Below are positions 1 to 64,000 of a stretch of DNA of 64,000 nt, piece by piece. The DNA is taken from positions 62,001 to 126,000 of the forward strand of contig WIUZ02000031.1 in NCBI GenBank assembly GCA_015956445.1, given 5' to 3'. Made by a program: the position numbers and the translations under genes. Source of the stretch: Thelephora terrestris. Its lineage: Eukaryota; Basidiomycota; Agaricomycetes; Thelephorales; Thelephoraceae. A model generated the notes under the pieces. That model did no database searches and was not told the origin of the DNA. It worked only from the letters and a program-made list of their open reading frames with translations. The stretch's first letter is position 1. The number at the start of each line of letters is the position of its first letter.

Positions 1-2116
1 GATCAACTCTTGATGGTTGGCGACCATTGCCTCCAACGCCTCATTCGTCCCCTGCTGGAAGGCAGCCAAGGTCTCCTTCAATTGAAGACCCTCTGCTGAT
101 AGACGAAGGACGTCTGCCTTCGCTTCCTTTACCTCCCGCTCCAATCGTTCAACCTAGGCAGTCTGGTTAGTCGAGAGTCATACTCGAATATTCAGACGGA
201 AAACCTACCCGGCTTTCTCCTTCCCGAACGAGCGACCACAATAGACTAGTGGAAGCGGTGGCATGGCGGACAGCCCGAGGAACGGTCGCTCCATGCTCCA
301 ATAGGTCCTGATCGTAGATTCCCCTCTGCAGGGTATACCAGAGTTCCTTCTTGATCGGATGCTCCAGCTCCCCAAACCTACCCCTCATCTGGAAGGCTAC
401 CTTCTCGGCGATTATCGTACGGACCCACAGCTCATTGTCCCAGGTCAACCCCATCAAATGAGGCATTGTCTCCCTGAGACGTTCGGCGTCCACCTCCGTA
501 ATAACCTCCAAGATCTAGAAGCCGTTAGCTGGACATCAACGCCCGAAAGAACGTTCCTCTACCTAGAGGAAGGCGTTAGTGCTAGCGAACAAAAGCTCTA
601 GGTCTCCCCCATACCTGGTCATCCGTGGTATAGGGAGTCCCCGCCGCACAGGCGTAGGTCTTGCGAGCGGCGGCACGACGGTCGATACGGGAGATGGTGG
701 AGATGCCGTTGGCAACTTTGTAGGTGTGGTTGTTGGGGAAGGACATGTTTTGGTAAGATGATGGGGAAGTTGCTGGTGTTGCTGATCAAGGATGGCTCCA
801 AGAAGACGTCCTTCTTATAGCCTAGATCGGTGATCCTTCACGTGACCTACCTCGACGAACCTCATTGGTCCGGGTCACATCAACTTCCGCCCCTGTACCA
901 TCATCGTTGGCTTACTACATCAAGCTGACACCTCGGCCCGCGGGACGGCCTTGGAAGAACTTCGTTCCGGAATGCCTAGAACGCGCGTGCACTAAAAATA
1001 GGTCTCAAGACCCTGATGACCCCTTTATGACATCATGATAACGACCAACCCTGGACCCTGGAACACACACGTGGGCACGGGGTATCAACATTTGGACACT
1101 GTGCTTCTAATCGGATAGTAACCCTATCTGATCTAGTTGTGCTTTGGAAGCAGAGTAGGCCTGAGCCGAGAACGGCGGCCGAAGAATATAATCCCTGGTG
1201 CCACTTAGGAAGAACGATATTCCCGGGTGCTATGCCTAATCAAGACTGGGTCTGATCAAGCGATTATGGTTGCAACTCCCAGGTTACTGCCTGTCCGTTG
1301 GTATCATACCACCTACAGACAACAAGGGATGTGTAGAGTCTTCAATATCTCTGGCCAATCGCAGAAGCCACGAGACGGACTCACCTGACCCTTGGGTGTG
1401 GTCTAGATTCAGGTACGAACTTTCATGACCCATGCCCCTATTTCTTTTAGGACTAGTGTTATCTTTTACCCCTATGTTTCATGCGGACTATTGTTATCTT
1501 TTATGCAATCCTTCACACGCTAGTAAGGCCCTTTGTCCTTTATTCTCCCACGCGTCATTCTTTGTTCGCTTCCCTTACTTAGCGTTCTCACACTCCTTAT
1601 CTCCCTTTGTTCGGACTTTATAAGGGTATATTAGGGTATTGACGTCATGGCCACTCATTTTAGTATAAGTAGCAACTGTGGCTGTATCGTAGTACCTTAG
1701 TTTTGTTACCTCAGGAAATCCTCTGCCCTTCTCAGCCCAGTTGCAGTTAAGGACAAGTCAGAGTTTCTTGTTTGATCCAAGACATCCCCATCTGCTCTCC
1801 CTCCCGCTCTGCGCGTCAACTGCGCCTCGTAACTATAGACTCCCAGCAGTCATATTAGAACACCTCGAGCGTCCAGTCGATCAACTGGTGGAGTCATCAA
1901 TCCTGTTGTAGGGATAAACCCTTGCTTGTTAAACCGAACGAAGTACGGTTTAGGTTGGGTTTCTCTTTAGGATTTCGACCTGACTTGTAGTGACCTCGGA
2001 CAACCTACCGGAAGAATAGAGACGTGATCGTTCTCTCACAAGCTAGTTGAACTAGTGAGTACTCTGCGGAGTCGGCTCAGTGCACTGGTAGTTGTTAGGG
2101 TAGAGTGGCCCTGACA
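1..2116. mobile_element. LTR-like retroelement copy 1, cut by window edge
   Basis: This segment matches 8240-10360 closely along its whole length and ends in the same CCTGACA terminus at 2110-2116. The low-coordinate part (about 1-790) holds short minus-strand open blocks also found in copy 2. The part from about 1,040 to 2,116 has no coding blocks and carries a TATA-like stretch near 1670, as an LTR or control region would. No reverse transcriptase or integrase is visible. The left end lies outside the window. The family is inferred from copy 2, which has TG...CA ends and a 5-bp target duplication. It is an old, incomplete element; a non-autonomous DNA element is the alternative. Confidence 0.55.
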
Positions 2117-2330
2117 GGGGGGGGGGTAGCGAGAGATAGGGAGAATACTAAAACATCGGGAAGGTCGCGAAGCATCGGGATGAGTAGGTTAGTATAGGGA
2201 AGGGAGTAGTGAGATATACGGGTATGTAGGGAAGTATAGGGATGCATAGGGAGGGGTAGGGAGGTATAGAGAGTATAGAAACGTCGCGAAGCATCCCGAG
2301 GGAAAGGGACATAGGGAATGTCGCCGACGA
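2117..2330. repeat. TAGGG-rich low-complexity tract
   Basis: A run of G residues is followed by a purine-rich tract in which TAGGG occurs seven times at irregular spacing. A short segment, TCGCGAAGCATC, occurs at both ends of the tract (near 2166 and 2284). It resembles a degenerate minisatellite or interstitial telomere-like sequence (the fungal telomere repeat is TTAGGG), but the spacing is irregular and the first T is mostly missing. No gene is seen. Confidence 0.5.
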
Positions 2331-2659
2331 GTACTCCAGAGAATGGAGGCATGTCACCGCGTCATGAGAATTTGCACGGTTGCAACGGCCAGGGGAGGTT
2401 GTTTTGACGGGAGGGAGGGCAAGGGAAGCGAGGGGAAGCGAGGGGTTGTCGTGTGATGGACAATTCACACGGTTGCAACACCTGGGAGCACCAGATCAGC
2501 CGAGGATTATTGCCGATCAGCCAAAAACCCGCCTGCCCGAATGGGAACCCCTCGTGGGAACCACCCATCAACCATACCCGGCTGTAGGGAGTAGTAAAAC
2601 TCGTCCTCAGCCAAGGGAGGGCAGCAGGAGTCTTTTTACTCTTCATATGGGAGTTCTTA
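2331..2659. other. non-coding stretch beside Helitron 3' side
   Basis: No convincing coding region is seen. GCACGGTTGCAAC and CACACGGTTGCAAC occur about 100 bases apart, a loose direct repeat. The Helitron 3' terminus (CTRR with a hairpin on the minus strand) should lie near here, but I could not fix it by eye. Confidence 0.3.
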
Positions 2660-3256
2660 TTACTCGCGTTCGAAGAAACTCGTAATTAGTAATACTAAAA
2701 TCATAAGGACAGTTGCGACAGAAACAACGGGGTCGGCGTGAGCCATGGGCGTAGGATCTCTGTCAGCTGAAGTCAAATCCCGAGGCGCTGTTTGGTTGTC
2801 GGTTGAAGCTGTTTCCTCAGTACTCTGGGTGGGGTCTACCCCACCCTCGGCAGCCTGCTCACCATCCACGGCTGCGCGCAAATCGTCGGGGGTGGTGGGA
2901 GTGCTCCCACCCCCATCCGCACCTTCTACATTGTTTACACCCACATCGTCTACGCGTCGGGAGGACTTGGAGCTGCGGGTGTTGCGAGCGGGGCTTTCAC
3001 ACTTGCGCTTGTTGACCATGCTGAGTTGGGGGAGAAAACGTCTCCCACCCCTGTTAGGCACGCTTGGCTTTATAGGTGTGGGAAAGCCTATTTCGAATAA
3101 AAGGGGATAGCTCCTACTTTCCACAAAATGCCGTAGATCTTCCCGCAACTCGCCGCAAGCTAATCCCACTGATACAGTAGGCCTCTGGCCAGCGCGTCCT
3201 GTGCGTAGCACGATGTGAATCTCTCCAGCGCTTAGTATGGGGACATCGCTCCACAT
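2660..3256 (-). CDS. small Helitron-associated ORF with C-terminal hydrophobic tail
   Basis: This minus-strand frame of up to 198 codons lies just downstream of the Helitron replicase/helicase, with about 80 bases between them. A likely internal start is the ATG at 3019-3017, giving a 120-residue product. Its first part is rich in Lys, Arg and Ser (MVNKRKCESPARNTRSSKSS), the middle is acidic and Thr/Pro rich, and the last 20 or so residues form a hydrophobic stretch (VVSVATVLMILVLLITSFF). That would suit a tail anchor. I recognise no family. It could be Helitron cargo, a captured host exon, or a chance frame. Confidence 0.35.
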   Translation of the reverse strand: MWSDVPILSAGEIHIVLRTGRAGQRPTVSVGLACGELREDLRHFVESRSYPLLFEIGFPTPIKPSVPNRGGRRFLPQLSMVNKRKCESPARNTRSSKSSRRVDDVGVNNVEGADGGGSTPTTPDDLRAAVDGEQAAEGGVDPTQSTEETASTDNQTAPRDLTSADRDPTPMAHADPVVSVATVLMILVLLITSFFERE

Positions 3257-6200
3257 CTACATCGCTCCCTGCAAAGCTTCCGCACACGCATTTTCCGCGC
3301 GAGTTTTCGGTGGTATGCTCCACGCGCTGTATGTCTATCGCGAGGTGTTCCCAACCTTTGATCTCTTGTTGCGTGTGCCATAGGCATTGGGATTCTTGCG
3401 TCTCTTTGTTCCGCAGACTGCGGTTGCTCGATGTTCGGCCACAGTCCTCGTTGCATCTCCAACGTCAGACCCACCCCCATGTTGCGCCATCGTCTTCCAT
3501 TTGAGAGCCGTCAAACGGCAGAATTCATCCCTCAGTTGCTCTGATCGCCTTTTGGTGATTTGCTTGAAATCAAAGTCTTGGAGAACTTTTATAGCGTTCA
3601 AGGACGTCGCCCTTGAAACCATCACGTATGGAGGCTCGGTCCCCCTACAGCCCGCAAGGTCCATAATGACCCTGTCCATCGTACGTCCTTGCGCCTTGTG
3701 CACTGTCATAGCAAACCCGGGCTCTATTGGAACCTGTAGCCGTTTGATGGTACAGCGTTTATGGGACGCAGGATTTTCAAACCTAAGATCAACAACGTTG
3801 GGCAGGATAGGGAAATGGTGCGGAGCAAGTCCCGGCATAGCAACATCATCGGAGCCCGAGATCTCCACCACGCACGACTTCAAGATGCGCAGCCCCTGAT
3901 CGTTCATGTAGTATCTTATTCTCTTTAAAATGCCATGGCTGCCATTAACCACCCCTGCAGCAACGTCGAAATTCTGGTTAACCGCCACAGGCATTCCAAT
4001 TGCAAGAGGGATTTGTCAAAGTCTGTGCTTTGTCTGACCGGAGTTCTGTTCTTCCAGTCTTTGGATTAACGATTCATCCACGATAACCTTCTTCTGATGA
4101 GTGTCAACCGCATGGTACCAATGTAGGTCAGCGCCGTGTTGTTCCGCAAACGCTTGCGCACACCACCGGTTTATTACGTCCCTGGATGCGTTGTTGGTCA
4201 CGATGATAGGTGCAAACCTCCAATACGCGGGGTCGGTGGGTTGTCCCTGCAGCTTTATACTACGCGCTGTGAGCAAATCATAATCCGCGATTGTGCATAC
4301 CCCATTTCTAAGCCGTCCCAAAAGTTCAACAAACTGTGCATTGTCCATGCCACTCTGACGCATTGTTTCTTCAAGTATCACAACCGTCTCAAATGATAGC
4401 CATAATAGCTTCCCCAAAGTCTTGGCTTGTGCGCGATTTGTAGCCACAGACGCGGGTGATTTGATGTTTACGTTCGCGTAGAGTCGAGCGTCACCAATGG
4501 GGGGCAGTTGAGCAAAATCACCCGCCAATATAACATTCACGCCTCCGAAAGGTTTTGTGTTGCCTTTTGCCTCTGTCAAAGCGTAACTGATATTGTGCAG
4601 CATCTCACAGCCAATCATGGAGACCTCATCCACAAAAAGGTAATCCACACCGTCCCACATCGCCCCCAAGTCCCTGATCCCCTTCACGCTTTTTTCACGG
4701 CCGGATCCGTTCATCTGCAACAGCGCATGCAGTGTGGCACCCCCAATATTCCTTGCTGCGACACCTGTGAAAGCTGCAAGCCGGAATCGGCGAGTCTGCT
4801 TCCGTAGGCCAAAGAAGTCGCGCAAAGCGTTTACCACTCTGGACTTTCCCGTTCCCCTGGCGCCGCCAAGATACATAAAAAGCTGCTCCGGCCTTTCCAC
4901 AACAGTGTGCTTCGCCACTATATCAAACGCGCGTCGTTGCTCTTTATTCAGCGTCCACATATCACCTACGCGGCACAGGAGGGTTTCAGGGGTGACGGAA
5001 TCCTCAGCCAGGCCCACGGCAGTCATCTCGCTGACAATAGGCAGAGCGACTGACAGCTGTTCAATCATTGCGGCATCTGTCATGGACGTACTCTCCGCAA
5101 CGACCGGCTCTTCGCATTGGCTTGCCTGGTGCTTCCACTCTGCTTTTCTTCGGTCATATGCATCCCTCCATAGGTCTTCGACCAGATCGTCGTTCTCTTC
5201 GGCTGTTGGCATGTCCTGTTGTTCAGACCCTGCCAACCCATCGTTTTGGATCGTAGCGAAAAACCCCGCGTTTGTCAGCTCATCGACACACTGTTGCGCA
5301 TCTCGTGCACTCTCCAAGAGCTTACAGGAATACATGCGATCCATCTCGTCCAGATGATCTATAAAATCACCCATAGTAACGTCTTCTATCCCGTTGTCGC
5401 CAACGTCCTTTGTAGTACGAGAATCAACGTCCCCTCTGGATCGCTGTCAAGACCTGGTTTGCATGTGATCATTACGGCTGTCTCGGCACTCATTCAGGAC
5501 ATGCATATTCTCGAGAACGGCTCGATGATGACCGTCCATCGCGTCAACGAGGGTGTTGAAGGTTGTCTCCCACGAGGACCCTTCGCTTCGTAGCCCAGCA
5601 ATTGTACGCCAAGGCTTGAAAAGTATGACAATTAAACGACAGTAACGCACATACGAATCGGGCACATCTTGACGTGGCATAGCAGGTCCAATAGGTACGG
5701 GTACAACTTGTTCGCTGCGCAGGCGAATGTGTTTTGTTTCGCTTTCACTGTGTCCTGGCAAGAACTCGTAGTTAGAGATTTTCCTTCGCCCACGTTTTGG
5801 AGGACCCATGTCTTGAACGTCGACATTGACAGCCTCTTCGGATCCATCCGCGTCATGCTCAGCGGGTTCATCGTCGTCTGCCGCGTCAATTTCATCGTCT
5901 TCCGAAGTACTTGCCTTTTTGGCTCTTTGATACGCCTTTTCAGTCTTGGCCACAAAATCCCACAGGCACATTGCGTCCTGCTCTATTGGACGGAGATGAT
6001 AGTCAGCGACCTGGTCCGACAACTGAGAAACATTCCCAGCTTCATCAACACGGATACCCACCTCCTCCTCGCCATCCTCTGCTTCTGGAGCCGCAGAATG
6101 GTCAACCTCATCCGTTGGCAGCGCAGTGAGATTCACAGGCTCCCCGTCGGCATCTCCATCTTCCTCTCCAGGTTGGGAGTCCATCGCTTCAACCGAGGGC

Positions 6201-7056
6201 TTATGGAAAAGTTTCTCGTGATCGTTTCGCTCAACAAAACGTTCAAATGACGCCCAGTACAAGTACCCAAAGTTGTGAGAGGTGAAATGATCCTCGTATC
6301 CCATCAAGTAAGATGCCACCTGTTGCGCAGACATCTCCTGATGAGATATCAAAGCATAGGCGCATTTCTGCAACAGCCGTTTAGACTTGATGGCGAAGTC
6401 ATCGTCCTCGGATACAACATCCTCACACTTCTTCACAGCCAACTGCAATGCGGCGTACGCAACGTGAGTCTTCAACTGCGACTTGGTGATGTAGTCTGTG
6501 ATGTAGTATATCATTGCTTTCGCAGACTCGCCGGACCCAATGAATTGAATATCCATATTGCATCTGACAGCCTCTAGAATTGTCATGTTGAAGTTGTTCA
6601 CGAGCCCATCGAGACAGCGCAAACATATGAGGCCAGTGTTGGGATCAATACAACTGTTTTCGCGAAAGTTTTCTTCTTTAAGGTCAAATCGACAACTTCT
6701 TGTCTCTCCGGGACGGTAGTGCTTGTAGCAAGTGAAATTATGCCGGTGGCGCTGTACACAAGCAGCCAATCGATGAACATCTTTCATCCTCAATGCAAGC
6801 CGTTCCGCAACGTCGGCGTTTCTGAGGTCAGTACCCCGCAGCGTACACGGATCGATTTCATCCCAAGGCGTGGATTGTTGTGGCAGAGGGTCTTCGGGAA
6901 CAACATTTGTTATCGTATCATCAAGGTATTTCAACAGCTGTTTCCCCCAGTTCGGGTCGCTCAGCACCTTGTCTCTGATCTCATTTGGGTTTAGCGCGCC
7001 CTCAACCCAGACCAGCATGTGGCAATGAAGACTGCCGCGACCCTGCGCCTCCACCC

Positions 7057-7061
7057 AGCCA
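7057..7061. repeat. target site duplication AGCCA (left)
   Basis: AGCCA directly precedes TGTCAGG and is repeated at 10361-10365 directly after CCTGACA. Restoring one copy joins the Helitron frame exactly, so the insertion point is well supported. Confidence 0.85.
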
Positions 7062-10000
7062 TGTCAGGAACATGGTATTTTTAAACTTTTTATAACACGC
7101 TCTTTCTTCGAACTCTTCTTACCAATTCTTATGTTTGAATGCTTCACATTCCTTATCCTTCACGCCAATCATTCAAACACACACTCGCGCATACATTCAC
7201 GGCAATACGGAACAACATGGCTATAATAATGCTTCTACAACGTCCTCAAAAGTCGACTCTATCTACGGCAGGCCTCATGGTCATCACCCTTCCATCCCGG
7301 AGATCGTAGTGCTGGCCCCTCCTCGCTAGGACCTCCCCGAACATGGCGTCACCATCTTCGGCACTCAGCTGAACGACTAGTTCAAGCCGATAGGAAGAGA
7401 TACCTTCGAGCGGACCGATCAGCCTCCCAGATGTCACTGAACTCTGGAACACCTGGTCCCACATCGCCATCACCGGGTGACTGCTCAACAGCACTATCGA
7501 CGTAGTCGGCAAGCGACCCTCCGTCTCCCTCGTTGGACCCCTGGGTGGGATCCTGTCTTGCGAGTCGTAGCTGGTGGCGAAGCTGGATCTCCGACTCGAC
7601 CTGTCGGTAGGGACGGTGGACCCGATATCGGAATCCTCGCTCCTCACCTCGACCAGAGAGGTCACCATCCGACTCAACTGGTCGAGGGTAAGGATTAGCC
7701 GACGCGGTCATACGATGAGCAGGACGGCGTCGAGAGCGTTTGCATCGCTGCCCCTTAGTCACCGGACGTACCTCGGCGACCCTCGGAGCATCTTCGGCTC
7801 GGTCAACCTCCATGACCTCATCCTCGATCTTCACCAATTGACGGATCGGCTGCAGGACGCAGCGCCCACAGTTCTCCTTGTCGGAAGCGGCCAAAGTAGA
7901 AGCCGGAGCCGGAGTCGGAACGGGAACCGAGTTCTCGATCGGAGGCGTCGCATAGGACGACGGGTTAGGAGATGGGAGTACCACCTCGTCGGCGTACTCC
8001 AGCTCGAACGGAATGTCGGCTGTCCCCTCACCAACCAATTTGGGACCCTCCTTGCAGTTACAGGTCTTGTCCTGCAAGGACTCGACCTGCGCTGTCAACA
8101 CAGCCACCACGTTCTCGAGTTCTTCGGTCTAGGAAATGTCAGCTTCCATCATTTTAAGCAATGATGAAAGCGGCATTACCTTTTCATCCCTCCTGGCCAA
8201 CGCCCCCTTAATGTTGTTGTCCCGAACCTTCAACCCAGCAATCAACTCTTGATGGTTGGCGACCATTGCCTCCAACGCCTCGTTCGTCCCCTGCTGGAAG
8301 GCCGCCAAGGTCTCCTTCAATTGAAGACCCTCTGCAGACAGACGAAGGACGTCTGCTTTTGCCTCCTTCACCTCACGCTCCAAACGTTCAACCTAGGCAG
8401 TTTGATTAGTCGAGAGTCATACTCGAATATTCAAACGGAGAACCTACCTTGCTCTCCCCCTCTCGAACGAGCGACCACAAAAGGCTAGTGGCAGCAGTGG
8501 CATGGCGGACAGCCCGAGGAACGGTAGCTCCGTGCTCCAACAGATCCTGATCGTAGATTCCCCTCTGCAGGGTGTACCAGAGCTCCTTCTTGATCGGATG
8601 CTCCAACTCCCCGAACCTACCCCTCATCCGGAAGGCCACCTTCTCGGCGATGATCGTACGGACCCAGAGCTCGTCGTCCCAAGTCAACCCCATCAAATGA
8701 GGCATCGTCTCCCTGAGACGTTCGGCATCCACTTCGGTGACGACCTCCAAGATCTAGAAGCCGTTAGTTTGACATCAAACGCCGAAAGAACGTTCCTCTA
8801 CCTAGAGGAAGGCGTTAGCGCGAACACACGAAGCTCTAGGTCTCCCCCATACCTGGTCATCCGTGGTATAGGGAGTTCCAGCCGCACAGGCGTAGGTCTT
8901 GCGAGCGGCGGCACGACGATCGATGCGAGAGATGGTGGAGATACCATTGGCGACTTTGTAGGTGTGGTTGTTGGGGAAGGACATGTTTTGGTAAGATGAT
9001 GGGGAAGTTGCTGGTGTTGCTGATCAAGGATGGCTCCAAGAAGACGTCCTTCTTATAGCCTAGATCGGTGATCCTTCACGTGACCTACCTCGACGAACCT
9101 CATTGGTCCGGGTCACATCAACTTCCGCCCCTGTACCATCATCGTTGGCTTACTACATCAAGCTGACACCTCGGCCCGCGGGACGGCCTTGGAAGAACTT
9201 CGTTCCGGAATGCCTAGAACGCGCGCGCACTAAAAATAGGTCTCAAGACCCTGATGACCCCTTTATGACATCACGAACCCCTTTTTACGACCCCTCATGA
9301 CTTTACGATTACGATCAACCCTGGACCCTGATCACACACGTGGACAGTCACATCACAGTCTCCTAACCGGAGGAAGGACTCGCCGCTATTCGGAAGCATC
9401 GCCTTAGGATCCTTCTGGTTAGCCCAGCGCATGTGGAGTAGCCGTTAGCGTGAAACGCCGGCGAATCTGTAATCCCTTATGTCCCATGAGTCTAGGCCCT
9501 CGCTCCTCATGTTCGGACGCATGATAAGGTTGCCACTAGTCCGTGATGCTGTTACCGCCTACAGACAACAAGGGATGCTGCATGGTCTCTATCTTTGGCC
9601 TCTCCAAAGGAAGCATCCAAGAAGATTCTCACCTAGCCCTTGGGTGTGATCCCCAGGTACGAACTTTCATGACCCCATGCCCCTCTTTCTTTTAGGACTA
9701 GTGTTATCTTTACCCCTATGTTTCATGCGGACATTCGTTATCTTTTATGCAATCCTTCACACGCTAGTAAGGCCCTTTGTCCTTTATTCTCCCACGCGTC
9801 ATATCAGTTCGCTTCCCTTACTTAGCGTTCACACACTCCTTATCTCCCTTTGTTCTGGACTTGATAAGGGTATATTAGGGTATTGACGTCATGGCCACTC
9901 CTTTAGTATAAGTAGCAACTGTGGCTGTATCGTAGTACCTTAGTTTTGTTACCTCAGGAAATCCTCTGCCCTTCTCAGCCCAGTTGCAGTTAAGGACAAG

Positions 10001-10360
10001 TCAGAGTTTCTTGTTTGATCCAAGACATCCCCATCTGCTCTCCCTCCCGCTCTGCGCGTCAACTGCGCCTCGTAACTATAGACTCCCAGCAGTCATATTA
10101 GAACACCTCGAGCGTCCAGTCGATCAACTGGTGGAGTCATCAAATCCTGTTGTAGGGATCAACCCTTGTTTGTTAAACCGAACGAAGTGCGGTTTAGGTT
10201 GGGTTTCTCTTTAGGATTTCGACCTGACTTGTAGTGACCTCGGACAACCTACCGGAAGAATAGAGACGTGATCGTTCTCTCACAAGCTAGTTGGACTAGT
10301 GAGTACTCTGCGGAGTCGGCTCAGTGCACTGGTAGTTGTTGGGGTAGAGTGGCCCTGACA
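7062..10360. mobile_element. LTR-like retroelement copy 2, inserted in the Helitron
   Basis: The element starts TGTCAGG (7062) and ends CCTGACA (10360), flanked by a 5-bp target duplication AGCCA (7057-7061 and 10361-10365). TG...CA ends with a 5-bp duplication are typical of LTR retroelement integration. The part from 7246 to about 9,040 holds several short minus-strand open blocks with coiled-coil-like and Pro/Ser-rich sequence, some of which I cannot place. The part from about 9,300 to 10,360 is non-coding, with a TATA-like site near 9907, and matches copy 1. I see no reverse transcriptase, RNase H or integrase, and no obvious long direct repeat at the two ends, so it is incomplete or non-autonomous. 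A TIR DNA element is the alternative. Confidence 0.6.
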
Positions 10361-10365
10361 AGCCA
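10361..10365. repeat. target site duplication AGCCA (right)
   Basis: This is the partner of the copy at 7057-7061. It lies in the Helitron codons for HYGW, just upstream of the HUH motif. Confidence 0.85.
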
Positions 10366-12966
10366 TAATGGGCTTTTACCATACCCAGTATGCCACCGTT
10401 GTTATCCACGGTGTTCTTATCGTAGCCCAGTACAGTACCTATGAAAGCCCTCAAGTAAAGGTTAAAGAACTTTGTGCCTATGGCGGGATTTGACGAGATC
10501 AGTAGAGACTGTTCCCAATAGTTCGGAATGTCATGTTGCATCATGTTGTCGAGGTCGATCTCTGCTCCTGCCAAAAACTTTACGATTGGGTTGTGGGTGT
10601 CCGCCGGATTTATGGTGAGGTAGAAACTGGGCATACCGTGCGTTATTGTGAGCGCCCTTATCTCGTTGCGCATAGCAACACGTGAAGCCGAAGACCCGGG
10701 AACCTTGGCAGCCACGAGATTGACCTCTTTCATCAACCTCAGCACTTTACGCTCTTCATTGGTGTGCGCAACCGCTCCTTCTCCCTTCTCGATCCTTTCT
10801 AACACCGTGCTCACAGCCGTGGATGATACGCTGGAAAATGTCTGTGCAAACTGAGTGAATGATGCCCTTTTCACTTTCAGCGCGCTGCCCAACAACAGAG
10901 CTCGTCGCTGCAAGATATTGAACACTATGAACAGAAACGAATAGTGCGTTTGAAACCTCTTATCACCCAAGGAGAAAAAATACTTAGCTTGTTCTTTCAT
11001 CGATATAGCCTTACTCCGGGTTCAATCGTCAAAACCGCCGCATCCGTACGGGAAGAGTGTGGGGTACAATGTGGGGAACAAGTCCACGTTGTTGAACTCG
11101 TTCACTGGTGAAGGCCCATGCGCTACCTGTACAAAAGGTTTACCATTGGTCTTGGCGTGATGAACGGCAGCCGCCTGTAGCTGTCTCGCCGGTGTGTGAA
11201 CATCAACATCTGCAACGACCACTGTCTCAAAATGCGTGGAGGAGGGGGTAGAGACACCCTCGGACGTGTTGTCGTACCCTGACGTCAAAGACTCCTGCGC
11301 ATCATCACTCGGTACACATTCGACATGATACGGCAGGATGTCGTGAACAGGCAATGAGTTCACATTAGCGTCGGATATCTCCACATTTTGGTATAGCGGG
11401 TTGTTATCTTTTAGCCATCGCAAGGCGTTCCTCACCTTCTCACAACGAACAATTAGCGGCTTGGCTTTTTCTCGTAACCATTCACCCGTCAGTTGAGAGC
11501 TCCCTACAAAAATGATGCAAATGAAGGTCAGGGTTTCGCCGACTGGGGGCGGGAGCAATGTGGCAAGCTTGTCAGGCTGTTGAGGATAAATAATTGTATG
11601 CCCTTTCAATCCCCTCTGGGATGTAGGAGAAGCCACCTCCGCATTGTTCTCTTGCAATTTAACGATCCACAATTTTGCGCGCGCACGGGCAATCATGGAT
11701 TCCTCCACCATGGTCAGATCGTCCAACTCACGCGGAACTGGACCAACATACAACTTGTTAGCGAGCGCATGTTTTGGTAAACTGTTTTTTCTCAAGCATT
11801 GCAAACAAGAGTTGCACAGATCCAAAGAGGTCGCCTCCCCAGCACCTGTGACACCTCGCTCGTCTACAAGTACGTTTTTCAGCGGACCCGCCGAGAAGGG
11901 AGTAGGGGGAGGCAGAAAGGACGCATCGTTCCAGTGGGATGAGGGCCCCTCCAACAACTTCAAGTTCACCTCTTCGAGCGATTTTCGGATACGTTCTTGG
12001 ATGGGTTGCTGGCATCCGCAGCAGGCGCATACAAAAGTCGCCAATGCCTCCGACGATGTCGCAGCGCGAAACTCTCTCACCACCTTCTCCTTCATTTCCA
12101 TAGGAACTAGTTTAGGCCAAGATTTCCGAATACCGTCGAGCCGGTGCAACCTCTCCATAACGGCATCTTCAGCTTTCGCTTCTTTCACTTTACCTCGCTC
12201 AATGGTGGATATGTACCTCTTCAGTTTACCGCGCAGTTTCTTGACAGTTTCCGCAGAGTCATAAGCAATCTCGTGCAAATCCAGAACAACCTGCAGCTGC
12301 TTCCTCGAAGCGACTTCCAAGACGTGTTGAAGCACCGCCACTTGTAGATAAACCGCACGCTGCGCGTTTATAGTAGGGTCACCTTGCACATTAACACAGC
12401 CCGGGCGTTCTCGACCAGAATTCACGCATCTGCCCTCCGTAATGTGAGCTAAGATTTTCGCTGTATTATCCTCCTTCGAAGCCTCCTCCGAAACTTCGAT
12501 GCCATGTGCATCACAAATAGCTCTGAGCAGTTTAGCAGCAGATTGACAGCCCAATTTTGCAAAAAGGTCTACCACCTGTAGGGCGGCGGCGTCTGACATA
12601 TCAAGGAGTTTTCGCCGACGTTCCACAAGCTTGGATGAGAGAGACCTGAGCCTCTGTTTAGCTTGTGAAGTTATGCCAAGTGCCTCACACACACGAGCCA
12701 ATTCCGTGGCACTCAACGCGCCTTCTTGAACCCGTTGTATGGCATCGTCAATCAGGCGGATTCCCATAGAATGTGGCCATTTTTCGCAAGAGACAACTTG
12801 CGCGCATTCCGCACCTTTGTGTAACACACAATCACCATCGAATATGTGACGGATGAATCCTGATCACAGCGCTTCCACACTCGTCAAGGCCACTGAGAAT
12901 TGGTGTTGGCATTGAATTTTGGCCCAAAACTCCACACCATTTTCATGCAAACACTTTTTTAACAAA

Positions 12967-13467
12967 CACTGGGGGCAGGGGCACCTGGAATCGGTGATTA
13001 CATCTTGATTACATGGTGAGTTCATGTGCACTTTTCAATAATTGTAATCGCCAATCCCAGGTTGATTACATTTCAAATGTTACCTTGACATGTAATTCAA
13101 CTGTGCCCACCAACTCCATTTGAAACTCCCTCAAAATGTTCCCAAGCAATGTTTCCTGAATGTGCCCACTGGGCACATTGTGAAAACATCTCATGTTTTT
13201 GAGCACATTTAGATTACATCTCGGACGATTGAAGAACATGTTGACTACATTGCAGTATCATTTTTGTCGACAGGTAAAAAACATCCCAGAAACATTTGTA
13301 GAGAACATTCCAAATGTAATTGGTAGACATTGGCTGGATTACATGTCAAGGTAACATTTGAAATGTAATCAACCTGGAATCAGCGATTACAATCATTGAA
13401 AAGTGCACATGAACTCACCATGTAATCAAGATGTAATCACCGATTCCAGGTGCCCCTGCCCCCAGTG
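12967..13467. mobile_element. MITE with 130-bp inverted repeats, CACTG ends
   Basis: The 501-bp element begins CACTGGGGGCAGGGGCACCT, and its far end is the reverse complement. The inverted repeats span 12967-13096 and 13338-13467 and differ at about four positions. The trinucleotide AAA flanks both sides (12964-12966, 13468-13470), a possible 3-bp target duplication. CACT(A/G) termini with 3-bp duplications are the mark of the CACTA/EnSpm superfamily. The interior of about 240 bases has no coding capacity but contains further GTGCCCA/TGGGCAC motifs and could form a foldback. It is probably a non-autonomous CACTA relative. Confidence 0.8.
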
Positions 13468-14201
13468 AAAGTCAACACGAGATTCATATTGTATTCAGGA
13501 TTGTCACGGTTTTTCATATTGTATTCAGGATGGTCACGGTCTTTCGCATTGTCCTCCGATATTGAGGCGGACGGATGCGAAAGAAGCTGCGAACAATTCG
13601 GGTCAAGTATCACCTGATCATGGTGACCTGGCATAGCATGGGGGTTTCCACGTACGCCGCTGGTGGTCTTGAAGTGCGGGTAGGTGGGGGGGGGGGATCC
13701 CCCCGCCGCTAGTGGCGTGGGTCGGCGAGAACAAACACTGGTCTTCGCGAGAATGCAGCAGCGAAAAGGGCATAAATGTGTCTGTGTACATTGAGCGAAG
13801 AGAAAATGTCCGTGCGCAGGCCACCTACCATCCGCCAGCCACACATGACCTTCAGGTAGAACCACAGAGACTCCTTCATAGGGTGAGAGGAGTATGTTAC
13901 TCGCGGCCGATACACAGCAACATCGCAACCAATCAGCCCCAAGGATGATATCTGCTTTGCGGGTTGGAGACAGAAGGAGGAGAAACTCTGAGGAAGAATA
14001 ATACCCCCCCTGAGAGGGAACAGAGATAGTCAGCCGAGCCGAATGCACGCCCCCGACTTCCAGATGCGCGTGGAGGGAGTTTTCAAACAAAAAAGCAGGT
14101 GACGCCATTGAATGAGGATAGCTGGCGTCCAGCAGATAGGTGCAGGGATGCGCCTCCGCATAGCCGAGGACTTGGATAGAAGTCATGGTGACAGTGAGCA
14201 A
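13437..14201 (-). CDS. ORF with retropepsin-like pattern, 3' end run into MITE
   Basis: A 254-codon frame starts at the ATG at 14201. Residues around 20-130 carry the patterns TYLLDASYPHSMASPAFL and ADIILGADWL, which recall the pepsin-like fold of retroelement proteases and are, from memory, common in multi-copy Agaricomycete proteins. The rest is rich in Pro, Ser and His with no recognised domain. Near the C-terminus a short tandem duplication gives the repeated residues PEYNM. The last ten codons and the stop come from the MITE's inverted repeat. It may be a retroelement-derived relic rather than a working gene. Confidence 0.4.
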   Translation of the reverse strand: MLTVTMTSIQVLGYAEAHPCTYLLDASYPHSMASPAFLFENSLHAHLEVGGVHSARLTISVPSQGGYYSSSEFLLLLSPTRKADIILGADWLRCCCVSAASNILLSPYEGVSVVLPEGHVWLADGRWPAHGHFLFAQCTQTHLCPFRCCILAKTSVCSRRPTPLAAGGSPPPTYPHFKTTSGVRGNPHAMPGHHDQVILDPNCSQLLSHPSASISEDNAKDRDHPEYNMKNRDNPEYNMNLVLTFTGGRGTWNR

Positions 14202-14467
14202 CTGAGCAACAAACGATGGCGAAGCGCGGGGAGGACGACGACGAAGCGCAAGTACAGCGATGGCAAAGCGCGAGCGTGGAAAGGAGGCAGCACAGCCCTT
14301 GGCTGCATATGGAAATCTTTTCCCTGGGAGGCGGTGCAGCCCTTTACCACATATGGCAATAATTTCCCTCGGAAGGAGCCCAAAGGAGCGGCAATTTCAA
14401 AATCCCACGATTTTCGAGTCGTTCAGCCAAATCGAAAACATTAAAACAACACGACCCCCTCCCTATC
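14202..14467. other. no gene seen; short direct repeat
   Basis: This stretch between the retropepsin-like ORF and the first ACS copy has no supported gene. A segment near 14290 (GCAGCACAGCCCTTGGCTGC...GGAAATCTTTTCCC) is loosely repeated about 45 bases on. Confidence 0.3.
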
Positions 14468-16600
14468 GGTCATGGGGATCATCTTGCCCATCGACAGTTG
14501 ATCGGCGCTTCCGCTTCAGCAACCATTGGCGTCGGCCAGTGCCGACAGTCTCAGCGTCCGCAGTCGCTCTACACGATTCCCCCTCCCCTTCATTCCACAA
14601 CATTCTGTCACGAACTCACAGATTTCCATAGACCGCAATCATCTACGAAGCCGATGGGCTGGGCGAAGGCTGAGAAATCACTCATGCTCAGCTTCTCCGC
14701 CGAGTTTCCAGCACGGCTAACATCCTGAAGGCTATGGGAATAAAGCAGGGCGACACCGTCTCCGTTTGAATGCCCATGACCTGGCACACTGTTGCCACTT
14801 TCCTGGCCTGCGCTCGCATCGGCGCCATCCATTCCGTCGTCTTCGCTGGATTCTCCTCCGAGTTGCTTCGAGACTGCATCAAGGATTGCAAGTCTCACGT
14901 TTTGATCACCTCCAATGAGGGCCGACGGGGTGGAAGGGCCACTGTTACCAAGGCCATCGTCAATGCCGCTCTTAAGGTGTGCCCCAAGGTCAAGCATGCA
15001 CTTGTCCAGAGGAGGACCAGAAACACCGTGGCCTGGACCAAGAGACGCAACAAGTGGTGGCACGAAGAGACGCCCAAGGTCCCAAACTACTGTCCGCCGG
15101 AGGTCATGTCCTCTGAGGACCCATTGTTCATTCTTTACGTGAGCATCAGAAGTTTTATCTTCCGTCCAACAAGAGTCGCTGACGGTGCTTCTCGATGTTT
15201 TTAGACCTCTGGATCCACCGGAAAGCCAAAGGTTGTCGTCCACACTACCGCCGGATACCTTCTCGGAGCCGCGCTGACCGTCAAGTACGTCTTCGATGTC
15301 CACCCCGAGGACAAGTTTGCATGCATGGCTGATGTCGACTGGATCACCGGCCACACGTAAGTTTGGTACTTTTGACAACCGCCGCCTCTGCTCTGGTCTT
15401 ATACTTGATCAGGTACATCGTCTACGGACCTATTCTCAAGGGCGTCACCACCACTGTATTCGAGTCTACCCCGGTCTACCCCACTCCATCCCGTTATTGG
15501 CAGGTCGTCGAGAAACACCAGATCACCCATTTCTACACTGCTCCCACCGCCATCTGTCTCCTCCGTCGTCCCAGCGAACACCACACCCAAGCCCACGACC
15601 TCAGCACGGTTCGAGTGCTGGGTAGCGTCGGTGAACCTATCAACCCTGAAGCTTGGGACTGGTACAATGAGCACGTCGGAAAGAAGCAATGTGCCATTGT
15701 CGACACTTGGTGGCAAACCGAGACCGTATCGATCATGATAACGCCATTCCCTGGCGCCATCGAGACAAAACCGGGATCCGCTACCGTACCTTTCTTCGGC
15801 ATCGAGCTGGTCATCCTCAACCCAGTGTAGAAGTCCTCGAGGGCAACAGTGTTGAGGGTATCCTGTGTATCAGGAACCCCTGGCCGTCTATCGCGAGGAT
15901 GGTCTGGAAGGATAATAACCGTTATCTCGATACCTATATGAGGGTTTGCGTTCATTTGCGTTGTGTGCGACGCTGTCTCTGATCTCGTCGTGTTTAGCCA
16001 TACCCAGGATTTTTCTATACCGGCGATGGTGTGGGCTGCGATGAGCACAGATACATTTGGATCAAGGGTCGTGTAGACGGTCAGTATCCCGAACGTCCCT
16101 CGCTTCACAAGCGCGAGCCTAACAGAACTCAGATGTCATCAACGTCTCGGGACACCGCCTCTCCACTGCCGAGATTGAGTCTGCCTTGATCCTTCACAGG
16201 GGCGTCGCTGAGACTGCCGTCATCGGCGTCTCCGACGATCTCACTGGCCAAACCGTCTACGCCTTTGTGACCCTCAAGCCGTATGTATTTCCTCGCCAAC
16301 CTTGCAGACTCCGAGCTCATCAAACCCCCTTTCCCTAGCGAATTCACCTACAACCCCAATGACGAGGGTTCCCTCGCTAAGGAGCTCATTCTTCAGGTCA
16401 GGAAGGACATTGGGCCATTCGCCGCGCCAAAGAAGATCATCATCGTTCCCGACCTTCCCAAGACCCGATCTGGTAAGATCATGCACCGTATCATGCGCAA
16501 GGTTTCCGCAGGAGAGGGCGACCAGCTGGGCGACCTCAGCACCTTGGCTGATCCCAGCGTCGTTGGTGCCATCAAGGCTAAGGTTGCCACCTCGTCTTAG
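14468..16600 (+). pseudogene. acs: acetyl-CoA synthetase copy 1, broken, 5' truncated
   Basis: Acetyl-CoA synthetase makes acetyl-CoA from acetate, ATP and CoA in the cytosol and nucleus. The copy starts inside what is an intron in the other copies; the first exons are missing. Recognisable pieces are [27 protein letters not shown], the AMP-binding loop [44 protein letters not shown] and the C-terminal [15 protein letters not shown] with its catalytic lysine. Introns interrupt at ILY/TSG, GHT/YIV, YMR/YPG, VD/DVIN and LKP/EFT. Breaks are a TGA at 14671, a TGA at 14767 and a 4-bp loss near 15828 that shifts the frame. It ends in a TAG at 16598-16600 and converges on the NLR. Confidence 0.85.
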
Positions 16601-16639
16601 ATATCCCACGCCTTTGCTACACTGAATGGGCCGGTAAAG

Positions 16640-17460
16640 AGGAGCGTCTTTGGTGATTCTGATGGAGCAGGGGAGGTAGTTTGTACATTATAGGAGTTGA
16701 AGAGGAATATCTTGAGTCACCTTTTGTGTAGTCTTGAACCGTTGCAACTTATTCTTTATTGATAAGATGTACTTTGGGTGATGAATCTCAATGTGTTGTA
16801 TGCAGTTTCCAAGTGTGAACACGTACATTTCCTCCAGATGAAGGTGGGGTGGATGGTGTCCACTTTCCTCTGCAATGGATTTTCTGTACAAATGCCTCAA
16901 TCTCCAGTTGTGTTGCCATCTGTCCCACCTTGCTGTGTGTGTTAGGGAAGAACCACCATTCTGAATGCCTGTCTGGAACCCACAACATGAACTTTGGTGG
17001 AGGGGAATATTCATGTTCCTACTGAAATCTGCATCCACACCTCAGACACATTAATCTGTTTGTCCCAAAAATGAAGATGAAAAATTCCCCTTCCTTTTGA
17101 AGAGGGTCTTCAATGGGATGAGCCCAAAGTCCACAGGGTGTGTGTATCTGGTTAACTCTATTGAACAACCAAGATCCTCGAGCCAGTTCCTGGGAGGGTT
17201 GCTGGGGGTGCCATAAGGGTTGATAGATATCAAGATACATATCATCAGCTTGTCAAGCTGGGGTGGAATGGAATGTAGTTGAGGGTGCCACATCTCAGCT
17301 ATCTTACCCTTTGCCTGATGTGATAAATTTAGCTGGCTGTGATAAGACTAACCTTCTGTTTATTTAGTCTTTCCCAGACTGAAACAGATGATAATTAGAC
17401 CATATTGCATTTTCACCCCTTCCTATCTAAAACACGTTCATACCAGAGAGGAAGACAAAG
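16640..17460. repeat. conserved ACS-NLR intergenic block, copy 1
   Basis: This block between the 3' ends of ACS and the NLR is kept at 33060-33895 and 63400-64000. It contains short minus-strand frames (for example 17240-17019) that I cannot assign. It is best read as the shared 3' flank of the duplicated module, although an unrecognised short interspersed element is possible. Poly-A-like signals for both genes probably lie here. Confidence 0.55.
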
Positions 17461-20400
17461 CTATGGATGCCAGTCACAGAGACAATAAACTATAGATTCT
17501 TTCTGAGGATACAGATGACAGAAATCAAAAATCAAAACCTCTCCAGTTCTATAGCCAGCAACCAGATATTGCCCATCCCACTGTGCCACCCTAGGTTTTG
17601 CATACCTCCCAAACAGTTGGAAAACCACTTTTCCAGTGATTTTGTTTGTAATCCTAGGGGGATGATTGGTGAATTGCAGACAAGATTCCTCTATGGGTGT
17701 GTTGGGCAGTGGGGCTGGAGAGGAACCTGAGATTCCAAAGTCCCACCCTTGGATGGAAGAGCCACTGAGTTCAATCCAGATTTTTGAGCCATCCAAATAG
17801 AATAAATTTCCAAATGCCCACTCTTCCAACTCAACTTTGCCCATGCCCTCTCCTGTCCATATTGACCACACTTCAATGACAGTGCGATCACTCAGACAAA
17901 GAACCTTTGACCCATCCCCTGATATCCTGAGGCTGTTGCACTTTGGGACCTCTACTGTTTGGAGGAGTTCAGCTTTCTCAGTGTCCCAGATGTGAATCTT
18001 CCCACTCTCATGCCAAATCATGATTAGCTTCCCATCTGTCAGCTGGACATCTCTCAAGTTATAACCCACTGGGGTCTGGAAGGATGCTTTGCAGAGGCCA
18101 GTCAAGATATCCCAGGTCTTTACTACCCCATCATTGTCACTTGAGATAACAATCCCATTTCCTGGGTTCAGACTGATAGACTTGATTGGAGCTGAAGTAG
18201 GTGGAGTGGACTTTTGATCAGAGACAACTTGGTCTGTTTGTGGAACACCAATCTGCCAAAACCTGACTGATTTATCCAAAGATGCTGAGATCAGAGTGGA
18301 GGGAGAACAGAACACAATGCCCTGAATATAAGATGGTGTGGTGAATTGCTCAATGGGGTGAGAATCTTGGCTGGTAGTATTCCAGACATAGATGGTATTC
18401 TCAGTAGCAACTGCAACAAGCCTGCTGTCAGGAGAGAAATAGCATCTTTCAATGTCTCCACCAGCCACAGAGAATTCAGCTACAGTCACTCTAGTATCAG
18501 AGTGTTGGACTGTGACTGCATCTCCATTGCACAAAACAGATTGAACACCATCTGGGGAGAATGCGATGCAAGAACCATCATATGCTGGGCCAATTTGATG
18601 GCCGTTGATGTCCCACTGCCAGACCTTGTCATCAGATACAGATATGAGGTGTTGGGGGTTTGTTGGAGAGAAGGTGACATAGTCTATTCTCTGTGCTTGC
18701 TCAATGATACAGCTGTGTTCCCCTGTATGACAATTCCACAAGAAGATTGTTCCACCCTTATCCCCTGAGGCAATCATAGCAGAGTTTTTTGAGATGGAAA
18801 CAGACATGACATCGTCTTTGTGACCATCAAATGTCTTGATGACTCCACCAGTTTGCACATCCCAGAGTTTGACAGTCTTGTCCTCACTTCCAGAGACAAA
18901 AAACATCCCATCTGATGAGAAGGTGGAAGCTCTAACCCAATCAGTGTGACCAGAAAGGACAGCAGTTTGGCTGCCAGTAACTGCATCCAAGATAATGATA
19001 TCCCCAGAGTCCAGGCCAACTGCAACAGTGTTGTTCCAGTGTGAGATAGACTGTGGGTTGCTCCCAAGAGAAACAGTTCGAGAACATGTTCCCCACCAAA
19101 GTAGAGCTCCCCTGACCACCTTGACTACATTCAAGGATTCTGCACTGTAGCACTTTTGAAGCCATGATGAGGGAGGAGAAAATGGGAGGGCATAATGGTA
19201 TATCTCAGAAGGAGAGTTGTGGATGACATCAAAGTATTCCAACAGGAAGCGCTGGGTGTCATTTGTCCACTTGCACTCAATTCTTGCCTAAAAGACCATT
19301 GGTATGACTTTCAGTAGATGGTTTCAATAGCACTCACCAAAGCACACCATTGCTCAACATCATTCATGGCATAAACTCCAACACCAAGTTTTCCTGTAAG
19401 CACAAGGACTTCAATCCAATACAACAAGCTGGTTGTAGAGAATTCATCTATTGCCTCTGCTATTTCCTTGGCATGGGGGCTGCTTCCAGGGATCTCCAGA
19501 AGGTGCTTTGTCCAAAACTGGCAGGCATATTCCAGTGCATCTCCAATGTTATTGCTTTTTTGGGTGGAAAGGTTCTTCACCTCACTAAGAACAATATGGT
19601 CCTCAAGGTCACAGATGTTTCTCTTCAACCTTTCCTTCATTATCCTCAGGCATGACAGCAAAATCTCTGCATGATGAACCTTTGGCTCCACAAAAAACTT
19701 CTCATCCCTGCACCGGCTGGCATCTGTGAGAAAGTCGGGAAACGACTTGTGAAAGGCTTGAACTGGGTCTGCTTTTTTCTCTGGGTCTGCTGTCTTCTCT
19801 GTTTCTGGTACAAGGAGGAGGGAGTGGAGGGGGCGGAGGGTGGTAGGGATTTTGGACTTTGGGAGAAGGTCTGAAAGTGCTTTAACTGAGAGAGGGTTGA
19901 ACACCAGCACCACTGTTCCAATGACAGTCCTTAAACCAGAATAGAAATCCTCCTCACTTGGATCTATACCATGGGAGGCTTGATCCAGGACCTGGGAGTA
20001 GAGGACATCAACACCTAACTTTCCTTCCTGTGAAGTATTTTGTGGGAGGGAGATGATGAGGGAAAGCCTCTGAGTGGGAAGGTGTTTGGGGGATTCAACA
20101 AATTTGACAACTGTTGAGGCATAGATGAATAGGCCAGCAGCCTTCTCACAGAGGACATTGAGATCGTCTGGGCCTGGCCATTGCTCTGTCAAGTCACAGT
20201 CACTCCTTGCCCCAACAATCTTGGCCAGCTGAGTCCTGAGATATAGTTTGATATCTGCATCAACAGATGATCGCTCTACATCATGGAGCCTGAGCACTTC
20301 TGTGATAGGGCGGAGTGGTTTGAGACGGAACCCAGAGCGGATGGGGGGTTCAGGACGTCCGGTGATGAAAAATTTGACATTGGGGATTTCCTTGGTGTAG

Positions 20401-22175
20401 CGCGAGAGGATGGAAAGGATGGCAGATGCAGGTTCTTTGTCCTTGCACTCGTCAAGGGCGTCAATGATGATGAGGGTTGAGACAGTGGGGGAGGCTTTGA
20501 ATGGTCCGATGATGAGTTTCTCCATCTGGGAGCAGAGGGACTCCTGTCCAACATCTGGGATTGCTTTCAAGACCTCCAACAACTTCCCATGAAAAGAGGG
20601 ATACTTGTAGGCAAGCTGGAATGCAAGAGTTGGAAAGATTGTCTGAAGGTTACTCCGTTCCGCAAAATCCCGCGAGCAGAAGAAGCTTGCCCCAAGTTTT
20701 CCATCCGCAAAGCTTGTTTCAGCAAATGTTTGAGCGAGAGTGGACTTTCCGGTTCCGGCCAGGCCGTTCAGCCAGAACACACGTTTATCCTGCTTGTCTG
20801 TCAACCAGCGTTGAACCTCTCCAAGTACATCCTGCCTCGTTCCCCTCAGGCACCCCTGCCTGTTCCCGCTGCTGTAGCCAGCGCCCAAAGCATGATACAT
20901 CCCATTGAGAAGGGTGAGGTCCACAGATTCCTATTCAACAATCAACGTGTGAGGATCAGGAGCAGGGAAGCAGGCCTTACAATAAGCTGGCAACTCTTGT
21001 TGTAGAGACCTTGCTGTAATGAAGTCTGAAGCGAACGTCAGAGGTGCTGGGAAGTGCGAGTATTGCCAAAAACAAACCTGATATTGAATCATCGCATCAC
21101 GGATGTCCTCAACCAGTCCACGAATTTTATCGGTGTTCTCGACATTGCTGAAAAAACCTTCGACCTTTCCTTGCTCCATCAGTCCGTGTAGATCTTGATC
21201 AACGGCGTGCAATTTGCTAGGGATTCATACGTCAGAGTCGTTGCCTAATATCGAAGGGTATGGACTTACCCTTCCAGAACGCCTCTCCTCAATTGTTCAT
21301 CGGTATCACTCGGAGAAACAGGCGCGTAGACCAACTGAGCAACCTCCTGGACCCGGGGTGCCAACGATTCTATTGACTGTTGGTTTGCCTTCGTTCGCTG
21401 GTGCAACTCTAAGCGTTGGGGATCGCGAGTGCGGGAGAAGGACTGTACCTCGTAATTGTCCAATATAAAACAGAGACCTCCGGCGACAGACTTGAGTGGA
21501 CCGAATGCATCTGCGGACTCTCTGACCCCAAGGAGAATTGTCTTAGCTACGGAATACGCGAGGGACTTGAGCTTCCCGGTGTCCTTGTCAGTATCTACCG
21601 CACGCGATTCTTTAGAGGGATTCGGGGGTCCCATGTGTGCGCCTTGTTTTTCGGCGGAATCAGGCTGGGATGGAATGGAAGTGGGAGGGATATCTGGGTA
21701 GAGCGAAGAAATACGATTAAACGGATGTTCTGGGAAGCGAAAGGCCGCATACCGTTGGATTTCTGATCGTGAGAAGCCGAGGGCTCGATTGTTTGTAGAG
21801 TCGGGGCAACATTGTACGGATCTGGTGCTGGATCGACGAGACGTGGTGCGACCGTGGATTGTTTTTTGCTAGAATCAGGCTGGAATTGAGTAAAAGCGGA
21901 GGGGAAATCTGCGTCGCGCGAAAAAGTACGATTAGATGGATCTTTTTGTGACTAAATGGCTGCGTACCGTTGGGATACGGAGTGCGAGAGGCCGAGGGCC
22001 CAGGAGTCGGTTGGTTCGGGTCGCCGATGCGGAGATCTGGTGCTGGCTCCCCTGTGAAGCGCGGCGCGGCGGGTTCAACTTCGCTTGGCTCCCCGATGGG
22101 ACCCGTCTCGTTCCTTGCCCTGTTTCGTTCTCGATGACGGTCTTTTAATCGACGGAGACGATCTCGCAATCCCAT
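17461..22175 (-). CDS. NACHT-WD40 STAND protein (fungal NLR-like), apparently intact
   Basis: A signal-transducing NTPase of the class that in fungi serves non-self recognition and regulated cell death. Seven exons are inferred: 22175-21968, 21908-21753, 21693-21270, 21216-21078, 21013-20981, 20930-19338 and 19287-17461. All introns are GT-AG, 50-64 bp, and the sum is 1,459 codons plus stop with no break. The N-terminus is basic (MGLRDRLRRLKDRHRERNRA), then Pro-rich; residues of the type VRESADAFGPLKSVAGGLCF form the region common before NACHT in basidiomycete NLRs. The NACHT has Walker A GLAGTGKST (about 376-384) and Walker B LIIIDALDEC (473-482). From about residue 900 to the end there are ten or so WD40 blades (KLWDVQTG, KTWDILTG, HIWDTEK). 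Exons 2 and 3 look like a tandem duplication. Confidence 0.88.
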
Positions 22176-22929
22176 TTTTGTAGTGAGTTCGGTGTCGATG
22201 GTGGGCTGATAAGAGATAGATGACCTCGTGGCCTGATTCCGTTCTGGGGAACTGCTAGACGCTGGAAAATCTACGAGTTTCTTTCCGTCCAGAGGAGAAT
22301 TGGATCTCATGCCGGTTCAAACGACAACCTCCATTTCGCACTTCTCTCTCTCTCCGGGGGTGTGGAACGCCCAATACCGACAATTACAACCGATAGCCTG
22401 ACTCCAACAAATTCGTGCGATTGCTGGTGGTCCTCTGGTGCGGCCTTCGTGGACTCCGAGGTAGATGCTACCGCCACTTCTCACATCACCTTGGCTTCAG
22501 AAGTTCTCACCAACGCCAATAAATATGGCTCGTACTCGGATCGTACGTCGAAACTGCATCTGGCCCACGCCTGTGACCAGCCAGCCGGCGCGCAAGGTCT
22601 CAGAGTCGTCGAACTGCTGGGCATGAAGCTATCCCTCATCTCGTCCACGTCTTTATTCCACGTTATTATTTGTTCGCAGGGGACTCGAACGCGAGGACGC
22701 CCGAAAGCTCGACGAAAGCCTCCCTCTCTGCCAAATGCCAGAGGCCTGCCATCACCGAGGGCCATATGACCCCCACCGTCCGAACGAGCCAAGAGGCCCA
22801 TCTTTTCGTTCGTCACGTCTCCCTGTACCGGATCGAAGCCCGGGCCCTCTCAGGTCCTGAGGGTTTCTCTCCCCCTCTTCGCCCTCGCCAGCTGATGCGA
22901 ACGTCCCCGAGGTCGTAATGAGGGTACTC
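22176..22929. other. NLR1 upstream region, no gene assigned
   Basis: By comparison with 45662-46200, a GTPase copy should begin here on the plus strand, but I see no GTPase motifs, so that copy has been lost or has decayed beyond recognition. Short frames such as 22362-22769 (+) and 22816-22481 (-) have no recognised content. Confidence 0.35.
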
Positions 22930-24225
22930 GGGATATTCAGTTCAGCCTACCCCCAATAGTTTAAGGATGACTCTCGGGAGGGGTCAGTGTCGGGGCAAAC
23001 CAGTCACGTCGGGATTTCCGCGGACCATAACAAATTATTTTTAGTATGCAATTACAAAAATACTGTTGGGCACCAGTCAAGGGCATATGCAAGGTTGATT
23101 ACCCTCAGAATACTCGTGAATGTCGTCCCCAGACTGGTGTGACCGTGCAAGTGGCCACGGCACCAAATCAGAAAGGACAGGTGAGATGTCACTGCAAGCC
23201 AGAGAAACTACACCTCAATCCCGGTGTTTGTCCACCCGTCGCCTCTTGTTGACGAGGGCCCGAGTGAATGACTGCTGTAGGATAGTCGCGGAAGGGAAGA
23301 AGTACCGAAATCTGAACCACCTCTAGCTGTCCGAAGAAACTCGAGACCCCGATCCAACTCGTAATCGACCGTATCGAGGGAGACTTGAGATCTTTCCGGG
23401 CTTCGCGCTGATGTTATCAGGGATCATGTAATCTCAGCTGAAGTTGGGCATAGTCTCGAACTCACGGCGGAAGGATGGCTCCCTGAGGTCGGATGGTGAG
23501 GCGCAGGTTTTGCAAGTGATGAGAGAATTTCCATAACCACAAGACCCTGCACGCGGGAAGAGACGGGCGCCCCTGAGAGAGATCTCCTTCGTCCATGGCC
23601 GCGTGATCTTCTGGTGGCAATCCTCTTGATCATCTCCCACCATGCAGCTGTCAGCGTTGGAACTGTCCAAGTCGGTAACCAGATGAACCAACTGGCCGAA
23701 AAACGACGAGTGGGATTGTTCTGTACGCACCGGATTGTGTGCAAGCTTGCCGCGTCGGTGTTATTCTCAATGAGGGCCAGCCTGGTCTGTTCCAACGCGA
23801 AATTTTTGCGCGGGTTAGCTTCAACGCACGAACGACAATGGTATTGACGACCAACCCAGTAGCCTGTGGCCTCACGCCAGCATCTGGGCACCAAACAGGG
23901 TTTCTGGACTCGATGAGCTGGCGGGGAGCCGTATCAAGGAGCGAGCGCGCAGGACATGCGATAATGGTTTTAGAGGGACCCGGAGGAGGGCTCAGGGGGT
24001 GAGATTTGGAGAACAAGACCGAAGCGAGCGGATGGCTATCACATCGTCCAGAGCCCGGATGATCGCCAACGTCCTGGAATCATCAAATACACCAGTGCCA
24101 TCGCTCTCCAGCCTGCTCTGCTCTGGTAATGAATCGATGGCGTGTCGGTTTAGTCGGAATGGGACAGTACCTTGTCAAGGTTTGGATAATATCGTGAGCC
24201 AAGGATCCTCTGAACAGGTTGCAAC
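22930..24225 (-). pseudogene. decayed gene 'U', copy 1 (unidentified)
   Basis: This segment is closely repeated at 53930-55200 and more loosely at five other places in the window. The shared open pieces read best on the minus strand but change frame often. Recurrent words include RVQNDLT/RCVQNNPT, VGDDQEDCHQKITRPW and LIDTAPRQLVES. I recognise no domain. The 5' end would be at high coordinates, near the ACS relic, and the 3' end faces the lost GTPase copy. A decayed host gene family is the simplest reading; a non-coding repeat is possible. Confidence 0.35.
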
Positions 24226-24300
24226 CACTTACGGGGGCGAAGAACCGAGCGAAGGCTGCCAGTCACCTATGTCCAGCTTCTCTGCGAGGTTCGCAGATTA
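24226..24300 (+). pseudogene. acetyl-CoA synthetase relic, about 75 bp
   Basis: The bases around GAACCGAGCGAAGGCTGCCA match the ACS exon that encodes [19 protein letters not shown] in the larger copies. Nothing upstream or downstream of the gene remains. Its position, next to the 5' end of a U copy, is where an ACS should start in the module, so it marks a deleted ACS and NLR. Confidence 0.6.
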
Positions 24301-24539
24301 AGACTAAGTACCATGGGATCAATAAAGGTGTCCCAGTCTCCACCCCCTCCGGTCAGTCAGCAAGCCAACACCTGTTTGCAGTCCTACCACTGTCGACGGC
24401 AGATACATCGATCAGCGACGGTCGTGTCGGCCTGTGCTGACAATCTCAGTCCCGGGTCATGCAACAACTCATCGGGCTTCTTTCATTCATCCCACGATGC
24501 TCAATCGTGAACACGGAGTCTCTTTCTCTGCATACACGG
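24301..24539. other. junction region, nothing recognised
   Basis: This stretch lies between the ACS relic and the GTPase 3' relic. No gene or repeat is recognised. It probably contains a deletion junction. Confidence 0.3.
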
Positions 24540-24760
24540 GGTTTTCTCTAGGATTGCAGTGTACCTCGATGGCGTCGACTTGCAGGACTTTTCCTTTATT
24601 TTAATTTCTTCGACGGTGTGTCATCGCGCCTCGTATGGTGCTCGTGTAAAACACGTACAAACACTATCTCATCAAAATTCTGATCCCAAGCAGACCAAGC
24701 GATAGCGCATGATAGCAGGCGCTGTGAGCAATCCTGCACCTTGAGTTCAGTAAATTACAG
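24540..24760 (+). pseudogene. GTPase 3' end relic
   Basis: GCAGTGTACCTCGATGGCGT, followed by a T-rich stretch and CCTCGTATGGTGCTCGTGT, matches the 3' end and downstream flank of the GTPase copy at 47870-48010. No coding part of the G domain remains. Downstream comes the shared GTPase-U intergenic sequence. Confidence 0.5.
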
Positions 24761-24939
24761 GTTAGTTCGATGTAGGGCGCTGAATGTGGTCGCTTACATG
24801 TAATGCGACATACATCGCCTTAATTTCAGTAGATTTCGGTGAGCGGATTCCGGTCACCACAGTCTTGACGGCGGTACTAGGCCCTCGTTACGTTTGATGG
24901 CTGGCCTCGACACTGGCTCTGTAGCTGAGAACTTGAGCC

Positions 24940-26660
24940 TCCAGATAGTTGAATGCTCCTCACGATGTAGCACATTTTAGGATAAGGTGAACACCGCCGT
25001 GAGTCCTGCGAGTGCGCAAGTGCAACGGTGACGACGGATGAACGAAGCAATCGAGCGTTATTCCAGATGTAATCTGATTACGAAAAGAACTATCAAATCC
25101 TTGCCGAAACAGCCCCAGAGTTACATCGATGCGCTCGAGTCAAGGCAGTGCGTCTACTCCGCAAAGAAAGGTTCATAAACACAAACAACGGTATAGGTAA
25201 AGTAGATCGACCTTAGGTAACGAGGAAGAGTATCTTCAAGCTGGAGCGATGTCGCACGGCAAAAAATAAACGACAACGGCGACAAGTCGGTAAGAACTCG
25301 CTGGATGTACGTCGTTTCATTCTTGATGTTCGTCGTACGTCACCTCTTGTTGACGGTGCCCGGGCCGTACGTCCTCTGCGAGCGGTGCAAGTGGGAGAAG
25401 CGCTCGAACCCGAATCATTTCGAGCCATTCGAAGGAGCTTGAGGTCCCGATCCAACTCGTAATCGAGGGTGTCGTTGGTTTAAGACGGACTCGCGATTTT
25501 CCCAGTCCTCTTCGCTGAAGATGCTGAGGTTATCAGAGACCACGGCATCCCAGCTGAGGGTAGACATGATCTCAGACTCGTGGAGGGAAGATGGCTTTCC
25601 GGATTTGGATGGCGGGATGGAGGACAGTCGAGAGACGGACGGGAGGACTTCATGACCACGAGCCATGCCTGTAAAAAGAGACTCTGATAAGCACCCCACA
25701 GATGAAGAATCAAAAGGTTGATCGTCACGTGCGTTGCTTAGGCTTGCGAACCTTCATTGGGAAGTCGGCGAGAGAAATCCCAAATGACCGTGGCCGTCGA
25801 GGTAGCGAGGAACCGTACCGGGATCACCTCTTGAATCAGTTGCATTCGATTCGGATGCTGGTTTGCCTTCAGTTCTTCAGTCAACTCGTCTACCTGTGCT
25901 TTCAGCTGCCGTTCGTCACCAGCCAAACGTTGTTGAACAGTCATAGACCGCGCAGCCGTGGACAACTGGGTCGTCGTTGGGGGAGTCCAAGTCAGGCTGG
26001 CCAGCGCTGGTGTGCGAGACACCAGTGTGGGTCAAACTGCCGTTCAGCCTTGGGTTTCGATGACGCTCAGTGGAGTAGGTAGCCAAGACCGACCAATCTT
26101 GCTGGAAGTGATGAGTGAGGTCGTTCTGAACGCGGCAGGCGGTTTCTTTGGCGGAATGCAAGCGTGGCGCGTTGATATAATCTTTGATGCATGATGAGCC
26201 TGGTCTTCTGCGATACGAGATTCAATCTGCCCGGCTCATTAGCTCCAAAACGCTTGCAATAATTCCACTGACGACTTACCCGGCGGTCGGTAACCCCACG
26301 AAACCGTTCGGATGTCCAAAGGTGCTTCTTGGAGTTTGTGGACTCGATGTGCTGGGTCAACGCGCGGGATACGTGAAGATGGTTTGAGAGGGTTGTAAAG
26401 AGACTCCGGGACTCGGGAGAGTGCACAGGTCGATCGATTCCGTCGTCACTCACTATTAGCTCTGAGACCGTAACGGTCGGAATGTGGGACAGCAACTTGT
26501 CACGATTTTCTTCCTTCGTTCCGCGATGCTCCATCGTAAACTCACGGAGGGAGCTCATGAACACACACGACTTCCTGTGTTTCTTTCTGGCGATGAGAGT
26601 TTTACAAGGGCTTCACTGCGAAGCGCGGAGGTTTGGCGGCACTGGTGAATCGCACTTCTT
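24940..26660 (-). pseudogene. decayed gene 'U', copy 2 (unidentified)
   Basis: One of the longer U copies, similar to 48280-49930 and 55440-57060. Minus-strand pieces include a possible N-terminus at 26564 (MFMSSLREFTMEHRGTKEEN), the words SAKETACRVQNDLTHHFQQD and GLTHTGVSHTSAGQ-like, a coiled-coil-like piece (QVDELTEELKANQ) and, near the 3' end, FSEEDWENRES and MDRDLKLLRMARNDS. The frame changes several times. No family is recognised. Its 5' end faces the NLR relic and the GTPase copy at 27000. Confidence 0.4.
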
Positions 26661-26744
26661 TTGATTTTACTCGCCGCACTGGGTGAGTTCAGGGGATCGT
26701 TTGCTCGGCCAGTGTGGGCTGGAATCTAGCGTTGAAAGCCTGAA

Positions 26745-26870
26745 CAACTTGTCCTGTGCCCTCGGCGGGGCAAATCCCGCTCCTTGCTATGCTTCGCTCT
26801 CGATGATGGCCTTTCGGTCTCACGAGGAGATTTCGCAATTCAATTTTGTCGCTGATTCGGTGTAGATGAT
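26745..26870 (-). pseudogene. NLR first-exon relic
   Basis: On the minus strand this reads like IELRNLLVRPKGHHRERSIA, clearly related to the NLR start MGLRDRLRRLKDRHRERNRA. The start codon is not kept and no later NLR exon follows. It sits directly upstream of a plus-strand GTPase copy, where the NLR 5' end lies in the complete module. Confidence 0.6.
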
Positions 26871-26999
26871 GGGGTGGGCAGCAGACAGATTGACGCGTGG
26901 GACTCGAGGCGTTTTCCGCACCCCAAGCCACCAAACGCTAAGCGTGGGGAATACCCGTCTGCAGATGGGCAGACTCTAAATCCCATCCCTGGCCAGTGA

Positions 27000-28733
27000 G
27001 AAACTACCCTTCTCTAGTCCGCTGGCCTTGTTTTACCCTCACCAAACGCTGATGCCTTGCAGGATGGTCCATTCTTGCTTCCTGAGGGTCGCCAGGCGTA
27101 TCCCACATCGACGCACAGATCCAACCGCCACTTTACCCAACGTTGACGGACGTATGGTCGTCGTAAGCGAACGGGTGCGGAGGCCGTCGAAAGGGGAAGA
27201 GATATCTCCAGACGCATCCTAAAGTTAGCCCTCGTGCGGTACCCAATCACACGCCGCCGCGCTCCTCGAACAGGTCAGAGCACGATACGCTAGACACCCG
27301 CTGAGGGTCTAGGTCTTTCATAGCCGTGTCTTTGAGCTTTCTCTTACACGAGTTTGCGTCCTACCGTACTCTTTGTAGGATACGAGTGCTCCAGAAGCAA
27401 CCATCGCGTGCACCTCGGAGGTGGTCGTTGCGGACCGATGTCCCCGAAGTAACTGCGGCATCGGTTTTACATGTTTTCTAGGTCTTTCATCTCCCTTGAT
27501 CACGTCTTTCTGGACCTCAACCTACTTCGCCTCTCATCAAATTCAGACAATCTGCCGATTGATCTTGTTCAACGGAGTCACAGTGCCATGAGAATTGGAA
27601 AAGACTTTCGTGCGTGCTGTTTTTCGACGGTGGATCGCCAAGAGGACTTATCACTCGTACGTACCTGGCCCTGCCTCGATCCATGCTATTCATCGATCCT
27701 AGGCAATTCCAACCTCGGCATTGGCAAAAGGTTACGACCTTGCGCGACCATGGCTCAAGTTGTGGACGCTCTCGATCTAGCCGCTCATCGCGTCATCTCG
27801 ATGGATACTCTCGAATTTGACGGTGCCTCGCCCAGCGACACGACGATCTCCGCATGGCCCGCAGACTTGTAAGTGAAGTACAAACTCAGTCGGTCGCCAG
27901 AAAAATTGATTGAACCCTATGTAGGATGTATCGGGTCGTAACCGCACGTCACCATATCCAGATACGAACGAGGAAGCAAGCTCTCTGGCATCCTTTACTT
28001 CCACCGTATCCCCGACCCCAAGATGTCCGGGATATTGACATCAAGGAAGGAGTCTGGCGCATTCCGGAAGCTCTGTGGCGACAGCGCCCCCTGGGCGTCA
28101 ACACGCCAATGGACTCCAAGCTTGGCAACGAGCGAGAGGTCAAGTCGAAGAATTTCTTCGAGGCCATTCTCAGTAGAGGTGCTCGGACAGGACGTCCCGA
28201 GAGCTCCGCTCTGTTGGCGGGAAGATTTATCCGCCTCATCCCTGGCAATCGCCCCTGACCACTGCAGATCCAGAACGAACTCGGGGATGAATGCAAGGGT
28301 ATCCCCACGACTGCCGCTGGCGTGGAGCTGAACAGGGTGCTCAACGCCCAAATCGAGGCACCAACAGGAATGGGGATGGTACGGAGCAGGCGGTAGAGGA
28401 CAAGGATGAAGAGCTCGCGAAGGGGCTTGACGTGGGGATCCAATGGAGGTCGGGGAGTTTCAGACCGACAGCAGGGGGATGGCATCCGACTACAAACGAC
28501 AGGTCGACGAGTTCAGGGACACTGTCCGTTCTAATGGCACATCTTCAAAGAAGGAGGCAGCTCGAGTATGCGAAGAAGACGATGTGTGTTCCAGGATCCC
28601 TGACTTTCCGCGACGAATTTTACTCAGAACGGGCACACTTCACTTCCACGAGATCAAGATGTGGGGCAGTTGTTTTCTCTCGTGGACGTTGGCTTATTTA
28701 GCCTTGTGCATATACCCATGTAACGAAACCTGA
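27000..28733 (+). pseudogene. AIG1-like GTPase, decayed copy
   Basis: Fungal paralogues of this family are small G-domain proteins related to AIG1/septin-type GTPases, with a coiled-coil tail. The copy keeps LGIGKRLRPCATMAQVVDA, then a decayed G3 region (MDTLEFDGASPSDT, from DTPGFDD), an intron of the usual size, then LYFHRIPDPKMSG and FRKLCGD, and later AGVELNRVLNAQIE. The frame shifts repeatedly and the P-loop is not recognisable. The first 400 bases are conserved among the copies but I cannot assign them. It runs toward the 3' end of U copy 3. Confidence 0.65.
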
Positions 28734-28849
28734 AATGCCCGACTATCATATGAATTTAAAATCGTGATCTCGCGTGAGTACACCGACAGCAGAATAAAAC
28801 CTTCGAGGTCCGGAGGCCTCCTGCCGGGTTTACTCAGGCTGGTTGCTGG

Positions 28850-30420
28850 CCCCTGGAGTTGAACAGGTGTTTGAATGCTCCTCAAGGTGTGATATGGTCC
28901 AGGGAGTGGTTGTTCAACGCGAACAAGTGCCGGGATTTCCGCGGGTCCGCAAGTGACCAATGGGTGCATGAAGCAATCACATTGTTTCAAGTAGTGTCAA
29001 ATTGCAATAAATACCGTGAGTTACCGTTCGAACTCCAATACAATGTGGATGTGCCCGAGCCAAAACAGAGTGTCCACTAGACACGCGAGGAGGGGTTTGT
29101 GGACAGAATCAAGGGTACTGGCGAAGTTGATCAACCCCAGAAACCCAAAGATGTCGTCCCCAAACCGAGGTGATCTCGTATGGGAGAGGGTAAACGAACA
29201 CGACCGCAAATCGGGCAGCGTCGACAGGTTACATGTGCAAACTACACCCATATCCCGACGCTCATCCGCCTGTCGCCCCTGGTTAACGAGGGCCTAAGCA
29301 TATGTCCCATGCAAGAAGTTGAAGAAGAGGAAGGCACCGGAATCCAACTCATTTCTAGCCGTTCGAAGGAGCTTGAGGACCCGATCCATTTCGTAATCGT
29401 GGTTGTGATCGTGGGTGTAGGCAGAAGAGCTTTCCGGACCTGCTCGCTGGAGGTGTCAAAGTTACCAGAAGTCACGGAAGCAGAAGAAGTTGGACGTGGA
29501 CTTCTCATTGCAGATGGATGGCTGCTCGGGTTCGAAAGGTGGGACGTGAGGAATGTACGTGGGCCTTCGTAATCACAAGACGTCGCCTGTAAAAAGAGAC
29601 TTCAATAAGTGTCGTGTGCAAAAAGATACGGAGGGCTGGTCATCACATGCTTCCGAACCTTGATTAAGGCGTCTGCGAGAGAAATCTCCACCGTCCGTGG
29701 GCGCGCGATCTTCTGGCCCCTTGAACATCCGTCGAAGTTGGAACTGTCCAGGTCTGTCCAACCAATGTTGAGAACGTTGAAGGGCGGGACACCATTGTAC
29801 GTGAGATTTCTTCAATGAAATCCAGGGAAAGGTCGCGTAGCGTTGGCGTAATTCTTAACGAGGCCGTCTGCCTAGTCTGTCCCGACGCGTGATTTTTGCG
29901 CAGGTTAGCTCCGATGCACGAAAAACGATGGCGTTGACAACTCCCAGTGGTCTGTGAGCTCACGACGGGATTTGGGTGTAAAACGGCGTTTCTTGAAGTT
30001 TGTGGACTCCGTGTGCTGGCGGGGAGCCACATCGATGAGATACGCGTGGGATACGTGACGGTACTTTGGGAGAGGGAAGGAGAGAGCGCAGATTGATCGC
30101 CATATGCATCGATCCCAACATTCTGTCGATTGAATCACCTCGCATTTCGACTACTCGTCACTCTGCAGCAAATCAGAGATGTCCAGCTCCGGTGACAACA
30201 CGATTTTCTTCCTTCAATCCGCGGTACTTTGTCGTAAACTCTCAGTGGGAGTTCATGAACTCATGGGCGTGAATTACGGAGGGATTAGTGGCACTCGTGT
30301 ATCGGATTTTTATTTATTTATGAAAACACCAGGTGAAATCACGCGTTTCAGCTTTCAACGTGCCACGATAGGCTGGTTCTTGATATCCGTGGCCCAGAGA
30401 TCGATGATTCGGAAATCGCG
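28850..30420 (-). pseudogene. decayed gene 'U', copy 3 (unidentified)
   Basis: Matched closely by 59230-60760. Minus-strand words include LTRAKISR/ANLRKNHASGQTRQTAS, DVAPRQHTESTNFKKR and RSPRFGDDIFGFLGLINFAS. Open pieces are short and change frame. The 5' end lies about 100 bases from the start of ACS copy 2, so the two would share a divergent promoter region. Function unknown. Confidence 0.38.
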
Positions 30421-30526
30421 GAGACTGAATTAATCGAGGAAAGTGAACAGTACCGCTCTCGGTTCCGGTTTGCGGATGAATCGATGACACCTAGACGTTC
30501 CTTCCACCGCTGTTCGTTCACCAGCA

Positions 30527-33033
30527 ATGGCCAATTCTCAACATCAATCCGTCCCAGCTCACCGCATCGCTCCTCGTGTTGCGGACCAATTAAAAGCTAC
30601 ACGTCGGTCAGGATATGGAGGCTATCGCGACCACCACGCAAAGACTGTCGGAGAGGGCTCAGACGAATGGTTGGCAAAGGTTCGTCCGTTATCCGCCTGT
30701 CTATACCCACCCCACACTGAAAGTTGTTACGCCTAACGGATCGCCAGAGAGACTCTTTGCTGGGATCGACCATTCAAAACTGTTCGTTCCTGGTAGGTTC
30801 GAGAACAAAGACATCGTCTGGTTCCCCGAAGGTGGCCTAAACGCCTCCACACAACTGCGTCGACAGATGGGCTTATACCCACCCCGATAAGGTTCGCATT
30901 TCTGCCATAATATTGCCCATCGGTCGATCAGCGCTTCAGCTTCGGCGACCATGGCGTCGGCCAGTGCCGACAGTCTCAGCGTCCCAACCATAAAGTAGCT
31001 CTACACGATCCCCCCTCCCCTTCATTCCACAACATTCTGTCACAAACTCACAAATTTTAATAGACCGCTATCATCTACGAAGCTGATTAGCCGGGCGAAG
31101 GCTGCAAAATCACCTACCCTCAGCTTCTCCGCGAAGTTTGCATCGTGGCTAACGTCCTGAAGGCTATGGGAGTCAAGCAGGGCGACACCGTCTCCGTTTA
31201 CATGCCCATGACCTGGCACGCTGCTGCCACTTTCCTGGCCTGCGCTCGTATCGGCGCCATCCATTCCGTCGGCTTCGCTGGATTCTCCTCCGAGTCGCTT
31301 CGAGACCGCATCAAGGATTGCAAGTCCCGCGTTTTAATTACCTCCGATGAGGGCCGACGAGGTGGAAAGGTCATTGCCACCAAGGCCATCGTCGATGCCG
31401 CTCTCAAGGAGTGCCCCGAGGTTGAGCATGTTCTTGTTCATAGGAGGACCGGAAACACCGTTGCCTGGACTGAGGGACACGACAAGTGGTGGCACGAAGA
31501 GACCCTCAAGGTCCCGAACTACCGTCCACCGGAGGTCATGTCCTCTGGGGACCCGTTGTTCATTCTCTACGTGAGCATCGGAAGTTTATCTTCCGCCCAA
31601 CACCAGTCGCTGACGATGCTTCTTGACATTTCTTAGACCTCTGGATCCACCGGAAAGCCCAAGGTTGTCGTCCACACTACCGCCGGATACCTTCTCGGAG
31701 CCGCGCTGACCGACAAGTACGTCTTCGATGTCCACCCCGAAGACAAGTTTGCATGCATGGCCGATGTCGACTGGATCACCGGCCACACGTAAGTTTGGTA
31801 CTTTTGACAACCTCCGCCCCTGCTCTGGTCTTATACTTGATCAGGTACATCGTCTACGGACCTCTTCTCAAGGGCGTCACCACCGCTGTATTTGAGTCTA
31901 CCTCGGTCTACCCCACTCCATCCCGTTATTGGCAGGTCGTCGAGAAACACCAGATCACTCATTTCTACACCGCTCCCACCGCCATCCGTCTCCTCCGTCG
32001 TCTCGGCGAACACCACACCCAAGCCCACGACCTCAGCACGGTTTGAGTGCTGGGCAGTGTCGGTGAACCTATCAACCCCGAAGCTTGGGATTGGTACAAT
32101 GAGCACGTCGGAAAGAAGCAATGTGCCATTGTCGACACTTGGTGGCAAACCGAAACCGGATCGATCATGATAACGCCATTCCCTGGCGCCATCGAGACGA
32201 AACCGGGATCCGCTACAGTATCATTCTTCGGCATCGAGCCGGTCATCCTCGACCCAGTGTCTGGAGAAGTCCTCGAGGGCAACAGCGTCGAGGGTATCCT
32301 GTGTATCAGGAACCCCTGGCCGTCTATCGCGAGGACCGTCTGGAAGGATAATAACCGTTACCTTGATACCTATATGAGGGTTTGTGTTTATTTGCGCGGT
32401 GTGCAACGCTGTTTCTGATCCTGTCTTGTTTAGCCGTACCCAGGATTGTTCTATACCGGCGATGGTGCAGCCCGTGATGAGCATGGATACAATTGGATCA
32501 AGGGTTGCGTAGACGGTCAGTACCCCGAACGCCTATCGCTTCACCGAACGCGAGCCTAACCGAACCCAGATGTCATCAACGTCTCGGGTCACCCCTCTCC
32601 ACGGCCGAGATCGAGTCTGCTTTGATCCTTCACAGGGGTGCCGCTGAGACGGCCGTCATTGGTGTCTCCGACGATCTCGCCGGCCAAGCTGTCTACGCCT
32701 TTGTGACCCTCAAGCTGTATGTATTCCCTCGCCAACCTTGCAGACTCCAAGCTCATGGAACCTCCTTCCTTAGTGAATTCACCTACAACCCCAATGACGA
32801 GGGTTCCCTCGCTAAAGAGCTTATCCTTCAGGTCAGGAAGGTCATCGGGCCTTTTGCCGCGCCAAAGAAGATCATCATCATTCCCGACCTTCCCAAGACC
32901 CAATCTGACAAGATCATGCACCATATTATGCACAAATATCTGCTGGAGAGGGGATCAGTTGGGCGACCTCGGCACCTTGGCTGATCCAAGCGTTGTCGAT
33001 GCAACCAAGGCCACGGTCGCCGCCTCATCTTAG
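30527..33033 (+). pseudogene. acs: acetyl-CoA synthetase copy 2, broken
   Basis: The copy starts with an ATG (MANSQHQSVPAHRIAPRVAD) and keeps most of the enzyme: [92 protein letters not shown] and a C-terminal [18 protein letters not shown]. It lacks about 50 residues near the N-terminus. Breaks seen are a TAG at 31088, a TGA at 32044 (from CGA, a CpG site), a one-base loss near 32592 and a frameshift near 32945. The normal lysine motif TRSGK reads TQSDK. The last residues AASS and a TAG are kept. It converges on NLR2. Confidence 0.85.
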
Positions 33034-33059
33034 CTCTCTGGCACCTCTGCTACACTGAA

Positions 33060-33895
33060 TGGGCCGGTAAAGAGGGACATGTTTGGTGATTCTCATGGAG
33101 TGGGGGAGGTGGTTTGTACATTATAGGAGTTGAAGAGGAATATCTTGCGTCACCTGTCGTGTAGTCTTGAACCATTGCAACTTTTTCCTTATTGATAAAA
33201 TGTACTTTGGGTGATAAATCTCAATCTGTTGTATGCAGTGTCCAAGCGTGAACATGCGTGTTTCCTCTGGATGAAGGTGGGGTGGATGGGGCCCAAATTC
33301 CTCTGGAATGTGTTTACTGTACAAATGCCTCAATCTTCAGTCATGTTGCCATCAGTTTCCACCTTGCTGTGTGCGTTAGGGAAGAACCACCATTCTGAAT
33401 GACTGTCTGAAATTCACAACAAGAACTTTGATGGAGGGCACTATTCATGTTCCTACTGACATCTGCATCCACACCTCAGACACATTAATCTGTTTGGCCC
33501 AAAGATGAAGGTGAATAATTCCCCTTCCTTTTGAAGGGTGTCTTCAATGGGATGAGCCCAAAGTCCACAGGGTGTGTGTATCTGGTTAACTCTATTGAAC
33601 AACCAAGATCCTCGAGCCAGTTCCTGGGAGGGTCGCCGGGGGTGCCATAAGGGTTGATAGATATCAAGATACATATCATCAGCTTGTCAAGCTGGGGTGG
33701 AATGGAATGTAGTTGAGGGTGCCACATCTCAGCTATCTTACCCTTTGCCTGATGTGATAAATTTAGCTGGCTGTGATAAGACTAACCTTCTGTTTTATTT
33801 AGTCTTTTCCAGACTGAAAAAGATGATAATTAGACCATGTTGCATTTGCACCCCTTCCTATCTAAAACACATTCATACCAGAGAGGAAGACAAAG
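33060..33895. repeat. conserved ACS-NLR intergenic block, copy 2
   Basis: This is the same block as 16640-17460 and 63400-64000, with the ACS 3' flank on the left and the NLR 3' flank on the right. No gene is recognised. High similarity across all three copies shows that ACS and NLR were duplicated together. Confidence 0.55.
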
Positions 33896-36800
33896 CTAAA
33901 AACTGTAGTCGCAGAGACAATAAACAACAGATTCTTTCTGAGGATACAGATGACAGAAATCCAAGATCAAAACCTCTCCAGTTTCATAGCCAGCAACCAG
34001 ATATTGTCCATCCCACTGTGCCACCTTAGGTGCTGCATACCTCCCAAACAGTTGGAAAACCACTTTTCCAGTGATTTTGTTTGTAATCATAGGGGGATCA
34101 TTGGTGAATTGCAGACAAGATTCCTCTATGGGTGTGTTGGGCAGTGGGGCTGGGGAGGAGCCTGAGATTCCAAAGTCCCACCCTTGGATTAAAGAGTCAT
34201 GAAGTCCAATCCAGATTTTTGAGCCATCCAGATAGAAGAAATTTCCCCCTGACCATGTTTCTAACTCAACTTTGCCCATGCCCTCTCCTGTCCATATTGA
34301 CCACACTTCAATAACAGTGTCACAACTCAGACAAAGGACCTTTGACCCATCCCCTGATATCCTGAGGCTTTGACACCCTGGGACCTCTACTGTTTGGAGG
34401 AGTTCAGCTTTCTCAGTGTCCCAGATGTGAATCTTCCAACTCCCATGCCAAATCATGATTAGCTTCCCACCTGTCAGCTGGACATCTCTCAAGTTATTAC
34501 TAGCTGGGGTCTGGAAGGTTGCTTTGCAGAGGCCAGTCAAGATATCCCAGGTCTTTACTACCCCATCATTGTCACTTGAGATAACAATCCCATTCCCTGG
34601 GTTCACACTGATAGACTTGATTGAAGCTGAAGGAGGTGGAGTGGACTTTTGATCAGAGACAACTTGGTCTGTTTGTGGAACACCAATCTGCCAAAACCTG
34701 ACTGATCGATCCAAAGATGCTGAGATCAGAGTGGAGGGAGAACAGAACACAATGCCCCAAATATCAGATGGTATGGTGAATTGCTCAATGGGGTGAGAAT
34801 CTGGGCTGGTAGTATCCCAGACATAGATCATGTGTTCAGTAGCAACTGCAACAAGCCTGCCATCAGGGGAGAAACTGCATCTTTCAATGTCTCCACCAGC
34901 CACAGAGAATTCAGCTACAGTCACTCTAGTATCAGAGTGTTGGACTGTGACTGCATCTCCATTGCACAAAACAGATTGAACACCATCTGGGGAGAATGCG
35001 ATGCAAGAACCATCATATGCTGGGCCAATTTGATGGCCATTGATGTCCCACTGCCAGATCTTGCCTCCTGATACAGATATGAGGTGTTGGGGGTTTGTTG
35101 GAGAGAAGGTGACATAGTATATCCACTGTGCTTGCTTAATCACACAGGTGTGTTCCCCTGTCTGATGATTCCACAAGAAGATTGTTCCACTATAATCCCC
35201 TGAGGTAATCATAGCAGAGTTTGGTGAGATGGAAACAGACATGACATGATCTTTGTGACCATTAAATGTCTTGATGACTCCACCAGTTTGCACATCCCAG
35301 AGTTTGACGGTTGTGTCATCGCTTCCAGAGACAAAAAACATCCCATCTGATGAGAAGGTGGAAGCTCTAACATAATCAGTGTGACCAGAAAGGACAGCAG
35401 TTTGGCTGCCAGTAATTGCATCTAAGATGATGATAGCCCCGGAATCCATGCCAACTGCAACAGTGTTGTTCCAGTGTGAGATGGACCATGGGGGACTGCC
35501 AAGAGCAACAGTTCGAGAACATGTTCCCCACCCAAGTGGAACTCCCCTAACTTTGATTTCATTGGAGAGTTCTGCACTGTAGCACTTGGGAAGCCATGTT
35601 GAGGAAGGAGAAGATGGGAGGGCGAAATGGAATATCTGAGAAGGAGAGTCATGGATTATGTCAAAATTTTCCAACAGGAAGCGTTGGGTGTCATTTGTCC
35701 ACTTGCACACAACTCCCGCCTAGAAAATCATCAGTTTGAATCTCAGTTAATGGTTCAAATAACACTCACCAAAGCACACCATTGCTCAACATCATTCATG
35801 GCATAAACTCCAACATCAAGTTTTCCCATAATCACAAGGACCTCAATCCAATACAACAAGCTGGTTGTAGAGAATTCATCTATTGCCTCTGCTATTTCCT
35901 TGGCATGGGGGCTGCTTCCAGGGATCTCCAGAAGGTGTTTTGTCCAAAACTGGCAGGCATATTCCAGTGCATCTCCAATGTTATTGCTTTTTTGGGTGGA
36001 AAGGTTCTTCACCTCACTAAGAACAATATGGTCCTCAAGGTCACAGATGTTTCTCTTCTTCAACCTTTCCTTCATCAACCTCAGGCATGACAGCAAAATC
36101 TCTGCATGGTGGACCTTTGGCTCGACAAAAAACCTTTCATCTCTGCACCGGCTGGCATCTGTGAGGAAGTCAGGAAATGACTTGTGAAAGGCTTGAACTG
36201 GGTCTGCTGTCTTCTCTGGTTCTGGTACAAGGAGGAGGGAATGGAGGGAGCAGAGGGTGGTACGGATTTCAGGCATTTTGAGAAGGTCTGAAAGTGCCCT
36301 CACTGAGAGAGGGTTGAACACCAGCACCACTGTTCCAAGAACAGTTTTGAACTCAGAGTGGAATTTCTGATCATCTGGGTCAATACTGTGGAAGGCTTGC
36401 TCTAGGACTTTGGTGTAGAGGGGATCAACCCCTGACTTTGATTCATGGGTGGTGTTTTGTGGGAGGGAGGTGATGAGGGTGAGCCTCGCAGTGGGGGTGT
36501 AGCTTCGGCATGCAACAAATTTTATAACTGTGGAAGCATAGATGAAGAGACCAGCAGCCTTCTTGCAGAGAACATCAATTTCAGATGAAGTTGGCCATGG
36601 GTCTGTGAGGTTCCAGTCACTTCGTGTCTTGGCAACCTCGGCTAACTCGGTCCTGAAATACAGATTGATATCTGCATCAACAGATGACTGTTTAACCTCA
36701 TGCAGCTTGAGCACTTCTGTGATGGGGTGGAGTGACTTGAGACGGAACCCAGAGCGGATTCGAGGTTCAGGACGGCCGGTGATGAAGAATTTGACATTGG

Positions 36801-38285
36801 GTATTTGGTCTGTGTAGCGGGAAAGCATGGAAAGGATGGCAGAGGCAGGTTCTTCATCCTTGCACTCATCAAGAGCATCAATGATGATGAGGGTTGGGGT
36901 AGGGGAAGCTTTGAATGGGCCAATGATGAGTTTCTCCATCTGGGAGCAGAGGGACTCCCGTCCAACATCTGGGATTGCTTTCAAGACCTGCAACAACTTC
37001 CCACGGAAAGAGGGATACTTGTAGGCGAGCTGGAAGGCGAGAGTTGGAAAGATTGTCTGAAGGTTACTCCGGTCCACAAAATCCCGTGAGCAGAAGAAGC
37101 TCGCCCCAAGTTTTCCGTCCGCAAAGCTTGTTTCGGCAAATGTTTGAGCAAGAGTGGACTTTCCGGTTCCAGCCAGGCCGTTCAGCCAGAAAACATGTTT
37201 ATCCTGCTCATCCGTCAACCAGTGTTGAAATTCTCCAAGTACATCCTGCCTCGTTCCCCTCAGGCATCCCTGCCTGTTCCCACTGCTGTAGCCAGCATTT
37301 GAAGTGTGATACATCCCATTGAGAAGGATAAGGTCTACGGATTCCTATCCAACGATCAACGCGTGAGGATGAGGAGCAGGGAAGCAGGCCTTACAATAAG
37401 CTGGCAACTCTTGATGTAGAGATCTTGCTGTAATGAAGTCTGAAGCAAACGTCAGAGGTGCTGGGGAGTGTGAATATTCCCAAAACAAACCTGATATTGG
37501 ATCGTTGCATCGCGGATGTCCTCGACCAGTCCGCGAACCTTATCGGCGTTGTCAACATTGGCGAAAAAACCTTCAACCTTTCCCTGTTCCATCAGTTGGT
37601 GTAGATCTTGATCAACCTCTTGCAATTTGCTGGGGATTCATACGTCAGAGTCGGCACCTGATGTCGGAGGGTATGGACTTGCCGTTCCAAGACATCTCTC
37701 CTCGATTGTTCGTCGATATCTCCCTGAGAAACGGGCGCATAGAGCAACTTAGCAACTTCCTGGACCCGGGGTGCCAACGACTCTATGGATTGTTTGTTTG
37801 CCCTCATACGCTGGTGCAACTGTAAGTGCTGTGGATCGTGGGTGCGGGAGAAGGACTGTACCTCGTAATTGTCCAATATGAAACAGAGACCTCCGGCGAC
37901 GGACTTGAGTGGACCGAACGCATCTGCGGACTCTCTGACCGCAAGGAGGATTGTCTTGGCTACAGGATACGCGAGGGATTTGAACTTCCCAGTGTCCTTG
38001 TCAGCGTCTACCGCCGGCGATTCTGTTATGAGATCCGGGGGTCCCGTGTGTGCGCCTTGTTTTTCGATTGAATCAGGCTGGAATGGAATGGAAGTGGAGG
38101 GGGGATCTGGGTAGGACGAAGAAGTACGATTAGACGATTTTACTGGGAAGTAAATGGCCGCATACCGTTCGAGTTCTGATCGTGAGAGGCCGAGGGCTGG
38201 ACTGTTTGTAGAGTCGGGGCAACAATGTACAGATCTGGTGTCGGATCGGCGACACGTGGTGCGACCGTGCTTTCTTTTTCGCTGG

Positions 38286-38293
38286 AATCAGGC
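38286..38293. repeat. 8-bp target site duplication (left)
   Basis: AATCAGGC abuts the left terminal repeat and is repeated at 45363-45370. The NLR1 paralogue has a single AATCAGGC at the same place, so the empty-site sequence is known from inside the window. Confidence 0.92.
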
Positions 38294-38326
38294 AGGACCC
38301 CCGAAAATAAGGGGGGAGGTTCGCCG
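38294..38326 (+). repeat. left terminal inverted repeat, 33 bp
   Basis: It starts AGGACCCCCGAAAATAAGGG and ends GGTTCGCCG. All 33 bases match the reverse complement of 45330-45362, after which similarity stops. Confidence 0.93.
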
Positions 38327-39183
38327 ATCGTCCGAACAAATTCGGCGCGAGTTTTTTTGGTAGGTCTGTCCTGGTCCGAACAAATTTCCCACCTGCCCAG
38401 ACATATGTCTGGTCGGTGTCTGAACAAATATGGTGCGCCCCTGGTAGCTGCTGGGCCAAGCCGCCGCATAAGGTCATCACCGGTGGTACTTTATAGTTAT
38501 TCATATTTACTGAGGTAAAAAACTTAGATGGCGATGCACGTCCGTTTTCAACTGAATGCGATACTGCAGTTCACCAATTTACGATTCTGGGTCCTGCCCT
38601 GTCCCGATCCAGCAGAAAGTGAACAAGATCTGAATCGAGTTCAAGGGGTGAAGGCGGCGAAGGGGACCCCGATTTTCGATTTAATTATGCAACGAGATAA
38701 CATACATGTACAGAAAAAGGCTTTAGACTTGGTGGGTCGCACAACGTGGAAAGCGGTTGAGTGAAGGGTGTCGGGCGGCAGGGAGTTTAGGGGTGGAAGG
38801 CTCTGTATCTGCATTGCGAATGGAATTGGCGGTTTCCTGAATCAACGTTTATCGAAAGCTGTTCCGTCTGAAGGAAGGGCAACAATGGTAACAACAGCAA
38901 TGGAAAAGGGGGAGAGGCCTCGAACGAAGGTGCTGTGTTGTTGCGCCTGAGCTGATTAAGGTATGGAGCGGAGGAGTTGAACATCGTTGAGCACGACCAG
39001 AGACAGTAAATTGAGCGAAGCATTGTGACGGCTCACCGTTCGAGAGAGTTAAGATGATACTGGGGTTGATCCCAGCCTTTCAGGTTGTGACTCGGATAGG
39101 CGGAGGTGATGTGTTGGTAGCCAAAATTTTCAGCGATCGTTCCACACCGACACCGTTGAGAGCAGAAAACACCAGAAGCCTAG
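38327..39183. other. transposon 5' region with subterminal repeats
   Basis: GTCCGAACA occurs at 38330-38338 and 38374-38382, with a one-base variant GTCTGAACA at 38418-38426. A TAGGTCTGTCC motif occurs near 38361. The rest is the likely promoter and leader of the transposase gene. A 78-codon plus-strand frame at 38528-38764 is open but has no recognised content and probably is not a gene. Confidence 0.55.
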
Positions 39184-42100
39184 ATGGATACCGAACGCCT
39201 TTCACAGCTTCCAGTTGACTCTTGCGGCCAGCCTATGCTCGAGATGGTCAGGGTCAGGGCCAACCGAGAAAAAAAAATCCCAAAGAATTATGAACGACTC
39301 GTACCTTCTGAAGACATATCGATCTCCTCACTCCTCGGCGCGCCTCTTCCAGTCATCCTCTCCCCTGTAAGCACCCTCCGACCAGCAGCCTCTTGTGTGG
39401 TTTCCAAGCAACCCAACTCGACCAGCGACAAGCTCTTGGCCATGCAAGTGCCATCGAAGGAGTGGTTGAAGGCATTGGACGGCGCGATTACGGATGGATG
39501 GCTGGGAGGCGCGCGTTCCGTCGAACACCCTCGTGATGCATCGGTCCGATTCCCTCTGTGGGTTGGAGCGTTCTGGACCCTGTTATCCGAAGTTTTACAG
39601 CAACGGGAGGAGTGGCGCCGTGCTCAAGAATGGATGCTCACCGTTACCCAGGGCGCCGAAACCCATGAAGTCCAGGCGCTATTCAACAAGATCTCATGGA
39701 AGAGGTACATCTGGATACTCCCAGTGGAGGCTGACCAAACTGTGACGAAGCTGAGCTTCTTCGCCCAGCTGCTCTCTGACGGGTTCCTTGCGGAACGCCA
39801 TATCAATGCTTTTGTGTCGTACCTCAACATCCATGCACGCAAGCGAGCACCAAAGGCGCCCGGAGTTTTCGTTGCGAGCCTACCGCTATCGGTTGTCTTA
39901 TCAAGCCACTTCAATGCGTCTGCATGGAAGATTCAGGAGTGTAAACTCCTCCTCCAGTACACAGCGATCTTCAAAAGTCGAGCTTACCATCGCCTTTTGT
40001 TCCCTGCGCACGTTGGCGGTGCACAGAACGGTCATTGGGTTGTGTTTGATGTCGACTTTAAAAATTCTGGGTATTGCTTTGGTGAGTCGGATAGGGCACA
40101 TAAGTACTTTATTCACTCACCCGTCCTCATGCTGGTACAGGAAACTCTTTACATAACTCATCTTACGAAAAGGACATCACAAAGATCTGTCGTGGGCTAG
40201 ACAATTGGACGTCGACTCTTTTTAACCACCGATTTAAAAACAACGGTCAGGCTCTACCGATTGGAGTCCAGCAGGACGGGATTTCGTGCGGGATATGTGC
40301 CCTGAATGCTCTTGAACATGCGCTCTTCGGCGTCCCCCTTTTCGTCCACGAACGCCGCAATGTCCTGCGAGTTCAGTACTTTGCCTACATTGCAAAGGCG
40401 CTACATGATCATGTAAGCACAAATTGCGGCCTTCGTTGGACACAAACAACTAACCTTTAACACAGGCATCAGCGCCAAGGCATCATAACACCATTGAAGA
40501 CCTTGTGGAGTACCACTCGATTCGAAAATCGTGGGACCTCAAGCACAATGTTCTTGATGAGGTCATAGTTGGCGAACGAGAACTGGAGGGTGAGGCGAGG
40601 AGTGTCGGAGAACCCGTAGTGGTAGAAGTTGAAGGAGAGGTAAACAAGGTGGATGTGGACGACATGGATGAGGTAGATGAACTGGACAAAGTGGAGGTGG
40701 TAGAAGCAGGGAAAGTGGAGGATGTGGACGATGACACATCAACCTGGTCAACGGATCCTGGATTGCTGCCACCCCCTTCAGACGCGAGTGTGGAATGCAA
40801 TGACACAAGCGATGACGAGGTGGAGGGATGGCCGACCCTAAAACGAAAGGCGTCGAGCGATTTGACGAAGTCGCAATGGAAGGTTGCAAGAAAAGAAGAG
40901 ATTGTGTCAGAGCTGGACGATGGAAGCGAGGGAGAAACTGACGATGATGACAACAAGCGGAGCCGGTCGGCGATCGCAAGTAGGAAGCTGAGGGAATCGG
41001 TCAAGTCCAGGAGCTTCGTTGTTGATGAGAGGAAGAGGAAGCGGTTTGAAGAAAAATGCATCGAGATGGACCACGGGGCCAAATTCAGTTACAAGGACAC
41101 CAGCTGGCAAGTCCTCCACTCCAAGTGCTTGAAGTGGTTTCGAATGACGGAACCATACAACACGACACGGTTTAAGGCGCATGTTGGGACTTGCAAGGTG
41201 AAAGGGACGGAATGCAACACATCCATTACGAACTTTTTCAAACCGAGGGACCCTGGTGACGTCAACACGGAAGCAAAACCGAGGATTACAGTGCGGAAGC
41301 AAATTTTCGTTGGTGACAAACTTTCAACTTCGATGACTCAGACGATCAAGCCCCGTCTCCCTGACAATCGGTTGGTTTCCCGAGCCCAGCCTTGTCTTGG
41401 AATTTCCGATGCTCAAGATCGCCGTGTCTCTGCATACATTGCTCGCACTGTCGTCGAGGGCGGTGGGTCTATCTCCCTCCAGAGGGCCACCCAGGAGGTG
41501 TATGGTGATGACGTCAAGTACTCTGAGCTGGCTGATGACGAAAAGGAAGAGGTCGCAGTTGCCCAATCCCACCGCAGATCGTGGTCTATCAACAGGGAGC
41601 GCAGGGTTGTATTTTCCACCAACTGCGCAAAATTCATCCCGCAAAATCAGCGGCCCAAAAAGAAGATCTGTGCTAATTGTGAAACGGTTGCCAGGTCAGA
41701 CGCATTCAAACGAGCGTTACGTGTCAAACCGCCTCCACTGGAAACGATGAAGTACATCCCCATCAAGTTTCGAACTGCCATGGCGGATCTGGGGGCCAAG
41801 TTTGCGAATGTAAAAGGTCTCTCTGATTTACTGCACGAGGTGTGTTTTGATATGTTAGCTAAACCATCACTAATAACAATTGACGCATATCAGGATCCTC
41901 AGACCTCGATGTGGGTACGGTTTGTTCGCGGCGTTGTGAAAGGCGAATACAAAGACAAGCTCGTCTTCCTGGCAATGATACAAGCAACAGTCGTGGCCCG
42001 TGACCGGGATTCTCGGGGGGTTGGACTCCAGAACATGCAATATCAACCGATATATGAGGAGTTCACTCAGATGATGGCATTAACCAGTCCACAAACATAT

Positions 42101-45088
42101 CGCCTCCTTGCGCCACATATCCAGCTCCCTTCCCTTCGTCATCACCAGTAAGCTTCAACGTTCTCGGCTCATTCGCTCCCTAACGCATTCGATAGGATAG
42201 TCCGGTCTCGTTTACCCCCTTTCCCGAGATTTATTTCCAACGACTGTTTCCTCCTCGCACAAAGCTACATCACATCTCTGAATTATTCTGGGCCAGTGGC
42301 GTTAGCTTGTGACGATACAAAACTCCATCCGTCGCTTCAAGTTGTCTGGGAGAATTCCCTGAACTCAAACGTCCTCATAGGTTCAACGACTAATGAGCCG
42401 ATCCTCGTTGCCGACCCCGAAGAATTGGAGGCACTCCTTGTTAAATTGGAAGGCAAGATAGCAACAAAGGTACGTGTCACATCAACAAAGCATTGGACAC
42501 ACGCCTGACCCTACTGCACAGCTCAGGTTGTGGTGCATTCAGGTCCCATTGATCGGCATTCTGACCATGATCGTTGCAGCAGAAGCGATCCCCGACAACC
42601 TAACTGCTGACAAGCTGCACGCAAAATCGAGGGACGTAATCATCGGCCTCAAACGCCACGGTGTCAATATCGCCTCGTACGCTTCCGATGGTACCCAGGT
42701 CGAGCGCTCTGCCCAAGACCTCCTTGTCATGCACGCAACCGGACACCTTTTATACACAGTTCCTGACCCCGAGGATGACCATAAACATGAGATTCGAATT
42801 CCAATCTACTGCCGCACCCCGGTCGTGATGATTCAAGACTCAAAACATGCGGCGAAAACCCTGAGAAACAACCTTTTCTCAGGTGCTCGTGCCCTTGTCC
42901 TTGGGAATCACCTTGCAATGTATTCGTACGTACGGGATATGGCATTTGGTGGTCTCCCCGGCTGTCCTCTATATCACCGGGACGTAGAAAAGGTGGATAG
43001 GCAGGATGACAATGCCGCTACAAGACTCTTTTCAGCACCAGCCTTGGATTTCGTGGCGAAACAGTTCCCCGACCGTCTCGGACTGGTCGTATATTTGTTC
43101 GTTATGGGGGAGGTTGTCGACGCCTTCCAGAGTCGCACGATTTCCCACCTTGAACGGATACAGATGCTTCTCCGATGCCGGTACTTCCTTCGACTGTGGA
43201 AACGTTTCCTTGGTGCCGCGGGATATACAGAACAAAGGCACTATATCTCCCGCGAGGCTGACGATATCATCGACACTCTCGTTGACGGTTTACTCGGGCT
43301 CATTTACGTCTACCGCGATCATTTTGTCGACCAACGCTACCCCCTCATTCCCTGGTTACATTCTAGCGAGATGTGCGAACACGTCTTCGCAGAGTGCCGG
43401 AAGCTAGTCAAGGACTTCACGTACCTAAACTTCCTACATATGGTCCCCAGGTTGCGAGTCCTAATACGGGCGGCATCGTTGTTCTCGAAGGGTACAGACC
43501 CTAAGGCTCGGGCCATGGGATATTCCCACTCATACCTCCACTCTGAAAACGCTCGCACCGAGTCGCTCGCAATATACCCCACCGATGGTGATATTGCACT
43601 TGCAGTGGGTGCAGCGTGGGACGAAGCTGTTACCCTTTTTGGGTTGCTCGGAATCGAAGTTGACGACATCACCCCTTCCCCTGCCACCAGCCCTGCAGAC
43701 TCGCCCTCTCCAGCCCCGAACCCTGATGAAGATGGACTGGACCTGACAGATCACCCTCACGAGGAGACCGAGGCCGCAGCCCTCCAACGCATGATCGGTC
43801 TCCAGCAGACACCCGGTTGGAAGTCGGTCGACTCCGAGATCCAAGACCAAATGCACGTACTGACGTGTGCAGCAATCGCCTTGGATATTGAAGAGAGAAG
43901 GTCGTTGTAAGTGCATTGCTCTATTTGGAGCTGATTCAACGCTCACCGAACCTTGCCTTTGTTAGAGTTGAGCTGTGTGAAGATAGCAACCCTGGGGAAT
44001 CAGACAGCCAAACCCTCCACGACGCTGCAACCGTCCTGGACACGTTAACTGCCCTCAAATCATCTGTGCGGGAGAAAACGGGAGCTGCGAACGACCCCGA
44101 GAACACGCCTTCCCTCCTGCCAACAACTGCCCAATCAAACCTCTCACCACTGGTCGCAATTCGCAGGGTTCACCAAACAAAACGAGCCGCGAGCAGTGTC
44201 AAGACACGCACGAACCCGCAAGACAGTGCTTCAACCCAGACTATGGAACGGACAGACCGCCAGAGGTTGTGCGCCCAAATGGCAGAACTCATCCAGCGCG
44301 CAGGCAGTGGCCTAGAACGGGATGCGCGATGGAAGTCCGGGACTGCACCCGGAACGAGAACCACTGCAGAGGTGCAAGATCTTACAGGGAATTCGGCCAA
44401 TGCTGAGGTTTCGGCACGGGAACGAGTGAACGCGGTGAGTCGTTACCCCTACCCACACAGTACTAAGGGGCCTTTCATCTCACATTGGCTCATAATAGGC
44501 CAAAGCAACACGCGCACAACATTTCAATGCGGGTGGAATAAACCTTTCACGATACCTGGCAGATGGATTGGTTGGCGATGGCACCAGTTCGGGAAAGCCA
44601 CCTCGTCTCCCGGTGCGAGTCGGGACTTGGGCACTCGTCTACTACAACAAGAAGATCTACGCCGCGAACGGTATGATATCGTTTAACTGTAGGAGTACAG
44701 CGACAGAATACTAACACCTCTGCTAGTGTTTGCATGTTACTCTAAAGAGGCCGGGTCTGGGAGCCGACACGCCTGGCAGGCATCCTCATCCGCAATCACA
44801 GCCTTGTCCTACCTTGTGGTTCAAGCGTTCGAGGGAACGACCGCTGTGCGAAACCGCTTCCGTTCCATTCACCGCAGCAAGGCCAACATCAGAGCCAAGA
44901 CATTCCTACACATTCCCTCGTCGCAATTCCTCTGCCGCTTCCAAGAAGAGGTAAATTTCGTTGATTCGCAGACAATCCAAGTGGACGACAAAGACTGGAC
45001 TACATTTCAGAAGCTGTCCAAATGCTCAGAGGCCCTAGGGGATGTTATAAAGAAGCTGAATGGCGCTACGAGAGGAGGAAAAAAGTGA
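39184..45088 (+). CDS. Ulp1-like protease / RNase-H-like transposase fusion, 1,819 aa
   Basis: Nine exons are inferred: 39184-40081, 40141-40412, 40466-41839, 41894-42147, 42196-42469, 42522-43906, 43966-44434, 44499-44670 and 44727-45088. All introns are GT-AG of 48-64 bp and the sum is 5,460 bases with no stop. Residues about 90-400 form a C48 (Ulp1-like) cysteine protease: His284 in NGHWVVFD, Asn301 in the Asp/Asn place, Gln343 and Cys349 in VQQDGISCG. Then come an acidic tract (about 430-500), a possible zinc finger (C611, H629, C633) and NTSITNFF near 641-648, like a PCNA-binding box. The catalytic core has ACDDTKLHPSL (D972), SYASDGTQ (D1080), LFVMGEVVDAFQSR and SSEMCEHVFAECR (E1310). 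The third intron is in frame, so it could be retained. The function is inferred as cut-and-paste transposition in the nucleus. Confidence 0.85.
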
Positions 45089-45329
45089 ACGCGAGAGGCA
45101 CATGCAGGTTTCTTCAGACTCTGACCTTTACTCGCCCGATTTTCTGTGTTTCGTTTGTGTAGGCCTGACAGTCGTATGTACAAATCGAATGTATAGGAGG
45201 CTTTCAGAAAATCGACAATCTTTTCTTCTGTCCGAACATTTTTCGGGCCTTTCAAAATAGGTCTGTCCGTGTCCGAACATATTCCGCCGATCCTATATTT
45301 TCGCGTCCGAACATTTCGCCGGATCTGCC
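45089..45329. other. transposon 3' region with subterminal repeats
   Basis: GTCCGAACA occurs at 45230-45238, 45271-45279 and 45305-45313, in the same orientation as at the left end. TAGGTCTGTCC occurs near 45258. No coding sequence is seen. These repeats are candidate transposase-binding sites. Confidence 0.6.
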
Positions 45330-45362
45330 CGGCGAACCTCCCCCCTTATTTTCGGGGGTCCT
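45330..45362 (-). repeat. right terminal inverted repeat, 33 bp
   Basis: This is the exact reverse complement of 38294-38326. Confidence 0.93.
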
Positions 45363-45370
45363 AATCAGGC
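45363..45370. repeat. 8-bp target site duplication (right)
   Basis: AATCAGGC, the partner of 38286-38293. Host NLR exon 2 resumes immediately after it. Confidence 0.92.
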
Positions 45371-45661
45371 TGAGATTGAGTAAAAGTGGAGGGAAAATCT
45401 GCGTCGCGCGGAAAGCACGGTTAGACGGATCTGCTGGGAGTTAAATGGCTTCGTACCGTTGGAATCTTGAATGCGAGCGGCCGAGGGCCCAGGAGTCGGT
45501 TGGTTCGGGTCACCGATGCGGAGATTTGGTGCCGACCCTGTGGGGCGCGGCGCGACGGGTTCAACTTCGCTTGGCTCCCCGATGGAACCTGTCTCGTTCC
45601 TTGCCCTGCTTCGTTCTCGATGACGGTCTTTTAATTGACGGAAAAACTTTCGCACTGCCAT

Positions 45662-46200
45662 GTTGTCGTGAGTTCGGTGTCGATGGTGGGCTGATAAGAG
45701 ATAGATGGCCTCGTGGCCTGATTCCGTTCTGGGAAACTGCTAGACGCTGTGAAATATTCAAGTTTCTTTCGTCCAGAGGAGACTTGGCTCCGAGTCCGGA
45801 TGTGATAGACACTGCTCGTCTCAGCGTCTTTCGAATCAACGAACTTCTCAAGTCCGCCGCCGAGTTCGGACAAGCCACCAGGCCAACTTCAGGGCATTCG
45901 AAGGACTCTCCGTACGTCTGCTCCCGGAGAACGTATGTCCTGCTCAAGGGTCCTGGGTTATGCCCGGTCTATTCACTCTGTTGCTATTATCTTGATCGAC
46001 TAAATACTGACTCGACGACATATTTTGGGGAGCTTCTACCAACCGGATGCTGGAGGTTTTTTTTGACACGCGTCTTTAGGTCAGGAGGGTTGCGGGGTTC
46101 GTAACCGAAGATCTGGCGAGTTTCCTCTTTTCGTGCTGCCCACGGATGACGTGTTCCTTAAACCTACGCGAACTTCACAGGCAAATCGAACACACTCCCT
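45662..46200. other. NLR2-GTPase head-to-head intergenic region
   Basis: This would hold both promoters, since NLR2 starts at 45661 on the minus strand and the GTPase copy runs on the plus strand from about 46200. The frame at 45445-46104 (+) is mostly the antisense of NLR exon 1 and its leader and is not taken as a gene. Confidence 0.4.
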
Positions 46201-47855
46201 TTGCTTTCGATCCTTTCTGTATTCCTGAACACGGATGATCAGTTTGGACGCTTGTGGTGCGCATCATTGGCGGACGCAATTTCGGCGATGCCTGTGTCAT
46301 CCATTCTTGGGGTAACGTTCGAGTTTCCTTGCCTTGTCCCATCTGTACTCAATGCTGACGCCTTGCAGGACACTCGACTTTCACTTTCTGAGGGTCGCTG
46401 GGCGTGTCTTTCAACGACGTCTCACGGATGCGACCGCCACTTCTCTCAACGTTGACGGCCGTATGGCTGTCGTAAGCGAACGGGCGCAGAGACCGTTGAA
46501 GTGGGAAGCCCTCCAGATGTATTCTGAAGTCGGTTATCGTGCAGTACCTACTCACACGCCATCGCGCTCCTCGAAAAGGGCAGAACGCGATACGCTAGAC
46601 ACTCGCTGCAGGTCCAAGACTTTCGTAGCCATGTCCTTGTGCTTCCTTCAACATAACTTTGCGTCCTACCGCACCCTTGTAGAATGTGGGGATTCAAGAA
46701 GCGGCCATTGCGTGCACTTGAAGGTAGCCATCGCGGGTCGACGTCCCTGAAGTAACGGCGGCATTGGGGTCCCATTTTTTCTTTGTTCATCCCCCTTGAT
46801 CGCGTCCCCTGGAACCTCGACTTGCTTCGCCCCTCATTTAGACAATCTCCTGATTTGTCTGATCCGACGGGAGGCATGATGCAATGAGAAACGGGCAAGT
46901 CATTCGTGCGTACTTGTTTTTTTTCTGCATCAATGGTGGATCACAAAGGGAGCTCATCACACGTTTGTCAGCTGGACCCTCAGGGAGATGGAAATTGGCC
47001 TCAAACTACGACATTGAGCGCGCCGCATAAACAAAAGCAGGAGAAAGCTAATCAATGCTCCCGGGTTCGATGACACCTCGCTCAGCGACGTGGACGTCCT
47101 CGATATGATCACGGCCTTCCTCGAAAACAGGCAGGTGAGGCTCAAACTCAGCCCCTCGTGATCAAAATTGACTAAACCTTTCTCACGCACGGTGCATCGC
47201 GTCTCAACTACATGCTTCTATTTGCAGATACGAGGGGGGCAAAAAGCGTGCTGGGGTCCTTTATTTCCACCGGATCTCCGACCTCAAGATTGCCGGAATA
47301 TCGAGAAGGGAACCGTGAGATGTTCCGGGAGCTCTGCGGCGACAATGCTCTGCATAAAGTCGTCATTGTCACCCAAATGTGGGGGCAAGTGGACGTCGAG
47401 GTCGGTAAGGAACGTGAGGCCGAGCTGAAGAGGGAGGATGACTTCGAAGCCCGTTCTCGACGATGGCGCTCGGATGGAACGTCACGAGAATACCGCTCTC
47501 TCGGCGGAAAAAAACGTCCGTCTCATCCTTCGGTGATAACCCCTTGCCGCTCCACATCCAGAAGGGGCTCGTCGATGAAGGCAAGGCCGTCCCCGACATT
47601 GCCGCCGGCGAGGAGCTGAACAAGGAGCTTAACGCCCAAATTGAGAGAGGAAAATGCGGGTGCTCAGAGAGGGTTTGGAGCAGGAGGGAACTGGGCGTGG
47701 AAATCCAGAGGCTGCAAATGAAGGTCGAAGGGTTATTGGATGACAGCAAGAGGATGGCACCCGACTACAAGCTACAGATCAACGAGATCAAGGACACACT
47801 CCGGACGGAGAAAGCTCGAGGACACAGACAGGATAGAATTCTCAACCGTCTCTGA
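46200..47855 (+). pseudogene. AIG1-like GTPase, best-preserved copy
   Basis: The clearest copy of the G-domain family. It keeps APGFDDTSLSDVDVLDMITA (Walker B/switch II) near 47056-47120, a GT-AG intron, then GVLYFHRISDLKIAGISRR, EMFRELCGDNALHKVVIVTQ (strand before G4), MWGQVDVEVGKEREAELKRE, and the tail LPLHIQKGLVDEGKAVPDIA with AGEELNKELNAQIE and a coiled coil to the stop at 47855. The frame changes at least once between GISRR and EMFREL and again before the tail, and no P-loop is seen upstream. Upstream pieces conserved among copies (46330-46740) cannot be assigned. It lies head to head with NLR2. Confidence 0.72.
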
Positions 47856-47879
47856 GACGGGGATCGCAGCGTACCTCGA

Positions 47880-48279
47880 TGTCGTCGACTTGTGGGGCTG
47901 TTTTTTATTTCATTTCCTCTACGGTCAGCCTCGTATGTGGTGCTCGTGTGAAACATTCGGAAACTCGCACGAAACTGCGCACATAGTATTTTATCAAAAT
48001 CATGGTTCCATGTGAAAAAGCCGACAGCACACGATAGAATGGCTGTGAGGAATCCTGCGTCTATTCAGTGAAGCGCAACAGAAATCACAGACTCAGTCGA
48101 TGTAAGGCACTGAATTCTGGCGCTTACATGAAAGGCGACACAATTCACCTTGGTTTCAGTAGATTTCGGTTAACGGATTCCAGTCGTCAGTCTTGACAGC
48201 GGTACGAGGCTCTCTGTTGCGTTTGGTGGCCAGATCCGCTGCTGGCTCTAGAAATGAGAACCTGAGACCCTAAGTAGCT
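47880..48279. other. GTPase-U intergenic block
   Basis: This non-coding block is shared with 24545-24940 and 55276-55440. It includes the words GGATTCCAGTC and GTAGATTTCGG in each copy. It represents the convergent 3' flanks of GTPase and U. Confidence 0.45.
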
Positions 48280-49930
48280 GAATGCTCCTCACGACGTAGT
48301 ACAGCTCAGGATAAATCCTCCAAGGTCGACCATCGCCGGGAGTTCGGCGAGTCCGCACACGCAACCAACAGACGAACGAAGCGATCGACTTGTTTCAGAT
48401 GGTATCTAATCACGAGAGATGCTATTAGATTGTAGTTGAAACAACTCCAAGGTCATAGTATCAATGCGCTCGGGTCAAAAACAGTGCGTCTACTCCGCAA
48501 AGAAAGGTTCATCAACGCAACCAAGGGTCTCAGTAAAGTTAATCAACCTTAGGTGGAGAATAGTATCTTCAAACTCAAGCGATGTCGTACGACTTAAGAG
48601 AAACGACAATGCCCACAAATCAATAAGCACACGCTGGATGTACGTCGACTCAATCGTGACGTTCGTCCGTATGTCCCTCCTCGTTGACAAGGGTCTGAGC
48701 GTATGTCCTCTGCGGGGAAGTCGTGGAAGGGGAGGAAGCGCTGGAATCCGAATCATTTCGAGTCATTCGAAGGAGCTTCAGGTCCCGGTCCAACTCTTAA
48801 TCGAGCGTGTCGTGGGTGTAGGCGGACTCGAGATCTTTCCAGTCCTCCACGCTGAAGACGCTGAGGTCATCGGAAGTCACGGCATCCCAGCTGTGAGACG
48901 TGGTCTCGAACTCGTGATTGAAAGATGGCTCTCCGGCTTCGGATGGCAGGACGGAAGACACTCGAAGACGGATGGGAGAAGTTCATGACCACGAGCCTTG
49001 CCTGTAAGAAGAGGCTCTGATAAGCACCCGACGGATGAAGAAACGAAGGCTTGATTGTCACGTACGTTGCTTAGGCTTGCGAAACTTTGTTCAGACGTCT
49101 GCGAGAGAGATCTCAAATGCCCGTGGCCGTGGATCCTTCTGATAACAATACTCTCCACCGTCATAGACCGCGCAGCCGTCGACAACTGGGTCGACGTTGG
49201 GAGAGTCCAGTCAGTCTGGCCAGCGCTGGTGTGCGAGACACCAGTGTAGGTCAAACCGCCGTTCCCCCATGGGTTTCGATGGCGCCGAGTGGAGTGAGTA
49301 GCCAAGACCGACCAATCTTGCTGGAAGCGAAGAGTGAGGTCGTTCTGAACGCGGCAGGCGGTTTTCTTGGCGGAGCGCAAGCGTGTCGCGTTGAAGCAAT
49401 CCTTGTTGAGGCCGTCCGCCTGGTCTTCTCCGATACAAGACTTCTGCGCGGCTTCTCCAGTGGTTCGTGACCTCACAAAACTGTTTGGGTGTCAAACGGT
49501 GCTTCTTGGAGTTTGTGGACTCCGTGTGGTTGCGGGGAGAAACGATGATCGCTGGGGAGCCACATCAACAAGTTAACGCGCGAGATAGGTGAGGATGCTT
49601 TGAGAAGGGCGTGAGGGGAGGAGAGTTCGGAAGGAGATCATCGTGGTCTTGGCCAGCGCCTACTACAGCCTTCACGATCGCGTATCGATTCAATTGAACA
49701 TCCGACCGACTGTCGTCACTCTCTGGCTCTGGTGATTACAAGCCGGGCTGGTCGGAATATGGACAATAGCTTGCCACGATTTTTCCTTCATTCTGCGGTA
49801 CTTTATCATGAACTCGCAGTGGGAGCCCATGTATATACGCGATCTCATGGCGTTTTCTGGCGATGAGTTTCTCACGAGCGCTTCGCTGCGAAGGCGTTGG
49901 CAGCATTCGTGAATTTGGCAGCGGATTTCT
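48280..49930 (-). pseudogene. decayed gene 'U', copy 4 (unidentified)
   Basis: Has the longest open minus-strand piece of the family, 199 codons at 49476-48877, with RSAKKTACRVQNDLTLRFQQ, GVSHTSAGQTDWTLPTSTQ and PHHPKPES-like words. The 3' part has LRLINFTETLGCVDEPFFAE. No domain is recognised. The upstream flank runs into the promoter side of ACS copy 3. Confidence 0.4.
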
Positions 49931-50270
49931 TTTGGTGCAATGGGTGAAATTAGGAGATCGTTTGCTTAGCCAGGGTGATGGATGGTAATCCAAGGGAATA
50001 GTACGCGGCTCAAGTTTCAATGCGGTTCTCGATTCAATAGAAAACCGGGGCTCGTAGGAATAGAAATTTCGATTCTCTGTGATCCATCCACGGATGTTAA
50101 ATAATTCGGACTACGATCGCCAGGGAACAGGACGGAGACAATTGAGGGATTGTATTAATCGAGTCCTCACAGGTCCTCACATGAACGTGGACGGTACCGC
50201 TCTCGGTTCCGGCTTGCGAATGAATCGATGACACCTGTCCTTTCCTTCCACCGCTGTTCGTTCACCAGCA

Positions 50271-51966
50271 ATGGCCGATTCTCACCATAAATCCATTCCG
50301 ACTCAACCCATCGTCCCTCGCGCTAAGGACCAATAAAAAGCCACACGTTGGTCTGAATATCGGGACCATCGTGGTCACCACGAAAAGAATGCTGGGGAGG
50401 ACTCAGACGAAGGTACGTCCGTTATCCACCTGCCTATGCCCCACCCCACAGTGAAGATTATTACGCCTACAGATCGCTAGAGAAACTCTACTGGGTTCAT
50501 CCGTTCAAGACTGTTCGTTCTGGTAGCTTCGAGACGGATCTCATAGACTGGTTCCACGAAGGCGGCCTCATTGAACGCCTCATACACATTCATCGACCAA
50601 TGGGTTCATATCTACCTCGATAAAGGTCGTATCGAACGAATTTTTGTACATCTCGCCCATCGGTCAGCGGTTCAGCTTCGGCGACCGTGTTGTCGGTCAT
50701 TGCCAACAATCTCAGCGTCCTCAACCATGCAGTAACTCAATGCGACATCACTCCCCATTCGTTCCGCAACTGTACATTTCATCGCAAACGCGCACACATT
50801 TTCTTTGAGTAGACCGCGATCACGCACGAAGCCGATGGACCGGGCGAAGGCTGCGAAACACTAACACTCAACTTCTCCACAAAGTTTGCAGCGCACTCAA
50901 CGTCCTCAAGGCTATGGGCTCAAAGAATAGCAACACCCTCTCCGTCTACACTCCCGCGACCGAACACGCTGTTGCCACATTTCTAGCCTTCGCTCCTATC
51001 GGTGTCGTTCACTCCGTCGAGTCGCTTCGGGACCACATCAGGGATTGCAAATCCCGCGCTTTGATCACTACCGTTGAGGACAGACGGGTGGAAAGGCTAT
51101 TGCGACCGAGGCTATCGTTGATGCCGCTCTCAAGCATGGTTTGTCCAGAGGAGGACCGGAAACACTGTTTCCTGGACCAAGGGTCGCGACAAGCGCTGGC
51201 GTGAAGAGACCATTGAGGTCCCAAGCTACTATCCGTCAGAGGTTATGTCTGCTGAAGACCCGTTGTTCATCCTTCACGTGAGTATCGGAAGCTTATCCCC
51301 CATCCATACACTGTCACTGACAGTGCTCCTCGACGTTCCTAGGCCTCTGGATCTATCGAAAGGGAGTCGTCCACACTGCTGTTGGATGCTTTCTCGGAGC
51401 CCCACTGACCGTCAAGTACGCCTCTGTTGTCCACCCCGGGAGGACAGGTTCGCATGCATGGCCGATGTCGGCTAGGTCACCGGTCACTTGTATGTTGTCT
51501 ATCTTACACCACTGCGTCTTCTCGTCTCATATCCGATCAGATACATCGTCTAAGGTCCCCTTCTCAACGGTGTCACCACCACCGTCTTCGAGTCTACCAC
51601 TATCTACCCTATTCCATCCCGTTATTGGCAGGTCGTCGAGAAACACAAGATAGCTCATTTCTATACTGCTCTCACCGCCATCCGTCTCCTTCGTCGTCTC
51701 GGTGAACGCCACACCCAAGTTGACCTCAGCACGGCTCGAGTGCTGGGTATGCCACTGTCGGTGAACCCATCAACTCCGAAGCTTGGGATTGGTGTGACGA
51801 GCACGTCGAAAAGAAGCAATGTGCCATCGTCGACACACGGTGGCACGCCGAGACCGGACCGATCACGATAACGCCATTCCCTGTTGCCTTTGGAACCAAA
51901 CCAGGATCTGCTACTGCACCCTCCTTCGGCATCGAGCCAGTCATTCTCGACCCAGTGTCCGGACAA
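50271..51966 (+). pseudogene. acs: acetyl-CoA synthetase copy 3, most decayed, 3' truncated
   Basis: The start is clear (MADSHHKSIPTQPIVPRAKD, then an in-frame TAA). Later pieces are [62 protein letters not shown]-like and [16 protein letters not shown]. It has many more substitutions and small gaps than the other copies, so it is the oldest. It ends abruptly after DPVSGQG, where NLR-leader sequence begins; the C-terminal third and the whole ACS-NLR intergenic block are deleted. Confidence 0.75.
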
Positions 51967-52110
51967 GGCCTGATTAACCTCGCCTGCGCCCCGGGTGTAC
52001 ACTGAGGAATTCTCGCGGTCCCATGCTGTCGCTGATTTGGCGTAGATAGGCGCAGATAAAGGAACACGTGGAACCCCTGGCGTTTTTCGCACCTCAAGCC
52101 AACACTCAGC
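51967..52110 (-). pseudogene. NLR first-exon relic fused to ACS copy 3
   Basis: The minus strand reads MGPREFLSV, matching the NLR start MGLRDRL, and the bases upstream match the NLR leader at 57290-57360. The remaining NLR is gone; the deletion joins ACS directly to NLR exon 1. Confidence 0.55.
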
Positions 52111-52169
52111 GTGCAGAATGCTAGGTCCCGTCTGGAAGACTTTCGTCAGAGCAAGAAACTCTCCTTCTC

Positions 52170-53770
52170 CTAGTTGCATCGCCCTATTTTCTCTGCACTC
52201 AATATCCTCAAGTTCCACTTTCTGAGGGTCTCCAGGCGTATTCTTCATCGACTCACAGATCCGACCGCCGCTGCTCCCAACGTTGATGGCCGCAAGCGAA
52301 TGGGTGGGGAGGCCGTCAAGGAGGAAGGTCTCCAGACGCATTCTCAAGTCAGCCTTCGTGCGGTACCCACTCACGCGCCACCGCTCTCTTCGAACAGGGC
52401 AGATCAAGATATGCTAGACGAGCGCTGGGGGTCCAGGTCTTTCGTAGCCATGTCCTCGGGCGTTCTCGCACATGAAACTACGTCCTACCGCACCCCTTGT
52501 AGGATGCAGGTGCTTTTGAAGCAGCTACTCAGGGCACCCTAGAGGTAGTCCTTGCGGATCGATGTCCCCGAAGCGACCGCAGCATCACGGTTTCACGTTT
52601 TCTGCGTTCATCTCCATCGTCCACGTCTCCTGGACCTTCAACTTACTTCGCTCCTCATCGAACTCATCGAACTCCAGACGATCGGCCGATTTATCTTATT
52701 CGACGGAGTCATGGTGCAACGGGGAAAGAGAAATTCTTTCGTGGGTATTGTCTTCCTCCTGCTTTACCTGTGGATCGCAAAGGAAGCTCATCACACGTCT
52801 TCCAGCTTGCCCTGCCACCATATACACTATTCATCAATCTCAGGCAAACCTAATATTAGCAAAAGTTACAATCTTGCTCAAACACGACTCAAGTTGCGGA
52901 CGCTTTCGATCCAGCCGGTCGTCTTGTTGTCTTGATCGACACTCCCGGGCTCGACTATGCCTCACCCAGCAAGAACGGTGGTGTGTATATTCCCAGCATC
53001 CCCCGCAAGTCGTAAGTGGAATTGAAACTCAGCCTGTCGCCGACAAAATTGGTTGAACCCTACGTAGGATGTATCAAATCGTAACCGCACTTCACCATAT
53101 CCAGACACTTTCGTGTGTCCCGGAAGCTCTATGGCGACAGCGCTCCTGGGGCGTCAACACGAGGGGGGCAATGCACCCCGAAGTTGGTAACGAGCGAGCG
53201 GCCAAGTTGAAGAATTTCTCCGAGGCCATTTTCGGAAAATGTGCTTGATTAGGAAGTCACGAAACCACCGCTCTGTCGGCGGAGACTTGTCCTCCTCGTC
53301 CTCGGTAATCGCTTCTGATCACTGCAGATCCAGAACGAACCTTTCGATGAACGCGAGGGTGTCACCGCGACTGCCGCTGAACAGGGAGCTCAACGCCAAA
53401 ATCGAGACGGGACGTTACGGAGCATGCGGTAAAGGACAAGGATGAAGAGACCGTGAAGGGACTTGACATGGGTAGGGTAAACAGACATTGGGGATGACGA
53501 GCGAAGAGTTCTGGGAGCGACAGCAGGGGATGGCATCAAACTTCGAACGACGGGTAGACGGGCTACGGACGCGCTCCGATTCAATGCCGCAGCCGCAAAG
53601 AAGGAGAGGGCTCGAACACGCAAAGCAAACCATCTGCGTTCCAGAATCCTCGACTTTCCGCGACGGATTTTTCTCAGGACTAGGGCATACCTGCATTACC
53701 CCACGTTGTAGGGCAGTTGTTTTCTCGTGGACGTTGACTTATTCAGCCTTGTGCATGATGCCCACGTAAA
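52170..53770 (+). pseudogene. AIG1-like GTPase, decayed copy
   Basis: Follows the NLR relic and keeps the conserved upstream region (FTHARHRSLRTGQ-like and AMSSGVLAHETTSYRTPCRM), DAFDPAGRLVVLIDTPGLDY-like bases near 52905-52960 (switch II region), ending with LNRELNAKIETG and a tail. Several small deletions remove the middle of the G domain. It converges with U copy 5. Confidence 0.58.
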
Positions 53771-53929
53771 ACAATTCGAACTTCGTTCAAACTGCCCCGT
53801 CAATCTGTTGATTCAAAATCGTGATTTCTTGTGAGAAGACCAACAGCAAAATGACACCTTCAACGTCCAGAGGTCTCCTGCCGCGGTTACTCACGCTAGT
53901 GGCCAGTCTTGGAGATGAGAACTTGGGTC

Positions 53930-55200
53930 CAAGTAGTCGAATGTTCTCCAGGGTGTGATACGGCTCAGAGAGGGGTCATTCAGGGCAAACCAGGCACGTC
54001 GTAATTTCCGCGGACCGCAACGAATTGTTTCAAATAGTATCCAATTACAAGAAATACTATCGGGCACCAGTCGAGGGCATAGGCAAGGGTGATTACCATC
54101 AGAATACTCGAGAATGTCGTCCCCAAACTGGTGTGGCCGTGCAAGTGACCACGGCACCGAATCAGAAAGCATCGACAGGTGAGATGTCACTGCAAGCCAG
54201 AGAAACTATACCTCAATCCCGATGTTTGTCCACCCGTCGCCTCTTATTGACGAGGGCCCGAGTGAATGACTTCTGTTGGATAGTCGCGGAAGGGGTAGAA
54301 GTACCGAAACCCGAACCACCTCTAGCTGTCCGAAGAAACTCGAGGCCCCGATCCAACTCGTAATCGACCGTATCGAGGGAGACTTGAGATCTTTCCAGGC
54401 TTCGCGCTGATGTTATCAGGGATCATGGAATCTCAGCTGACGTTGGGCATAGTCTCGAACTCACGGCGGAAGGATGGCTCCCCGAGTTCGGGTGGTGAGA
54501 CGCAGGTCGTGCAAGTGATGAGAGGATTCCATAACCACAAGACCCTGCCAGTGGGGAAGAGACGGGCGTCCGTGAGAGAAATCTCCGCCGCCCATGGCCG
54601 CGTGATCTTCTGGTGGCAATCCTCTTGACCATCTCCGACCATGCAGCTGTCGACGTTGGTCCAAGTCGGTAACGAGATGGACTAACCTGGCCTAAAAACG
54701 ATGAGTGGGATTGTTCTGTACGGGTCGGATTGAATGCAAGCTTGCCGCGTTGGTGTGATTCTCAATGAGGGCCAGCCTGGTCTGTTCCGACGCGGGATTT
54801 TTGCGCAGAGTTAGCCCACGCGCGAACAACAACGGCATCGATGACCAACTGTGACCTCACGCCAGCATTTTGGTGTCAAACGGGGTTCCTTGGGGATTGT
54901 GGACTCGACGAGCTGGCGGGGAGCCGTATCAATGAGCGAGCGCGCATGACATGCGATGGTGCTTTGAGTGGGACCCAGAGGAGGGCTCAGAGGGTGAGAT
55001 TTTGGGAACAAGAGTGAGCGGATGTCGATCGTCACATCGTTTAGAGCCGACGATCCTCGACGTCCTGAATCTTTCAATGAACCAGTACCGTCGCTCTCCA
55101 GCCAGTTCTGCTCTGGTGATGACGCCCAGGATTAGTCGGAGTGGGACAGGGACTCGTCAAGGTTTGGATAATATCGTGAATCAAGGATCCTCTGAACAGA
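53930..55200 (-). pseudogene. decayed gene 'U', copy 5 (unidentified)
   Basis: Near-copy of U copy 1 (22930-24225), including VKRIATRRSRGHGRRRFLSR and SLIDTAPRQLVES on the minus strand. Changes of frame are shared with copy 1 in several places, which shows that both descend from an already broken copy. Confidence 0.38.
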
Positions 55201-55275
55201 CTGCAACCAGTATACGAGGCCGATGAGCCGAGCGAAGGCTGCGAATCACCTACCTTCAGCTTCTATGCGAGGTTT
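55201..55275 (+). pseudogene. acetyl-CoA synthetase relic, about 75 bp
   Basis: The bases reading YEADEPSEGCES match the ACS exon that carries [13 protein letters not shown]. It has the same place and limits as the relic at 24226-24300, so one deletion was duplicated with its flanks. Confidence 0.62.
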
Positions 55276-55439
55276 TCTGATTCCATGTGGAAAAAGCGAC
55301 AGCACATGATAGCAGGCGCTGTGAATAATCCTGCACCTTCATTTCAGTCGATTTCGGGTACCGGATTCCAGTCACCAGTCTTGACCCCTCGTTGCATTTG
55401 GTGGGTAGCCTCAGCACTTGCTCTAGAGACGGAAACTTA

Positions 55440-57060
55440 AGTTTCCGAGTAGTCGAATGTTCCTTGCGATGTAGCAGAGTTTAGGACAAGCCGTTCAAGG
55501 TAAACACCGCCGGGAGACCTGCGAGTCCGCACGTGCAACGGGGACTAACGGATGAAAGAAGCAATCGAGAATTGTTCCAGATGGTATCTGATTACGAAAA
55601 GAACTATTAGATCCTTGCCAAAGCAGCTCCAGAGTTACATCGATGCGCTCGAGTCAAGACAGTGCGTCTACTCCACAAAGAAAGGTTCGTAAACACAAAC
55701 AACGTTATAGGTAAAGTGGATCGACCTTAGGTAACGAGGAAGAGTATCTTCGAGCTGGAGCGAAGGCGCACGGCCAAAGAATAAACGACAACGACGACAA
55801 GTCGATAAGAACATGCTAGATGTACGTCTTCAATCTTGACGTTCGTCCGTACGTCACCTTCTGTTGACGAGGGCCGGGCCGTACTATGTCCTCTGCGGGG
55901 GGTGGAAGGGGAAGAAGCGCAGGAAGCCGAATCATCTCGAGCCATTCGAAGGGGCTTCAGGTCCCAATCCAACTCGTCATCGAGCGTGTCGTGGGTGTAT
56001 GCGGATTCGAGATCTTCCCAGTCCTCCTCGCTGAAGACCGCTGAGATTGTCGGAGGTCACGGCATCTCGGCTGAAGTCAGACGTGGTCTCGAACTCGTGG
56101 TAGAAAGAAGGCTCTCCGGGTTCGGATGGCGGGACGAAGGACGCTCGAGAGACGGACGGGAGGACTTCGTGACCACGAGCCTTGCCTGAAAGAAGAGACT
56201 CTGATAAGCACCCCACGGATGAAGAAACGAACGCTTGGTCGTCACGTACGTTGCTTAGGCTTGCGAACCTTCATTGAGACGTCTGCGAGGGAGATCTCGA
56301 ATGCCCGTGGCCGTGTATCCTTCTGGTCATGATACTCTTGACCGTCCTAGACCACGCAGCCGTCGACGACTGAGTCGAAGTTGGGAGAGTCCGAGTCAGT
56401 CTGATCGGGGCTGGTGTGCGAGACACCAGTATGGGTCAAACCGCCGTTCCGCCTTGGGTTTCGATGACGCCCAGTGGAGTGGGTAGCCAAGACCGACCAA
56501 TCTTGCTGGAAGCGATGAGCGAGGTCGTTCTGAACGCGGCAGGCAGTTTCTTTGGCGGAATGCAAGCGTGTCGCGTTGATATAAGCCTTGATGCATGATG
56601 AGCCTGGTCTTCTCCGATACGAGATTCAATCTGCGCGGCTCATTAGCTCCAACGCGCTAACAATAATTCCACTGACGACTCACCCGGTGGTCGGTAACCC
56701 CACGAAACCGTTTGGGTGTCAAAAAATGCTTCTTGGAGTTTGTGGACTTGATGTGTTGGGTCGACGCGCGGGATACGTGACGATGGTTTGAGGAGGTTCT
56801 GAAGAGAGGGGAGCTCAGATGGACTCCGAGGGAGAGTGCGCTGGTCGATCGATCGATTCCGTTGTCACCGGTCCGAATATATGGGACAGCAACTTGTCAT
56901 CCTTTTCTTCCTTCGTTCCATGATGCTTCATCGTAAACTCACGGAGGGAGCTCATGGACACACACGACTTCATGTTTTTCTTTCTGGCGATGAGAGTTTC
57001 GCGAGTGCTTCACTGCGAAGCGCGGAGGGTTGGCGGCACTGGTAAATCGAATTTCTTTCG
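55440..57060 (-). pseudogene. decayed gene 'U', copy 6 (unidentified)
   Basis: Close to copy 2 (24940-26660). Minus-strand words are SAKETACRVQNDLAHRFQQD, GLTHTGVSHTSPDQTDSDS, HEFETTSDFSRDAVTSDNLS and MDWDLKPLRMARDDS. There are several frame changes and no recognised domain. Confidence 0.4.
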
Positions 57061-57089
57061 ATTGCACTCGCCGCACTGGGTGAGAGCAA

Positions 57090-57250
57090 GAGATTGTTTG
57101 CTCAACTAGGGTAGGCTGGAATTCTGCCTCGAAAGCCTGACCAACCTGTCCCGTGCCCTCGTTGGGGCCAATCTCGCTCCTTGCAATGCTTCGCTCTCGA
57201 CGATGGACTTTCGGTATACGGAGAAAATCTCGCACTCCTATTTTGTCGCT
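57090..57250 (-). pseudogene. NLR first-exon relic
   Basis: The minus strand reads IGVRDFLRIPKVHRRERSIA and continues RSEIGPNEGTGQ, matching NLR1 MGLRDRLRRLKDRHRERN and ETGPIGEP. Nothing of exon 2 onward remains. It is the counterpart of the relic at 26745-26870. Confidence 0.65.
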
Positions 57251-57419
57251 GATTTGGTGTAGATGATTGGGTGACAGCAGATAGATGGACACGTGGGACT
57301 TGGCGTTCTTCGCACCTCAAGCCACCAAACACGAAGCGTGGGGAATACCCGTCTGCAGATGGGCAAACTTTAAATCTCATCCCTGACCAGTGAGAAACTA
57401 CCCTTCTCTAGTTTCCTTG

Positions 57420-59060
57420 CATTGACTTATCCGTACTCAACGCTGACGCCTTGCAGGACACTCCAGTTTCACTCCCTGAGTGTCGCCAGGCGTAACCTTC
57501 ATCGACTCACAGATGCAACCGCCACAAGTTCTCCCGACGTTGATGGCCGTATGGTCATCGTAAGCGAACTTGTGCGGAGGTCGTCGAAGGAGGAGGATTT
57601 CCAGACGTGTCCTAAAGTCAGTCCTCGTGCGGTACCCAATTCCGCGCCACCGCTCTCCTCAAACAGGGCAGAGCACGATACGCTGAACGGCCGCTGGGGT
57701 CCAAGTCTTTCATAGCCACGTCCTTGGGCTTTCTGTTACACGAAACCACGTTCTATCGCACCCTTTGTAGGATGCGGGTGCTCGTGAAGCAGCTATTCCG
57801 GGCACACAGAGGTAGCCATCGCGTACTGGTGGCCCCGAAGTAACCGTGGCGTTGGGTTTCCACGTATACTTCGTTCATCTCCATTGTTCACGTATCCTGG
57901 ACCTTCAACTCACTTCGCTCCCCATCGAATCAGACGATCTGCCGATTTCCTTTATTCGAAGGAGTCATGGATCAACGAGAAATGAAGAAGACCTTCGTGC
58001 GTACTGTTTTGTTTTCTGTACCATCGCCAAGGGAGCTTATCGTCCCCTTGCCCCGCCACGATTCACGCTATTCACCAGGCTCGAGCGATTTCCACCTCCG
58101 CGTTAGAAAAAGGCGACGACCTTGCACGAACACGGCTTAAGTTGCGGACGCTTTCGATCTAACCGGTCGTCGTGTCATCTTGATGGATACTCTCGGATTA
58201 GACGGTGCCTTGCCCAGCGACACGGATATTGTCAATACGATCGCCGCATTGCCCGCAGACTTGTAAGTGAAGTTTGAAGTGAGTCGGTCGCCAAAAAAAA
58301 TCGATTGAATACTATGTAGGATGCTTCGTGTCGTAACCGCACGTCACATTATTCAGATACGAACGACGAAGCAAGATCGCTAGCACCCTTTATTTCCACC
58401 GGATCCCCGACCCCAAGATGTCCGAGATATTGACATCAAGGAATGAGTCTGGCGCATTCCGGAAGCTTTGTGGCGACAGGGCCCGGTGTCAACACGCCAA
58501 TGGACCACGAGGTTGGCAACGAGCGAGGTCAAGTCGAAGAATTTCTTCGAGGCCATTTTCGGAAGAGGCGCTCGGACAGGACGCCCCGAGAGCACCGCTC
58601 CGTCGGGGGAAAGTCTTATCCGCCTCATCCCCTGCAATCTCCCCTGATCACTGCAGATCCAGGACGAGCCCGGAGATAATTGCAAGGGTGTCCCCGCGAC
58701 TGCCGCTGGCGTGGAGCTGAACAGGGTGCTTAACGCCCAGACCGAGGCGCCAACGGGAAATGGGGATGATGCGGGGCAGGCGGTGAAGGACAAGGATGAA
58801 GAGCTCGCGAAGGGACTTGACGTGGGGGTCCAATGAAGGTTGTTTCAGACCGACACAGGGGGATGGCATCCGACTACAAACGACAGGCCGACGAGTTCAG
58901 GGACACTCTCCGTTCCAATGGCACATCTTCAAGGAATGAGACAGCTCGACTATGTGAAGAAGACGATGTGCGTTCCAGGATCCCCGACTTTCCGCGACGG
59001 ATTTTCCTCAAATCGGAGGACACATCACTTCCACGACATCAAGATGTAGGGTAGTTGTTT
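57420..59060 (+). pseudogene. AIG1-like GTPase, decayed copy
   Basis: Counterpart of 27000-28733. Keeps VDAFDLTGRRVILMDTLGLD and GALPSDTDIVNTIAALPADL (G3/switch II) near 58145-58265, an intron, then LYFHRIPDPKMSEILTSRNE, GAFRKLCGD and the tail. Small insertions and deletions break the frame in the G4/G5 region. It converges with U copy 7. Confidence 0.66.
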
Positions 59061-59229
59061 TCTCTCGTGGATATTGGCTTATATAGCCTTGTGCATATAC
59101 CCATGTAAAGAAACCGAAATGCCCGACTATCATGTGAATTCAACACCGTGATTTCGCGTGAGCAGACCGACAGCAGAATCACACCTTCAAGGTCCGGAGG
59201 CCTCCTGCCGCGTTTACTCAGGCTGGTTG

Positions 59230-60760
59230 CTGGCCCCGGGAGTTGAGCAGGTGGTTGAATGCTCCTCAAGGTGTGATATGGTCCAGGGAGTGGTTATTCA
59301 ACGCAAACAAGTGCCGGGATACCCGCGTGTCCGCAAGTGACCGATGGTTGAATGAAGCATTCGCGTTGTTTCAAATGGTGTCAAATTGCAAGAAATACCG
59401 CTAGGTACCGTTCGAAACTCCAATACAGTGTGGAGGCACCCGAGCCGAAACAGCGCGTCCACTAGACTCGCGAGGAGGGGTTTGTGAACACAATCAGGGG
59501 TGCGGGTGAAGTTGATCAGCCCCAGATACCTAAAGACGTCGCCCCCAAACTGAGGTGATCTCGCATAGGATAAGGCACATGAACACGACCGCAAATCGGG
59601 AGACATCGACGTGATATACGTGCAAACCACACCTCAATCCCAACGTTCCTCCGCCTGTGGCCCCTGGAGGAGCTTGAGGACCCAATCCAAGTCGTGATCG
59701 TGGGTGTAGGCAGGAGATCTTTCGGGCCTGCTCGCTGGAGGTGTCGAGGTTACCAGAAGTCACGGGGTCCCAGGGGAAGTTGGACGTGGACTTCTCATTG
59801 CGGATGGATGGCTGCTCGGATTCGAACGGTGGGACAAAGAGGCCATGAGGAATGTATGTGGACCCTCGTAATCACAAGACATTGCCTGTAAAAAGAGACT
59901 TTGATAAGCGTTCTGTGCAAAAAGATACGGAGGGCTGGTCATCACGCACGTTAGTTATGCTTCCGAACCTCGATTTTGAGGCGTCTGCGAGAGAAATCTC
60001 CACCGTCCGTGGCGCGGGATCTTCTGCCCCCTTGACCACCTGTCGAAGTTGGAACTGTCCAGGTCTGTCCAACTAACGTTGAAGGGCGGGACACCATTGT
60101 ACGTGAGATTTCTCCAAGGAGATCCAGGGGAAGGTGTGATAAGCAGGATGGAGCGAACTTCTGAAAACGGGATGGTTCTGAATCCGCCGGGTTGAACGTG
60201 GGCGTGTAGCGTTGGCGCGATTCTCAATGAGGCCGTCTGCCTGGTCTGTTCCGAAGCGTGATTTTTGCGCACGTTGGCTCCAATGCACGAAAAACGATGG
60301 CGTTGACAACTCACCCAGTGGCCTGTGAGCTCACGACAGGATTTGGGGGTCAGACAGTGTTTTGTGAAATTTGTGGACTCCGTGTGCTGGCGGGGAGCCA
60401 CATCGATTAGTAACGCGCGGGATACGTGACGATACTTTGAGAGGGGAGCAGGAGAGAGGGCGGGTTGATCGTGGTATCGGGGAACGCCTAGTCATCGCCA
60501 TCGATCCCAATGTTCTGTTAATTGAACCACATCGCGTTTTGACACACGCGTCACTCTGCAGGAAATCAGAGATTTTCAGCTTCGGTGACAAGATGGGACA
60601 GCGACTCGCCACGATTTTCTTTCTTCAATCCGCAGGACTTTGTCGTAAACTGACACACATAAGCTCATGAGTGTCAATGAGCGGGTTCTGGGTCAATCAT
60701 TCGCTGCGAATTACGGAGGGGCGGCGGCACTCGTGGAGCGGATTGATTTATGAACACACC
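59230..60760 (-). pseudogene. decayed gene 'U', copy 7 (unidentified)
   Basis: Near-copy of U copy 3 (28850-30420). Minus-strand words are GANVRKNHASEQTRQTASLR, MAPRQHTESTNFTKH and SPQFGGDVFRYLGLINFTRT. Its 5' side abuts the leader of ACS copy 4. Confidence 0.38.
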
Positions 60761-61029
60761 GGGTGAAATAACGCGTTTTAGCTTTAAATTTGCCACGGTG
60801 ATAGACTGGTTCTCGAAGAATAAGGCATCCGGGTTACGCAGTATTGGGAATTCCAATGCACTGCCAAGACGTGTTCATGGATATTCAAGAAATCGGAAAA
60901 CGACTGCTAGGGAATGGGACGTATGCTGGAGGGACTGAATCAATCGAGTCCTCGTATCTTCAGATCAGTGCCGCTCTCGGTTCCGGTTTGCGGATGACAT
61001 GGACGCCTCTCATGTCCCTTCGCCGCCCG

Positions 61030-63340
61030 GCTGATTCTCAACATCAATTTACCCAACTCCCCTCGTGTTAAATACCAATGGAAAGCCCGTTCAAGACCAT
61101 TCGTTCTGGTAGCTTCGAGAATGGAGACATCGCCTGGTTCCCCGAAGGTGGTCTCAACGCCTCATACAACTGCGTCGACCGATGGGCTTATACCCTCCCC
61201 GAGAAGGTTCGCATTTCTGCCATCATCTTGCCCATCGACAGTCGATCGGCGATTCAGCTTCAGCGACCATTGGCGTCGGCCAGCGCCGACAGTCTCAGCG
61301 TCCCGAACCATACAGTCGCTCTACACGATTCCCCCTCCCCTTCATTCCACAACATTCTGTCACGAACTCACAGATTTCAATAGACCGCAATCATCTACGA
61401 AGCCGATGAGCCGGGCGAAGGCTGCGAAATCACCCACGCTCAGCTTCTCCGCGGAGTTTGCAGCATGGCTAACGGCTCGAAGGCTATGGGAATCAAGCAG
61501 GGCGACGCCGTCTCCGTTTAAATGCTCATGACCTGGCACGCTGTTGCCACTTTCCTGGCCTGCGCTCGCATCGGCGCCATCCATTCCCTCGTCTTCGCTG
61601 GTGTCTCCTTCGAGTCGCTTCGAGACTGCATCAAGGATTGCAAGTCTCGCGTTTCGATCACCTCCGATGAGGGCCAACGGGGTGGAAGGGGCATTGCTAC
61701 CAAGGCTATCGTCGATGCCGCTCTTAAGGAGTGCCCCGAGGTTGAGCATGTACTTGTCCAGAGGAGGTCCGGAAACACCGTGGCCTGGACCGAGGGACGC
61801 GACAAGTGGTGGCACGAAGAGACCCTCAAGGTCCCAAACTACTGTCCACCGGAGGTCATGTCCTCTGAGGACCCGTTGTGCATTCTTTACGTGAGCATCG
61901 GAAGTTTATCTTCCGTCCAACAACAGTTGCTGACGGTGCTTCTCGACATTTTTAGACCTCTGGATCCACCGGAAAGCCAAAGGGTGTCGTCCACACTACC
62001 GCCGGATACCTTCTCGGAGCCGCGCTGACCGTCAAGTATGTCTTCGATGTCCACCCCGAGGACAAGTTCGCATGCATGGCCGATGTCGGCTGGATCACCG
62101 ACCACACGTAAGTTTGGTGCCTTTGCCAACCGCCGCCTCTGGTCTTATATTTGATCAGGTACATTGTCTACGGACCTCTTCTCAACGACGTCACCACCAC
62201 TGTATTCAAGTCCACCCCGGTCTACCCCACTCCATCCCGTTATTGGCAGGTCGTTGAGAAACACCAGATCACCCATTTCTATACCGCTCCCACCGCCATC
62301 CGTCTCCTCCGTCTTCTCGGCGAACACCACACCCAAGCCCACGACCTCAGCACGGTTCGAGTGCTGGGTAGCGTCGGTGAAGCTATCAACCCCGAAGCTT
62401 GGGACTGGTACGATGAGCACGTCGGAAAGAAGCAATGTGCCATTGTCGGCATTTGGTGGCAAACCGAAACCGGATCGATCATGATAACGCCATTCCCTGG
62501 TGCCATTGAGATGAAACCGGGATCTGCTACTGTACCTTTCTTCGGCATCGAGCCGGTCATCCTCGACCCAGTGTCCGGAGAAGTCCCCGAGGGCAACAGC
62601 GTCGAGGGTATCCTGTGTATCAGGAACCCCTATCCGAGGACGGTCTGGAAGGATAATCACCATTACCTCGATACCTACATGAGGGTTTGCGTTCATTTGT
62701 GTTTTGTGGGACCTTGTTTCTGATCTCGTCTTGTTTAGCCATACCCAGGATTTTTCTATACCGGCGATGGTGCGGCCCGCGATGAGCACGGATACATTTA
62801 GATCAAGGGCCGCGTAGACGGTCAGTACCCCGAACGTCCTCGCTTCACCGAGCGCGAGCCTAACCGAACCCAGATGTCATTAACGTCTCGGGACACCGCC
62901 TCTCCACTGCCGAGATTGAGTCTGCGTTGATCCTCCACAGGGGTGTCGCTGAGACGGCCGTCATCGGCATCTCCGATGATCTCACTGGCCAAACCGTCTA
63001 TGCTTTTGTGACCCTCAAGCCGTACGTATTCCCTTGCAAACCTTGCAGACTTTGAGCTCATTGTACCCCCTTTCTTAGTGAATTCACCTACAACCCCAGT
63101 GATGAGGGCGCCCTCGCTAAGGAGCTTATTCTTCAGGTCAGGAAGGTCATTGGGCTGTTCGCCGCACCAAAGAAGATCATCAATGTTCCCGACCTTCCCA
63201 AGACCCGATCTGGCAAGATCATGCACCGCATCTTGTGCAAGATTTCCGCAGGAGAGGGTGACCAGCTGGGCAACCTCAGCACCTTGGCTGATCCCAGCGT
63301 TGTCGATGCCATCAAGGCTAAGGTTTTCACCTCGTCTTAG
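61030..63340 (+). pseudogene. acs: acetyl-CoA synthetase copy 4, broken but well kept
   Basis: The N-terminus is decayed, then the copy follows the enzyme closely: [40 protein letters not shown], a long intron to 61383, [30 protein letters not shown]-like loop, [37 protein letters not shown] and [15 protein letters not shown]. Breaks are a TAA at 61519 and a TAG at 62799 (the Trp of YIWIKGR); a 9-base in-frame loss removes part of [10 protein letters not shown]. The start codon is unclear. It ends at a TAG at 63338 and should converge on an NLR outside the window. Confidence 0.85.
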
Positions 63341-63399
63341 ATCTCCCACGCCTTTGCTACACTGAATGGGCCAGTAAAAAGGAGTGTGTTTGGTGATTC

Positions 63400-64000
63400 T
63401 GATGGAGCAGGGGAGGTAGTTTGTACATTATAGGAGTTGAAGAGGAATATCTTGGGTCATCTTTTGTGTAGTCTTGAACTGTTGCAACTTATTCTTTATT
63501 GATAAGATGTACTTTGGGTGATGGATCTCAATGTGTTGTATGCAGTTTCAAAGTGTGAACATGTACATTTCCTCCAGACGAAGGTGGGGTGGATGGTGCC
63601 CACCTTTCTCTGCAACAGATTTTCTGTACAAATGCCTCGATCTCCAGTTGTGTTGCCATCTGTCCACCTTGCTATGTGTGTTAGGGAAGAACAACCATTC
63701 TGAATAACTGGAGGGGACTATTCATGTTCCTACTGAAATCTGCATCCACACCTCAGACACATTAATCTGTTTGTCCCAAAATGAAGGTGAATAATTCCCC
63801 TTCCTTTCAAGGATGTCTTCAATGGTACAAGCCCAAAGTCTACTACAGGGTGTATCTGTTTGACTGTATTGAACAATCAAGCCCAAGTCATTGTGATTAG
63901 TTCCTGGGAGGGTTGTTGGGGGTGCCATAAAGGTTGATAGATATCAAGATACATATCACCAGTTTGTCAAGCTAGGGTGGAATGGAATGTAGTTGAGGGT
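63400..64000. repeat. conserved ACS-NLR intergenic block, copy 3 (cut by window end)
   Basis: Matches 33110-33735 and 16690-17290. Because this block is followed by an NLR in both other copies, an NLR 3' end is expected a few hundred bases beyond the window. Confidence 0.6.

Follow-up and report, generated by a model that had tools for sequence, protein, structure and literature searches.

A 7,069-bp element at 38294–45362 of the 64-kb window (the whole stretch of DNA analysed here) appears to be a young, complete-looking transposon that was inserted recently, presumably in a mushroom genome. We read it, with a probability of roughly 60%, as an autonomous class II cut-and-paste transposon whose single protein chain combines a P-like, though divergent, transposase with a Ulp1-like protease. 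A P-element-like enzyme and a SUMO-protease-like part in one protein look an unusual combination; we know of no earlier case in which a P-like core is linked with Ulp1, and the element would be the first.

The ends of the element, its insertion site and the corresponding empty site were as follows:

38286..38293, left copy of the target site duplication AATCAGGC, 8 bp
38294..38326, + strand, left terminal inverted repeat, 33 bp
38330..38429, + strand, three subterminal direct repeats GTCYGAACAWWT at the left end, starting at 38330, 38374 and 38418
45230..45316, + strand, three subterminal direct repeats GTCYGAACAWWT at the right end, starting at 45230, 45271 and 45305
45330..45362, - strand, right terminal inverted repeat, complementary at all 33 positions to the left arm
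45363..45370, right copy of the target site duplication AATCAGGC, 8 bp, identical to the left copy
21288..22306, + strand, paralogous empty site, with a single AATCAGGC at the junction (21873)

An earlier note on this DNA had described perfect 33-bp inverted repeats, an 8-bp duplication and a young DNA transposon with one open 9-exon gene. The repeats and the duplication were recovered exactly, and the insertion is real because the paralogous site lacking the element carries AATCAGGC only once at the junction; the joined flanks of the element and this site were 86.5% identical across 1,019 columns. The claim of a young cut-and-paste transposon is supported by the perfect ends, the duplication, the uninterrupted gene and the paralogous site without the element. 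Its target was a NACHT-WD40 gene, which it entered in the 5′ part. When the 18-bp tip of the inverted repeat was sought with up to three mismatches, the window held no occurrence beyond the element’s own two ends. The left inverted repeat also contains a small hairpin of its own (CCCCC-8-GGGGG).

Just inside the ends lie the six exact copies of GTCYGAACAWWT, three per end and all in one orientation, against 0.08 expected for a pattern that was defined after the copies had been noticed. With two mismatches allowed, the window showed no enrichment (16 found, 17.2 expected). We regard these copies as candidate transposase-binding sites.

The coding capacity of the element was summarised in a gene model drawn by eye, with introns likewise predicted by eye, giving a single gene on the + strand (39184–45088) with nine exons:

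39184..40081, + strand, exon 1, residues 1–299: N-terminus and, with H284, a first portion of the Ulp1-like domain
40141..40412, + strand, exon 2, residues 300–390: a second portion of that domain, with N305, Q343, C349
40466..41839, + strand, exon 3, residues 391–848: acidic linker and possible zinc finger H608-x2-C611-x17-H629-x3-C633
41894..42147, + strand, exon 4, residues 849 to about 932
42196..42469, + strand, exon 5, ending at residue 1024: first proposed catalytic acid D972 (ALACDDTKL)
42522..43906, + strand, exon 6, residues 1025 to about 1485: D1080, D1130xxH1133, insertion-domain-like blocks, E1310
43966..44434, + strand, exon 7
44499..44670, + strand, exon 8
44727..45088, + strand, exon 9, including the stop

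In this model the open gene of the earlier note is borne out as an uninterrupted 1,819-residue frame without internal stops as spliced; all eight introns are GT-AG and 48–64 bp long, and intron boundaries and phases are mutually compatible. A tenth exon is possible through an additional intron (44951–45010) inside exon 9. Stop-free stretches of 565 and 482 codons, the longest two in the element, each surpassed the longest stretch in all 300 dinucleotide shuffles, for which the mean was 180 and the maximum 432. We take the spacing of the possible finger in exon 3 to be BED-like, and such a finger could be present; an AlphaFold2 model of this 77-residue stretch had a pLDDT of 58 and its best PDB match an E-value of 8.0. 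Several Pfam matches below cutoff were taken as chance: NACHT_N in exon 7 (E 0.041), Zn_ribbon_15 in exon 3 (E 0.31), CBM_6 in exon 1 (E 0.28) or the protease segment (E 0.25) and DUF4447 in the protease segment (E 0.22). A PHROGs search gave two matches (E 0.28 and 0.29), which were set aside.

To judge by sequence, the protein very probably begins with a domain related to Ulp1/C48 in kind. Residues 161–400 matched PF02902 with an E-value of 0.0052 and 17.1 bits, below the Pfam curated cutoff of 20.7, and with the whole protein as query the E-value was 0.11. A sequence search of solved structures (E up to 10) listed only two entries, both from one Ulp1-type protease (E 1.4 and 2), with H, Q and C aligned to the element protein. 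The putative catalytic residues H284, Q343 and C349 stand in the proper order, with N305 (or N301) where Asp is expected, a substitution tolerated in related cysteine proteases. The earlier note’s proposal of a Ulp1-like protease on the transposase chain is thereby supported. We think it unlikely that this part lacks SUMO protease activity, whether decayed, repurposed or the product of two genes misjoined by the gene model: the sub-threshold score, the Asn and a protease–core junction that rests on introns predicted by eye all point that way, but His, Gln and Cys are retained in order, the frame is open throughout and the intron boundaries and phases are consistent.

For the core, the acidic residues D972, D1080, D1130xxH1133 and E1310 follow the order of the P-element transposase, and the motifs quoted in the earlier note are all present in the protein (SYASDGT at 1076–1082, VDAFQSR at 1223–1229 and CEHVF at 1309–1313). 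The published P signature is D, D, D(2)H, E (PMC8230255), and the residue numbers given there yield spacings of 73/36/192 for Drosophila P and 70/40/199 for THAP9, compared with 108/50/180 in the element. Pairwise similarity to Drosophila P transposase was weak, with Z 2.6–3.6 over four gap settings; its score was reached by 10, 11, 7 and 2 of 1,000 shuffles in one run and by 10, 17, 2 and 4 in another, by 12 of 300 in an initial comparison with wider bounds, and by none of 28 overlapping decoy segments (two gap settings). At three whole-domain gap settings, the score was reached by 2–17 shuffles per 1,000 for P, 31–123 for Hermes and 339–385 for piggyBac (Z 0.2–0.6 for the last), and an alignment of fly P with Hermes gave Z 0.05–0.14 at the three long-gap settings. 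With gaps of 11/1, Hermes scored 58 and P 50, scores reached by 1 and 10 of 1,000 shuffles, respectively; the top P alignment at this setting differed from the catalytic one, and the local Hermes match, around the second Asp, had Z 4.9.

Collinear blocks shared with P, chosen by eye, comprise ALACDDTKL/VLAFDEMKV, QDSKHAAKTLRNN/SDTPHLIKLVRNH and NAATRLFS/KLATQLFS; among the hand-placed blocks the one at the second Asp scored 12 and the last 17, and the six block scores carry no probability because the blocks were picked by eye. Of the eight GTP ligands of P (K385, K400, V401, S409, F443, D444, N447 and D528), the same hand-placed blocks make two identical in the core (S409 = S1195, D444 = D1224) and one conservatively replaced (D528 by E1307), with four different and one unaligned. 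Pfam scans, run with a limit of E 10 and tool filters that remove most matches above about 0.1, gave no match to the core, PF21787, PF21788 and PF21789 included, nor to a THAP domain anywhere in the protein; the fly P protein matched PF21787, PF21788, PF21789 and PF12017. Alignment of the single sequences of core and P with hhalign was not significant (P 0.059, at a non-corresponding place, with 2 of 40 shuffles better), and an AlphaFold2 model of the exon 6 stretch alone (358 residues) had a pLDDT of 36, too low to be of use in judging an RNase H fold with an insertion domain between β5 and α4.

The earlier note’s P/THAP9-like assignment thus stands in part: the D/D/D(2)H/E order and a pairwise alignment that mostly beats shuffles and decoys speak for it, whereas the missing P-family Pfam match, the hhalign result, the mostly changed GTP residues, the failure to detect a THAP domain and the better Hermes score at one gap setting do not. 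Judged from sequence comparison, it is a plausible affinity and the best-supported single one, short of proven membership. The same note thought a new superfamily or a new branch possible, and the Pfam scans gave no strong match to an already named family.

A pattern resembling D, D, [C/D](2)H, E is also found in other superfamilies, and the element could be a cut-and-paste transposon with a DDE core outside all known superfamilies, P included, its P-like motifs being general to those RNase-H transposases that have both an insertion domain and a [C/D](2)H motif. The absent Pfam match, the Hermes score near the second Asp, the mostly changed GTP ligands and a D-to-D spacing of 108 rather than 73 as in fly P would fit, but P outscores Hermes and piggyBac at the three whole-domain settings and shares the collinear, if hand-picked, blocks, and we consider this reading improbable.

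A divergent hAT or KDZ (Kyakuja-Dileera-Zisupton) element with a captured Ulp1 domain is still less probable: the local Hermes match and a possible finger of BED-like spacing suit it, but KDZ, CxC, hAT (transposase and dimerisation), MULE, integrase-core and TET/JBP models found no Pfam match in the protein, and neither the hAT RW motif nor KDZ signature words were seen on reading it. Eight-bp duplications are described as the rule in both groups, with KDZ groups occurring in mushrooms (PMC12730594); duplication length and basidiomycete hosts are features shared with KDZ, but Cryptococcus KDZ elements are described with a CxC1 domain and inverted repeats of 139–241 bp (PMC12810828), unlike the short ones here.

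Returning to a P-like transposase joined to a protease, the element shares with the P superfamily (Drosophila P, THAP9, zebrafish Pdre2) an 8-bp duplication, a short inverted repeat (31 bp in P; PMC7776569), binding-site-like repeats near the ends, the order of catalytic residues and collinear insertion-domain blocks; it differs in its lack of a detected THAP domain, its mostly changed GTP ligands, its added Ulp1-like protease, its 7-kb length, its nine exons and its presumed fungal host. Proteases of this kind are described on MULE transposons of melon, Arabidopsis, rice, maize, hydra and lancelet, and in Ginger1, where a Ulp1 (or OTU) protease and a DDE transposase share one chain (PMC2836005). 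The element resembles both in encoding such a protease, but has no MULE transposase match, and its protease is N-terminal whereas that of Ginger1 is C-terminal to an integrase-type core. Oomycete Cryptons also carry a Ulp1-related C48 peptidase, as an additional protein in CryptonS (PMC3212892), but use a tyrosine recombinase, for which the element had no match. Ulp1 genes that two papers place on fungal accessory chromosomes are not fused to a transposase there, and the literature matches listed included neither a P-like nor a fungal DDE transposon that carries Ulp1.

In the mechanism we propose, the N-terminal half of the protein would bind the six subterminal repeats and the inverted repeats, possibly through the H-x2-C...H-x3-C finger, and an RNase-H-type DDE core (D972, D1080, E1310), its motifs and insertion-domain blocks ordered as in P-element/THAP9 transposases, would cut the element ends, which would then be joined to the target at cuts spaced by 8 bp. 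The protease would probably strip SUMO or a similar modifier at the insertion complex, from the transposase itself or from host chromatin or repair proteins; a similar role has been suggested for Ulp1-carrying MULE and Ginger1 transposons. More tentatively, the element may represent a separate branch of P-like transposons in fungi, or else a sister superfamily, lacking THAP and a GTP cofactor site, with a deSUMOylating protease of its own built into the transposase chain and with direct rather than inverted subterminal binding sites at both ends.

Ulp1-type proteases being known on or beside MULE, Ginger1 and oomycete Crypton enzymes, another, unrelated core with Ulp1 would suggest that transposition repeatedly requires SUMO or a similar tag to be cut, an idea made testable by an intact-looking young copy whose ends are clean and which carries candidate binding sites. 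A P-like branch with its own protease would be a test of why unrelated transposons repeatedly acquire SUMO proteases. If the core is P-like, the superfamily would gain a branch in fungi that may do without GTP, a cofactor described as unique to P (PMC7776569).

Searches across viral contigs, plasmids and 141 loci found no relative. The core had no match in plasmids, the fly P protein none in viral contigs and phages, and tblastn with the whole protein against the 141 loci returned nothing at E up to 1; against the first 21 of these loci, with the limit raised to E 10, there were seven matches, the best with E 1.0. With the core as query in viral contigs, one stretch matched a pattern and none was confirmed. 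Motif patterns occurred in 0, 21, 2, 0 and 0 stretches of the viral contigs, and in at least 118 stretches of genome contigs.

The candidate transposon is real and, as the earlier note held, a young DNA transposon; it looks autonomous:

38294–45362: transposon-like element, 7,069 bp

Its terminal inverted repeats (TIRs) are complementary at 33 of 33 positions, the 8-bp duplication AATCAGGC flanks it at 38286–38293 and 45363–45370, its predicted reading frame is open and an empty site survives in the window. This site, a duplicated segment at 21288–22306, matched the element's joined flanks in a blast search within the window (86.5% identity over 1,019 columns), runs unbroken over the junction and carries one AATCAGGC there, at 21873—which argues that the 8-bp duplication is real and that the element arrived later than the segment duplication. 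Two copies of the insertion junction were seen in the window, with the transposon in one; the alternative to later arrival is that the paralogous segment cleanly lost a copy. The 18-bp tip of the TIR, with up to three mismatches allowed, was found in the window solely at the element's two ends. GC content is alike in element and window (0.519 and 0.518). A short palindrome (CCCCC-8-GGGGG), predicted to fold, lies inside each TIR (left TIR 38294–38326).

Repeat finding revealed related words within both ends. The exact 12-mer GTCYGAACAWWT has six copies in 64 kb against 0.08 expected, an excess that is indicative, because the search pattern was written after the repeats were seen and enrichment was lost when two mismatches were allowed (16 found, 17.2 expected):

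38330, 38374, 38418, 45230, 45271 and 45305, all plus strand: copies of GTCYGAACAWWT

These repeats share one orientation across the element although the TIRs are inverted, so one end does not mirror the other. P elements likewise have internal transposase sites close to their ends (PMC7776569, in the text available), which the repeats, as candidate sites, resemble.

A single open nine-exon gene was predicted by eye at 39184–45088, its joined frame holding one final stop, GT-AG introns of 48–64 bp and a product of 1,819 residues; with an extra in-frame intron (44951–45010) the exon count would rise to ten and the product would shorten to 1,799 residues. Across 300 dinucleotide shuffles no stop-free stretch was longer than 432 codons, less than either of the two longest in the element (565 and 482 codons).

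The N-terminal domain of this predicted protein is very probably Ulp1-like, in line with the proposal of a Ulp1-like protease on the transposase chain. Pfam Peptidase_C48 matched residues 161–400 with E 0.0052 and 17.1 bits, below the curated cutoff of 20.7 (E 0.11 against the whole protein), and the only two solved sequences found at E up to 10 both represent one Ulp1-type protease (E 1.4 and 2). That alignment places GHW over the histidine and QQDGISCG over the Gln-Cys motif, marking H284, Q343 and C349 as putative catalytic-set residues, with N305 in the Asp place. Asn occurs at this place among related proteases, and protease activity is likely.

For the candidate DDE transposase core, the proposed likeness to P-element and THAP9 transposases stood in part: the D, D, D(2)H, E order and the shuffle and decoy tests favour it, but profile searches and GTP-contacting residues do not. 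The published P signature comprises fly residues 230, 303, 339 and 531 (PMC8230255, in the text available), set against these candidates in the core:

D972: in ALACDDTKL
D1080: in SYASDGT
D1130 and H1133: in IQDSKHAAKTLRNN
E1310: in SSEMCEHVF

Ungapped blocks chosen by eye showed identities with the Drosophila P transposase (fly P) of 4/10 at beta1, 5/17 in the D(2)H region, 6/16 and 4/16 in two insertion-domain blocks and 4/17 around E1310 (score 17); the D1080 block scored 12. Eight residues are reported to hold GTP in fly P (PMC7776569, in the text available); most are not kept in the core, and by the same by-eye blocks two of the eight are identical (S409 = S1195, D444 = D1224), D528 becomes E1307, K400, V401, F443 and N447 are replaced by other residues and K385 is unaligned. 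The core had no Pfam match at a limit of E 10 (filters remove most matches above about 0.1), while fly P matched its four models in the same scan; Pfam scans of the protein detected no THAP domain. Upstream of the core lies a finger candidate, H608-x2-C611-x17-H629-x3-C633 (weak model, pLDDT 58; best structure match E 8.0); a catalytic-fold prediction from the exon 6 stretch alone gave pLDDT 36.

Local alignment of residues 941–1360 with fly P 214–569 was assessed at four gap settings with 1,000 shuffles each. The score was equalled or exceeded by 10, 11, 7 and 2 shuffles per 1,000 (repeat run 10, 17, 2 and 4); an earlier test with wider bounds gave 12/300. As decoys served 28 overlapping segments, nine taken from the protein's own N-terminal part and 19 from seven further ORFs of the window; at the two gap settings tried none reached the score, with a thin margin at 11/1 (50 against 48). 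Single-sequence hhalign of core and fly P yielded nothing useful. Against the housefly hAT transposase Hermes, the core score was equalled or exceeded by 1, 123, 47 and 31 shuffles per 1,000; the Hermes lead at 11/1 is a local match near the second Asp, and the alignment with P obtained there differs from the catalytic one. Fly P against Hermes gave 9, 399, 417 and 453, so the core is nearer to P than fly P itself is to hAT at the three long-gap settings. Against piggyBac the core gave 249, 385, 339 and 382, and fly P 461, 281, 167 and 122. A P-like core is likelier than any single alternative, short of proof. Proteins with similar core motifs are probably common in mushrooms, where they would appear as unnamed hypothetical proteins; the family would then be widespread yet without a name.

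Literature searches that paired Ulp1 with transposons of fungi, of mushrooms or of P-like type gave no such element among the matches listed, which cover few subscription journals. The closest fungal paper, on TET/JBP-carrying KDZ and other transposons, lacks Ulp1 or protease in the main text available (PMC12730594), and the available portions of PMC10799480, PMC6416283, PMC10045372, PMC10779208 and PMC8146201 describe no Ulp1-transposase fusion. Cryptococcus KDZ elements, with CxC1 domains, have TIRs of 139–241 bp (PMC12810828, in the text available), in contrast to 33 bp here. Ulp1 domains are reported in MULE and Ginger1 transposons, with a suggested role in transposition (PMC2836005), and C48 peptidases in oomycete Cryptons (PMC3212892), as far as the available texts go. 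In Colletotrichum and Parastagonospora, accessory chromosomes are reported to hold Ulp1 genes, some of them in tandem (PMC10779208, PMC8146201); an origin of these genes in transposons that carried Ulp1 is conceivable.

The sequence shows the two ends, the duplication and the empty site, together with the repeats and a predicted frame that stays open. In the most likely route, which is inferred, the protein would bring the ends together via TIR and subterminal sites, the DDE core would cut, insertion would follow with an 8-bp stagger and the protease would trim SUMO or a similar modifier at the complex.

The insertion target is the 5′ part of a predicted NLR-like gene, and the window is rich in local duplications, the large repeated segments forming an array of putative duplicated NLR-like genes:

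33899–38293 and 45363–45760, minus strand: host gene of the insertion; downstream ORFs match NPHP3_N/NACHT and WD40
14478–21884, 30907–38297, 61222–64000 and others: large segments present in repeated copies, with 83–90% identity for the longest

The similar 5′ region of the paralog (20900–22300) is uninterrupted (MGLRDRLRRLKDRHRERNRARNETG... there, MAVRKFFRQLKDRHRERSRARNETG... beside the element), and the transposon may therefore inactivate or change this NLR-like copy. In both duplicated copies AATCAGGC belongs to a short repeat recurring 215 bp apart (38071, 38286; 21658, 21873), as if small exons and introns of the host gene had been repeated. Elsewhere, minus-strand ORFs at 4019–5446 and 11025–12863 match PIF1-like helicase and DUF6570, a pairing known from Helitron-type elements, and direct repeats (2–1038 and 8241–9276, 93%) lie near them.
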